Of a stretch of DNA of 64,000 nucleotides, positions 1 through 64,000 are shown piece after piece. Every line of letters begins with the position of its first letter. Within the stretch, counting starts at the first letter, position 1. This stretch comes from Marchantia polymorpha subsp. ruderalis (lineage: Eukaryota > Streptophyta > Marchantiopsida > Marchantiales > Marchantiaceae): positions 492,001 to 556,000 of the forward strand of contig AP031359.1 of NCBI GenBank assembly GCA_037833965.1. The letters run 5' to 3'. The position numbers and the translations under genes were made by a program. The notes under the pieces were generated by a model. That model worked only from the letters and a program-made list of their open reading frames with translations. It had not been told where the DNA came from and made no database searches.

Positions 1-428
1 CGGGATGAGCGAGATAGCGTTGCTGGCGCGGGAGGCGAAGGATGATAGATGGCGATGAAGTTCGACTCAAGATTGCTATGCGAGGCGATTTTTTCCCGTG
101 TGTTGTGTTGTTTTGTGTTGTGTTTCAATTCGGCTGGAGAGTCGTTGCTAGCTATTTTCTTGTGTTTGGATCCTCTCCAGTCTGGCTTCTTGATGGGCGC
201 CCATGCCTGGGTTGACGCTGATTTCTGGAGTAGTTTTACTCCAGTGTGCTGTTGATAATGCGGCTGGATTTGATCACCGGCTCCTATCTTTGTTTCTCTC
301 ATGGTGAGACTGGAGTGATAACCAGTGGACCATGAGAGTCTTTTTGCGATGATGATAGGTTAGGTTGCCCATACCCATAGTCAGTTTGGCTAGAGCATGT
401 TACTATAGGGACAAGGGCAGGTGGAGTT
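1..428 (+). other. Leader of D1, no gene seen
   Basis: No recognisable coding frame is present. A 68-codon open frame at 49-255 has no family resemblance. By position this is the untranslated leader between the missing 5' LTR and Gag. The 3' LTR sequence at 12,276-12,672 does not recur here, so the 5' LTR ends before base 1. Confidence 0.5.
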
Positions 429-2048
429 GTGGCAGTGGTGCCGGTTGGTGAGTTAGTCATCACGGAGGAGTTTGGTGGTTTCGTTGAGGACCGTGGAGGA
501 TTTATGCGGAGTGATTTGAAGTATCGGCTACCTCATCCTAGCGCAGTAGTGGTTGCAGAGGCGCGGGGGGTGGCAGATAGCGGATCTTTGGTGATGATAT
601 CATCTAGGGTCTCACACTCGTGGACTAGGGACATGGACGGGATGTACAGGGCCATGAAGGGCCCAAGGCGGTACTCTGGTGCAGTGGGCACCATTGGGTT
701 GGATGATTTCATCGAGGAGTTTGACACGTGGTGCGATATGCAGTTCTTGCGTAACCCCACGTTGTTTACACCTTTCTTTGCATGGAAGGGGTTGTTTCAG
801 CATCTAGAGGGGCCTCCCATGGATGACTACCATGAGTTTGGGAAGGAGTATGCTGTGGAGATTGACGCATGGAGGCGTTGTTGGTCTCCAAACTATATGT
901 CAATTTCCCAAGATGGTGTTGGTAGCATTGGAGGTGCGAGTAGTAAAGCAGCTTTGAGCGGCGGAGCGGTTAGCGTTGCCAATAGCAGCACGAGTGGGGA
1001 GGCTATTGGCGTACCTTCGTTCAGCCCCATTCCTTAGTTCTTCAAGAGGTTGAGGAAGAACTATCGAGGGGTTAGGACGGAGAAGTTGAGGAGTCTCCAG
1101 GAGTTTGAGCGGAAGACTGGGGAGAGTCTTCGGAAGGCATACACTCGTATGCAGCGATTGATCTCAGTTACTCACGGTGTAATTGAGGCACAGGCGGTCC
1201 AGTATTGATACAGGATAGTGGACAGAGAGCTACGGCGGAGGGTTTGGGATGCTACCCTTTTGAGCGATGCGTCACCAACATTGGCCTATGTGTTTGCTCT
1301 TTCTGAGAAGATTGAGCTTAACATAGTGGAGGAGAGAGTGGTGACTTCTTCATTCGCTAGAGACGCAGCCACCACTTCTTGTGTCCCGTAGAGCACAGCA
1401 TAGTCTAGACTCTTTGGTGGTGGTAGTGGTGGAGGTTGCGGAGCGCAGACACGACAGTAGACGGTCGCTAGAAAGACAACAGCACTTGCATCAGTGCCGT
1501 CATTTGCTAGTCAGCAGAAGAGACCAGCATGTTGGACATGCGGAGGAGATCATCTGCGGAGGGATTGTCCCAAGGAGGCCGGAGGACGGGGTTCACAGGC
1601 CAGACCCCAGTCAGCACAGGTGGTGTGTGACCACTGTGATAGAGCAAGTCATACTTGAGATTGGTGTTTTAACCTTCATCCAGAGTTGACATCTAGTGGT
1701 AGAGGTCGTGGTGGTGATGCTTCCCGAGGCCGAGGTGGCTGTGGTGGTAGAGGTGGTCGAGGTGCCGGTGTAGTTGGACGCCCTGTAGCGAGTGCTACTT
1801 TAGCCACAGAGAGCGCTATGGCGGCCCGGATTGAGGAGTTGGAGCAGAGTCTTGCTGCTATGGCGGGTACTTGGGCGAGCACGTCCACATTTCACGAGGG
1901 AGAGGATTTTCCTTATTTAGCGAGTGCAGCACAGATGGAGGCATCGGTTGCAGTGACTAGAGGTGCAGCTCGAGCTCCAAAGCCACGCGGGGCAACAAGG
2001 AAGTTGGACCCTCAACAAGGTGAGGGTGAGCGTCAAGCCAGACTTCCC
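429..2048 (+). pseudogene. gag: Gag of D1 (capsid and nucleocapsid), broken
   Basis: Structural polyprotein that would package the element RNA. The first 202 codons (429-1037) are open and end in TAG. The same frame continues through more stops, with a helical Gag-like stretch rich in Arg, Lys and Glu at about 1,038-1,350. A canonical CCHC zinc knuckle, CWTCGGDHLRRDC, is encoded at 1,530-1,568. A second, broken C-x2-C...H motif follows at 1,626-1,667. After it comes an Arg-Gly-rich stretch (1,700-1,790), as in RNA-binding RGG tails. Gag and protease share one frame, which fits a single Gag-Pol polyprotein. Stop codons in the capsid part mean it cannot be made now. Confidence 0.75.
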
Positions 2049-2918
2049 TAGTCGTTTTTGTTGTCAGAGGTGGGCAGGACTTCATCCATGAAACCTGTAC
2101 CACCTAGTGACCTTAGTGGAGGGACTGAAACATCTACGTTACGTGTTGTGGACACAGACACACCATCTAGTGCAGTGACGCGGATGGCTAGCTCAGTGAT
2201 GAGATCTGCACTATTTTCAGCTACCGAGCTGATAGACTCTAGGATTGACTTGGCCCTATTGTTTTGTTTAGCAGCCACGTTGTGTGAACGTGGGAATGTC
2301 ACTGCTACGAGTGCCAAGATATGCGAGGCTAGTGTTAAGGAGCTATCCTCTATGACTACATCAAACGATGAGTCAACATGGCTGGCGGCAGCGGCGCGGA
2401 TGGAGTTCTTACCGGCCCGACCAGCCATTGATCGTGAGAGGGTTGTCCCAGGTGTGTGTATGGTGGAAAACCAAAGTGGTGTATTTTGCTTGGTGAGTGC
2501 TACAGGGCAGGTGTGTGTCCCTGCTAAAGTGTTGTTGGATTTTGGTGCACAACCCTTGATGCTGGGCAAGACAGCCTGCATTAGTTTGGGAGTTCGAAGG
2601 TCTGAGTTGGAGCCTTGTCCGTTCTAGATTCAGACATCACTCGGTGGCACCAGCGATAGGTCTTACATGATGACCAGAGATCGCATATTAGTGCAGTTGA
2701 GGCATGATCATGCTTGTGATAGCTCGCAGTTTGGAGTTCAAGCGGTAGTTACATCAGCAGAGTCATATGATCTGCTCGTTGTTGGCGTTGTGTTATATCT
2801 GATGGAATTTTAGATGGACTATTGGACAGAGACAACTGCTTATCGCCCTGGCTGGCAGTCCGGCGATGGATGTATGAGTGAGCTGCCGGTGAGATTTATT
2901 TCTCGGGTTTGATCTCTG
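2049..2918 (+). pseudogene. Aspartic protease region of D1
   Basis: Retroviral-type protease that would cleave the polyprotein. In the same frame as Gag, the segment around codon 2,538 reads LLDFGAQPLMLG. The expected active-site triad is Asp-Ser/Thr-Gly; here the second position is Phe (DFGA), a probable inactivating change. It is followed by a flap-like stretch to about 2,815 and a Trp-Thr-Glu-Thr-rich tail ending near 2,915. In-frame TAG codons occur at 2,625 and about 2,811. It lies directly upstream of the methyltransferase domain without a frame change. The assignment rests on position and the one active-site block, so fold boundaries are approximate. Confidence 0.65.
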
Positions 2919-3930
2919 GGATCTTCTCCTGCGGTTTTAGCCTCCATTGCAGGTTTAAGTGGAATGCTTACATGGCCTGATGACTTGTTGAAGGGGAACT
3001 GGTCAACCAACGATACTCCAGTCCATGAGGACGTGGAGGAGATTGTGAGCCTCGCGGCGGCAGTGTCATCATCATTGGATGTCCCACTTTGGAGTTTTTG
3101 CCACGCATTACAGCCGGAGGCTGACAGGTTGGTGAAGAAGGCTTGGAGTGAGGCATCTTTACCAGCAGAGGCAGAGCAAGTCTCAGGTGGTCGGCTAGTA
3201 TGTGGTCCTAGCACGCTATCACCATTAATTACTACATCTATCGTATGGGAGTATTCCCGAGAGGGTGTTTGTTTGCTGGATCTTTTTGGCGATATCACCT
3301 GTCACCATCACCTGTTTGGCTATAGTGTTGCAGTTAGGTATTCTTGTACATAGATACTTGTACGTGGAGAAGGACAAGACTGCACGTCTAGTTTCTTCAC
3401 GACATGTTACACAGTTGATCCAGCGTTTTCTTTTGTTGTTGCCGCGATCAGTTGTTCAAGGATACCGAAAGGCGTTGTCTTCAGACATTTCATTGTTGGG
3501 GGCGCCAGACCTTGATCGAGTTGGACATATTAATTTGGTGATTGCGGGATGGCCATGTCAAGGGCACATATGCGCCGGGCATGAAAAAATAGATCTCGGG
3601 TTGCATAACCCGAGATCTCGGATGTTTTGGGAGATGCTACGAGTGTTACGTCATCTCCAGGAGTAGCAGACACGTACTCCTGCATACATTCTAGAGAACG
3701 TACCATTGTTGGATGACAGTCGAGCTCAATTGATGGCAAGTGTCCATGAGGTCAGGGCATGGATTGGATCTGCAGTGTTGTTGCATGCTGAGAGGGTTGG
3801 CTCATGTGCTCATCGTGCACGTTTATGGTGGACTAACCTTGTGCCACGAGAGATATTGCATCATGCGTATGATTCTGTGCATCGTGATCCTACACTCTCC
3901 GTTGACAGGATCTTGGATGTCTCTCAATAC
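2919..3930 (+). pseudogene. Cytosine-5 DNA methyltransferase domain inside the D1 polyprotein
   Basis: DNMTs transfer a methyl group from S-adenosylmethionine to cytosine C5. Conserved motifs appear in the usual order. Motif I (CLLDLFGDI) is at 3,270-3,296. The acidic motif II (YVEKDK) is at 3,361-3,378. Motif IV (AGWPCQGH) has its catalytic Cys codon at 3,556-3,558. Motif VI (LENVP) lies around 3,691-3,705 and motif VIII (HRARLWW) at 3,811-3,831. An Asn-Pro-Arg-Ser block follows motif IV, as in many C5 methyltransferases. Motif I is in the Gag frame; motifs II-VIII are one frame over, in frame with RT, with a stop at 3,664. I cannot place a target-recognition domain or motifs IX and X before RT starts, so the domain may be C-terminally shortened. 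The unpermuted motif order argues against a DRM-type enzyme. Confidence 0.88.
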
Positions 3931-4362
3931 TTTCAGGTGGTGAGAGTTGCTGACAGGTCATCTTTGGCGTTGGTGAACCGCGTAGGAGAGAAGCGACGGT
4001 TGACACAATTCCTACGTGACTATAGGAGTTGTTTTGCCTTCAGTATGAAGAAGTTGGATACTTTGATTGGACCTGGCATACGGATAGAGTTGGCTAGTGA
4101 TACGCCAATCTTCAATCGTCCCTATCGATATAGTGATATGGAAAGGGACTTGATACAGAGTAGGACGTTGGAGTTATTGGAGGCTGGGTTAGTGAAGTTG
4201 TCGCATGTTGAGTATGCTTTAGTAACTGTTATGCCGGCGAAGAAGGATGTACATGGCAACTACACAGATATGCGCATGTGTGGAGACTACCCGTCCTATC
4301 AATCGGCAGTAGAAGGCCGATAAGTATGCCATGCTTACACCCAAGGAGATCTTTGATGTGGT
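3931..4362 (+). pseudogene. pol: Reverse transcriptase of D1, N-terminal part
   Basis: Open from 3,706 to 4,323 in the DNMT frame. It contains the gypsy linker ahead of RT (SDTPIFNRPYRYS), the helix with DLIQ and ELLEAGL, and the first RT block (VMPAKKD followed by MRMCGDY). After a frameshift near 4,310 the sequence still reads like the next RT block (tyrosine-alanine-methionine...threonine-proline-lysine-glutamate) until 4,362. There element B1 begins. The other half resumes at 9,468. There is no gap between the DNMT tail and this linker, which shows direct fusion. Confidence 0.85.
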
Positions 4363-4367
4363 GGGAC

Positions 4368-5381
4368 TGTAATAATCCACTAAAGGCTAAAACTGCAATA
4401 TAATGGTAGAAAGGTCGAACCCACAGGGACAGAGGAACACACAGGGTACAAAGTGTCACGTTTAACAGACTATTGAGGAGTTTGAATTCTCAGGCGACTG
4501 TCACTCCCAGAAATACTGCAAGTGTCCACTCGGAGCGCACTCGGAGGTCGCACAGTGCAGCGTAACACACACACACACACACACACACCTGAAACTACAG
4601 AAACACAACCCCGAGATCCGTTATGACCTCTACTCAAGATTTCAGGGGGGAAGTCTCTCAAGAGTACACTCAGCGAAGCTGCGGGTAGTGACTTCCAACT
4701 CCGGCTTTTACAACGCTTCCACTAGCTTGCTGCTAGCGTAGGAAACCCGGTTTGGACTGCCTACTTCGGATCGAAGTCACTCATACGCGGTGAACAACAC
4801 TCTCAACTCACAAAACGCGCAGAGAACACAGGTCCGCACTGAAGAACTCACTGAGAAACATTCCAGTAACACAACAACAGTCTATTGAAGAGTTTGAATT
4901 CTCAGGCACTTGTCATTCCCAGAAATACTACAGGGGTTACCCTGAGGGCACCTGCTGCAGCGTAACCTGAATTTACAACCAAGGCTTACACGAAGTAACA
5001 AAACTTCACTTTGGCATTTAGGGGAAAAATCCCAAAGGAGTACAATCAGGAACAGACACTCGAAGGTGTAGGGGCGAAACTATTCAAGTATCTAACTAGT
5101 CACTGGCTCTGAGCATCGGCAATCACCCGCAGGTGTAGATCCGAACTACTCAAGTCTCTAACCAATGTACTAGCTCTGAACATTCGTCCGAAGGCCTTCA
5201 GCTACAAAATGCGGAACGCCAAGTTGTAGCTCCTCTTGCGTGGTGACAGAACTAAGGGCACAAACACGCAGAGAAAATGAGGTCCTGATTTGTACTTCCG
5301 AAATTGGGAAAGAACACAAGGCAAGACGCCTTGAACTACTTTATACCTTCTAAGTCCTAACTAACACTACACTGCACTACG
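4368..5381 (-). other. Non-coding 3' part of B1
   Basis: About 1 kb downstream of the B1 frame without coding signal. It holds an (AC)n tract at 4,565-4,588 and a conserved box CTGTCACTCCCAGAAATAC at 4,498-4,516, repeated in altered form at 4,909-4,928 together with its flank. A small hairpin (CAAGGC, loop AAGAC, GCCTTG) lies at 5,317-5,333. The same box and hairpin occur in family A, so they are likely R/U5-type LTR signals. Confidence 0.6.
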
Positions 5382-8300
5382 CTACACGCCTGCACGGAAC
5401 CACGCTACAATACACTCCGCGGAACCTGTGCTACGTCTCCTGCGCGACGGACTGCCGCGCACTAACTCCCTACCCTGCCAGTCTTCCGCTCGACTGCGCA
5501 GTCCTAACCGCTGCAACGCCGCGGACACCTCCACCTCGAGGGTGGACATGGTATCCCGCGCCTTCGACAGAAAAGCGTCTAACTTCTTCGCCACCTTCCG
5601 CCGACTCCTGCTGTCACCTGCCAACAACCCTGCTGCGCGAAGCTCTAACTCACGCAGTGTGAGTTTCTCCTGCGCCGCCACTTCCCAGTGGGCGTAGCCC
5701 TTGAGACAGTGAGCGACACGCCTCGCCATCTCCTCCTTCGTGCGATCTGCCTCTCGCCTGCGATCATCTTCAATTACCACCAACTGCGATTCGGCTTCCG
5801 CACGCTGCGCTCTCAATTCCCCACACTCCGACTGTAGCCTGCGGATTAAATCCTCATCCGCCTGTCGTGCGAGCTGACACTCCGCCAACAAACGCGTCTG
5901 TCGCACGAGCTCCTCTGACAAAATCTGATTCTGAGTTCTCTCAGACATCAAATCTGTCGTGGTCTTCACCACATCCCTGGTGAGCTCTTCCAGTCTCTCC
6001 TTCTTCATCCTGTCAAGGGCGTGCGATTTCCTCACAAGGTTGTACTGACCCCACAAACAGGCATGCTTCTCCCTCAAGTCCTGCAACTCCCGGTCCGTCC
6101 TAGCTAGTAGCTTGCTAGTGTGGACTTTAGTGCGAGTCCGCCTGCGCACTAATTCGATGTAGGATCCCGGCTGGAGTGGATCGGCGTATTTATCAAATTT
6201 GCGATCCAAGTACTTCAGCAACGGTATCACCTGCTCAGAGAGCGCCGCCGCCGGCGCTCCAACAATTTCCTCCTCCTCCTCCTCGGTATCCTCTGCTCCC
6301 GACATTGCTTCTGTGGAGCCTCCGTCGTCATCATCCGAGTTAAGGATTTCAGTTGCCATTGATTGCGTTGGCGACTGACCCGAGTGGGGCTGCACGTCGT
6401 CTACGGGTGCTGCCTGCGAAGGCACAGCCGCAGCTTCGCTGCTCTTCGCTAAAATGTCCAAGGCGGTGGGCGAATGTGGCCGTGCTACATCCTCGTCGCC
6501 CGCTTGTCGATCTTCGACCGTATCCTCTTTGTCGCCGACGTCCGCCGCCGAAGGCGATCGAGCGGAGTGTGTCTGCGCGGGGTTTAATTGCGCATCGCGC
6601 ACCGAAATTTCGTCCCGCGAACGGACAATCCGCTCCTCCGTCAAATCCTGCTCCCTCGATCGGTCCTGCACGAGGGCTGTGCCTGGCCTATGCGCAGGCG
6701 CAAATGCCGGCGCCTTGTCCGCCGCAGGCGCAGCACCGAAGGCGACATAGCCGGAGGCCGCTCGCCCGATGTCCCTTGGCCCGAAGGCCCTACCGCCGAA
6801 GGCGCATCTACCGGCGGATTACCCGCCGAAGGTGCGGCCTCCGCACGCTCCCTGCTCGCATCTCGTTGACCCGAAGGCCCGAGCGCCGAAGGCGCAAATC
6901 GCGGCGCGTTGGGCGCCGGAGGGTCTGGTCCCGAAGGCCCTTGACCCGTAGGCGGATCTTCCGCCGGCTCCTTCCCCTTCCTACGTTGGAACGGGGGTGA
7001 ATCCTGCCTGTGCACAGGCGAATGCCTGTGCACAGGCGGGCTGCATCTGCCTACGCGTAGGCGTAGGTCCACGTCCGCTTGGGGTCGCCTTTCCGTCGAG
7101 GCACGCCTGTGCGCAGGCGGAACACCCGTCCGCATCGCACGTGGTAACTCCGGAGGCCCTTGGCCCGTAGGCTGCCTCTCGTCCGTCGAAGGTGCAGCGT
7201 GGGCTGTTGCTCCTGCAGACGTCCGCGCTCCCTCGTTCTTCTCCGGCGACGCACTTCCTTTCTCCGTGGCGATCGTCGCCGTGTCCGCGCTGCTGGCCGG
7301 TAACACAAGCCTGCGCGCCTTCTGTTTCGGCGGCTGCACACTTCGTGCAACGGCCGCTGCCGAATGGAAGCAGTGGGTTCTTGATGCTGCTCCTCTTCGG
7401 ACTTCTCTCTCCATCGCCACTTTCGCGGCACTCTTGCTGCAGGAGTATTTCTCCCTTCGTCCCTCCGCCTTGGCGGAGTAGAAGTTGGCGACTCCTCTGC
7501 GTCAGTGTCGACCTCGTTATCCCGCACATACTTTCCGGGAGGTCGACGGACAACGGCGGAAAACGAGCAAGCTCCGCCGCGGTCAAACAATTCCGCTGCC
7601 GATAAAAATTGATCAGGAAAGGAGAGAGGTGATTTAGAGTTCCCCCCTTCTCCTCAAAAGCGTGCTGTCGCATCACTCTGTGCAGGATGCTCGGTCAGTG
7701 AATTGGAGCTCCCTCGATGATGCACTCCACAAAAGAGACCTGCCACAATGTGATGTAGTAGGCGCGGTGTGGCTGCAGTAATTGCAGCAGCGCCGTAGCC
7801 ACAGTTCGGCGGAAGCGATCCTTGTAATCGCGGGTCTTGTACTCATTCTTGGTAGACTTCTCCCGCTTGAACAACTCCACAAATTGCGCCTCGTCCTGCT
7901 TAGACACCTTGACGCTCTCACTATCAAAGAGGAGGTGCCCTGGGATGCCGGCACACCTCCCCAATGCTTGCGCCCAATCTTGGACTGTCCACCGATCGAC
8001 ATGCGGACGCAATCCGCGCGAAGGTGGTCTCTGTGGCTCTAGCCACTCGCGCACCATATTCACACAAATGTAGTTCCATCCCCATAGCAAGAAATCGAGC
8101 TTTCTTGCTATCAGCCGTTCCTCGTAAGCGCGCAGCCCGTTCTGTGGCAGTCGGAGCGGCAGCATCCGCAATCGGTTTAGTCTTGACATTGCGTTCTTGG
8201 AATTCGCCTGATCGCTAATTCTCCCTTTGCTCCGCTCGAGCTCCTTGCTTCCTCGGCAAACTCTAATCTCACTCAATTCCAAATCACGCGCACTCACTTC

Positions 8301-8441
8301 TCTCTCAATCACCAAGTAATCCTCTGCGCGGCGATGTCGGGAATGCTTAGCAGCTAGCAGATGGACGCGCGCAGCTCGCACTAGAAAATGGAATCGCGAA
8401 TTCAAGAATGGGGCGCTCTCCGTCTCCTGGTCGAAGGTCAT
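5382..8441 (-). pseudogene. LTR-borne ORF of B1: plant-transposon-like domain plus coiled coil
   Basis: Unnamed family, about 1,000 residues when all pieces are counted. The first 249 codons (8,441-7,695) are open. They hold a globular domain with WGWNYICVNMVREW, then ERWTVQDW-like, LLFDSESVKV and WQVSFVE blocks. It resembles the putative plant transposon protein domain, by recollection only. After a stop at 7,695 comes a conserved HAFEEKGG...LSPFLINFY block. Next is a low-complexity Pro/Arg/Ala region (7,600-6,640) that changes frame twice. Last is an intact 429-codon frame (6,671-5,382): an acidic stretch, the family signature YLDRKFDKYA...SYIELVRRRTR, then a long coiled coil ending LRELELRAAG and LQRLGLRSR. 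It lies wholly inside the LTR. The function is unknown; a Gag-like or scaffold role is a guess. Confidence 0.75.
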
Positions 8442-9462
8442 GGTCGGCTCTTGCCCGTGAGGGTCGACTCAATTGATGGCCGCGCCGGCTCTACGCTAAA
8501 ACGGTCTCCGCTCTCACGCGCGGCTTCATGCTCCGCCGACGCCGATTTAACTCACACGCTCGAATTGGCGAATTTGAACTCCGTGAGCGTACTACGCCGC
8601 GGACATGGGTGCGCAGCTCCGAAGGCGACTTTTCCGCCTTGCGCGGTACACTCGTTCGTACCGCTCCTCAGCCAATCCTCCTCCGCCCCGGCGCTTGTCC
8701 GCACGTCGGACAAAAGTTCAACTCCCGCCTGTGCGCAAGCGGACTCCTCGGCGGATTCTCCGCCGACGCGGAACTTCACCCACCTGTGCGCAGGCGCTCG
8801 CCTGTGCGTAGGCGAAGTCCGTCCGCGTCGATGCGCTGGAGCGGAAGGCGCCGTACAATTTCTACCTCCGAAGGCGCATTTCTAGGGCCGAAGGCGGATT
8901 TCCCGCCGACGCCGAAGCGCCTGTGCACAGGCGGACGCCTGTGCGTAGGCTAACTTCGCGCCTACATCAAAACCCTATTTCGCCTGTGCGCAGGCGAACT
9001 TCCTTCGTCCGCGCATAGGACAAAACTTTCTTCGCCTGTGCAGAGGCGGAAAGCTGAGTATCTTACAAACTTCATAACTCCCGGAGTCCTCATTCGTTAT
9101 TGGCGTTCTTGGGCTCGTTGGAATCAGCGCGTCGAGTTCTTTCAAACGAGACCCTAACCAGGTCAAGGCGTTGTGGGGTTGACCTAAATATGAAGGATTT
9201 CCCTACCGCCGAGGGCGCAGCGCCGAAGGCGGATTTTGCGCCTTGCGCCGAAGGGATCATACCTTCAGAGCTCGCAGGGAGGGTGGTGCCCTTCCTTGAC
9301 GCTGCACCCAACTCCTAGATTCTACGAGGTCCCTCAAGAATCTCTGCGATCTTCCGAATTCACTCTATTTTGATGCACCGAAGGCTATTTACACTGCTGC
9401 CGTGGTACAGTTTTCCAAAAATGTTTTAATTTCCTCCAAATTACCAAAAGTGGGGTACCACA
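8442..9462 (-). other. 5' region of B1: LTR start, palindromes and inverted repeat
   Basis: About 1 kb between the LTR end at 9,462 and the ORF start at 8,441. It is dense in short palindromes such as GCCGAAGGC and CGCCTGTGCGCAGGCG (8,700-9,050). A longer inverted repeat has arms GGGCTCGTTGGAA (9,111-9,123) and TTCAAACGAGACCC (9,141-9,154). A TATA-like AAAATAGAG lies about 100 bases in from the LTR start on minus, a plausible promoter. Open frames here are by-products of the GC-rich palindromes. Confidence 0.55.
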
Positions 9463-9467
9463 GGAAC

Positions 9468-10507
9468 ATGCGAGGAGTTTAGTACTTTGGATCTTCGGGA
9501 AGAAAACCATAGTTGCCGATCCGGGAGGAGGACAAGACCAAGACAACGTTTTGAGGCGTCAACTCCCACAGCAAGGATTGTTTGTATGAGTGAAGATTCT
9601 TACTCTTTGGGTTGAAGAATGCACCTACCGAGTTTCAGAGAGTTATGGACAGGATCCTAGCAGGGCTGGATTTTGTCAGATGTTACATTGATGATATCTT
9701 GGTGTTTAGCAACACGATGGAGCAACACCAAATACAATTGCAGGCTGTGCTTGAGCAGGTGAGGGCTCATGGTTTGCGGTTACATCCTGGAAAGTGTAAG
9801 TTCTTCTAGGAGAAGGTGGAGTACTTGGATCATGTGATCTACCCAGGTGGTTTGGGAGTTTAGCAAGCAAAGGTGGAGGCTATTGCGCGCATTCCTCGTC
9901 CAGCGGATGTGAGTAGAGTTTGTGCATTCATGGGTTTGGCGAACTATTACCGGAGGTATGTGAAGGGATTTAGTGTTATAGCAAAGCCTTTGAACCAGTT
10001 GCTGAAGTCAGATCAGGAGTGGCAATGGAGAGATGAGCAGGAGAGAGCTTTTGTTGAGCTCAAGGCCAAGTTGATGGCCGCTTTCATCTTGAGGAGACCT
10101 ATCAGAGGTCGTCCATACCAGTTGCACACTAATTGGAGTATGTTGGGACTTGGAGCGATGTTGACGCAGCGTGATGATGAGGGCAAGGAGTTTGTGGTTG
10201 CGTACGCTAGTCGTTCAAACAATGCAACAGAGTTGCGGTATAGTTCGTACAAGGGAGAGTGTTTGGCTGCAGTGTGGGCTGTGGCACACTTCCGGTGTTA
10301 CTTGTTTGGTACGTAGTTCACCCTTGTTACTGATCATCAGCCGCTCAAGTGGTTGATGGAGTCCGATAAGCTCGCAGGGAAGCTTGCACGGTGGGCTCTC
10401 ATCTTACAGGAGTAAGACTTTCAGGTGGTGCATAGGCCTGGAGTTGCGAACTTGGATGCCGACGTTTTGAGTTGGAACCCATGCACTAGCCATGAGGATA
10501 ACACTTG
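9468..10507 (+). pseudogene. pol: RT C-terminal part and RNase H of D1
   Basis: Resumes RT directly after B1. The catalytic block YIDDILVFS (YIDD codons 9,684-9,695) is intact, preceded by GLKNAPTEFQRV. Connection blocks follow: LHPGKC, then ANYYRRYVKGF near 9,940-9,970. RNase H spans about 10,010-10,420. Its first acidic position, usually TDAS-like, reads TNWS (Asp to Asn). YKGECLA and VTDHQPLKWL are kept. Stops at 9,807, 9,861, 10,314 and 10,414 show decay. It runs on to the integrase zinc region without a break other than these stops. Confidence 0.88.
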
Positions 10508-10639
10508 AGCTAGGTGGCATGGTGAGGTTGATGAGGAGATGGTGCCCGGTTGGCATGCATCTGCCTTCATGTGTTGGTTACGTGGAGCCTCTAGTAGTGA
10601 GGATCACTTGATATCTGACTCTAGTCAGAGAGTAGATAG

Positions 10640-11733
10640 TTAGTCTTCGGATCTTGAGGTTGAGGATGGTGGTGTGGATCAGCGTGATGTTCACGATGAT
10701 GCCTTGGTGTTGGAGTTTCTACAGACCAGTATGGTGCCAGGCACAGTGGGTGCCAACGAGCAAAACCGTGTTCTCCAGCGGGCGAAGAGATACCGATTGG
10801 AGGGATCACATGTTTACCAATTGTGGGAGGACGGTAGCGTACGAGTAGTACCTCATCTATCTCAGAGAGCACGCATTGTGGAACATTTTGGATGACGTAC
10901 GTACAGCTTACTCATTGGTCAGTATTGATGGCGTGGTATGCATACGCAGGTTCAGCAATTGGTATCACGTTGCATGGTTTGTGATCGAGTGAGGGCATCG
11001 TTTAATGCCCCAACACCAGAGTTACATCCCTTATCTATCATGGGATTGGGTTACCGTTGGAGTTTAGACTTTGCTGGATCACTACTTTTGACTGTACGAC
11101 ATCATCAGTATGTGTTGGTGATGGTGGAGCATATCTCCAAGTGGATTGAGTTGGTGGCATTACATGACAAGGCGAGTGAGGGAGTAGCGTATGCTTTCCT
11201 TGACAGGTGCTTAGTCACTTTGATGCACCAGCTGAGGTGTTGACCAATCAGGGGACAGAGTTCCAAGGTGAGTTTCAGGTCTTGTGTGACAAGACGTTGA
11301 TTAATCATCGGACTACTTCTCGAGATCATCCAAAGGCGGATGGTTTGGCTGAGCGGGTTGTACAGATGGTGAAGAGAGCGTTGTGCAAGTATGGCCTACA
11401 AAAGGGGCATCTTGGGGACTGAGATATTCAGTTACCATGGCTGGCCATGGGGTATCGATTCAGTCGTCAAGCATCCTTGGCTTCGTTTTCACCATATTTT
11501 CTATTGTACGGCCGAAATCCAGACTTGCCTGCAACGATTCGTCGTGAGTCTAGCGAGGTGGTGAACCTTGATGATCCAGATATGTGGGTAGAGTGTGTTC
11601 TCAACGTGCAGTGCTCTTTCGGAGAGTTATGCCTGCAGCCTTTGAGAACTTTGCGATTGCTCAGCACAGGGATACGTTGCAGTACGCAATTATTCGAGGA
11701 GGAGGTTATTGACCATCGATTCGTAGGTTCCGT
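10640..11733 (+). pseudogene. int: Integrase of D1
   Basis: DDE-type integrase that would insert the cDNA. The zinc region keeps RCMVCDR (CxxC) near 10,965-10,990; the HxxH half is obscured by a stop. The catalytic core shows RWSLDFAG near 11,060 (first Asp). The second acidic block reads VLTNQGTEF, so the catalytic Asp is Asn at codon 11,246-11,248. The Glu lies in GLAERVVQ near 11,343-11,366. After the core come FSPYFLLYGR and a C-terminal stretch. Stops at about 11,210 and 11,420 break it. A sister copy (D2) has the same block with Asp, so the Asn is a private change. Confidence 0.85.
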
Positions 11734-12114
11734 GTGGGAGACTACGACTATTTACAGCAGACTACACCGACTACGTTAGATGTGACAGCAGGACGCATTA
11801 TCTTGCGAGTGCGAGAGGTGTTACCTTCTGGAGTTCTCATGTTGAAGGGTCGTGACGGTGTCGTTTGGAAGGATCATGTGCGCAACTGTGCGCCATGCCA
11901 CCTCCCAAACGTGGATGGTACTATGGACCCAAGCTTAGCGATTGTACGTGCCGGCTTGAGGTGCATGTTATGTGGGTCAGCTGATCAGGCGGCCCATATG
12001 TTGGTGTGTGATAGGTGTTCTAGGGAATGGCACATGTTGTGCTTGACTCCACCTATTGATGTTGTTCCTACTGGACGGTGGGTTTGTCCTCTATGTACTT
12101 CAGAGGGTAGATGA
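11734..12114 (+). CDS. Integrase tail with C-terminal PHD finger (D1)
   Basis: Open 126-codon frame ending in TGA at 12,112. It begins with an integrase C-terminal (SH3-like) stretch: a beta-rich run with VREVLPSGVLML, KDHVRNCAPCHLP. It ends with a textbook C4HC3 PHD finger at 11,962-12,096: CMLC, then CDRC, then EWHMLC, then WVCPLC, with the invariant Trp two residues before the seventh Cys. PHD fingers commonly read the histone H3 tail, by Lys4 methylation state. In chromoviruses this C-terminal place is taken by a chromodomain. Here a PHD sits there, so targeting of integration through chromatin is a reasonable inference. The D2 copy at 43,738-43,866 has the same finger. Confidence 0.9.
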   Translation: MGDYDYLQQTTPTTLDVTAGRIILRVREVLPSGVLMLKGRDGVVWKDHVRNCAPCHLPNVDGTMDPSLAIVRAGLRCMLCGSADQAAHMLVCDRCSREWHMLCLTPPIDVVPTGRWVCPLCTSEGR

Positions 12115-12275
12115 CTTGAGCTTCACATGTTATGAATTGCAGATAGGCGACTAACGATGGGGCGACATAGCACCCGGCCTACTGGTTCGCGCACCCACGA
12201 AGGTGCATAGCATGTAGTTGTAGATAGGGCTACCTGGGAGGAAGAGGGACTTGACCGCCAGCTAGAGGGGCGAGT

Positions 12276-12782
12276 TGTGATACCTTTGTGTGTAGACACT
12301 CTTGTTCCTTGTGTATATGTGTGAGTTGTGAGTAGAGCATGTCAGCGATGTATGATGTATGGCGATACCGAGTCGCACGACAGCTGTCATGTGTATAGAC
12401 GTTGAGTTCAGATTTGAGTTGGGGGCACGTTGGGAGTTGGAGGACATTGAGAGTCGGCTATCGTTGGAGATCGGTAGACGGTCGAGGAATGTTGGGGTCG
12501 ATGACCCTTAGTTATATTCGAGGCGAGCTCAAAGAATTGTTAGTTCTTTGAGTTGAGCCTTAGGCGTCGGGATTCTTCCCATTAGCTTCGACTCTTATTC
12601 TACTTCAGTGTAGTGAGTTTGGCTCGACTCGTGTACCTTGTGTTTCGACGATTATGTTATTATGTTTTTAGTTGTAATACCTTTTTGTATGGACTTTCTC
12701 GTTCCTTATGTATATGTGTGAGTTGTGAGTAGAGCATGTCAGCAATGTATGATGTATGGCGATACCGAGTCGCACGACAACT
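12276..12782 (+). repeat. 3' LTR of D1 plus a second partial LTR start
   Basis: LTR begins TGTGATACC at 12,276, preceded by a purine-rich run (GCTAGAGGGGCGAG) that could serve as polypurine tract. At 12,673 a near-identical LTR start (TGTAATACC) repeats about 110 bases, including GAGTAGAGCATGTCAGC, then breaks at 12,782 into family-A sequence. So one LTR is about 397 bp and the second is a 110-bp stub. A third, more diverged copy starts at 55,181. No coding signal. Confidence 0.7.
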
Positions 12783-13457
12783 TTTATCAAGAGATGGGAT
12801 TACTCACAAAGGAGGAAGAGAAGCGATTCTCAAAGGAACGGGAGATTTTGGCAATCCAATCCAGCGAGGAGATAGAGGAAGAGAACAATGTCCAACCTAA
12901 AGTGTCACCTCAGAGTACAATGCGCGGACCAGTGTAGGTGGATGTCCTTTTGACATGAGAGCGGCCAGAAAGAAGACTAGCAAAGAGACAGAAGATAATT
13001 GCAGACGATGAGGAAGACTGAATAATGGAGTCTCGGATGGCAGAGACTGAGATAATGGGGATGAAGCATTTAAGGATTTGAGCAAGGTGTGGGGCCTAGT
13101 TTTTTGTTTTTCCTCAAAAAATAAACAAAAACTTAAATAAAATGGTGTAGAATGTAGACATATGAGTAAGAATTGAAATAGAAGATTTATGATAGAATTA
13201 GTTAGAATTTGCCTTTGCACGAAGATCTTTGGATCTGCAGATCTTCCGCGCAGCCTTTCTATACAGTGCAAGAGCTGAGTCTTCGGCGAAGACATAAAGA
13301 TCAATTTGAAATACGCAGGAGGAGGAAATGCCAGGGCATCAAGGGAAAAGCAGGACCAGAAGCAAGCGCGCCGACATTGCGATACTGAGCGGGCACGGAC
13401 GAGGCGAGAGAGAGAGATTGATTGACATTGCTATCCGAGACAACGCGAAGTGGAGAC

Positions 13458-16031
13458 ATGGCGCCGCCCAAGACGAATGACAAAGTGCAGAAATTGGTTC
13501 CATTGAAGGTGCCCTACAAGGAATTGCGACCCTTCAGGCGCGAGCTCAGCAAATTGCATCTTGATTTCCTCCTATGGAATCGGAATTGCATCTTGGCGAG
13601 CATTTGCAAGGAAATTATGAACAAGAACCGGAGCAAGAGCGAGGATCTCTGAGGCAATTCAATGCTGTGGACAATGAAGCATTGGGCGAGAGTGATGGGG
13701 CTGTGTGCAGGTAGCGACGGAGATCTCCTGTTCGAGAACAATATCGTGAACCTTACTCGCATGGAAGAGTTCTCCTTCGGGCCACTCTTCAATAATGGAA
13801 GGTCGGGAACGAATAAATGGAAGACCGCCGACTACAAGGATCCAAAGAGACGGGCAATTGCGCTGGGCATTATGCACATCCTGCGACCGGCGCGAATGAC
13901 TTATATTACGGCTTGGCAGGTGGGATTCTTCGAACGAGTTATAAAGGGACAGCGGATGCACTGGGCAAGAATCTTTTACAATCTTGTCTGGATGAATGCG
14001 AGCTCCCGGTGGGCAGGGCCGTTGGCGAATCACTTGACTCCCTTTCTTGTGAATTTCTATCAAGGCATGGGATTGCTTACGAGGAAGGAGGAGAAGCGAT
14101 TTCCGAAGGAGAGGGAAATCTTAGCAGTCAAATTCAGTAAAGGAAACCAAAGAAGAGGATGACAGTCAACCTCAAATTCCACCTTAAACAACAGCACGCG
14201 GACCTATTTGGGTGGATGTTTTGCCAAATCGAGAGAAGCCAGAACGGCGATTGGCAAAGAGGTGGAAGGTGGTGACAGATGACGAGGAGGACTTGATGCT
14301 AGAGTCAAGAAGAGCGGAAACAGACATAGAGGGAGTTAGGCAGTCGAGAACTTAGGCTAGACCAAAGAGGAAGGGGAGTCGAGGGTTGGTAGTAACCGAA
14401 GCTTCGGACAACAGTGTGGAGAAGACAGTTGCTCCAACCAATGCCTCAGCCAAAGTAGCAGCTGACGAGCCGACACAGCTTGTGGTGACAGAAGGACCTT
14501 CGGCGGCACCAGTTGAAGTTCTAGCGGACGTGACAGTGGAACCTTCGAAGGAGAGAATAGAGATGGTAAGTTCAAATTCTCTGTCTTTGCAGCGGACGCG
14601 GTGTGTGGGGAGTGAAGACGTGCCTCAGCCGAAGATTGGAGGAGAAGTAGCAACAGAGTTTACGTTGAGCGAAGCAATTTTGGAACATATCGTGGCAGAG
14701 ATTGGTGGAATTGTGGGAAATCTTGCAACAGAACCAGAGCCGCCATCATCAGAGGAGTAAGTGAGATCTGAAATCATGACAAAGACTTCGGGCGAAGAGG
14801 TGAAGCCATTGGAAATTACCTTCCCCAACTTCTTGCAGGATAGCGTAGTAACTTTACTAAAGTACCTAGACATGAAGAGGGAAAAGTATACTGTGAGGAA
14901 GGAGTCCGAATCTTATGTTGAGCTGATTAGGAATAGGACGAAGCTCAAAAGGGCAGTAGCAGAGAAGAAGGAGTGGGATTCTGCAACGGCAATGGCGAAG
15001 GAGCAAGCTTCAAGCTCGGCTGTTGAGTGTGCAGCGGCAAAGGCAACATTGCAGGAGCGAGAGGACCAACTTCAAGCAAAGGAGATGGAGTGTAAAGTAC
15101 TGCAGTTGAACCTGGTGAAGGAATCCGGGCAATGTGCCGGAAACTTGCAGTGGACTTCGTGTCTCTAATGAGAATGCACAGAAGATGACAGTGGACCTGC
15201 TCGGGAGATTGGAGAAATCTAAGGAAGCCTACGAGGTGGCAGTTCAACGTTCAGAGAGACTGATCACGACTACCAAGAGGCGGGGGAAAATGCATGCTGA
15301 GGCGCTCGCTCAGGCCGAAGCCCGAAGAGCCGAAGAAGTTTGTATCGCCGAAGAACTTCGGGGGAAGATTGCAGAGGCAAAGACGACGGAAGAGAAACTT
15401 TGCAGTATGATTGTGGAGATTGCGAGTAAGTGTGACAAGAAATTCCGACGCGCGGACGAGCTATCAGAGGGAATCCAAAAGCACAAAGAGGAGTTGTCGA
15501 ATTGAGCCAAGAAATTGGTAGATTGTGAATCGGCCAGGTCTTCGGCGGTCAAATGTAAACTTTAGGTCAAATCGGAACGTCGACATCAGGCGGTTACAAG
15601 AGCAGTTAGGGAAGGAGGCCATGAGATCGAAGGAGTCGCGGAGGAGAATGGAAAAGGCAGAGGAGGCCTACCGTCATTTGGAGGATGAGACGACTGACGA
15701 GTTGAGATTGCGTGTAGAGAAGTGCCTGCGTGGATTTGCAATGTGGGAATTGCAATCGGTGAAGTGGCTGAAGTTAGATTTCCTAGAGCGACGGTTGATG
15801 AGTACTAAGGCCAACGGATCCGCGGGACAGAATCAGATTGTAGAGATAGTTAAGACATCTTTTGATGGATTGGATGAGGCGCGACAAAATGTAGAATTAG
15901 AGATTCTAAACGTTTTGCGTAGGTTAGGAGCAAATGTAAGTTCAGACGACGCCGTAACCGCTACATCGGACGGCATTGCACCTGAGAGTAGTTCGCCTCA
16001 GGCGGTTGAGATTCCAGAGTTGCCATTGTGA
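13458..16031 (+). pseudogene. LTR-borne ORF of A1
   Basis: Start chosen at ATG 13,458 (MAPPKTNDKVQKL), which is conserved as MAPPKMTKVQKL in the copy at 44,355. The N-terminal domain (to about 14,100) has LHLDFLLWNRN, LLFENNIVNLTRMEE, WKTADYKDP, TYITAWQVGFFERV and MHWARIFY blocks. It aligns block for block with the family-B ORF. A Ser/Thr/Glu-rich disordered centre follows (14,350-14,760). The C-terminal half has LLKYLDMKREKYT and SYVELIRNRTK, then a long coiled coil ending CLRGFAMWELQSVKWLKLD and VLRRLGANV. Stops at 13,650, 14,161, 14,758 and others, plus frame changes, break it. About 850 residues when pieces are summed. No known enzyme motif is seen. Confidence 0.75.
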
Positions 16032-16064
16032 ATAAAGAGACCCAAGGCTCTTTCCTTGGGGGGC
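16031..16064 (+). promoter_or_regulatory. AATAAA plus conserved hairpin at the 3' end of the LTR ORF
   Basis: AATAAA at 16,031-16,036 is followed by stem CCCAAGG (16,041-16,047), loop CTCTTT and CCTTGGG (16,054-16,060). The same arrangement recurs in other copies with different loops: 18,224-18,253, 23,306-23,334, 28,660-28,688, 47,930 onward, and on minus near 31,503-31,540, 62,230 and 5,317-5,333. A polyadenylation or 3'-processing signal marking the R region is likely. Confidence 0.6.
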
Positions 16065-16566
16065 TTTTCTGTCAATTGGCTTGTCTTGACTGTAAACCTG
16101 TATCCACTGTGTGTCTGTGTGCTGGTGTGTGATCCAGACATCGAGCACAGTGCGCTCCTGTTTGTCGAAGCTACCGCATCGGGAGTTGTGAGTATCCAGC
16201 TTGAATGTTCAGATTAGCCGGAGGCTCTTTGAGATTTAAGCAAATTTGCGTCTGGGTATTTGGTTCAGTAAGTCGGGATGTATGCAATGCTGGGAGTTTT
16301 TCCCCAAAAATCTGAGTGTGGAGTCGCAGGCGATTCTCACAAGCGTTGATTGGAGAAGTTTCAGGTTGTGTGTGCGGTTAGCCTCTGCTCTGTAGGTCTT
16401 TGGCCGTAGCGGGGTAGTGTCTTTTGGGAGTGACATTGGCCTAAGAAGTAAAACTCATCAATAGAATGTTAATAAGTGACAAATCATGACTTTTGCGGTT
16501 GTTTCTGTCCTCGTGGGATTGGATCTGTACCATTATGCTCCATTTTGGTATTTATCCGTCATTACA

Positions 16567-18224
16567 TCAGGCCGAAGAAGAAAGCGAATAGTGGTAGATT
16601 CTTCGGATAGCAATGTGGAGAAGACGGATGCATCGGCTTTGACAAAGAGAAGAAGGATGAGCCTACTCTTGAAGTGTTGGAAGGAGGATTTTTGGCGGTA
16701 CAAGCGGAAGTTCCAATGGAAGTAGCAGTGGAACCTTTGGAAGAAAGGACGGATACAGCTAGTCTAAGTCTTCCACCTTCGGAGCAGACACGATCTGAGT
16801 GAGGGCGTACCTCAATGGTGACAAGTGAAGAGCCAGCAAAGGAGCTCACGCTAAGTGAAGAAATACTTGAGCAGATTGTTGCGCAGGTTGGAGGGACGGT
16901 GGGAGACATCATTGATATTCCAGCGCCGCCACTCTCTGAGGAAGAAGTAAGATCCGAGGTAGAAAAGAAGACTTCGGAAGAGCAACTGAAAGAGTAAGAG
17001 GTTGCCTTTCCTGATTTCCTGCAGGATAGTGTAGTACCTTTACTGAAGTACTTGGATAAGAAGAGAGAAAAGTATACTATGAGGAAAGAATCATGATCCT
17101 ATGTATAGCTGGTGAGAAATAGAACTAAGTTTAAGAGAGCAGTAGCGGTGAAGAGGAAGTGGGATTCTGCAACTGCGATGGCGAACGAACGAGTTACAAG
17201 CTTGACAACCGAGTGTGCAACCACAAGCGCGACATTGCAGGAGCAAGGAAACCGTCTTCGGGCAAAGGAGATGGAGTGTGAAGTCCTTTGAGTGAACTTA
17301 GCGAAGGAGTCCGATCTTTATGCGACACTGAAACAAGAGTGTATCAGTCTTTGGACCGCCAACAAAAATGTACAGAAGGTAACAGTGGAGTTATGCCCCT
17401 TGGATGCCTCCAATTTGGAGGCATTCAAGAGGGCCTACGCCGCGAAAGTGCAACGTGTGGAAGAACTGGTTGTGGCTACAGGGAAGCGCAATCAGTTACA
17501 CGCCGAGGAATTGGCTAAGGCGGAAGAGCGAAGAGCCGAAGATCTTCGGGGACAGATTGTTGCGATGAACACGGAGCAAGTAGAACTTCAAAGTAGGGTC
17601 GCGGAGCTCACGGATGATCGTGACAAGGAGTTTAAACGCGCGGAGGAGCTAGTGGCAAGTTTGGCGGATGTACTCAGGGAGCATAGAGGCAAATTGACGG
17701 ATTGGGCCAAGAAATTGGCAGATTGTGAAGCGGCCAAATCTTTGGAGGTCGAATGTAAAGTAAGATTCGAATCAAAATGCGAACGGTTATAGAAGAAGTT
17801 GAAGTTAGTTGTTGTGTAGCTAGAGAAGTCGCAAGCAAGAGTGGAAAAGGCAGAGATTGTATACCAACAGTTGCAAAATAAGACAACCGACGAATTGCGA
17901 TTGCGTGTTGAGGAATGCCTGCACGGATTTGCAATGTGGGAATTGCAATCGGTTAAGTGGCTGAAGTTGGATTCGCTGGAACGACGTTTGATGAATACCA
18001 AGGCCAGCGGATCCGCTAAGCACAAAAAGTTAGTAGAGTTAGTTAATTCTTTCTCTTCGGGATTGGAAGAGGCGCGAGAGAACATAGAGATAGAGATTGT
18101 AAACATATTGTGTAGGTTAGGAGTCGACGGAAGCTCAAAGGATGCGGTAATCACTGAGTCGGATGGCACCGCACCTGAGAGTAGTTCGCCTCGGGCGGTT
18201 GAGATGCCTAGAATATCTGAGTAA
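16567..18224 (+). pseudogene. LTR-borne ORF of A2, C-terminal half
   Basis: Continues the frame interrupted by A1: IVVDSSDSNVEKT, an acidic Ser/Pro stretch, the family signature LLKYLDKKREKYT with an RNRTK block (through stops near 17,095), then a coiled coil open at 17,292-17,792 and 17,841-18,224. Its end, CLHGFAMWELQSVKWLKLD and LCRLGVDGSS, matches A1 closely, with a TAA at 18,222. Stops at 16,799, 17,289 and 17,790 and a frame change show decay. The product would be the same unnamed coiled-coil protein. Confidence 0.7.
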
Positions 18225-18756
18225 ATAAAGAGGCCCAAGGCTATTTCCTTGGGGGGCTTTCTGTCAATTGGCTTGTCTTAGCTGTCAATCTGTATCCATT
18301 ATGCGTGTCTATGTGCTTGTGTGTCTTGCCACCGTGCATAATGCGCTCCGGTTTGTCAAAGATATTGCATTTGAAGCTGTGTATGTCCAGCTTGAATGTT
18401 CAAAGTAGTCGGAGGCTATTTGGGATTTAAGCAAATTTGGGTCTAGGTATTTGGGTCAGTGAGCCAGGAATATGCAATTCTGGGAAGTATTTCCCCTGAA
18501 ATCATATTGTGAGGTCCAAGGCGATTTCCACAGGTGTCGATTGGAAAAGTTTCAGGCTGTGTGTGTGTTTATACTCTGCTCTTTGGGCCTTCGGCTGTAA
18601 TCGAACAACGTCTTCTGGGAGTGACATGTGCCTAAGAAGTAAAACTCTTTAATAGAATGTTATCTAGTGACAAGTTGTGACTCTTGGTGTTTCATCTGTC
18701 TCTGTGGGAATGAATCTATACCATTATGCTCCATTTTAGTATTTGTTGGTTATCAA
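18225..18756 (+). repeat. Non-coding 3' end of the A2 LTR
   Basis: AATAAA and the CCCAAGG/CCTTGGG hairpin (18,224-18,253), then U5-like sequence with the conserved GGGAGTGACA box near 18,616-18,626 and the terminus near 18,755. No frame. Confidence 0.6.
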
Positions 18757-19636
18757 AGTCTTACCTTCTGTTTGTTGGCCATACCAACAATTATACTTGA
18801 AGGTCTAAAAAGTTGCATTTCCAAGTTCATCAACAATCTTCTAGACATTGCATTTACAGCAGAATCACCATCTACTAGCACGTTTGATACATCATGCCCA
18901 TCGATTCTCACTTTGATCTTTGAAGCATGTGTACATACCTCCGAGATAGCAGCATCCACCACATCAACTTCCACATTAGTCATGTAAGCTTTTCCCTTGG
19001 ATCTTTGCTTCTTGGTCCTTGTGTAATTAAGGCCTCTTATCAACTCCCGCGTGCGGTTGGATTTAAAGCAATGAGTTATATTGGCCTTTTGACTTCCTAC
19101 ATCCTCCACCACATCATACTTAGCTTGAGAAGATGAAATAAAAAAGTCATTCAAGCCCAATTTTTTGCTTGGTTCTCTTGGTTGACTCACTCCACTTGAT
19201 CGTGTACTCTGACTGGGCATGTTCTCCATGGAAATTGACTCATCTGCAGACTTGATAATTGGACTGCAAATTGATTGTAATCTCAATTTCCATGTGCATC
19301 TCATGTGCAAGGATATCCACCTTCGACTTTGAGCTCTTTCCTTTCTCAAAAATGCATTGATGAGGAAATACATCAATAAATGCTACTCCCTTATACTTGG
19401 CTTGTTGTGTGGCCGGTGCATTGTTATTGTGCCGAACTCCATCATGTTGTTGAGGGTTAGGACAATTTTGCTAAAAATGAAGACCACCACAAGTGAAGCA
19501 AGAAACTTCAAAGTTCCCTAAGATGAATTTCCTCTTGGAGGATAAACTTCATACCCCTTGGAACATCCCCCTACATTTTGATTCCTTTTCTCCCAAAACT
19601 AAACTACATTGATCTTGAGGTTCGCTAGAGTCTCTG
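18757..19636 (-). pseudogene. Gypsy fragment: nucleocapsid knuckle and aspartic protease
   Basis: Minus-strand remnant of a different, AT-richer gypsy lineage. Near 19,460-19,510 (minus) a CFTCGGLHF...QNCP zinc knuckle of CX2CX4HX4C spacing is present, with one stop. The open frame 19,376-18,753 runs through a Ser-rich linker into a protease-like segment, with VRIDGHDVSNVLVDGDSAVN and then LLMNLEM and IVGMANKQKV. The active site, usually DSG/DTG or DGGS, reads DGDS. The fragment is cut on both sides by family-A termini. It may belong with the E lineage at 55,301-61,334, but I cannot join them. Confidence 0.6.
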
Positions 19637-20504
19637 TGTGGTAGTGCAGTTTTTTTGTTTTTTCGGAAATAAAGTAGTTAGGAAGAAAAATCCACGCAAG
19701 TTTTAACTTTTGAGATAGTAGTATTTAGAATAGAAGAGAATAAGGCTTTTTTAGTTTAGATGCAAAGTAGAAATAGCAAGTACAAAGGATCATCTTGAGA
19801 AGAGCTTGGCCTGTGGAGGCCAAGGAGATCCAAAGCCAAAGGAACGGACTAAAGAGGCTCAAGCAACGGAAGGATGGGCAAAGACTCAGGTTCTCCGAAT
19901 ACCTAGATCAGGTATTCAGACAAGGGTATTCTGTTTTCGGCAATAACGACTTTGGAGTTACCACCGAAGCTCTTCCAAAGGATCCCCAGTGGAGTAAAAG
20001 ATGGCACCGAGAAAGAAATTTGAATGGCGGCACCTTCAATTTGCACGAGTTGAATCTACCGTTGCGACGACGGGTTACACTCGAGAGGGCCCGAGTTTGG
20101 CTCCCACATTTCATGATCACACTATCTCAAATTGACAAGAGATTGTGGTGCGGAAGCTCAAGCAAGAGGAAGCAGCTATGGAGCGATTGATTCAATTGAT
20201 CGCACAGAGAATTCTTGAGTAAGGATTGATAGCTTATCGTGGTAAATTGATTCTCGCGAAAATGAACTTTTTGCTTTGGGGCTGGAATTGAGTATTTGCA
20301 GCAATGATGCAGGAGTGGGACAACGGTGGCGCGCCGATGCCACCGGGGTATCGAGGAAATCCTCAGACTTGGCAAATTTGGGATTGGGCAAAAGTCTTTG
20401 GGAGTTGCGCAAGAGATGATGGCGACCTTACCTTTGATAGTGAGAGCGTCAAGGTAATGCGAGCGGAAGACAAGTCCTATGCAGCTTTATTCAAGAACCC
20501 GCGC

Positions 20505-23500
20505 TGTGATAGGTCAGTTTTTTTTTGTTTTTGGAAATAGAATAGTAGGTTAGAAATGAGGTCGGTTTTAACCTTTTCGAGTAGAAGTAATTAGATTATA
20601 ACATAATAGCTGTGTTATGGCGGAGAGGAGGTAGTAGTAATAATCCGGAGGGATCCTCAGACGCCGCGATGGCCTTCAGGAGGGTAGTGAGGTCTGAACC
20701 TGGAGGGATAGATCGGAAAGAAGGAAGACTTACCTTCCTTGTGTACCTAAACAGGTACTCGGGAGATGGTACTCAGCTGGCATACATGAGGACTCCGGAG
20801 CTTCACGGCCACAGAAACGGTGAAGGGCACCCGGAGACGTAAAAGATAGTGCCGCACGGGAAAGAATTTGAATGGCGGCACCTTCAATTCACACCCATGG
20901 AAAAGCGTTGAGACGGCGGGGTGTACCCAAGGAGCCGAGTGCTTGACTCTCGCATTCTACGAACACATTGAGACATCAAAGCGGGATAGAGGTGCGGGGA
21001 CGAGAAGAATGGGAACCAGCGATGGCGCAATCGATCAAATTGCATGCTCTACAAGTGCCCGAGGTTGGACTACGAGCTTATTGCCGCGATTTGATCCTTG
21101 TGAAGATGGATTTCCTGTTGTGGGGTTGGAATTGGACGAGCGACGCAATCATTCAGGAGTGAGACAACAATGGGTTGCCGAAGCCACCGGGCTATCGACG
21201 CCATCCCGATACTTGGCAAATCTGGGACTGGAAGAAGATCCTGGTTTGGTGCGCGGGTGACGACGGCGATCTTACATTTGATAGTGAGAGTGTCCGAGTA
21301 ACGAGAGACGAGGAACGAGCCTACGTTGACCTATTCAAGCATCCCCTCACCCGGAAGAATGGTTATCGCACAATGTGGTATCGTGATCAAACGGCGGAAC
21401 ATCGTGATGGCTTTGATGCAGATCCTTCGTCCCTCTCGACCAACCTATATGATGAATTGGCAGGTGGGATTCATCGAGAGAGCCTTGCGAGAAGATCGTA
21501 TACATTGGGCGCGCATCTTTTGGACAACCACCCGGCAGCACATCGGGCTGATTCAGGAAGGGTCCGCCTGTTATTTGTCCCCTTTTTTTTATTAACTTCT
21601 ACAGGGGTATGGGACTGTTGACCCCCGCAGATATTGAAGCCTTTCCAACACGAGAAGTACCGCGGGAAGGAGAAGAAGTGCTACTGACTAATGAGGTCAA
21701 CTCGGACCTTGAAGTCAAACCGCGGAATTCTCCCTAGCAAAGGAGAAAGCGGTCTCGAGGCCAGCAAGACTCACTGCCGAGGAAGAGACGAAGAATCGAT
21801 GAGGCTGCCGTAACAGAGAACCGGTTACGACGCACGGCTCTCATTGAGATGCGATCACCAGACTTTCAGGTCCGGTCGAAGATGAAGGCCAGGAGGTTGA
21901 TTTTGGAAGAGGATAATAGCATAGAGAGTAGGAGGGCTGCGTTGAGAGAACGTCATGTGCTGGAAGCAGGGCCAGCGGAGAGCGCAGCCAAAGAGAAGGA
22001 AAAATCGATGAGGAAGAAGTCCCGCATTATAGAAGAACGGTCGACGACTGCTGAACCACCGCAGGCTTCAAAGAAAGACAAGGGGAAGGCGATCTTGGTT
22101 GAGGAAGTTCCCTTGAGGCGAAATGAGGTCCCTGTGGAAAGTACACAGATGAAGGTTCCTCTGGAACAAGCCGCTGAGGTATTGACGATGTTCTCAGATA
22201 CTGAGGAGGATTCCGTGGCATTGGAGGAAGTTGCGGCGAAGGTTGTAGAAGACGTGGCAGCAGCCGAGAGTGGTCCGCAGAAGGTAGTCTCACCTCGGAC
22301 CTCCACGGACACAGTCATACTAGAGACGGGTGAGGAATCCTCAGCAGATGAGACAAAGTCGCCATTCCTGGGTGCCGCCGACTTGTTGAGTGTGCAGGTA
22401 CTTTCGTTGCTTCAGTACCTCGACCGGAAGCGGGAGAAGTATGCAAAGGGCCGCACCAATGAGTCCTATGTGGAGATAGTGCGTAACTGGATGTGGACCA
22501 AGGTGGCGGTGGCGGCGAGGTTGCCGCAAAGGAACGTAGGAGTCAGCCGACGGAAGCTAAGCACTTCAGAAGAGGTTGACTAAGGAAGTTGACAAGCGAA
22601 GAAAGGCGGAGCAAGTCGGTGAAGGTCTTTGCGAGAATGTGTAGAGAGCCAAGTGCGCAAGCGTGGACCTCCTGAAAAAGCTAGAGACCTGTAGGACCGC
22701 GTACGACGCCGAGTCATTGAAGGTGGATGAGTTGTCGGCTGCTGCGAAGGAGAGGGAGCAGGAGTACCAAACCGAGTTGGCGGTGAGGGCGAAGAAGTTG
22801 ACCGAGTATCAAGTTGCGCGGATCTTGGACTTAGAGCTGATCGAGAAGTTAGAAGCGCAGTGTGGTGAACTGAGGACGCAACGATCGCAAGCTGAGGAGC
22901 AGTAGTGCGAGGTAGAGGCGAAATTGATGGAGGCTGAGGGGAAGAATCGGTAGTTATCAGAGGAGACGTGTGATGCTTTAACTGCGAGAGTGGAGCGATG
23001 TTTTGCACGGGTATGTGTTGTGAAAGACCAAATATCATAACGGACTTCGGTTACGCGAGATTGAGCATCGTGCAGCCAAATTGATAGCGCAAAGCGGACG
23101 GAGGCATCGCTGGTTATCCAAGAAGCTCAAGTTGTATTTTACCAGATCGCGAGACGCAATAGCGAATCTGGAGTTTGAATTAGTAAACGTTTTGGGAAGA
23201 TTAGGTTTAGAGCGGAGGTTAGAGGGAGCGGCAACTGCTGACTCCGCAAGCGTAGGACTTGTTTGTTGCTCGCGCTAGAGCAGGTGACAGTTTTTGATAG
23301 TTAGAAATAAAGTAGTCCAAGGCATTCGCCTTGGGGAGTCTTTTCTCAATTTAATTTCTCAATTCGGACTTCTGTATTCTCTGCGTGTTTTGTGAGTTGA
23401 GTGTGTTAGTCACCGCGTGAACGGTACTTCGGTTTGACAAATTTACCGCATCCGAAGTAAGAGCCCCAATTTGAATGTTCTGAAATAGCGATTGGCTAGT

Positions 23501-23851
23501 GACAGGATTTAAGCAAATTCGTAATTGACAGCTGCCTGCAAGTCCTTTGAGTGTACTCCTTGGGAAATTTTCCCCCTGAATCTTAAGTTGAGGTTCTGAT
23601 CGACCTCTGAGTTTTGCAAATACTTGTTTCAAGTGTGTGTGTGTCTTATGCTGCATTGTGTGTCCTCCGAGTGACCTCCAAGTCAAACAACTGCTGTCAC
23701 TCCTATTTCTAGGAGTGACAGTAGCCTAAGAATTCCAACTCCTCAATAGAATGTTAAGAACATGATAATTGGTACTCATTGTGTTGTTTTTGTCCTCGTG
23801 GGATCAGATCTTTACCATTATGCTCCATTTTGGTATTAATCTGTCATTACA
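20505..23851 (+). mobile_element. A4: 3.35-kb solo LTR with exact CGCGC target duplication
   Basis: TGTGATAGGTCAG at 20,505 to CTGTCATTACA at 23,851, flanked by CGCGC at 20,500-20,504 and 23,852-23,856. It is inserted in the ORF of A3. It holds a leader (20,505-21,021), the ORF (21,022-23,278), AATAAA and hairpin (23,306-23,334) and a U5-like region to the end. The exact duplication and readable ORF suggest a younger insertion than its host copy. Confidence 0.88.
21022..23278 (+). pseudogene. LTR-borne ORF of A4
   Basis: Start at ATG 21,022 (MAQSIKLHALQVPEVGLRAY), conserved with A5 at 26,369. Blocks: VKMDFLLWGWNWTSDAIIQE, WQIWDWKKILVWCAGDDGDL, LTFDSESVRVTRDEE, MNWQVGFIERALREDRIHW, FYRGMGLLTPADIEAFP. 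After a stop near 21,737 comes an open 244-codon frame (21,849-22,583), with acidic low-complexity sequence and then LLQYLDRKREKYAKG and SYVEIVRNWMW. The coiled coil at 22,663-22,905 has a TAG at 22,903. The terminal stretch 23,081-23,278 ends NVLGRLGLERRLEG. Frame changes and four or more stops break it. About 740 residues. The function is unknown; it is the same family as the other LTR ORFs here. Confidence 0.75.
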
Positions 23852-25860
23852 CGCGCTCTGGCAAGAATGGATATCAAACCATTGGATACCACGATCGTTT
23901 CAGGAGGAATGTGGCAATGGCGTTGATGCAAATCCTTTGACCTTCTTGGACCATGTACATGATGACTTGGCAGGTCGGGTTTGTGGAACGGCCACTGCAA
24001 GGAGATCGCATTCATTGGGCATGAAACTTCTAGACTGCTACCTGACAAAACGTTAGAATAATTCCGGAAGGATTAGCCAATTACCTATCCATGTTTTTGA
24101 TTAATTTCTATAGGGGGATGGGGCTGTTAAATGATGCAGAGAGGAGGGAGTTTCCAATGCAAACTTACGCGCAGGATGGAAAAGAGGTTCTAAGTACCAA
24201 TGAGGTCTATACAAATCCAAAGAACGAGCAGATTAATTTGCCTCTGGGGAGAACATAGCGACCCTAGGACAGACGAGACGAGAGGCCACGGAAGAGAAGG
24301 AAGCTTCAAGAGATCGTAGTGACCAAAGAGCGTGAGCGCACGATTGTTTCCACCAAGTTCAGATCGCCTAACGCTCGGGCTAGGATGAAGGTGAAAGCAA
24401 GACGATTGATATTAGAGGTTGATAGCAGCACGGAGAGCAATGCTGCTGCATCACAAGGTCGTCTCGATCTAGAAGCGAGAACGTAGTTGAACGTAGAGAC
24501 TGATGTGAGTGAGAAGGAAGTGCCTTTGAAGAAAAACCTGCAGACTTTTGCGGTGGGTCCTACGCAAGTAGTGACACGGCTGGGTCACAAGGAAGGAGAA
24601 AGGAAATGCTTTTATGATGAAGGAAGTAACCACAGAATGGGATTAGGTTCCTTCGGCGGAAGCAAGGGTAAGAGCACCTTTGAAGAGGCCGACAGAAGTA
24701 CTGACAATATCATCGGACATAGAGGAGAACCCTATGGCCATGGAGAAGATAGTAGAGAAGGTAGTGGAAGGCGTAGTAGGAGAGACTATTGCAAAGCAGC
24801 CGGTGGCGTCAATTCGGACGGCCACAGGGACGGTTATATTGAAAACAGGCAAGTAGCTTTTGGCGGAGGAGATATAGTCAGAAGGAGTCAATGCCGCGGA
24901 TGTGTTGTGTGGATAGGTGATCCCGCTACTCTGGTATCTTGACAATAAGCTTGGAAAGTATGCAGATACCACCAACATCAGATCTTACGTGGAGTTATTG
25001 CGTAATAGGACGCGAGCAAATGTGGCAACAACTTCCGTAGCAGTAGAGAAGGAGCGGCAGTTGCAGGAGGCAGAGGCGAAGTACGAGGTACTTTGGAAAA
25101 GATTGGCCAAAGAAGTAGAGTTGTGGAGGTCTTCGGAAAAAAACCTTTGAGGGTCTGCGGGCTAACATTGAGGTCACTAGATGTGTGACAGTTGATCTTT
25201 GGGATAAACTGGAGGCGTCTCGGATAGCTTTTAACAAGGAGTCGAGAAGAGTAGACGAATTGACTGCGGATTTGGCAAAGAAGGATCAGGCTCACGCAGA
25301 CAAGGTGCCAGCGAAGAAGAAGACTCTGGCAGAGTGGGAGGCTACTAGGACCTCGGACGAGGAACGGATAGAGAAATTGTAGGTCCAATGCAATGAGATG
25401 AGATCTTAGCGGTCGCAGGCTGAGGAGCAGTTTTGTGAGATGAAGGCAAAACTATCAGAGGCGAAGGAGAAGTATCGACAGTTAGCGGAGCAGACAAACG
25501 ATGCCTTGACCAAGAAGATGAGACGGTGTCTACGAGAATTTGTATTATGGCAGGTCAAGACGCAGAAGTGGTTGCAGTTACAAGATTTGTAGAGTCATCC
25601 GACCGCAATGATAGTGTGTAGTGTTAGTGGGCAGCGTTAGTTAGCTATAAGTTAGATGTGTTTCTTACATGTTTGTGCGAGGCGATGTCAAACTTGGAGT
25701 TGGAGCTGATAGCTGTTTTGCGTAGGTTAGGTTTAGATCGGAAGTCGGATAGCAAAGCAACATCCGACTCCCCGGACGTTATGCCTGTTAGGAGTTCGCA
25801 CCAGAGCGAGTGACATCTCAAAGTGTTAATTAGGAATAAAGGAGCCCAAGGCTCTGGCCT

Positions 25861-28800
25861 TGTGATAGGTCAGTTTTTTCGTTTTTTTGGAATTAGAATA
25901 GAAGGTTGGGAAATTGCGGTCGGTTTTAACCTTTGAGAGTAGAAGTAATTAGATTTGAGTAGAATAGCAGCATAACGGTGTAGATGAGGTAGTAGTAGTA
26001 CTGTAGAGGGAACCTCAGACGTTGCGTTGGCCCTTAGGAGGGCAGTGAGGTCCAAACCTGTGAGGACAGGTGAAAAACTACCTCACTTGAGTACCCAGAC
26101 AGGTACTCGGGGGAAGGATACTCAACCAGTGTACGTGATGACATTGAAGCTACATGGTCACAAAGCGGTGAAGGATATCCGATACGTAAAAGATAGTGCC
26201 GCCCGGGAAAGAATTCGAATGGCGGCACCTTCAATTCGCACGCATGGGAGACCGTTGCGACGGTGGGAATTACCCAAGGAGTTGGGTGCTCGTCGCTCGC
26301 ATTTCACGAACACATTGAGACATCGACGCAAGACAGAGGCGCGCGGACGAGAAGAGTGAGAATTAGCGATGGCGCGGCCTATCAAACTCCACGCTCTACG
26401 AGTGCCCGAGGTTGGCTTACGGGCTTATCGTCGTGATTTGATCTTGGTGAAGATGGATTTCTTATTGTGGGGATGGAATTGGACGAGCGACGCGATCATA
26501 CAGGAATCGGACAACAATGGGTTGCCGAAACTGCCAGGCCATCGAGGCCATCTCAACACTTGGGAAATCTAGGACTTGAAGAAGGTCTTGGGACAATGCG
26601 CAAGTGACGACGACAATCTCACATTCGATAGCGAGAGTGTTCCAGTGACGAGAGAAGAGGAAAGAGCTTACGTCGACCTGTTCAAGCATCCCCGCACTGG
26701 GAAGAATGGATACGGCACAGTATGGTATGGGAATCGAATGCGGCTGAACATTGCGATGGGTTTTATGCAAATCTTTTGGCCACAGCAACCCACTTACATG
26801 ATGACTTGGTAGGTAGGGTTCATCGAGAGAGCTTTGCACATAGATCGTATTCACTAGGCGTGGATTTTCTGGACTATAATCCGACAGCACATTGGGTTAC
26901 TCGGAGGAGGGTCGTCTTGTTACTTGTCCCCGTTTTTGATCAATTTCTATAAGGGCATGAACTTGTTGACTGCTGAAAGGAGCAGAGCGTTTCCGATGCG
27001 GAATGTTGAGAAGGAAGGAGAGGAGGTAGTGTTAGCCAACGAGGTCAATTTGGACCTGGAAGGCGAACCACGGAGCTCTCCTCAGCAGAGGAGGAAGTGA
27101 CCTTGAGGTCGGCAGGACTCGCAGCTCGAGGAAGAAGCGTTGAATCGACGAGGCTGCAGTAGAAGAGGAGCGGTTACAGCGCACTGCCCTCATTGCAATG
27201 CGAACACCCGACTTAGGGCCCGGTCGAAGATGAGGCCAAGAGGTTGGTCCTTGAGAAAGATAGTTGTCCCGAGAGTAGGAGGACAGTGAGGAAGGACTGT
27301 CCAAGTCAAGAAGCAAGGCCAGTGGAGAAAGCGGCCAGGGGAAAGGAAGAGCCGACAAGGAAGAAGTCATGCTCCGAAGAAGACCGTCGACCTCTATCAA
27401 GAAGTCGCAGGCTTCAAGGAGAGATAAAGGGAAAGCCATTTTGTCTGAGGATGTTCCCTTGAAGCGGAGAGATGTTCGTGTGGAGAGAACCCGGCAGAAG
27501 GAACCTCGGGACCAGGCCGCTGAGGTCTTAACGGTGTTCTCGGATACTGAGGAGGACCCGGTGGCGTTAGAAGAAGTCGCAACAAAGGCCGTGGAAGACG
27601 TGGTAGCAGCCGAGAGTGAACCGCAGAAGATGACCTCACCTCGGATTCTCAACGGACACCATCATATTGGAGAAGGGTGAGGAATCCTCAGCAGAGGAGA
27701 CACAGTCGCCAGCCTTGGATGCCGTCGATGTGTTGAGTGTGCAGGTACTACCGTTGCTCCAGTACCTCGACCGGAAGTGGGAGAAGTACGCAGAGGGCAA
27801 TCCCCGTGAATCCTACGTGGGGATAGTGCGCAATCAAACGCGAATTAAGCGAGAATAGGCTGTTGAGGTTGCTACTAAGGAACAAATAAGTCAGCCAACG
27901 GAAGCGAAGTACCAGGCACTTCAGAGGAAGATGACTGAGGAAGTTCAGAAGTGACGGAAGGCAGAGCAAGCCGGTGACAGTCTTCGTAGGGATGTGGAGA
28001 GAGCTAAGTGCGCCAGCGTGGACCTACAGAAGAGGTTGGAAGCCTTCAGAACCGCGTACGACGCTGAAGCCTTAAAGGTAGATGAGTTGCAGGCTGCCGC
28101 GGAGGAAGCGAAGCGAGAGTACCAAACCAAGTTGGCGGTAAAGGCGAAGAAGCTATCCGAGTACGAAGCTGCGCGGATTGCGGATCTGGAGTTAATTGAG
28201 AAATTGAAGACGTAGTGTGACGAGTTGAAGACGCAACGGTTGTAAGCTGAAGAGCAGTTATGCGAGGTGGAAGCAAAATTGACGGAGGCCGAAGGGAGAA
28301 ATTGGCAGTTATCGGAAGAGAAGCGTGAAGCCTTAACTGCGAGAGTGGAGCAATGTTTGCGCGGGTATGCGTTGTGGCAAATCGAATCTCACAACGGGCT
28401 TCGGTTACGTGAAATTGAACATCGCGCTGCCGAGTTGATCACAAGGAGCGGACAAAGGCACTGTCGGCTGTCCAAGAGGCTAGAATTGTATCTTACCACG
28501 CGCTACGACGCGGTAGCAAAGTTAGAGGTAGAATTAGTAGGCATTTTGAAAAGATTAGGTTTAGAGCGGAGGTTGGAGGGAGCGGCAACTGCCGACTCCG
28601 AAGGCGTAGGACCTGTTCGATGCTCGCACCACAGCTGATGACAGTTTTTGGTAGTTAGGAATAAAGTAGTCCAAGGCGTTGGCCTTGGGGTCATTTCTCA
28701 ATTTAGTTTCTCAGTTTGGACTTCTGTATTCTCTGCGCGTTTTGTGAGTTGAGTGTGTTGTTCACCGCGTAAGAGTGACTTCGGTTTGACGAAGATACCA

Positions 28801-29196
28801 CATCCGAAGTAGGAGCCCCAATTTGAATGTTCTGAAATAGCGTCTGGCTAGTGACAAGATTTAAGCAAATTCGTAATTGGCTGCTAGCTACAGGTCCTCT
28901 GAGTGTACTCCTTGGGAAATTTTCCCCTTGAATTTTACGTTGAGGTCCTAATCGACCTCTGAGTTTTGCATTTACTTGTTTCAGGTGTGTTTGTGTGTAT
29001 AACGCTGCATTGTGTGTCCTCCGAGTGATCTCCGAGTCAAACACCTGCAGTATTTCTGGGAGTGACAGTAGCCTAAGAATTCAAACTCCAATAGACTATT
29101 AAGAACGTGACAATTGGTACTCTTTGTGTTGTTTCTGTCCTCGTGCGATTGGATCTTTACCATTATGCTCCATTTTGATATTTATCTGTCATTACA
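25861..29196 (+). mobile_element. A5: 3.34-kb solo LTR with exact GGCCT target duplication
   Basis: TGTGATAGGTCAG at 25,861 to CTGTCATTACA at 29,196, flanked by GGCCT at 25,856-25,860 and 29,197-29,201. It landed in the hairpin just after the AATAAA of A3. Close relative of A4 (same start, same ORF start, same end). It holds a leader at 25,861-26,368 and a non-coding tail at 28,639-29,196. Confidence 0.88.
26369..28637 (+). pseudogene. LTR-borne ORF of A5
   Basis: Start at ATG 26,369 (MARPIKLHALRVPEVGLRAY). The N-terminal domain runs with one stop at 26,570: VKMDFLLWGWNWTSDAIIQE, LTFDSESVPVTREEE, then a VGFIERAL block after a stop at 26,810. The centre (27,369-27,680) is acidic: VFSDTEEDPVALEEVATKA. 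Next come LLQYLDRKWEKYAEG and SYVGIVRNQTR (27,667-27,858). The coiled coil follows at 27,994-28,215, and the tail at 28,267-28,638 carries CLRGYALWQIESHNGLRLRE and ILKRLGLERRLEG. It is the best preserved C terminus in family A. It shares its motifs with A4 almost throughout, so the two derive from one recent source. Confidence 0.75.
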
Positions 29197-29715
29197 GGCC
29201 TCGAGAGGAATTTTGATTTTAGTTTTCTTGGTTTTGAACATGCATTCTCCGCGCGTCCGTGTATTGACAGTTTTGTCACCGCGTGAGAGGTACTTAGGTC
29301 TGTCAAAGATACCGCATCCAAGGTAGTAGCCCAATTCAAATATTCTGAGTAGTAGTTGGCTAGATCATGAATTAAGCAAGTTTGCAATTGGAAGCTCCGG
29401 GCAGTTCTTGAGTGTACTCTTCAGGAATTCCCCCCCCCCCTTGAATACTAAGACTAGGTCGCAATCGACCTCTGTGATGCTGGATTGGAGAATTTCAGGA
29501 TTGATGTGTGATTTACGCTGCATTGTGTTTCCTTCGGATCTAGCACCTGCATTATTTTTGGGACTGACAACTGCCTGAGAATTCAAACTCCTTAGTAGAC
29601 TGTTAAACACGTGACACTTCTTACTCTTTGTGTTGTTTCAATCCTCGTGGGATCGGATCTTTACCATTATGTAGCAGTTTGGTATTTATCTGTCATTACA
29701 TAGATAATTTTCTTT

Positions 29716-29733
29716 TGGCGCCGTTGCTGGGAA
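29716..29733 (+). promoter_or_regulatory. Primer-binding site (tRNA-Asp type) of A3
   Basis: TGGCGCCGTTGCTGGGAA, 15 bases after the LTR end at 29,700. It matches the complement of the tRNA-Asp 3' end (TGGCGCCGTTGCCGGGGA) except at two bases. This shows that the preceding sequence is a 5' LTR. Confidence 0.8.
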
Positions 29734-30070
29734 CAAAGCGTCAACACAAGAGCACGTGTGCAGAGATGCACAATGAATGTCGACGGGAGATGACCCTAAT
29801 GAAGTAAGCAAGGGAATTGCTCGGTACAACCGTCGACGTAACGAGAAGGCGATCCTGCTTGTACCACTACCTGAACGAGAACGAAGAAAAGAGAAGGGGA
29901 AAGGGAAGAAGAAGCAAGGGAGGTTCTGGTGACCGCACTCCCTCAGGGTATTCAAACAGCGGGTCTGATAGCACATGAAGCTTCTCTTTGAGAGAGATTG
30001 GCTACGACACCGAGCAGCACGTATATCCAACCTCCTGAGAAAACGCCTACTACAACTGCTTGACGTTGTC
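29734..30070 (+). pseudogene. Leader and Gag start of the A3 internal region
   Basis: Homologous to 48,507-48,800 of the near-complete element. Shared blocks include AAAGCGTCAACAC against CAGAGCGTCAACACC, ATGCACAATGAATGTCGAC and the Lys/Arg-rich stretch near 29,880. The similarity ends near 30,050-30,070. There the sequence jumps into a family-A ORF centre, so the whole pol and the LTR start have been lost by deletion. Confidence 0.6.
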
Positions 30071-31007
30071 CTCCGGGCCAACCACTCGTGTACACACCTT
30101 TAGGTAAGGTGTATTCGGAGGTACCCGTGGAGTTAGCAGACACGGCGGAGGACCCCAATTCGCTGGAAGAACTTGTAGATTGTTTAGTGAAAGATGTGGG
30201 GAAAACTATGACGGAGTAACAACCGATGCTTTCGGGTTAGGTGTCTTCCAGTATAGTCAATTTGGACTGTGGCGAAGAATCTTTGGCCGAAGAACCCAAG
30301 TTGGTCAAACTTAGTGCAACAAACATGTTTGACGAGCGAGTGATTCCCTTGCTAAGATATTTGGATGGGAAGATGGTGAAGTACAACAAGCCAACAATAG
30401 CGGGATCCTACATTGAATTAGTACGTAGTAGAATACGAACGAAGGTGACAGCATCTGCGGCGGTAGCCAAAAGAGAGGTGAGCTTAAACTCTGAGTGCGC
30501 GACTGTGAAGGCTACCTTGCTAGAGCGGGAGAAGCGACTGCAACAAACAGAGTTAGAGTGTGCAAAACTTCAAAAGAGTTTGGCAGCGGAGAAGGATCTT
30601 TGTGCAAAGTCAGAGCTTGAGTGCACGAGCCTTTGTGTTGACATCGACAATGCGTGGACGGTGACAGTAGATCTTTGGGACAGATTGGAGGCGTCTAGAG
30701 TGACATTCAATGAGAAATCTCGTCGCGTGGATGAGCTGATAACGGATATGGCAACGCGCAATCAATTGCACGCAGTAGAATTGGCGGCAAAGGCGAAGAA
30801 GTTGGCGGATTGCGAAGCTGCTAGGTCTTTGGAGTTGGAGCAGAGGAAGAGGTTGGATGCAGATTGTAACAAGATGCAATCTTAACTATCAGTAGTTAAT
30901 CTCGGCCGAAGCAAGATTGCTAGAGACGGAGGCAAAGAACCAGTAGTTAGTGGGGCAGACGGATGCGGCACTGTGCGTAAAGGTAAATTAATGCCTTCGT
31001 TATTTGG
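30071..31007 (+). pseudogene. Family-A ORF, coiled-coil part
   Basis: Open at 30,241-30,885, with acidic lead-in EESLAEEPKLVKLS, signature LLRYLDGKMVKYNKP and SYIELVRSRIRTKV, then about 140 residues of coiled coil with a repeated AKKLADCEAARSLELEQ-type block. A stop at 30,883 precedes weak homology to 31,007, where a minus-strand element begins. It could be the remains of the 3' LTR of A3 or an independent copy. Confidence 0.65.
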
Positions 31008-32245
31008 TGTGATAACAAACAAATACCAAAATGGAGCATAATTGTACAGATTTTTTCCCAGAGGAACAAAAACAATATCAAAGAGTCAAGAACTGTCACT
31101 AATTAACATTTTATTGAGGAAATTTACTTCTCAAGCACATGTCACTCCCAGAAAACACTTCTCAATTACGGCCAAAGGCCCGTAGAGCAGAGTATAATCA
31201 CACACACAACGTGAAAATTGTCCAATCAAAGCCTACAAGAATCACACCCAATCCTGCACTCAATATTTAGGGAAAACTTTTTAAAAATTACACTCTCAAC
31301 CAACTACTCCGAATACTCAAATTTGAACTTGCTTAAATCCCGAATGACCCCAGGCACATTCAAAACATTTGAATCAGACATCCGTGACTTCAGATTTGAT
31401 ATCTTCCACAATCTTAAGCGCATCATGCACAGTGATAGACACATACAAACTCACGAACGCGCACGATAGACACAGATTGATGTCCAAGACAAGTCAATTG
31501 ACAGAAAAGCCCCCCAAGGTCAGAGCCTTGGGACTCTTTTTTCACAACAAAAACCTAGACAATTTAGCCGCTTGAGGCAAACCACCATCAGATGTGAAAT
31601 CAGCCGACGTAGCAGTTTCTACGTTCGCAGAGCTTTCGTCTTCTCCTAGCCTACGCAAAACGCCTAAATTCTCTAACTCTAAGTTCTTCCTCGCTTCTTC
31701 CAACCCGGAAGAGAAAAAATTCACTAATCTAACCAACTTGTCGGTGCACGACGGTTTTGCTGGCCTTGAATTCCCTCAATCGCCGCTCCAGCATGTCCAA
31801 TTTTGTCCATTTCAGGGTTGGATTTTCCACTCGATGAAATCGCGCAAGCACCTCTCAATTCGCAAACGCAAACTGTCAATCGTCTGCTCATTCAACTGTC
31901 AACCGTCAATTCTACCGCTTCCGCTCTGGTCTGCGACATCGCTATTTGCCCCTCAACCGTCTTCACATAGGTTTGCAATTGATTGCAATCTGCATCCAAC
32001 TTTACTCTACATTCAACCTCCAAAGACTTGAGAGTCTTACATTCAGTCAATCTCTTCGCCCAACTAGCCAATTTGGCCTTGGGCTTCTGTGTCTGCTCCG
32101 CCAAACTCCCCGTTAGCTCATTCACGCGTTGCAGCTCCTCATTGTGCGCTTTAGTTTGTGCCACGATTCTTTCCAAAGTTCCATCATCTCTGTTTTCATC
32201 GTCAAAAGCCTTTGGTTCTCAGATTTCCTCCTATACATAGTTTGA
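31008..32245 (-). mobile_element. A9: minus-strand family-A LTR, 5'-truncated
   Basis: On + it begins TGTGATAACAAACAAATACC, the reverse complement of the family-A 3' terminus. The first 530 bases are the non-coding U5-like end. The CCCAAGG-type hairpin is at about 31,503-31,540. The ORF remnant on minus (32,240-31,542) has a coiled coil with AKLASWAKRLTECKTLKSLE and a tail NFFSSGLEEARKNLE, GVLRRLGEDES. The upstream part of the element is missing beyond about 32,245. Confidence 0.65.
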
Positions 32246-32790
32246 AAAGTAAAGATGAGCAACGTTAAACTTTTAGTGCAGTAGTACAAAGAAGAGGAGT
32301 AATTAGGGGATTTGGGAATAGATGTTGAGCAGGAGTAGGGGATAGAAAGGATTGCAGTAGATAGAGCTTGACTTGCTCGTTCCAACTAGCCTATAAACGC
32401 AAGAAATGGACAAAGAATATCCGAGCTACAAAGGGATGAAGTGGAGACTCTGTTTCGTAGAAGGCAAAATACAATCTTTGGCGAAGAGTCTTTGGCCTTC
32501 GGCGTTAACGTCTTTGGAGTTACCTACAAAGGAGCTTAGGTGACGGATCCCCGTTGAGGTAAAAGATGGAGCCGCACGGGAAAGATATTCAATTTCTGGC
32601 ACCTTCAATTTGAACAAGTTTGCAATGCCGTTGCTGCGGATTACACCAGGAGGAGCGTGAGTGTGGAAAGTGAATTCCACTGTTAGTCGGCTAGGAAAGT
32701 ATTTCTGGTCCATAAGTTTTTAAAAAAAATTAGTTTTAGTAATAGAATAAGTAAGTTTGTAGCCTAAAAGATAGTAACTATAGGATAAGA
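32246..32790 (+). repeat. Family-A leader fragments
   Basis: No gene. 32,400-32,700 resembles the A3 leader at 19,800-20,070 (GTCTTTGGAGTTACC, GGCACCTTCAATTTG). 32,246-32,400 and 32,700-32,790 are AT-rich and unassigned. An A-rich run near 32,718-32,750 looks like a degenerate LTR start. Confidence 0.4.
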
Positions 32791-33087
32791 TGGTCGGTCC
32801 GCGTCACGAGCTCACCAACAGATATCGGGCTAAGGAGCTTACGAAAGGGAGCATTTATGTGAAGCTCCCGGGCAGCGTTTTGGAGCGTTTTTGGCCCCAG
32901 GAATCACCTTGGAGCTGGAAGGGAGTTGGTAGTTCTTGGGCGTGAGTTTGCAGGATTTCACTTCGCCATGGATATCTTACATGCCAAGGCAAAGAGGTTG
33001 TTAGACAGCGGACTGCAAGTCAGTAGGTACATCTCAGCCAAGGACAAGCGTGTTGTTGTTAACGGAGGAGGTGATACCGTGACGGAT
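32791..33087 (+). other. Unassigned segment between transposon pieces
   Basis: Does not match any other part of the window that I can see. One frame from 32,926 reads through [19 protein letters not shown] and [16 protein letters not shown] before entering the B5 LTR start at 33,088. It could be a fragment of a host or transposon gene. No motif is recognisable. Confidence 0.3.
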
Positions 33088-35356
33088 TGTGGTAACCCAC
33101 TTTTTGTTTTTGTGCGGAAATTAAAACAATTTTGGAAAACAGTTTCGCAGCAGCCGTGTGAATGGTGATCGGTACATTTAAATAAGAGTGAAGATGGATA
33201 ATTGCGGGTCTTGTATGATCTCGTAGTATCCAGGAGTTGGGCGCAATGTCCGGAGCAGGCAACCCGACCTGAACGATCAATTCTGAAGGAGTTCTCCTTC
33301 GTCGCAAGGCGCATAATCCGCCTTCGGCGATACGCCTTAGGCGCTAGGGAAATCCCTCAGAGCTTATTCATTTCACAACCCCTTGACTTGGTTAGGGTCT
33401 TGTTGGAAAGAACTCAACACGCTCGTTCTAACGAGCCTAAGAACGCCTGAAACGGATGAAGACTCAGGGAGTTGTGACTATCAGAAGATAGGAAGACGTT
33501 CGCCTTCGGCGGGAAGTCCGCCGGAAAATCCGCCTTCGCTAGAAGTTCGCCTTCGAGGGTGAATGTCTTCGTACGGCGCCTTTGGCGCCAGCGCAGCAAG
33601 GTTAGGTAAGTGACTTCGGAGGTAGCAACTCCGTACGGTCCGCCTTCGGCGGGACGGACATGTGCGCCTTCGGCGGGACAGAGCTCTGGCGGCAAGAGCG
33701 CCTGCGGAGGGACAAGAGAATTCGACAGAGAAGACAAAATCCGTTGACCACGGTTAACGCCTTCGGCACAGCCGCCTTTGGCGATGCACCTACGCTGACG
33801 GACGTCTTAAGGGAGTTCGCCTTCGGCGGTAGAGACGCCTTCGGCGCTGCGGGTCAACGCCTTCGGCGGAAGAAGTGCGCCTTCGGCGTAGCGCGTGCGG
33901 CGGAACGCCTTCGGCGGTGCGGGATGGATGCGAGTAGTGAGTCGGCCAGAGGCGAAAGCCTTTGCCGCCGCGCCTTTGGCAAGACGCCTTGGGCGCTGCG
34001 CGAACATGGCCGCGGCAAAGTACAATGGCGGAACTCAAATTGAAATTTTGAGCGTGTGAGTGCGCATGACGGCGGAGCGTGAAGCCGCGCGTGCGAGAGG
34101 AGGGCCGTTACGCCTCCAAGCCGGCGTAGCCATCAAGTGAGTCGACACTCACGACCAAGTGTCGACAATGAGAACCTGCGAGCCAAGGGCGGACACTTCA
34201 TTCTTGAATTTGCGATTCCAATTTCTTGTGCGAGCTGCGCGCTTCCACCTTCTGGCAGAGAGAAATTCGAGACACCGACGCGTAGAAACTCGCAAGGTGA
34301 CAGAGAGAGAATTGAGTGCGCGACAGTCGAAATTGAGAAAGATTAGAGTTTGCAGAGGAATCGTAGCCGCGGGCAAGAAGCGTGGGCATAGTGGAGGAGA
34401 GTTTACGAAATCCAATTCCAAGAACGCGATGTCGAAGCCCACTCAGCTGCGGTTGATTCCGCTGAAGATTCCGCAGATTGGGTTGCGCACTTTCCAAGAC
34501 CGGCTGTTTGCAGTGAAGCTCAATTTCCTCCTGTGGGGATGGAACTACGTGTGCCAGGACATGGTGCGCGAATGGCAGAGAGAGAGACACTTCCCTATCC
34601 GCGCGGGTTTCAACCGCACGTAGAGCGTTGGACCGTCCAAGATTGGGGACAAGTGCTAGGGAGATGTGCAGGCGAGGACGGGTTCCTCATATTTGATAGT
34701 GAGAGCATCAAGGTAACGAAGGATGAAGAAATCTCCTTCGCTACCTTGTTCAAGAGTGAAAAGTCCAGCAAGAACGGGTACAGGACCCGGGACTACAAGG
34801 ATCGCTACCGCAGAAATGTAGCGGTGGCACTTCTCCAACTCTTGCAGCCGCAACGAACAACATACATCACTTCTTGGCAAGTGTCTTTCGTGGAGCTGGC
34901 GTTGGCCGGAGCTCCGATTCACTAGTCGTGTATCTTGCATAAGATAACGCAGCAGCATGCATTTGAGGAGAAGGGGGGATCGATCAATCATCTCTTCCCC
35001 TTCTTGATGGGTTGTTTAACCGCGACCGAACGTGTTCAGTATCCGCTGCTGTCACTCAGCAATACCGGGAGGTATGTGAGGGATGTCGAGATCGACATCG
35101 ACGCGGAAAAGACTCCGGCCTCCACGCCACCAGCCCAACAAGGTGCGGGGAGGCAAACATTCGCAGCACGAGTGCTGCAAAAGCGGAGATGGAAGGGAGA
35201 ACTAGAGAAGGGTCCACATCGAGACTCGATGGCTCTCAAACGGAAGCGGCCATTGGAGGAAATTTGCAGTCGGCCGAAGCAGAAAGCACGCAGGCTCGTA
35301 TTGCCTGCAAGTAGCGCGGAGACAGTGCGTGCCGCCGGAGAGGAGACGCCATCCTG
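33088..35356 (+). mobile_element. B5: family-B LTR on +, 3'-truncated
   Basis: Starts TGTGGTAACCCACTTTTTG at 33,088, the family-B LTR start seen on minus in B1-B4. A TATA-like TTTAAATAAG lies at 33,177-33,186. The inverted repeat GGGTCTTGTTGGAA...TTCTAACGAGCC lies at about 33,395-33,437. 33,290-34,010 is packed with CGCCTTCGGCG palindromes. Homology to B ends near 35,356, where a family-A ORF fragment begins. Confidence 0.75.
34159..35356 (+). pseudogene. LTR-borne ORF of B5, N-terminal half
   Basis: Frame from 34,159 (MSTMRTCEPRADTSF) carries the B-type N terminus: FLNLRFQFLVRAARFHLLAE, KLNFLLWGWNYVCQDMVREW, then after a frameshift near 34,540 VERWTVQDWGQVLGRCAGED, LIFDSESIKVTKDEE, RTRDYKDRYRRNVAVALLQL, TYITSWQVSFVELAL. 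A TAG at 34,923 follows. The frame then reads HAFEEKGGSINHLFPFLM and a basic Pro/Arg region to 35,354. The coiled-coil half is missing. It is close to B2 in sequence (same CQDMVREWQRE block), so it belongs to the same subgroup. The function is unknown. Confidence 0.75.
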
Positions 35357-35731
35357 AGGTGGGGTTCATCGAGAGAGCCTTGCAAGGAGATCGTATTCAC
35401 TTGGCGCGTATCTTCTAAACAGCCACCCGGCAACACATCGGGCTGATTCAGGGAGGGTCTGCCTGTTATTTGTCTCCGTTCTTGATTAACTTCTACAGGG
35501 GTATGGGACTATTGACCCCCGCAGAGATTGAAGCCTTTCCAACACGAGAAGTACCACGGGAAGGAAAAGAAGTGGGGCTGGCTAACGAGGTCAACTCGGA
35601 CCTTGAAGGCGAACCGCGCAACTCACTCCAGCAAAGGAGGAAGCGGTCCCGAGGCCGGCAAGACTCAGAGCCGAGGAAGAGATGAAGAATCGATGAGGCC
35701 GCCGTAGCAAAGGACCGATTACGACGCACGG

Positions 35732-38700
35732 TGTAATAACCCACCAAAGGCTAAAACTGCAATATAGTGGTAGAAAGGTCGAATCTACAAGGACAAAGGC
35801 AACACACAGAGTACAAAGTGTCACATTTAACAGACTATTGAAGAGTTTGAATTCTCACGCGACTGTCACTCCCAGAAATACTGCAAGTGTTCACTTAGAG
35901 CTCACTCGGAGGTCGCACAGTGCAGCGTAGTTCACTCAACACACACACACACACACACACCTGAAACTATAGATTCACAACTTAGAGGTCGGTTAGGACC
36001 TCTACTTAAGATTTCAGGGGGAAAGTCTCTCACGAATACACTCAGCGAATCTGCGGGTAGTAACTCCCAACTCCGGCTTTTACAACCCTTCCACTAGTTT
36101 CTGCTAGCACAGGGAACCCGGATTAGACTTCCTACTTCGGATTGAAGTCACTCACACGCGGTGAACAACACACTCAACTCACAAAACGCGCAGAGAACAC
36201 AGGTCCAACTGAGAGACTCAACTGAGAAAAGATCCAATAGCACACCATAACAGTCTATTGAAGAGTTTGAATTCTTAGGCACTTGTCATTCCCAGAAACT
36301 ACAGGGGTTGCCCTAAAGGCACCTGCTGCAGCGTAACCTGAATTTACAACCAAGGCTTACACGAAGTAACAAAACTTCACTTTGGCATTCAGGGGAAACA
36401 TCCCGTAGGAGTACAATCAGGAACAATCACTCGAAAGTGTAAGGGGGAACTGGTCAAGTATCTAACTAGTAACTGGCTCTAAGCATCGGCAATCACCCGC
36501 AGGTGTAGATCCAAACTACTCAAGTCTCTAACCAGTATACTAGCTCTAAACATTCGGCCAAAGACCTTCAGCTACAAAATGCGGATCGCCAAGTTGTAGC
36601 TCCTCTTGCGCGGTGACAGAATTAAGGACACAAACACGTAGAGAAAATGAGTTCCTGATCTGCACTTCCGAATTGGAAGAATCCCAAGGCAAGACGCCTT
36701 GAACTACTTAATACCTTCTAAGTCCTAACTAACACTACTCTACCTGCACTACACGCCAGCACGGAACCACGCTACACTACACTCCGCAGAACCCGTGCTT
36801 TGCCTTCTGCGCGACGGGCTGCCGCGCACTAACTCCCTACCCTGCCAGTCTTCAGCTCGACTGCGCAGTCCAAGCCGCCGCAACACTGCAGAAACCTCTG
36901 TCTCGAGGGTGGCCATGGCGTCCCGCGACTTCGACAAGAACAAATCTAACTTCTTCGCCACTCGCCGCCGGCTCCGATTGTCACCTGACACCAAACCCGC
37001 CGCACGAAGCTCTAATTCGCGCAATGTGAGTTTCTCCTGCGCCGCCACTTCCCAATGGGTGTAACCTCTGAGACAGTGGTTGACTCGCCTCGCCAACTCT
37101 TCCTTCGTGCGATCTGCCTCCCGCCGGCGATCGTCTTCAACTACAGCCAACTGCAATTCGGCCTCCGCACGCTGCGCTCTCAATTCCCCGCACTCGGATT
37201 GCAATTTGCGGATTAATTCTTCATCCGCCTAACGTGCGAGCTGACACTGCTCTAACAACCGGGTCTGTCGCACGAGCTCCTCTGACAAAATTCGATTCTG
37301 AGCCTGCTCAGAATCCAGCTCCTCTACGAGCTTCGCCTTCTCCTTGGCGAACTCCTCTGCCGCCTCTTCAAGCTTCTCGTCCTTCGACTTGTCGAGGACC
37401 TTGTGCATCTTCCGAGTGAGATTAAGGTGGCCCACAGGCACTCATACTTCTTCCGCACATCTTTAAGTTCCCTATCTAGACGGGACAACAACTTGCTGGT
37501 GTGAACTTTAGTGCGAGTTCGCCTACGCACTAATTCAACGTAGGACCCAGGCTGGCGGGGGTCTCCATACTTCTTTACTTTGCGATCAAAGTACCTTAAC
37601 AACGGTACTACCTGCTCGCAGAGTGCCGCCATCGGCGTGCTTGCCATTGATTGTTTCTCCTCCTCACTCGATCCCGATCTCGATGCCGATTCCGTCGATC
37701 CTCCTTCGTCATCCTCCGAACTGAGGATTTCGGTCGCCACTGAATTCTCCGGCGACTGTCGTGAGTGTGGCTTCGAAAGGTCTGCGTCGTCTGCCACCAC
37801 TATCGCCGCCGCCGCCTTGCTGCTTCCTGCCAGAATGTCTAAGGCGGTGGGAGAGTGGGGTTGTGCCAAATTCGTATCGCCCGCCCGTCCGGCTTCTGCT
37901 AACTCCGCATCGCCAAAGGCGTCCACCGCCGAAGGCGTGCGTGCGGAAGGTGTCTGCGCGAATTGCAATTGTGCATCGCGCACACGTGTTTCCTCCTTCC
38001 GACTGTCATTCCGCTCCTCCGTTAGGTCCGCTCCTTCGATAGGTCCCGCGCTGGAGGTGCCTCCGCCGAAGGCGGCTCGCCTGATGTACCTTGGCCCGAA
38101 GGCCCTTCCGCCAAAGGCGCACCTTCCGGCGGACTTCCTGCCGAGGGCGCGTTTCCCGCCGGCTCCCTACTTGCAACTCTTTGGCCCGAAGGCCCTTGCG
38201 CCGAAGGCGCACTTTCCGGCGGTCTCACCGCCGAAGGACCTTGAGCCGAAGGCGGATCTTCTGCCGGCTCCTTTCCCTTCCTTCGCTACACTGGAGGCGA
38301 CTGCGCCAAAGGCGTACGAGCCAAAGGCCCCAGCCCCGAAGGCGAGTCCGCGTACGGTACTCGAGCAGCTCTCCTATCCGCTGCCAGCACACTCATCTGT
38401 GCCGCGTGTTGTCTCTCTTGACCCAAAGGTCGTCTTGCTTCCGCCTAAGGCGTCCGTGCCTTTGGCGTAGGGAGGTCCGCTGATCCCTCTGCCGTCCGCG
38501 CATTCCCATCCTCCTCCGAGGATGGGGTCTCCTTCTCTCCGACGGCCCGCGCTGTCTCCGCGCTACTTGCAGGCAATACAAGCCTGCGTGCTTTCTGCTT
38601 CGGCTGATTGCAAATCTCCTCCAGTGGCCGCTTCCGTTTGAGAGCCGTCGAGTCTCGATGTGGAGCCTTCTCTGGTTCTCCCTTCCATCTCCGCTTCCGC

Positions 38701-40842
38701 GGCACGCGTGCTGCGAATGTTTCCATCCCTGCACCCTGTTGGGCTGGTGGCGTGGAGGTCGGAGTGTCTTCCGCGTCGGAGTCGACCTCGTTATCCCTCA
38801 CATACCTCCCGGGATTGCAGAGTGATAGCAGCGGATACTGAACACGCTCGGTCGCGGTTAAGCAACCCATCGACCGATAAAAGTTTATCAAGAAGGGGGA
38901 GAGATGATTGATCGATCCACCCCTCTCCTCAAATGCATGCTGCCGCGTTATCTTATGCAAAATACGCGACTAGTGAATTGGAGCTCCAGCCAACGCCAGC
39001 TCCACGAAAGACACTTGCCAAGAAGTGATGTATGTTGTTCGGTGCGGCTACAAGAGTTGCAGAAGTGCCACCGCTATATTTCTGCGGTAGCGATCCTTGT
39101 AGTCACGGGTCCTGTACCCGTTCTTGCTGGACTTCTCACTCTTGAACAAGGCCGCGAAGGAGATGTCTTCCTCCTTCGTCACTTGACGCTCTCACTATCA
39201 AATAGGAGGAATCCGTCCTCGCCTGCACATCTTCCCAGCACTTGTCCCCAATCTTGAACAGTCCAACGCTCTACGTGCGGTCGGAATCCGCGCGTAGGTT
39301 GGTGTTTTTCCCTTTGCCATTCGCGCACCATGTCTTGGCACACGTAATTCCATCCCCACAGGAGGAAATCGAGCTTCACTGCAAACAGCTGGTCCTAGAA
39401 AGCGCGCAACCCAATCTGCGGGATCTTGAGCAGAATCATCCGCAGCTTAGTGGGCTTCGACATCGCGTTCTTGAAATTGGATTTCGTGAACCTTCCTTCG
39501 CTATACTCAAGCTTCTTGCCCGCAATTGCGATTCTCCTACAAACTCTAATATCTCTCAATTCCGACTGTTGCGCACTCAATTCTCTCTCTGTCACCTTGC
39601 GAGTCTCTGCGCGTCGGTGTCTCGAATTTCTCTCGGCCAAGAGGTGGACGCGCGCAGCCCGCACAAGAAATTGAAATCGCAAATTCAAGAATGAAGTGTC
39701 CGCCCTTGGCTCGCAGGATGTCATGGTCGGCACTTGGTCGTGAGTGTCGACTCACTTGATGGCTGTGCCGGCTTGAAGGCGTAACGGCCCTCCTCTCGCA
39801 CGCGCGGCTTCACTCTCCGCCGTCGCGCGCACTCACACGCTCAAAATTTCAATTTGAGTTCAGCCATCGTACTTCGCCGTGGCTATGGTCGCGCAGCGCC
39901 GAAGGCGTCTTGCCGAAGGCGCGGCGGCAAAGGCTTTCGGCTCTGGCCGACTTGCTGCTCGCATCCATCCCGCACCGCCAAAGGCGTTCCGCCGCACGCG
40001 CTCTGCTGAAGGCGAACTCCTTCCGCCGAAGGCGTCTCTACCGCCGAAGGCGTTGACTCTCAGCGCCGAAGGCGTTTCCCTAAAAATGTCTGTCGGAGTA
40101 GGTGCATCGCCGAAGGCGCAGCGCTGAAGGCGGATGTGCTAAAGGCGTTGACCGTGGTCAACGGATTTTGTCTTGTCTGTCGATCTGTCTTGCCCCTCCG
40201 CAGGCGCTCTCGCCGCCAGAGTTCTGTCCCGCCGAAGGCGCACCTGTCCGCTCCGCCGGAGGCGTTGAGCCAAAGGCGAACCGTACGGAGTTGCTACCCC
40301 CGAAGGCACTTACCCAATCTTGATGTGCTGGCGCCGAAGGCGCCGTACGAAGAACTTCACCCTCGAAGGCAAACTTCTAGGGCCAAAGGCGGATATTCCG
40401 CCGAAGGCGAACTGCCTACGCCGAAGGCGGACGTCTTTGTATCTTCCGATAGTCACAACTCCCTGAGTCCTTATCCGTTCTAGGCGTTTTTGGGCTCGTT
40501 AGAACGAGCGTATTAAGTTCTTTCCATAAAAAACCTTAACCAAGTCAAGGCGTTGTAAATTGCATAAGCTCTGAGGGATTTCCCTAGCGCCAAAGATGTA
40601 TCGCCGAAGGCGGATTATGCGCCTTGCGCCGAAGGAGAACTCCTTTAGAATTGATCGTTCAGGTCGAGGCGCCTGTTCCGGACATTGCGCCCAACTTCTG
40701 AATACTACGAGATCATACGCGACCCGCGATTATCCATCTTCACTCTATTTAAATGTACCGATCACCATTTACACGGCTGTTGCGGTATTGTTTTCCAAAA
40801 TTGTTTTAAATTCCGCACAAGAACAAAAAGTGGGTTACCACA
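35732..40842 (-). mobile_element. B2: 5.1-kb ORF-bearing solo LTR with exact CACGG duplication
   Basis: On + it runs TGTAATAACCCACC...GTGGGTTACCACA, flanked by CACGG at 35,727-35,731 and 40,843-40,847. 35,732-36,748 is the non-coding 3' part: (AC)n at 35,939-35,961, duplicated CTGTCACTCCC box, hairpin near 36,684-36,701. 39,734-40,842 is the 5' part, with many GCCGAAGGCG palindromes between 39,890 and 40,440. No primer-binding site or pol is present, which fits a solo LTR. Confidence 0.88.
36749..39733 (-). pseudogene. LTR-borne ORF of B2
   Basis: N terminus on minus from 39,733 (MPTMTSCEPRADTSF): FLNLRFQFLVRAARVHLLAE, KLDFLLWGWNYVCQDMVREW, VERWTVQDWGQVLGRCAGED, LLFDSESVK. After breaks near 39,180 and 38,975 comes HAFEEKGGSINHLSPFLINF and a 171-codon frame (38,960-38,445). 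A palindrome-rich centre follows at 38,470-37,990, whose reading frame is uncertain. The C-terminal part begins at 37,983: HSPTALDILAGSS, LLRYFDRKVKKYGDP, SYVELVRRRTRTKVHTSKLL. The coiled coil carries a stop at 37,228, and the tail 37,204-36,749 ends CLRGYTHWEVAAQEKLTLRE and VLRRLGLRSRAED. About 1,000 residues in total, matching B1 and B3 in order. Confidence 0.75.
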
Positions 40843-41560
40843 CACGGCTCTCATTGAAATGTGATCACCAGGACTTTAAGGCCAGGTCAAAGATGAAGGC
40901 CAGGAGGTTGATTCTGGAAGAGGATAGTAGCACGGAGAGTAGGAGGGCTGCGTTGAGAGAACGTCCTGTGCAGGAAGCAGGGCTAGCGGAGAGGGCAGCC
41001 AAAGAGAAGGAGAAATTGGTGGGGAAGAAGCCCTGCATTATAGAAGAACGGTCGTCGCCTGTTAAACCACCACAGTCTTCAAAGAAAGACAAGGGAAAGG
41101 CGGTCCTGATTGAGGAAGTTCCCTTGAGGCGGAATGAGGTCCCTTTGGAGAGTATCCAGATGAAGGTTACTCGAGAAGGGGCCGCTGAGTTACTGACGAT
41201 GTCATCAGATACTGAGGAGGATCTTGTGGCATTGGAGGAAGTTGCGGCGAGGGCCGTAGAAGACGTAGCAGCAGCCAAGAGTGGTCCGCAGAAATAGGCT
41301 CACCTCGGACCTCCACGAACACAATCATACTAGAGACGGGTGAGGAACCCTCAGCGGAAGAAACAAAGTCGCAAGTCCTGGGTGCCGTTACTCCAGTACC
41401 TCGACCGAAAGCGGGAGAAGTATGCAGAAGGCCGCATCAATTAGTCCTATGTGGAAATAGTGCGTAACCGGACAAAGATCAAAGTAGCAGTGGCGGCTTT
41501 GATCCTGAGGTCGCCGCAAAGGAATGTAAGAGTCAGCCGACATAAGTTCTTTCGCCTCTT

Positions 41561-42433
41561 CGCAGGTCGTTCCTCAATGTCTTTGTCAGACATGTCAATT
41601 TTGGCCAAAGGCAGCAAAGTTGCAACGTCATCATCATCATTGACAACTTCGTTACCTCCCAAAATTCCTTCGTCATCTTATCTTGCAATCTTCCTCTCGA
41701 GCAGGTATTTCTCATTCTCTTCTTTGGTTAACAACCCCATACCTCAATAGAAATTGATAGAGAACGGAGACAGATAATTCCTTGATCCTTCAAACATATC
41801 TTTGACAATATTGTGGTTGATACTCCACAAGATGCAAGTGAATTGGCTTCCTCGCCACTACGCGTTCCACAAATCCTACTTGCCAAGTTGCCATGTAAGT
41901 CATTTGCAAAGGCCGGAGAATCTGCATCAGTATCACTGCCACATTGAGTCTCATCGGGTCGCGATTATCCGTTGTCAGCCATCCGTTCTTGATCGAGCAA
42001 GATGTCTTGAACAACTTTGTGAATGTTTTCTCCTCGTACTGTGTCACCTTCACGCTTTGACTGTCATAGATGTTATTGCATGTCTGACCTACACATGGCT
42101 CTAAAACTTGAGCCCATTGCTCAATTGTCCAACTCTTAGGTTTGCCACGAATCTCATTTTGTCCCTCATGCCACTCATTCACGATTATTGCGGAAATCCA
42201 ACTCCAACCCCATAGCATAAAAATTGAGCTTGGCAACTATCAGCTCATCACAATATGCTTTCAATGCAAACTTTGGCACTTTCAATGCCTTCAATCAAAG
42301 TTGCAAAGCTCGCTCCATTGTTGCGCTTTCAATTTTTCACTCGTGATCCTCATTGAACTTTCAATTCAAAAATGCACTCTTCTGAAATGTCGGCACAAAA
42401 CTCCCGTTTTTGCTAATGTCTCTTGACACCATA
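41561..42433 (-). pseudogene. A7: divergent LTR-ORF copy, N-terminal domain
   Basis: Opposite-strand fragment. A plausible start ATG on minus is at 42,433. The open frame 42,236-41,790 carries the domain: IFMLWGWSWISAIIVNEWHE, KSWTIEQWAQVLEPCVGQTC, NIYDSQSVKVTQYEEK, TYMATWQVGFVERVVARKPI. A PF/YQFL-like and acidic stretch continues to about 41,561. The blocks match A and B but residues differ widely, so this is a third, older subgroup. It abuts A6 head to head at about 41,560. Confidence 0.65.
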
Positions 42434-42514
42434 ATCGCATCATGAACTTGTGCAAATGGATGGTACAAAGGCCAAAGTTTTTCTTCCAATGGGCGCCGCC
42501 TTGCACTAAGCCGA

Positions 42515-43931
42515 AGATCCTTCTGCTATTCTTCATCAAACAAAGAGATATTGATTGGAGGAAGCACATGTTTTTCGAGTGTGGAAGGATGGTAGAATAC
42601 AAGTGGTTTTGCATTTAGCTCAGAGAGTGCGCATTGTGCGACATGCTCATGAGAAGTTGAGACATTTTGGAGTGAAACGTACATACAACTTACGCCTTGG
42701 TCCATATTGATGGCGTGATATCCATACTCAGCTACAGAAGTTGATATCATGTTGCATGGTTTGTGATTGGGTGATGGCATTGGTCAATGCATCAACACCA
42801 TAGTTACACCCTTGCTTATCATGGGGTTGGATTACCGTTGGAGTTTGTACTTCAACCTTTGACTATACGATATCATTGATATGTGTTGGTGATGGTGAAG
42901 CATTTTTCCAAGGGGATTGAGTTGATGGCATTATTAGACAAGGCAAATGAGGGAGCATTGTATGCTTTTCTTGACAAGATGTGTAGTCATTTTGATGCAC
43001 TAGCTGAGGTGTTGACTGATCATGGTACAAAGTTATAGGTGGAGTTTTAAGTATTGTGTAACAAGGCATTGATTGATCATTGAACCACTTTTTGAGATCA
43101 TCCGGCGGCGGATGATTTGGCTGAACGAGTTGTATCGACGGTGAAAAAGGTGTTGCGCAAGTATGGCCTACAGAAGAAACATATTGGAAATTGGGATATT
43201 TAGTTACCATAGTTGGCCATGGGATATCAATTCAGTAGTCAAGCATCCTTGACTTCCTTCTCACCATATTTTCTATTGTTTGGCCTAAATTGAAACCTGC
43301 TGACATTGATTTTTTGTGAGTCTAGTGAGGTGGTGAATCTTGATGACTCAGACATGTGGGTGAGAGTGTGTTTTCAACTTGCAAAGCTTTTTTGAAGAGT
43401 TATGTCCACAACGTTTGAGAATCTTGCTGTTGCTCAGCATAGAGATACGTTCCGATATGCAACCATTTGGAAAGGAGGTTATTGACCATTGATTTGTAGA
43501 TTCCATGTGGAAAGTAGGTTCTATTTATAGCAGACTGCTTCAACAACATTGGAAGTAACAACGAGATGCACTATCTTGTGAATGCAAGAGATGTTATCTT
43601 CTGGAGTTTTCATGTTGGAGTATCATGACAGTGTTGTTTGGAAGTATCATGTGCGCAACTGTGCGTTATGCCACCCCTGAAACGTGGATGATTCTATGGA
43701 TCCAAGCTTGGCAATAATACATGTTCTCTTGAGGTGTATGTTATGTGGATAAGCTGGTCTGGCGGCTCGTATGTTGATGTGTGATAGGTGTTCTAGGGGA
43801 TGGCACATGTCGTGCCTGACGCCACCTATTGATGTTGTTCCAGCTGGACGATGGATTTGTTCTTGATATACTTCAGAGGAGTAGATGACATGATTTTCAC
43901 ATGTCATGAATTGCAAATAGACAACTCACAA
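42515..43931 (+). pseudogene. int: D2: second DNMT/PHD-type gypsy, integrase and PHD part
   Basis: Diverged copy of D1 10,770-12,150. Shared stretches: the pre-integrase segment (QRARI-like near 42,620), zinc region with MLHGL-type residues near 42,750, catalytic core near 42,840-43,130 (second acidic block LTDHGTKL-like, with Asp kept), then FSPYFLLFGLN near 43,258-43,290. The PHD finger lies at about 43,738-43,866 with CDRCSRGWHMSCLTPP and GRWIC preserved despite stops elsewhere. Homology to D1 stops at 43,931, where a family-A LTR inserted, and resumes at 55,163 with the 3' end and LTR. The DNMT and RT parts lie beyond the left break and are absent. Confidence 0.75.
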
Positions 43932-44354
43932 TGTAGTGCCTAGTTTTTTGTTTTTTTCAAAAATTAACAAAAACATAAACATATTCGTGTTAGAATGTAG
44001 ACGTATAAGTCAAAGTGATAGAAGTTAAAAGAATTATGAGAAATATAGTTAGAATTTGTCTTTGATCAAAGACCTTTGGATCTTTGGACCTTCGGCGCAG
44101 TCTTTCTAGAGGATGCAATAGCTGGGTCTTCGGCGAAGATCCGAAGATCAATTTGAAATGCGCAAAGGACCGGACAATATTTGCACCCGCCGAGGGTATC
44201 AATTTGCGCACGTGGGAAGAACGTTAGGGCATCAAGGGTAAAGGCAGTACAAGGAGCATTCGCACCGACATTGCGATACCAAACAAGAACAAACGAGAGT
44301 GAGAGAGGGCGAAATCAATCAACCTTGTTAGCAACAAAGACGCAAATTGAAGAC

Positions 44355-45368
44355 ATGGCGCCACCTAAGATGACCAAAGTGCAGAAATTGGTCTCGCTGA
44401 AGATGCCTTACAAAAAATTGTGACCCTATAGGCGGGAGCTCAGCGAATTGCACCTCGATTTCCTCTTGTGGAATTGAAACTGCATATCGGCGAGTATTTG
44501 CAAGGAGATCATGGACAAGAATCGGAATGACGGTGAGGACCTTCGAGGCAATCCGATGCTGTGGATGATTGAGCATTGGACAAGCGTGCTGAGGCCGTGT
44601 GCAGGCTGTGATAGAGATCTCATGTTCAAGAAGAATAGTGTTAAAAATAACTCGTGCGGAAGAATTCACTTTCTCGCCTCACTTTTCAAGAATGCGCGAT
44701 CACGGACGAATGGATGGAAGACTGCCGATTATAAGGATCCGATGAGGCACGCGATTGCGTTGGGCTTCATGCATATCCTACGACCGCAGCGGACGAGGTA
44801 TATCACGGCTTGGCAAGTCGGATCCTTTGAGCGAGTTATGAAGGGAAATCGGATGCATTGAGCGAGGATCTTTTACGATCTGATCTGGATTAATGCAAGG
44901 TTAAATTTAGTTTAAAGGTCAAATCGGAACGGCGACGATTACAAGATCAGTTGGGGAAGGCTTCCCTGAGAAAGGAAGATTTGCAGAGGAGAACGGAGAA
45001 GGCAGAGGCGGCATATCGTCAATTGCGGGACGAGACGACCGACAAATTGAGATTACAAGTTGAGAAATGCCTTCATGGATTCGCACTGTGGAAATTGCAG
45101 TCAGTTAAGTGGTTGAAGCTAGATTCGCAGGAGCGGCGTTTGATGAGTGCAAAGACCAGCGGATCCGCAACGCACAAGCAGATGGTAGAGTTAGTTAATT
45201 CTTTTTCTGATGGATTGATAAAGGCACGAGAGAATGTAGAGTTGTAGATACTAAACGTTTTGCGTAGGCTAGGAGCAGACGTAAGCTCAGACGACGTTGT
45301 AAATGCTACGTCAGATGGCACCGCACCTGAGAGTAGTTCACCTCGGTCGGTTGAGATTCCTAAGCCAT
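44355..45368 (+). pseudogene. LTR-borne ORF, internally deleted
   Basis: ATG at 44,355 (MAPPKMTKVQKLVSLKMPYK), then LHLDFLLWN, LMFKKNSVKNNSC, WKTADYKDPMRHAIALGFMH, YITAWQVGSFERVMKGNRMH to about 44,890. Sequence then jumps straight to the end of the coiled coil: KAEAAYRQLRDETTDKLRLQ, CLHGFALWKLQSVKWLKLD, VLRRLGADVSSDD. Compared with A1, about 1.5 kb of centre is missing. Stops lie at 44,421, 44,476, 44,859 and 45,245. The frame end falls exactly at the B4 insertion (GCCAT duplication). Confidence 0.75.
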
Positions 45369-46449
45369 TGTAATAACCCACTAAAGGCTAAAACTGCAAT
45401 ATAGTGGTAGAAAGGTCGAACCCACAGGGACAGAGGAACACACAGGGTACAAAGTGTCACGTTTTAACAGACTATTGAGGAGTTTGAATTCTCAGGCGAC
45501 TGTCACTCCCAGAAATACTGCAAGTGTCCACTCGGAGCGCACTCGGAGGTCGCACAGTGCAGCGTAACACACACACACACACACCTGAAACTACAGAAAC
45601 ACAACCCAGAGATCCGTTAGGACCTCTACTTCAAGATTTCAGGGGGAAAGTCTCTCACGAGCACACTCGGCAAAGCTGCGGGCAGTGACTTCCAACTCCG
45701 GCTTTTACAACGCTTCCACTAGCTTGCTGCTAGTGTAGGAAACCCGGTTTGGACTACCTACTTCGGATCGAAGTCACTCAGACGCGGTGAACAACACTCT
45801 CAACTCACAAAACGCGCAGAGAACACAGGTCCGCACTGAAGGACTCATTGAGAAACATTCCAGTAACACAACAACAGTCTATTGAAGAGTTTGAATTCTC
45901 AGGCACTTGTCATTCCCAGAAATACTACAGGGGTTACCCTCAAGGCACCTGCTGCAGCGTAACCTGAATTTACAACCAAGGCTTACACGAAGTAACAAAA
46001 CTTCACTTTGGCATTCAGGGGAAAAATCCCAAAGGAGTACAATCAGAAAGAAACACTCGAAGGTGTAGGGGCGAAACTGTTCAAGTATCTAACTAGTCAC
46101 TGGCTCTGAGCATCGGCAGTCACCCGCAGGTGCACATCCGAACTACTCAAGTCTCTAACCAATGTACTAGCTCTGAACATTCGGCCGAAGGCCTTCAGCT
46201 ACAAAATGCGGAACGCTAAGTTGTAACTCCTCGTGCGTGGTGACAGAACTCAAGGACACAAACACGCAAGGGAAATGGGTTCCTGATCTGCACTTCTGAT
46301 GGGAAAGAACCCCAGGCAAAACGCCTGGAACTATTTTATACCTTCTAAATCCTAACTAACACTACACTGCACTACCATGGTGCGAGCCGCAACAGATCCT
46401 ACACTTGAGGAGTCGGCGGCTGCCTTCCCCTCTAACTTACAACCTAAAT

Positions 46450-46466
46450 CTAACCCTAACCCTAAA
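46450..46466 (+). repeat. Short telomere-like CCCTAA tract
   Basis: CTAACCCTAACCCTAAA within B4, with degenerate flanks (CCTAAATCT). Plant telomere-type sequence, far too short for a telomere. Interstitial. Confidence 0.6.
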
Positions 46467-46943
46467 TCTGAATCCTAAGCCTACTGTACAGAGCCGCCAG
46501 CGCCTTACCATCCAAGATCTGGGGCTGAAAATTTGCAGGCATGCGTGGCCGGCCGAGATCAACGGCCCCACAAAATTTCAGATCCATCCGACCGTCCATC
46601 GCAAAGATATGGGCCCCGCAAGATCTCTGAACCTAGGCCAAAATTCCTTCTCCAAAATCCGAGGACTGCGGGTCCCACGCGTCCTACACGCAAGCCGCCT
46701 ACTCGCAGGCCGCCTTGGGCCGAAGGCCCCTCTAACTGTTAACGCCGAAGGCCTCACGCCTAACCATGACAGCCGCTTTCGACGCTCATAACTCATTGAC
46801 GCCTTATCCGTTTCAAGAGATCTTGGTCTCGTTGGAACCAGCTCGTCGAGTTCTTTCTAACGAGACCCGAATCAAGTCAAACCGCTAAGAATTGAGAAAG
46901 TTATGTCGGTTTTACTCTTCCGCCGAAGACGTTCGCCTATCCA

Positions 46944-47069
46944 CTGTCCGTCCGCGGCGATGACCTGGCTGTCCGCGGCGCTAAGCTGTCCGTCCGCTGC
47001 GCTGACCTGTCCGTCCGCGGCGCTGAGCTGTCCGTCCGCTGCGCTGACCTGTCCGTCCGCGGCGCTGAG
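46944..47069 (+). repeat. 21-base minisatellite, six units
   Basis: Six tandem units of the type CTGTCCGTCCGCGGCGCTGAG. They alternate between GCGG...GAG and GCTG...GAC versions, hinting at a 42-base higher-order unit. Read on minus the unit gives a seven-residue Ser-Ala-Ala-Asp-Gly-Gln-X repeat, but no gene is seen around it. Confidence 0.85.
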
Positions 47070-48488
47070 CTGGCGCAGAAGGCGCCGTACACTTTCTACC
47101 TCACAAGGCGCATTTCTAGGGCCCAAGGCGGATTTCCCGCCGACGCCGAAGCGCCTGTGCACAGGCGGCACGTGTGGAGGTGACCTGTGCACAGGCGAAC
47201 GCCTGTGCGCAGGCGAACTTCCTTCGTCCGCGCATAGGACAAAACTTTCTTCGCCTGTGCGCAGGCGGAAAGCTGAGTATCTTGCGACCTTCATAACTCC
47301 CGGAATTCTCCTCCGTTCGTGGCGTTCTTGGGCTCGTTAGAATCAGCGCGTCGAGCTCTTTCCAACGAGACCCTAAACAAGTCGAGGCGTTGCGAATTGA
47401 GAAAGTTATGAGGGATTCACTCTTCCGCCGAATGCACTCTCCCGCATCGCCAAAGGCGTTGACCCGAAGGCGTTGACCGAAGGCGTCTACCGCCCAAGGC
47501 GCATCTTCCGGCGGTTCTTCCGCCGAAGGCGTACCGCCAAAGTCGCTCTACCGCCGAAGGCCCCCCCATCAGTAACTTCCGACACTCATAACTCAGTGAC
47601 CTCTCATCCGTTTCACAAGTTCTTGGTCTCGTTAGAACGAGCGTCGCGAGCTCTTTGCAACAACACCCGAAGCAACTCAAGGCGTTACGAATTGAGAAAG
47701 TTATGAGTGATCAACCGCCGAAGGTGCTCGAAGCGGATCCTGCAGCATGAACCGCCCGTTCCGTCCCAAGCGTCCCACTGTGGCCTAAGCCCAAAACCCC
47801 TTGACTGTCCTCGATCCTCTGGTTTCGCGTACCGATTACTATTTACAGCTGCTGCCGCGGTACTTACTATTCAAAAATGTTTTAGTTCCGACAAAAAACA
47901 AAAAGTGGGTTACCACAGCCATCACTGTGAATAAAGAGGCCCAAGGCTCTTTCCTAGGGGGAGCTTTTCTATCAATTCGCTTGTCTTGACAGTAACCTGT
48001 ATCCACTGTGTGTCTATGTGCTGGTGTGTGATCTTGCCATTAAGCACACTGCGCTCCTGTTTGTCGAAGCTACCGCATTAGGAGTTGTGAGTGCTCAGCC
48101 TGAATGTTCTGAGTAGCTGGGGGCTCTTTAGAATTTAAGCAAATTTGGGTCTGGGTATTTGGGTCAATAGGTCGTGAATATGCAATTTTGGGAAGTTTCT
48201 CCCTGAAATCTGAGTGTAGGGTTGAAGGCGACTTCCACAGGATTTGATTGGAGAAGTTTCAGGTTGTGAGTGTGATTATAGTCTGCTCTTCGGGTCTTCG
48301 GCCATCATCGAGCAGTGTCTTCTGGAAGTGACATGTGCCTAAGAAGTAAAACTCTTCAATAGAATGTTAATACGTGACAGATTGTGACTTTTAGTGTTGC
48401 ATTTGTCTCTATGTGAACGAATCTAAACCATTATGCTCCATTTTGGTATTGTTGGTTATCACATAGATAAACGAGCAAATTTATCTTT

Positions 48489-48506
48489 TGGCGCCGCTGC
48501 CGGGGA
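48489..48506 (+). promoter_or_regulatory. Primer-binding site (tRNA-Asp type)
   Basis: TGGCGCCGCTGCCGGGGA, one mismatch from the complement of the tRNA-Asp 3' end. It follows the LTR end by 25 bases and marks the start of the internal region. Confidence 0.88.
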
Positions 48507-48529
48507 CAGAGCGTCAACACCAAGGTTGC

Positions 48530-50685
48530 GTGTACAGCTATGCACGATGAATGTTGATAGGAGATGATCCCAACAAGATAAGTGATCAAACTTCGCGGTA
48601 TCTCCGTTGACGGGAGAAGAAGGCAAATTAAGCCAAATCTACGCTTGATCCAGACCGAAGAAAAGTGAGGGAAAAAGGAAAGAAGCAAGAATCCCTCCTC
48701 CCCGTGACTGCACTTCCGCAGGCAATTTTCCTACAGAATCACCATCAACCCACGAAGCCTTTGTTTGGGAGAAGTTGGCTTCGACCCCCATTGATGCATA
48801 TCTTCAACCCCTCAAGGACTTGACGACTTCAGCTGATCCGAATGCGTATCAAATTTACATCACCCGCTATTTCCAATTACCTGGTAGTGCGGTGGTGGAT
48901 CTTTCATGCGGTGGTGGATCTGAAGACTGATACATAGGGACAAGTGCAGACGGTGGTGCAAGATATTGAAGGGCGACTTGCAAATACGCTTACCTCACCT
49001 CTTCAGCCCATAGCCCTGTTTAGAGACCCGAATCTCGTAAGATCTTCAAGAAATACTTCATGAGGTTTAGGAAGTGGAGGATCTTCATCTCCACCAGGAT
49101 CATCAAGAGGAGGACCACCCTTTCCACCTAATCCACCTGGAGGAGGCGGAGGCGGAGGTCCTTCAAATCGTCCGATGGCAAATCCGCAAGGGAATCCCTA
49201 TCCACCTCTCTTCACCAAACATTCCTACCTGAAGTTCAAGGGTAGAGGGGACGATGATGATGCGGACTCCTACATCAAGCTTTTTGAATTGGTTTCCATC
49301 ACAAATAAGGAAGATAACGATGCGGATCAAATGCGCATCTTCCCCGGTCTTCCTAGGAAGAAAGCTCAAAGTTGATATAACCACGAAAGCACCGTTCCCG
49401 CCGAAATTGATACTTGGGCCAAGCTCCGGGAGAAGTTCTTAAGAAGATTTTGGGAGTGGAGATATGATAGTTGTGTCCTGACAAAGTTGTGCAACCTCCA
49501 GCGATAGCGCAAGGAAAATCTAAGAGATTATACTCAAAGATTCTAGGATCTCTTGGATCGAATTCCAAAAGACATGAAAGGGTGTGCCTTATCTACTCAG
49601 CAAGCCATCGACTAGTACTTGACGGGCTTGCCACGAGCAATGGAGAGATATTGCTGTTGAAGCAAGTGTGATACAATCGATGATGTAATTATCTCAGCCG
49701 AGGCCTTCAAGACCTCCACGTTGAAAAGACGTCCGAAGGATCGGCCGCTCGAGAGCAAAAGTCTAAGAGTAGTCGGCAGAAGCGAAGAGCGGTAACACCT
49801 TCGTCTAGCAAGTCCTCCTCTTCTTTGGAGTCAAGTGAGCAAGAAGATTTTTCTTCCTCTAAAGATGAGAAACCTTGGAAGAAGGCCAACAGAAAGAAGA
49901 AGAACCGACGTATGGCTATGCACGAGAAAGGCTCCACGTCCATCTTATCCAAGGTGGATGCCTTGGTCAAGGACTTTGCAGATCTGAAGGTGCATGTGGT
50001 GGGAAGTCGATACAAGAGGAAGTCTTCCACTGGGCTAAGAGCTAACCTCTTGTGCACAAACTATGGTAGAGTGGGTCACGTTAACGTTGAGTGTCGGGCT
50101 TACCAAACCGTTATTGTTGTGGAATGGGCACCAACATGAGAAGTTGGAGGATATTACACGGAGAATTTAGAGGAGACAGCGTATGCAGTGCAAGAGGGAC
50201 CTCCAGTTACTCCCATACAGCAAGCCCATATACCCCGTTATGCGCCTAATGAAATAGCTACCACGGTACCTCAACGTAGAATGGTGTCACCAGGAGCAAC
50301 TGCCAGAGTTCCTCCAAATGCCTGTTTCAACTGTGGAGAAGCAAGGCACTACTCCCCTAATTGCTCACATCCCCGAAGAGAACAAGGCTACGTACCCATG
50401 TGTAGTAACTGTCGCCAAGGAGGACATACGGCGGCCGAATGCAATCAACCGCGGGCAGCTCGTGCACAAGTGCGGTTTGTTACTCCGCCCCCAAAGGAAG
50501 ATGCTAAGGTAAACCTGGTCGACTTGAGTCCGGAAGGTAAGGAAGAAGACAGCTCGTGGTCGGATGAGGAGATCATGGTGGGACGGGTAGAGACCCGAAG
50601 TTTGAGCCGCAAGAAAAAAGCCACCTTGAAAAAAGTGAAATGGGATAAAACGGGAGCCAAGTGGAAGGATGCCAAAGTGAAGTAA
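48530..50685 (+). pseudogene. gag: Gag of the family-A retrotransposon
   Basis: The leader and first part (48,530-49,100) hold a Lys/Arg-rich start and an EAFVWEKLAST...DAYLQPLKDL region in a frame with stops. A Gly/Pro-rich linker follows at 49,070-49,165. The capsid-like part begins at ATG 49,175 (KHSYLKFKGRGDDDDADSYI), stops at 49,373, and continues with WAKLREKFLRRFW and ENLRDYTQRF residues, typical of plant Gag. After shifts, 49,825-50,139 gives a basic stretch and a knuckle CTNYGRVGHVNVEC (second Cys now Tyr). The open frame 50,188-50,685 holds two intact CCHC knuckles, CFNCGEARHYSPNC and CSNCRQGGHTAAEC. Three knuckles in a row are more than the usual one or two. Confidence 0.8.
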
Positions 50686-50730
50686 TCACGGGAACCAAAG
50701 GAGGATACACCTCCGAAGACCTCAGGGTCT

Positions 50731-51483
50731 TTGGCGAAGAATGCCAAGTCTTCGGCCAAAGATCTTTGGTCTTTGTCTCAAGAAGATTTCCAGTCGGATG
50801 GGCTGGCGTTGCCACTGTTGCGGAAGGCATATGCTCCAGATATAAAAGACGACGTGGGCAATTTACTTTGCGAAGAACTAGACAAGACGCCACCTTCAAA
50901 GGAGCTGGATAAAGCAGCACCAAAGACCAAAGCATCGTCTTGCGCAGAAAGACATGGTGGGGCTTCTGAACTACTTCGAGACCCTCACTATGACATTGTG
51001 GCAGATCTCTTTGACCGCCAGGCCAACATCACGTTTTGGCAGTTGGTTGAGGACAACAATGCCTATTGGAAATTGATAACCATCGCCCTTAAACGGCCGA
51101 AGCGGACACGAGCTCATAAACTCCCTCGGGTGTACCAGGTCCTGCATGAGGATCTAGGGCCACCCGAAATCGACATAGAAATCGGCGGATGCACAATTCG
51201 CAAGGTGCCCTTAGACTCAAGATCGGGCATCAACATCATGACCGAAGAGACGGCACATGCCCTGGGATACAAAACCTTTCAACCAACAAATCGAATGATA
51301 CGCATGGCCGACCAGACCCAAAGGAAGTCACTGGGCACGTTGAAAGATGTACAAACCATCATCAATGGGGTTGTGTTCCCTTTGAATTACATCATCATTA
51401 AATCCTTGACCAAAATGGGGTATGATGTGTTGATTGGCCGTCCTTTGTTTTATGGTGCAAAGGTCAGATCGGACTTGCACTAG
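50731..51483 (+). CDS. Aspartic protease of the family-A retrotransposon
   Basis: Open 250-codon frame. The protease core lies in its last 110 residues: IDIEIGGCTIRKVPLDSRSG, INIMTEETAHALGY, then MIRMADQTQRKSLGTL and FPLNYIIIKSLTK with YDVLIGRPL. The active site is expected to be D-(S/T/G)-G-(A/S); here it reads DSRSG, so the catalytic Gly is displaced or lost. The upstream 130 residues are an acidic linker containing VYQVLHEDLGPPE. Frame and spacing suggest read-through from Gag. A stop at 51,481 separates it from RT. Confidence 0.78.
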   Translation: MAKNAKSSAKDLWSLSQEDFQSDGLALPLLRKAYAPDIKDDVGNLLCEELDKTPPSKELDKAAPKTKASSCAERHGGASELLRDPHYDIVADLFDRQANITFWQLVEDNNAYWKLITIALKRPKRTRAHKLPRVYQVLHEDLGPPEIDIEIGGCTIRKVPLDSRSGINIMTEETAHALGYKTFQPTNRMIRMADQTQRKSLGTLKDVQTIINGVVFPLNYIIIKSLTKMGYDVLIGRPLFYGAKVRSDLH

Positions 51484-53111
51484 CGATTTCTATAGTTCTA
51501 GGATTCCAATAATAAAGAGGACTCCAAGATCACGATCCCGTGGAAGAAGATACCGCATGGAGGCGAGACGCCGTCTACCAGTTCAGGATACACTTTGGAG
51601 GAGGATATCACAACCTCTGAAAGTGATACTGATGTACATTATATGGAGTTATACGAAATAGAGAAGGAAGAAGTAGACGTAGAAGGATCAGAGGAAGTCG
51701 GTCCTAAGGATATTGAATAGCAATTAGCTGTGGGGCTGGGTCGTAGCGATATCAGTCACACAAAAGGGGTCATAGACCTGAGTGACTGCCACGATGTCAA
51801 ACTCAGATCCCATAGAGTTCTCAAAATCTCTAGCCAAGTGACTGGTGCAGAGCTGGAAAGGATACAAAGGTTCCTCCGAGCATACGAAGATGTATTTGCC
51901 TGGAGGATAGAAGACATGAAGGGCATACCAGCCCGCTATGGTGAGCATCGTATTGATCTGATGAATAATGCCGTATCTGTGCGTCAACGGCAGTACCGGT
52001 TGAATCCGAAGTACTTTCTGTTGGTTAAGAACAAAATTGACAAGTACTTGAGTGCAGGAATCACCTACTCGGTATTAAGCAGCAAATGGGTTTCACCCAT
52101 TGTGATAGTCCCGAAGAAACTAACGGGGAAGACTTGAGTTTGTCAGGACTTCAAGAAGCTGAACGCGGCTACTAAGAAAGACCATCATCCATTGCCGTTT
52201 ACGAATGCTATCATAGATCATGTGGCGGGACACGGGTGTTACAGTTTTCTAGATGGATTCTCGGGATATAATTAGGTGTTGATTTGTGAGCAGAACAAGA
52301 ATAAAACCACATTCATCACTGATTGGGAACTTATGCACACCATAAGATGCCATTCGGGTTATGCAATGCACCTTCAACCTTTCAGCGAATGATGACAACC
52401 ATTTTTCAAGACCATCTCAAGAAATTTTTGGAGATCTTCATTGATGATTTTTGTGTCTTTGGACCTCGTGATCAACACATGAGCCACTTGCAACAGACGT
52501 TCGACAAATGTCAAGAGTTCCAATTGTCCCTTCATCTAGAGAAATGCTTCTTCTTCATGACAAGTGGCATTCTGTTAGGCCACCAAGTGTCCTCCGAAGA
52601 AATAGCAGTAGACGAAGAAAAGGTCAAAGTCATCTTGGCTTTGAAGCCATCAACAAACCTTTGGGAACTTCGTGCCTTCCTCGGACATGTGAGCTATTAC
52701 AGACGATTTATCAATATGTTTGCTATCACGGCAGCTAGTTTTACCAAGCTGCTGAGGAAAGATGAGCCTTACGAATGGGAATAGGAGCAACAGAAGGCAT
52801 TTGAAGAACTTAAAGAAAAGCTTACCTCGGCCCCAGGTCTTCGCAGTCCAGATTGGGAGAAGCCATATCAAGTATTCGTAGATACTTTGGCCTTTGCCAT
52901 TGGGGTAGTGTTGAGTCAAAAGAACAAGAATAGGAAGGATTACTCAATTTACTTTGCTAGCAGGCAATTGTTGGCAGAAGAGAAGAATTACACCACAACG
53001 GAACGAGAAGCGCTAGGATTGGTGTTTTCGGTGAAGAAATTTTGACACTACCTGCTACGCTACGAATTTGTTTTCCATGTAGATCACTATGCCCTGCAAC
53101 ATTTGGTGAAT
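51484..53111 (+). pseudogene. pol: Reverse transcriptase and RNase H of the family-A retrotransposon
   Basis: An acidic linker (51,560-51,720), then an open stretch 51,730-52,137: VLKISSQVTGAELERIQRFL, EDVFAWRIEDMKGIPARYGE, RQYRLNPKY, SKWVSPIVIVPKK. A TGA at 52,136 and a one-base deletion near 52,325 follow. The frame 52,323-52,784 has MPFGLCNAPSTFQRM and the catalytic FIDDFCVFG (Tyr replaced by Phe, as in some plant gypsy lineages), then LEKCFFF, LGHQVSSEEI and VSYYRRFINMFA. RNase H follows from 52,785 to 53,111 with KPYQVFVDTLAFAIGVVLSQ, YFASRQLLAEEKNYTTTERE and FHVDHYALQHLVN. It ends abruptly at a 275-base insertion. Confidence 0.85.
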
Positions 53112-53386
53112 ATTTTCCGGGGAAGCGCCGGGCCTGGAATAATCACTGAACCTGAGAAGGACCAAGTTTTTGTATTTTTGTTGATATATATCTATCTGGC
53201 CCGTGACCCGACACAGTCCAAACCTACGGACTGTACGCGGTTAGTCTCCAAGAACCTGAAACACCAAACTCTAGGGCCCTCCGAGGTTAACTCCATCGCT
53301 CCAAAACTAATTCGAGTGCTTTTTGCACTATCTTTTCTCTTGGAGAGGCACTCCCGACGCATGTCTAGGTTGGGTAGGACGGGGGC
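53112..53386. other. About 275-base insertion between RNase H and integrase
   Basis: The pol reading is continuous if this block is skipped: it stops after HLVN and resumes with NLSERIAR. The block contains TATATATAT and no homology to pol or to other parts of the window. The ends are not clear enough to call inverted repeats or a target duplication. It could be a small transposon or a SINE-like piece. Confidence 0.55.
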
Positions 53387-54820
53387 CAACCTATCGGAAC
53401 GGATTGCAAGGTGAGTGTTGCTACTCCAAGAGATTACCTTTATGGTACAAACACGGAAAGGGATCCATCATGAGAACGCAGACAATCTGTCTCAACTATG
53501 GACACAACCCGCAGAGACGGAGCTGGTTGATGATTTCCCGGATGAGCAACTATTTCAGATGACATCTAGTCGGGATTCACAATACGCGGATCTCTATCGT
53601 TATTTGCTTACCTTATAGTGTCCCAAAGGAATGGATGCAGAACAGCGCACCGTCTTTATCCACAAGGCCGAATCTTACCAAATCCAACAAGGGATACTTC
53701 CGGACGAACGACTTTGCCGTTGTCTGGAGCGCTTGGAGGTGGGACGAGTTATTGCATCAATGCATACCAAAGGTGTAGGAGGACATTACGCCACCAAGAA
53801 CATAGTGGCAAAGATCTTGAATGCAGGATGCTGGTGGCCTACGATGTTTAAAGATGTACATGACTACATCCAACAATGTGAAAACTGTTAGAGGACGAGA
53901 AGACCAACTTCCACCACGCGGTGGCCATTGATGCCGATCATGCCTTTAGCACCTTTTGAAGAGTGGAGGATTGATTTCGTGGGGTCCATCCAACCAGCTA
54001 CGAAGCACACTCGAAGACGATACATTCTAGTAGCCACGGACTATGCTACCAAGATGGTAGAAGCAGAGGCCACTCGAAGAGATGATGTGGCAACCGTATC
54101 CAAATTTTTGTTTGAGGTTATTATCACAAGATACGGATGCTCACTAGAGCTGCTTAGTGATAGAGGAACACACTTTTTGAACTCAATTATTGAAGACCTC
54201 ACTTTCCATTTCCATATTAAGCATCGAAAGACAACCCCCTACAATCCAAAGGCAAATGGACTAACAGAGAAATCGAATGGGCTACTCTGCAAGATATTGT
54301 TGAAGGTTACGGTAAGTCATGCACATGACTGGGATACCAAGTTACTAGCCGCACTATGAGCCTATCGTACTGCGGAGAAGGTAACCACAAAACAAACGCC
54401 GTATTTCTAGACGTATGATCAGCATCCTATTATGCCTATTGAGTTTGAAATACCTACCCATCAGCTGTTGGATCGCCAAAGATTGGGGGATGAAGAGAGT
54501 CAACTTTACAAATTGCAGGAAGTACTATCATTGGAGGAACGTAGAGAAGCAGCAAAGCAAGAAACGGAGCAAATACAGTTGAAAAGGAAAAAGGCTATTG
54601 ATATACGAGTCCGATCGGTAACTTTGCTCAAAGTAGATTTAGCTTTGCTCTATGATAGTAGACATGCTAGGTTCCCGGGGAAGTTGCACCTATGATGAAT
54701 GGGGCCCTATAGAGTAGTAGATGTATTTCCGAATGGAACAATACAATTAGCAGACCTCTCAAGGCTATTGCATGGGACCCGAGTGAACGGACATAGAGAG
54801 GTGAAGAAATACTATACATG
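53387..54820 (+). pseudogene. int: Integrase of the family-A retrotransposon
   Basis: The connection has TRKGIHHENADNLSQLW near 53,450-53,500. The HHCC zinc domain is at about 53,631-53,891: HTKGVGGHYATKNIVAKIL, then QQCENC. The core starts at 53,928: EEWRIDFVGSIQP (Asp), ATDYATKMVEAEA, LLSDRGTHFLN (Asp), YNPKANGLTEKSNG (Glu), so the DDE triad is intact. The tail from 54,432 has LLDRQRLGDEESQ and a beta-rich end with GPYRVVDVFPNGTIQLADLS and a TGA at about 54,818. Stops at 53,411, 53,616, 53,889 and 54,357 break the frame. No chromodomain follows. Confidence 0.85.
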
Positions 54821-54845
54821 AAGTGTTCGCGGGTTCGCTCACAAA

Positions 54846-54858
54846 TGGGGAGAGAAGT
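54846..54858 (+). promoter_or_regulatory. Polypurine tract
   Basis: ATGGGGAGAGAAG lies one base before the LTR start TGTGGTGCC at 54,860. Plus-strand priming site for cDNA synthesis; it fixes the 5' edge of the LTR. Confidence 0.78.
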
Positions 54859-54859
54859 A

Positions 54860-55162
54860 TGTGGTGCCTAGTTTTTCGTTTTTTTTTTCAAAAATGAACA
54901 AAAACTTAAACACATTCGTGTTAGAATGTAGACGTAGAAGTCCGAAGTGATAGAAGTTAGAAGAATTATGAGAAATTTAGTAAGAGTTGGTCTTCGGCCA
55001 AAGACCTTTGGATCTTTGGACCTTCAGCGCGGTCTTTCTGGAGGATGCAATAGCTGGGTCTTTGGCGAAGACCTGAAGATCAATTTGAAATGCGCAAAGG
55101 ACCAGACAATGTTCGTACGCGCCGAGGGTACCATTCGCGCGCGTGGGAAGAATGTTAGGGCA
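54860..55162 (+). repeat. 3' LTR, first 303 bases only
   Basis: Matches 43,932-44,240 closely from TGTGGTGCCTAGTTTTTCG to the GTGGGAAGAATGTTAGGGCATC stretch. It breaks at about 55,162 into the 3' end of D2. The rest of the LTR, including its ORF, was deleted. Confidence 0.8.
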
Positions 55163-55300
55163 TCGAGCTAGAGGGCAAGTTGTGATACATTTGAGTGTGT
55201 ACGCTCCCTTTTCCTCTGTGTGTGTGTGAGTGTGAGTGTGAGTTCCATATCAGCAATGTAGATTGTATGAAGATACATATTTGCACAACAAAGATGACCA
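55163..55300 (+). repeat. D2 3' end and start of its LTR
   Basis: GAGCTAGAGGGCAAGT matches the purine-rich run before the D1 LTR (12,262-12,275). The LTR begins TGTGATACATTTG at 55,181 and resembles D1 to about 55,300. About 100 bases present in D1 between PHD and LTR are missing across the family-A insertion. Confidence 0.65.
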
Positions 55301-55408
55301 TCATCTTGGTCAAATGACCATTATATCATTGGACAAAAAATTGTGCTCTAGGTAAATCACTGATGTAATAGCAAACTCACATTTCTTGGAATGTATCTTC
55401 ACATATGT
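55301..55408 (-). pseudogene. pol: Gypsy E reverse transcriptase, C-terminal piece
   Basis: On minus, beside the target duplication TATGT, the sequence reads HSKKCEFAITSVIYLEHNF, the block that follows the catalytic motif in gypsy RT. It is the continuation of the RT at 60,726-61,334. The B3 element lies between. The YxDD region itself is missing, so about 40 residues were deleted before B3 inserted. Confidence 0.6.
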
Positions 55409-58400
55409 TGTAATAACCCACTAAAGGCTAAAACTGCAATATAGTGGTAGAAAGGTCGAACCCACAGGGACAGAGGAACACACAGGGTACAAAGTGTCAC
55501 GTTTAACAGACTATTGAGGAGTTTGAATTCTCAAGCGACTGTCACTCCCAGAAATACTGCAAGTGTCCACTCGGAGCGCACTCGAAGGTCGCACTGTGCA
55601 GCGTAACACACACACACACACACACACACACCTGAAACTACAGAAACACAACCCAGAGATCCGTTAGGACCTCTACTCAAGATTTCAGGGGGGAAGGTCT
55701 CTCAAGAGTACACTTAGCGAAGCTGCGGGTAGTGACTCCCAATTCCGGCTTTTACAACACTTCCACTAGCTTGCTGCTAGCGTAGGAAACCCGGTTTGGA
55801 CTGCCTACTTTGGAAGAAGTCACTCATGCGCGGTGAACAACACTCTCATCTCACAAAACGCGCAGAGAACACAGGTCCGCACAGAAGGACTCACTGAGAA
55901 ACATTCCAGTAACACACCATAACAGTCTATTGAAGAGTTTGAATTCTTAGGCACTTGTCATTCCCAGAAATACTACAGGGGTTACCCCAAAGGCACCTGC
56001 TGCAGCGTAACCTGAATTTACAACCAAGGCTTACACGAAGTAGCAAAACTTAACTTTGGCATTCAGGGGAAAAATCCCGAAGGAGTACAATCAGGAACAA
56101 ACACTCGAAGGTGTAGGGGCGAAACTATTCAAGTATCTAACTAGTCACTGGCTCTGAGCATCAGCAATCACCCGCAGGTGTAGATCCGAACTACTCAAGT
56201 CTCTAACCAATGTACTAGCTCTGAACATTCGGCCGAAGGCCTTCAGCTACACAATGCGGATCGCTAAGGTGTAGTTCCTCGTGCGTGGTGACAGAACTAA
56301 GGACACAAACACGCAGAGAAAATGAGTTCCTGATCTGCACTTCTGATGTTGGGAAAGATCCCAAGGCAAGACGCTTGAACTACTTTATACCTTCTAAGTC
56401 CTAACTAGCACTACACTGCACTATGCTACGCGGCGGCACGGAACCACGCTACACTACACTCCGCAGAACCCGTGCTTCGCCTCCTGCGCGACGGACTACC
56501 GCGCATTAACTCCCTACCCTGCCAGTCTTCCGCTCGACTGCGCAGTCCCAAACGCTGCAACGCCGCGGACACCTCCGCCTCGAGGGTGGACATGGTATCC
56601 CGCGCCTTCGACAGAAAAGAGTCTAACTTCTTCGCCACCTTCCGCCGACTCCTATTGTCACCTGACAACAACCCGGCTGCACGAAGCTCCAACTCACGCA
56701 GTGTGAGTTTCTCCTGCGCCGCCACTTCCCAGTGGGCATAGCCCTTGAGACAGTGGGCGACACGCCTCGCCATCTCCTCCTTCGTGCGATCTGCCTCTCG
56801 CCTGCGATCATCTTTAATTACTACCAACTGCGATTCGGCCTCCGCACGCTGCGCTCTCAATTCCCCGCACTCCGACTGTAGCCTGCGAATCAACTCCTCA
56901 TCCGCCTGTCATGCGAGCTGACATTCTGCCAACAACCGCGTCTGTCGCACGAGCTCCTCTGACAGAATTTGATTCTGAGTTTTCTCAGAAATCAATTCCT
57001 CCGTGGTCTTCACCACATCCCTGATGAGCTCTTCCAGTCTCGCCTTCTTCAATGTGTCGTAGTGGTTGTGCGTCTTCCGCACGAGATTATATTGTCCCCA
57101 TAAACAGTCATGCTTCTCCCGCAATTCCTTCAGTTCCCGGTCCACCCTAGCTAGTAGCTTGCTGGTGTGGACTTTAGTGCGAGTCCGCCTGCGCACTAAC
57201 TCGATGTAGGATCCCGGCTGGAGTGGATCGGCGTATTTATCAAATTTGCGATCCAAGTACTTCAGCAGAGGTAGTACCTACTCAGAGAGCGCCGTCGCCG
57301 GCGCTTCAACAATTTCCTCCTCCTCCTCCTCGGTATCTCCTGACCCCGACATTGCTTCTGTGGAGCCTCCGTCGTCATCATCCGAGGGAAGGATTTCAGT
57401 CGCCATTGATTGCGTTGGCGACTGACCCGAGTGGGGCTGCGAGTTGTCTACGGTTGCTGCCGCCGCAGGCACTCCTGCAGCTTCGCTGCTCCCCGCTAAA
57501 ATGTCCAAGGCGGTGGGTGAATGTGGTCGTGCTACCTCCCCATTCCCCGCCTGTCGATCGTCGACTGTGTCCTCTTCGCCGCCGACGTCCGCCGCCGAAG
57601 GCGATCGAGCAGAATGTGCCTGCGCGGGATGTAATTGCGCATCGCGCACCCGAATTTCGTCCCGCGGACAGACAATCCGCTCCTCCGTTAGGTCCTGCTC
57701 CCTCGATCGGTCTTGCGCGAGGGCTGTGTCTGGCCTGTGCGTAGGCGCAAATACCGGCGCCTTGTCCGCCGCATGCGCAGCGCCGAAGGCGTCTACCGCC
57801 AAAGGCGACAGAGTCGGAGGCCGCTCGCCTGATGTCCCTGGCCCCGAAGGCCCTACCGCCGAAGGCGCATCTGCCGACGGATTACCCGCCGAAGGTGCGG
57901 TCTCCGCACGCTCCCTACTCAAAACTCGTTGACCGAAGGTGAAGGCTCCGAAGGCGCAAATCGCGGCGCGTTTTACGCCGGAGGGTCTGGTCCCGAAGGC
58001 CTTTGACCCGAAGGCGGATCTTCCGCCGGCTCCTTCCCCTTCCTACGTTGGACCGGGGGTGAATCCTGCCTGTGCGCAGGCGAACTTTCTCTGCCTACGC
58101 GTAGGAGGAGGTCCACGTCCGCTTGAGGTCGCCTTTCAGCTGAAGCTCGCCTGTGCGCAGGCGGAACACTCGTCCGCATCGCACGTGGTAACTCCGGAGG
58201 CCCTTGGCCCGAAGGCCGCCTCTCGTCCGTCGGAGGTGCAGCGTGGTCCGCCGCTCCTGCGGACGTCCGCGCTCCCTTGTTTCTCTCCGGCGACGCACTT
58301 CCTTTCTCCGTGGCGATCGTCGCCGTGTCCGCGCTGCTGGCTGGTAACACAAGCCTGCACGCCTTCTGCTTCGGCCGGCTGCACACTTCGTGCAGTGGCC

Positions 58401-60725
58401 GCTGTCGTATGGGAGCAGTGGGTTCTCGATGCTGCTCCTCCTCGGACTCCTCTCTCCATCGACGCTTCCGCGGCACTCTTGCTGCGGGTGTGCTTCTTCC
58501 CTCATCCCTCCGTGTCGGTGAAGTAGAAGCTGGTGAATCCTCTGCATCGGTGTCGACCTCGTTATCCCGCACATACTTCCCGGGATGGTCGACGGACAAT
58601 GGCGAAAAGCGAGCGAGCTCCGCCGCAATCAAACAATTTCTCTGCCGATAGAAATTGATCAAGAAAGGAGAGAGGTGATTGAGGGTTCCCCCCTTCTCCT
58701 CGAATGCATGCTGTCGCATCACTCTGTGCAGGATGCTCGCTCAGTGAATTGGAGCTCCCTCGATGATGAGCTCCACAAAAGAAACCTGCCACAAGGTGAT
58801 GTAGCAGGCGCGGTGTGGCTGCAGCAATTGCAGCAGCGCCGCCGCTAAAGTTCGGCGGAAGCGATCTTTGTAGTCGCGGGTCTTGTACCCATTCTTGGTA
58901 GACCTCTCCCGCTTGAACAATTCCACAAATTGCGCCTCGTCTTGCTTCGACACCTTGACGCTCTCACTATCAAAGAGAAGGTGCCCTTCGATGCCGGCAC
59001 ACCTCCCCAATGCCTGCGCCCAATCTTGGACGGTCCACCGATCGACATGCGGACGCAATCCGCGAGTAGGTGGTCGTTGTGGTTCCAACCACTCTCGCAC
59101 CATGTCCACATAAATGTAATTCCATCCCCACAGCAAGGAATCGAGCTTTTTTGCAATCAGCCATTCCTCGTAGGCACGCAACCCGTTCTGTGGAAGCCGG
59201 AGCGGCAGCATCCGCAATCTGTTCAACTTCGACATTGCGTTCTTGAAATAAGCTTGCTCGCTAATTTTCTCTCTGCTCCGCTCGAGCTCCTTGCTCCCTC
59301 TGCAAACTCTAATCTCACTCAATTCCAAATCGCGCGCACTCAATTCTCTCTCAATCAACAAGTAATCCGCTGCGCGGCGATGTCTGGAATGCTTAGCAGC
59401 TAGCAGATGGACGCGCGCAGCTCGCACTAGAATATGGAATCGCGAATTCAAGAATGGGGCGCCCTCCGTCTCCCGGTCGAAGGTCATGGTCGGCTCTTGG
59501 TCGTGAGGGTCGAATCACTTGATGGCCGCGCCGGCTCTACGCTAAAACGGTCTCCATTCTCACGCGCGGCTTCACGCTCCGCCGACGCCGATTTAACTCA
59601 CACGCCGAATTGGCAAATTTGAACTCCGCTCGCGTACTACGCCGCGGACATGGGTGCGCAGCGCCGAAGGCGGATTTCTCGCCTTGCGCGCTACACTCGT
59701 TCGTACCGCTCCTCGGCCAATCCCCCTCCTGTCGAAGGTGATCGTCCGCGCATCAGACAAAAGTTGAACTCCCTTCTGCATAGGCGGAATCCCCGGTGGA
59801 ATCTCCGCCGACGCGGAACTTCACCCGCCTGTGCGTAGGCGCTCGCCTGCGCGTAGGCAAATTCCGTCCGCGCTGCTGCGCTGGCGCGGAAGGCGTTGAC
59901 CGCGGTCAACAGGCTCCGTCCAGTCTGTCCATTTCTTGCCTCTCCGTCGGCGCTCCCGCCGCCGCAACTCCGTCCGACCGAAGGCGCATCCATCCGTTCC
60001 GTCCGTACAGTCCGTACGGTCCGCACGGATTTTACTACTCCGGTGGTTCCTCGCCCGTCCGCGCTGTTGCGCTGGCGCGGAAGGCGCCGTACAATTTCTA
60101 CCCCCAAAGGCGCATTTCTAGGGCCGAAGGCGGATTTTCCGCCAACGCCGAAGCGCCTGTGCGTAGGCGGACTTCACTCGTCCGCCTATGCAGAGATTTC
60201 CTCGCCTACGCGTAGGCGACATTCGCGGCAGACATCGCGCCTACGTCAAACCCTATTTCGCCTACGCGTAGGCGAAATGCCTTCCTCCGCGCATAGGACA
60301 AACTTTCCTCGCCTACTCGTAGGCGAAAAGCTGAGTATCTTGCGACCTTTGTAACTCCCGGAGTCCTCATCCGTTTGTGGCGTTCTTGGGCTCGTTGGAA
60401 TCAGCGCGTCGAGCTCTTTCCAACAAGACCCTAACCAAGTCGAGGCGCTCGGGATTTGACCAAATTCTGAAGGATTCTTCTAGCGCCGAGGGCGGATTTT
60501 GCGCCTTGCGCCGAAAGGGTCATACCTTCAGAGCCCGCAAGGAGGGTGGTGTCCGTCCCCGACGTTGCACCCCACTCCTGGATTCTACGAGTTCTCTCGA
60601 GAATCTCTGCGATCTGCCGATTTCACTCTGTTTTGGTGCACCGAAGGCTATTTACACTGCTGCCGCGGTACAGTTTTCCAAAAATGTTTTAATTTCCTCA
60701 AAAATACCAAAAGTGGGGTACAACA
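55409..60725 (-). mobile_element. B3: 5.3-kb ORF-bearing solo LTR with exact TATGT duplication
   Basis: On + TGTAATAACCCAC...GGGGTACAACA, flanked by TATGT at 55,404-55,408 and 60,726-60,730. It splits the gypsy E RT. 55,409-56,425 is the non-coding 3' part with (AC)n at 55,606-55,631 and the duplicated box. 59,488-60,725 is the 5' part with perfect palindromes CGCCTACGCGTAGGCG at 60,203-60,218 and 60,259-60,274. The inverted repeat GGGCTCGTTGGAA/TTCCAACAAGACCC lies at 60,388-60,431. No primer site or pol is present. Confidence 0.9.
56426..59487 (-). pseudogene. LTR-borne ORF of B3
   Basis: Best overall view of the B-type protein, about 1,000 residues. ATG at 59,487 (MTFDRETEGAPFLNSRFHIL). 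Domain blocks: LLWGWNYIYVDMVREWLEPQ, HVDRWTVQDWAQALGRCAGI, LLFDSESVKVSKQDE, YITLWQVSFVELIIEGAPIH, then TGA at 58,741. It continues in the same frame with HAFEEKGGTLNHLSPFLINF and a basic Pro-rich stretch to 57,973. One frame change near 57,930 leads into 57,922-57,278, with HSPTALDILAGSSEA and a run of Glu. After a TAG at 57,278 come LLKYLDRKFDKYADPLQPGS and YIELVRRRTRTKVHTSKLL. Another stop at 56,909 precedes the tail, ending CLKGYAHWEVAAQEKLTLRE and LQRLGLRSRAEDWQGRE. Only four stops and one shift, so it is fairly recent. Confidence 0.8.
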
Positions 60726-61334
60726 TATGTGCTTTTTTTAATCCTAAGAGCATCATAAGCCATTTCTATAGCCTCTTGCTTCCATCAAATTTTTTCTTCT
60801 TGCAATCGCATGAAATAAGTAAAATCTAGTTGAAACTTTGATTCTGATCCACAATAATGAAGAAGTTTGAGTCCCCAATACTATCAAAAAGCTCCTTCAA
60901 AATAAGCATAGGATATATATCTCAAGGTGTAGCGCCGTTTAGAGGTCTATAGTCCTCACACATCCTCTTTTCAATCCACAAATCATTGTTGTCCTTCTTA
61001 GCAGGCATGACTATAGCGGCTGCAAAGTTAGAGTTAAGGGCTGAATGAATCCTACTTTGTGAAGCTCCTTGCACCTCCTATCCACCAGCTGCCTTCTCTT
61101 GTAAATTTGTTGTTGATCAACTAGATCAATGGAGAATTGCATTACCTTGCACTTACCAAGATCCTTCATGAAGAAGGTAAACACATCTTTGTTCTTAAGT
61201 AGTAAATTTAGATCCTGATTCCTTTGCTTTTTGCTCAGCTGATTGTCCATGATGAAAGGATAATTAGCTACACATGAAACTGAGTTAGGATTTGTGTTTG
61301 ATGATCCTGATGTGTTGGCTTTTACGCTGACCAA
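60726..61334 (-). pseudogene. pol: Gypsy E reverse transcriptase, N-terminal piece
   Basis: Frame on minus from 61,334: DVFTFFMKDLGKCKVMQFSI, QQIYKRRQLVDRRCKELHKV, GFIQP, then after a shift AIVMPAKKDNNDLWIEKRMC and EDYRPLNGATP, DIYPMLILKELFDSIGD near 60,900-61,020. It is the RT N-terminal blocks of a lineage distinct from D1 and family A. Toward 60,731 residues resembling the WEWLMMPFGLKNA block are visible with stops. B3 interrupts it there. The composition is AT-rich, unlike the GC-rich B element. Confidence 0.8.
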
Positions 61335-61728
61335 ACTGTTGGCTTGGTAATGATTCCCTAGAGTATCATGTGGCTGGTTGTAGCTTCCGTTGTGTCTGCA
61401 TGAAGTGATTTAATAGAAGTCTTGCTTTGATCCATCAATGACAACTTAAGGATAGATTAACCTAAGTCAAAATGAAATTCAATTAAACTGCATGATATAT
61501 CCTCTCGCTTAACACTTAGCATGAAGTGTAAATTGTTGAGTATTGGTCAATGTACCTGGTTAGGATGCCACTGCAAAGCATCATGTGCTTGCATCTTAGT
61601 TCTATCCACACTAAGTGCAAGGTACATCTGAAAAAGAATGCAAGTGATCAAAAACCAAGTGAGGGCGTTCAGATCCATCACTCTATCCAAGAGTGAATTG
61701 CACTTCAACATAGTCAAGTTTGTGTTGC
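61335..61728 (-). other. Probable gypsy E upstream sequence, no motif
   Basis: AT-rich, minus-strand frames with stops. A stretch LDRVMDLNALTWFLI on minus near 61,620-61,690 is not recognisable. By position it would lie between protease and RT of gypsy E. Nothing else is seen. Confidence 0.35.
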
Positions 61729-64000
61729 TGTAATGACAGACAAATACAAAAATGGAGCATAATGGTATAGATCCGATCCCACGAGGACAGAAACAAGCAC
61801 AAAAGTCATGATTTGTCACAGATTAGCATTCTATTAAGGAGTTCTACTTCTTAGGCCAATGCCACTCCGAGAAGACACTTCCCAGCGAGAGCCGAAGAAC
61901 CTCAGGGTTGTGCGTATTCTCACTTACAACCTGAAACTTTTCCAATCAACACCTGTGGGAATTGCTTGCGACCTCACACTCATATTTCAGGGAGAAAACT
62001 TCCCAGCATTGCGTACATCCCGACACACTGACCCGAATACCCAGACTTGAATTTGCTTAAATCCCAAAAAACATTTGGCTACTCAAAACATTCAAGCTGA
62101 ATACTTAGAACTCCCGATGCCGTAACTTCGACAAACAAGAGCGCACTGTGCTCGATGTGTAGATCACACCAGCACACAGACACGTAGTGGATGCAGGTTT
62201 ACAGTCAAGACAAGCCAACTGACAAAAAAGCCTCCCAAGGAAAGAGCCTTGGGCCTCTTCATTCACAATGGAATATCAACCACCTTAGGCGAATCGGTCT
62301 CAGGGGCTGTGCCACCCGATGTAGCGGTTACGATGTCATCTAAACTTACATCTACTCTTATCCTACGCAACACATTTACAATCTCTACTTCTACATTCTG
62401 GCGCGCCTCATTCAATCCCTCTCAAAACAAATTAACTAACTCTACAATCTGTTTGTGTCCTGCGGATCCACTGATCTTGGTGCTCATCAACCGTCGCTTG
62501 AGCAAATCTAACTTCAGCCACTTCACCGTTTGCAATCCTCACATCGCGAATTCGTTCAGACACTTCTCTAAACGCAACTTCAACTTGTTGATTGACTCGT
62601 CTCGTAGCTGACGGTAGGCCTCCTCTGTCTTCTCCATTCTCCTTTGCGACTCCTGCGATCTCATGTCCGCTTTGCCTAACTGCTCCCGCAACCGTCAACA
62701 TTTCGATTCAACCTTCAATTTACATGCGACCTCCAAAGACTTGGCCGATTCACAATCCACCAATTTCTTGGCCCAATTTGCCAACTCCTCTTCATGCTTC
62801 TGGACTACCTCCGTTAGACTCGCTGATAGCTCCTTTGCACGTCGGAATTCCATCTTGCACTAACCCGCAATCTCCGCAATCTTGCTACAAAGATCTTCTT
62901 CCGCCGTCTTCGCCTCTGCAATCTTCCCCCAAAGTTCTTTGGCGATACGAACTTCTTCCGCTCTTCGGGCCTCCAACTTAGCAAGTTCTTCGACATGTTT
63001 CTTCTCTCGCCTCTCCGCAGTGGTGATCAGCCGCTTCAATCGTTTGACTGCCTCATCACACGCTTCTCTGGATTTCTTCAACCTCGTGAGCAAATCCGCT
63101 GTCATCCATTAGAGACACGAAGTCCACCGCCGGTTTCTTCTAACTCTGCACACCGTCCGGATTCCTTTGCTAAATTCAATTGCAGCACTTTGCACTCGAT
63201 CTCCTTCTCCCAAAGCTGGGCTTCTCGCTCCCTCAATGCCGCTTTTGCTGCCGCGCACTCGGTCGACAAGATTGCAGCTCGCTCCCGTGCCATCTCAATC
63301 GCGGATTCCCACTCCCTCTTCACCGCTACTGCTCTCTTGAGCTGCATCCTATTCCTCACCATCTTTACATAGAAACCTATTTCCTTAGACACAGCATACT
63401 TCTCTCTCTTCCTGTCCAGATATTTCAGTAGTCGAATCACACTGTCATGTAAGAAGTCAGGAAAGGTGATCTCTACCTCCTTCGATTCCTCCTCCAAAGT
63501 CCTTCCTCCTTCTTCTCTTCTTCGGGTCTCACATCTTCCACAAAAATTTCGGCAATGTAATGTTTGAGGCATCTACCACCGTCTCTTCAACCTGCGCAAC
63601 AACTTGCTCAAGTATTTTGTCACTCAGTGTAAGCTCCTTCCCCAATTCTTCGCTTGTCTTCGGTTGAAGTACTTCCTCACTCCCCACAGACCGTGTCTAC
63701 TCCGAAGATAGAGAATTTGGACTTACCATCTTCGTTCCCTCCTTCAAAGGTTCCGTTGGTACATCTGCTGGAACTTCAATTAGTACCCCCGAAGATCCTT
63801 CGATCTCCATAGGCTGTGTCGACTCGCCAACTGCAACTTCAGGTGTACTCACAATTGGGGCAAGTGTCTTTTTCACGCTACTATCCGTTACCACCAATCC
63901 TCGACTCGCCTTCCTCTTTGATCTCGCGCGAGTTCTCGACTGCCTGATTACTTCTTCCTCCGTTTCAGCTCTTCGGACTTCTCGCGCCAAATCTACCTCG
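61729..64000 (-). mobile_element. A8: minus-strand family-A LTR leaving the window
   Basis: On + it begins TGTAATGACAGACAAATAC at 61,729, the reverse complement of the family-A 3' terminus, with 61,729-62,262 the non-coding end. This part includes the TGCCACTCC box and the CCCAAGGAAAGAGCCTTGGG hairpin at 62,234-62,253. The ORF follows to the edge of the window. The other end and any target duplication lie outside. Confidence 0.75.
62263..64000 (-). pseudogene. LTR-borne ORF of A8, C-terminal half
   Basis: Stop TGA at 62,263-62,265 on minus. Reading back into the gene: a tail with SKISGSAGHKQ-type residues matching A1 (62,420-62,470), then a coiled coil (63,105-62,860) with KLEARRAEEVRIAKELWGKI. 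63,572-63,102 holds VIRLLKYLDRKREKYAVSKE and VKMVRNRMQLKRAVAVKREW. The acidic Ser/Pro centre runs to 63,990, with KASRGLVVTDSSVKKTLAP. It is close to A1 in sequence (RKASRGLVVT against RKGSRGLVVT). Stops and shifts at 62,703, 62,858, 63,100 and 63,695 break it. The N-terminal domain lies beyond the window. Confidence 0.72.

Follow-up and report, generated by a model that had tools for sequence, protein, structure and literature searches.

The window analyzed here is a 64,000-nucleotide stretch of Marchantia polymorpha subsp. ruderalis DNA, positions 492001-556000 of a 5.6-Mb contig (C1, perhaps a sex chromosome) in a 241-Mb assembly of nine contigs that was also searched. A Ty3/gypsy retrotransposon occupies about 381-12787 on the plus strand, its parts from Gag to a PHD finger following in order across 381-12102. 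The Gag region (381..1391) is frame-broken; it was found by tblastn with the Gag of an intact copy (77% identity; aligned domain 633-1364) and gives a weak Retrotrans_gag match (0.018, under the cut-off), as does the zinc-knuckle (CCHC) region at 1461..1658 for zf-CCHC (0.09, also under the cut-off). A region at 2445..2906, 81% identical to the same region of the intact copy, is presumably an aspartic protease, given its position and a D-[S/F]-G-A motif. It is followed by a cytosine-5 methyltransferase (DNMT) of DNMT3 type at 3240..3986, recognized by motifs I, II, IV, VI, and VIII, by Pfam, and by homology, and then by the N-terminal part of the reverse transcriptase (RT) in two frames (3988..4366, 84 to 86% identical to the intact copy). 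The C-terminal part of RT lies at 9513..9962 (RVT_1, 4e-17; 87% identity to the intact copy), RNase H at 10008..10472 (RT_RNaseH_2, 7e-28, in the open reading frame [ORF] at 9864-10316; 91% identity), and a frame-broken integrase at 10884..11560 (85 to 89% identity; a weak rve match, 0.0059, under the cut-off). The polyprotein ends in a C4HC3 PHD finger at 11956..12102 (PF00628, 2e-10, and homology to the intact copy).

Separating the two parts of RT is a nested insertion of about 5.1 kb (4368..9462), foreign to the element, with about 5 bp present at both flanks. It is one copy of a repeat family with minus-strand ORFs of up to 478 amino acids (aa), which fills at least four stretches of the window (4368-9462, 35732-38045, 45369-46375, and 55409-59895). 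Downstream of the PHD finger are split repeats: B1 at 12273..12390, where a genome-wide scan for the motif of the B1-A2 junction has a match (C1:504375, or 12375 in the window); A2 at 12391..12669, placed by the B1 and B2 on either side of it, the order that complete copies show; and B2 at 12670..12787, the 3′ end of the element. No A1 partner for this A2 turned up in the window, nor in 3.5 kb of sequence fetched from upstream.

The initial annotation of this locus had proposed a methyltransferase fused into a gypsy polyprotein between protease and RT. Its five motifs are all present where it had placed them, in two frames: motif I in the frame of the ORF at 2913-3353, and II, IV, VI, and VIII in another, which carries an in-frame TAG at 3664-3666. 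Alignment to an intact copy covers 3240-3302 and 3259 to a deletion junction near 3986. The proposed PF00145 search succeeded for the joined stretch with X at the TAG (25.9 bits, E 8e-6, cut-off 22) and failed for the pieces alone, the first falling under the cut-off (17.7 bits, E 0.0027) and the second giving no PF00145 match. Since 63 proteins match the stretch, with E values down to 6e-92, the resemblance to a DNMT is far beyond chance. A genuine C5 methyltransferase between the protease and RT of a gypsy element is thus borne out by PF00145 and by homology; what had been missed is the nested insertion, the splitting of the terminal repeats, and the presence of a PHD finger.

The window copy is dead: its reading frame changes and is interrupted by a stop, about 573 bp are deleted, and it carries the 5.1-kb nested insertion. 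Its three longest blocks are 88.6 to 92.8% identical to L020, a copy in the same genome with both ORFs open. Comparison with L020 places the deletion near 3986, where it removes motifs IX-X and the boundary between the two ORFs, so that the two-frame appearance and the absence of those motifs reflect decay. The initial annotation had read them as a fusion across frames and a shortened domain; the DNMT is in frame with Gag-protease in the 20 copies that we fetched, and intact copies and relatives have both motifs. We take the window element to be, as far as its sequence allows, a decayed copy of a Ty3/gypsy family in which the DNMT is a regular part of the polyprotein.

A second, partial relative in the window, at 42648..43875 on the plus strand, consists of integrase and PHD finger (80% DNA identity to 10883-12159; PHD at 43729-43875 by homology to the intact copy). 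A different gypsy element lies at about 52347-54437 (RT and RNase H about 38% and integrase 27% identical), and the DNMT query gave no match to it. At 14734-18753 there is a direct duplication with a spacing of about 2.2 kb and blocks 73 to 81% identical, which has an inverted relative at 61726-63799.

Copies of the family in the same genome

The family is abundant in the same genome. A genome search with PF00145 gave 123 scored matches among 290 candidates, and one with the DNMT protein gave 120 among 651; their union comprises at least 165 distinct DNMT places, of which three that were read look host-type by motif order (one DNMT3-like, two DRM-like). The locus L025 (C6:12457429-12461428) holds a DNMT3-type gene of the host; its motif IV has PCQ, and it is not the enzyme of the element. 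In the RT search, 134 of 3260 candidates were scored, these being 93 to 100% identical to the intact copy L012, and 106 of the 134 have a scored DNMT match no more than 6.5 kb upstream. The initial annotation had asked whether other copies lack the segment. For six of the 28 RT matches without a DNMT match, we looked at the 2.5 kb upstream: five hold DNMT sequence (two of these without the first third, one of only 22 residues), and one holds none.

Twenty copies (L001-L020), picked for long open frames, were fetched; intact copies, which the initial annotation had suggested seeking, were thereby found, all 20 with a whole DNMT. ORF1, of 1351 to 1365 aa, encodes Gag, protease, and DNMT in 20/20, and in 15 its stop is immediately followed, without a change of frame, by an uninterrupted ORF2 of 1042 to 1045 aa. 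Intact copies have the order Gag-CCHC-protease-DNMT in ORF1 and RT-RNase H-integrase-PHD in ORF2. In Pfam, ORF2 of L012 matches RVT_1, RT_RNaseH, Integrase_H2C2, and rve; its ORF1 matches PF00145 only, with no protease match. Gag and protease were therefore named from position and homology; some relatives carry precomputed PF13650/PF13975 protease matches, and one (P0082) comes just under the cut-off for Asp_protease_2 (1.3e-4). ORF1 of L020 is 96.6% identical over 1281 aa to M. polymorpha Mp_4g09160, and that of L012 is 82.3% identical.

Three copies (L007, L012, and L017) were followed to both ends, and the whole elements measure 10.8, 12.3, and 12.5 kb. None has an ordinary pair of identical full LTRs. 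In 3/3, a 293- to 295-bp A1 stands at the 5′ end and B1 (119 bp)-GC-A2-B2 at the 3′ end, A1 and A2 are 99.7 to 100% identical, the termini are TG...CA, and 4-bp target duplications, read by eye, flank the element. Split direct repeats in the order A1-ORFs-B1-A2-B2 are the arrangement of DIRS/PAT elements; DIRS elements carry a tyrosine recombinase and are not known to make target-site duplications. The copies here have DIRS/PAT-type split repeats, yet their integrase is of the rve type, they have the 4-bp duplications, and no tyrosine recombinase match was found in ORF1 or ORF2 of L012; a DIRS assignment is thus rejected. The order RT-RNase H-integrase with an rve integrase, preceded by a protease recognized by homology, is that of Ty3/gypsy.

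The B1-GC-A2 junction, which holds the palindrome GACAGCTGTC, occurs 169 times in the genome and once in the window. One could speculate that this internal junction templates or mimics a circle junction. Pairs of the junction lie close together in places (e.g., C5:31860329 and 31860733), and L006 has an additional tandem repeat unit at the 3′ end of the copy (8251-9046). In L010, the leader and the start of ORF1 (377-1684) recur at 8693-10000 with 99.9% identity, just past A2, which looks like a head-to-tail joining of two copies that lacks a full 5′ end. Across L001-L020 the untranslated leader is long and variable, with divergence in several copies upstream of about locus position 460. No tRNA gene was found in L017.

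The stop between the two ORFs is of particular interest. In all 20 fetched copies it is UAG followed by CARYYA, the leaky context of tobamovirus type (TAG then CAACCA in 19, CAACTA in 1). The exact boundary pattern occurs 208 times genome-wide and 0 times in the reversed control; the downstream part without TAG occurs 219 times, and only 2 places have A, C, or G for the T of TAG. A stable hairpin begins 10 nucleotides past the UAG in L012, and over the 103 nucleotides starting at the stop, L012 (z -4.4) and L009 (z -3.6) have a better fold than any of their 200 shuffles; in the second subfamily the hairpin is weaker (L020, L018, and L019: z -2.7, -1.6, and -1.4). From the UAG context, the in-frame ORF2, and the fold, we infer readthrough. 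The boundary fits the type of a stop codon that is read through, and the DNMT would then be made at the level of Gag. The text of one report gives the leaky context of tobacco mosaic virus type as CAAUYA and cites rice RIRE2 as a gypsy element with gag-pol readthrough (PMC2754532). Like the Marchantia family, RIRE2 is a plant gypsy element with a stop that may be read through; it differs in that here the DNMT precedes the stop.

Relatives, architectures, and the type of enzyme

Three protein searches gave 63, 23, and 89 matches, or 162 distinct proteins, with named sources in Marchantia, Calypogeia fissa, Sphagnum troendelagicum, S. fallax, Klebsormidium nitens, Haematococcus lacustris, and Cymbomonas tetramitiformis. 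We call type I those in which the DNMT comes after Gag/protease and/or before RT/RNase H, and type II those in which RT/RNase H comes before the DNMT. Type I numbers 58 proteins: 14 with Gag/protease, DNMT, and RT/RNase H in order, 40 with Gag/protease before and no RT, and 4 with RT/RNase H after and no Gag/protease. Type II, with 44 proteins, is a second architecture in which the DNMT lies between RNase H and integrase; 6 more with DNMT and then integrase only are probably also type II, and 54 show only the DNMT. A PHD finger occurs in 33/44 type II proteins, in 6/6 of the DNMT-integrase pieces, in ORF2 of L012, and in two type I proteins (one Gag/protease-DNMT-RT/RNase H, the other Gag/protease-DNMT without RT). 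All 41 PHD proteins show the C4HC3 pattern, and solved relatives of the finger include CHD4, DPF3, and KDM5. The DNMT architecture of the Marchantia family recurs in other bryophytes and in Klebsormidium, whose P0146 is type I; Cymbomonas P0157 is type II, and Haematococcus P0086 shows protease and DNMT only. Two scans of viral contigs found no relative.

In the DNMT tree, the 44 sequences from retroelements split from two DNMT3 rows (100/99), the outgroup being small and one of its rows long-branched. Type I is grouped there (89/89), and type II does not come out as one group. The RT tree without an outgroup splits type I from type II (100/99). When a gypsy family from this genome that has no DNMT was added as an outgroup (3 rows kept of 14 loci), it fell inside type I, beside P0105 (98/96), on a long branch (1.5); type II remained one group (100/99), type I P0136 adjoined it (96/91), and type I was no clade. 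A single common RT origin of both architectures is therefore not borne out. The p-distances of DNMT and RT are correlated (Mantel r 0.78 for 44 rows, 0.97 for 12 type I rows, and 0.70 for 32 type II rows; 0/999 permutations in each test), which suggests that the two domains largely stayed together.

Profile and fold both point to DNMT3 as the closest C5 enzyme. A profile of 25 relatives searched against the PDB found DNMT3A best (5.7e-15), followed by 4onj ("DNA methyltransferase," 1.6e-8), DRM2 (1.6e-5), HaeIII (1.4e-4), and HhaI (9e-4). An AlphaFold2 model of relative P0001 (pLDDT 66, pTM 0.72) was compared by Foldseek, and all 50 matches listed belong to the DNMT3 family, with DNMT3A/3B on top (E 2.5e-14, TM about 0.47); the TM score by query (0.44 to 0.49) and the rmsd of about 7 make this comparison good for fold class only. 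On these grounds, a DRM or bacterial-type methyltransferase is less likely. The element enzymes differ from animal DNMT3, which has PCN, in having PCQ or ECQ, and from plant DRM in lacking the DRM-type motif rearrangement. Motifs I, IV, VI, VIII, and IX/X stand in canonical order in intact copies and relatives (the window copy has I to VIII only).

The dN/dS values indicate that the DNMT of the element is under purifying selection, and its catalytic residues are kept. By the Nei-Gojobori method, with L020 compared to 17 main-subfamily copies (14 for the ORF2 domains), all picked for open frames, dN/dS between subfamilies is 0.136 for DNMT, 0.091 for Gag, 0.107 for protease, 0.061 for RT, 0.035 for RNase H, 0.068 for integrase, and 0.131 for PHD; within the main subfamily it is 0.229 for DNMT, 0.223 for Gag, 0.222 for RT, 0.260 for integrase, and 0.360 for PHD. 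Of the relatives, 89 have a DNMT of at least 290 aa; 88 of these have the catalytic Cys (the remaining one has a gap there), 89 have the Glu of ENV, and 85 have both Arg residues of motif VIII. The residue before the catalytic Cys is Glu instead of Pro in 20/89 and Ser in 1/89. Glu-Cys for Pro-Cys in motif IV is unusual among C5 enzymes; here it occurs in 7 type I and 13 type II proteins (P0084, P0086, P0105, P0106, and others).

Known elements and possible roles of the methyltransferase

The closest known system is KnitGypsy-Dnmt3 of K. nitens, a published gypsy element with a DNMT3-type domain for which purifying selection was reported (PMC5890265). P0146 (KFL_009030040, a partial model) has a homologous DNMT between protease and RT, in the order protease-DNMT-RT-RNase H-integrase, and we infer that it is one of the KnitGypsy-Dnmt3 copies described in that text (PMC5890265). 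Its DNMT is 42% identical over 73% of the P0082 query region, so a kinship to the charophyte retrotransposon DNMTs that the initial annotation had pointed to is supported; its DNMT row was too short for the RT and DNMT trees, and it was left out of both. The figure legend describes the repeats of KnitGypsy-Dnmt3 as those of a DIRS element, a further likeness, and the main text mentions neither a PHD finger nor readthrough (PMC5890265). P0146 has no PHD match in its partial model and carries DNMT and RT in one ORF; its host is an alga, whereas the elements described here are in bryophytes.

SymbioDIRS-Dnmt3 of dinoflagellates likewise joins a retrotransposon Pol to a DNMT3-type domain, with two domain orders coexisting, according to the same text; it has a tyrosine recombinase, in contrast to the rve-type integrase and 4-bp target duplications found here (PMC5890265). 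In yeast, two dinoflagellate DIRS-element DNMT3s methylated CG de novo, and no methylation was seen with the Klebsormidium enzyme, an outcome that the authors call inconclusive (PMC5890265). Another report mentions that in streptophytes and dinoflagellates DNMT3 occurs inside LTR "Copia" and DIRS elements (PMC12344493). Among the open-access papers searched, we found no report of bryophyte DNMT elements, which is weak evidence of absence. Chromodomain gypsy elements carry a chromatin-reader domain after the integrase, and the family here differs in having a PHD finger in place of the chromodomain. As far as our searches show, four things are new: the bryophyte hosts, an ORF boundary of readthrough type, the presence of a PHD finger, and the RNase H-DNMT-integrase architecture.

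We think it probable that the window holds a decayed copy of a DNMT3-encoding gypsy family whose DNMT would be made at the Gag level by means of the UAG and would methylate the cDNA. Most ribosomes would end at the UAG, giving Gag-protease-DNMT, and a minority would pass it and produce RT and integrase. The DNMT would enter the particle in amounts like those of Gag, be freed by the protease, and could methylate the newly made double-stranded cDNA ahead of integration or in the course of it. Beside the integrase, the PHD finger may help to choose chromatin by reading the H3 tail, and premethylated copies might look like host DNA or settle quietly. In type II, the DNMT would be made with Pol instead of Gag. 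In both positions it would travel with the cDNA, which favors methylation of the element's own cDNA as its likeliest role. A deamination signature of such self-methylation was sought in C/T differences among 16 copies (120 pairs), and none was seen: there was no CG or CHG excess over CHH relative to other C changes (ratios of 1.83, 2.09, and 2.10 for CG, CHG, and CHH), and thus no trace of heavy methylation. This outcome and the yeast result with the Klebsormidium enzyme both count against methylation of the cDNA.

Several other readings were weighed. ORF2 might be expressed by splicing, given that some annotated Marchantia gene models (P0066 and P0069) join DNMT to RT over the boundary, or by reinitiation at an internal AUG soon after the stop, given an early Met in ORF2. 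In the 15 copies whose ORF2 is intact, no gap of frame parts it from ORF1, and the stop is UAG rather than another, in a context known to be leaky (PMC2754532); these points count against both, and we find this explanation rather doubtful. One can also envision that the DNMT acts on the host, methylating the insertion site or competing transposons, or disturbing the host pattern and so easing the silencing of the element. An enzyme of de novo (DNMT3) type would suit such a task, and the element's PHD finger could hold it on chromatin; however, the UAG parts the DNMT, on the Gag side, from the PHD, on the integrase side, in the fetched copies, so that most DNMT molecules would be without a PHD finger, and a role of this kind seems unlikely.

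Retention of the DNMT for a noncatalytic reason, such as binding nucleic acid or S-adenosylmethionine in the particle, or an action on element RNA, is in keeping with the inactivity of the Klebsormidium relative in yeast (PMC5890265) and with the Glu before the catalytic Cys in 20/89 relatives. A mere binder would need neither the catalytic Cys, nor the Glu of ENV, nor the motif VIII Arg pair, all of which are kept as counted above, and we regard the idea as quite improbable. The initial annotation had worried about chance capture of a host gene fragment by one copy, and the broken, frame-shifted state of the window copy might seem to agree with it. We reject this explanation, to which we assign a negligible probability: the DNMT is multicopy, with at least 165 places (three read as host-type), and lies upstream of 106/134 scored RT matches, the host DNMT3 and DRM genes are distinct, and the architecture recurs in other bryophytes and in Klebsormidium.

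Beyond the preferred reading, that the DNMT is made with Gag and methylates the element's cDNA, a wider picture can be put forward only tentatively and as a whole. The family could belong to an old green-lineage gypsy clade with an epigenetic kit of DNMT3 and PHD finger and, in the Marchantia lineage, a leaky UAG; the clade would still be abundant in land plants (liverworts and Sphagnum), the domain would have shifted a single time from one half of the polyprotein to the other, and every particle would methylate its own cDNA and insert DNA bearing the mark of the host.

Retrotransposons are usually the targets of cytosine methylation, and the family described here encodes an enzyme of the methylating kind. 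With many well-preserved copies in a tractable land-plant lineage, the question of why a transposon methylates DNA becomes testable.
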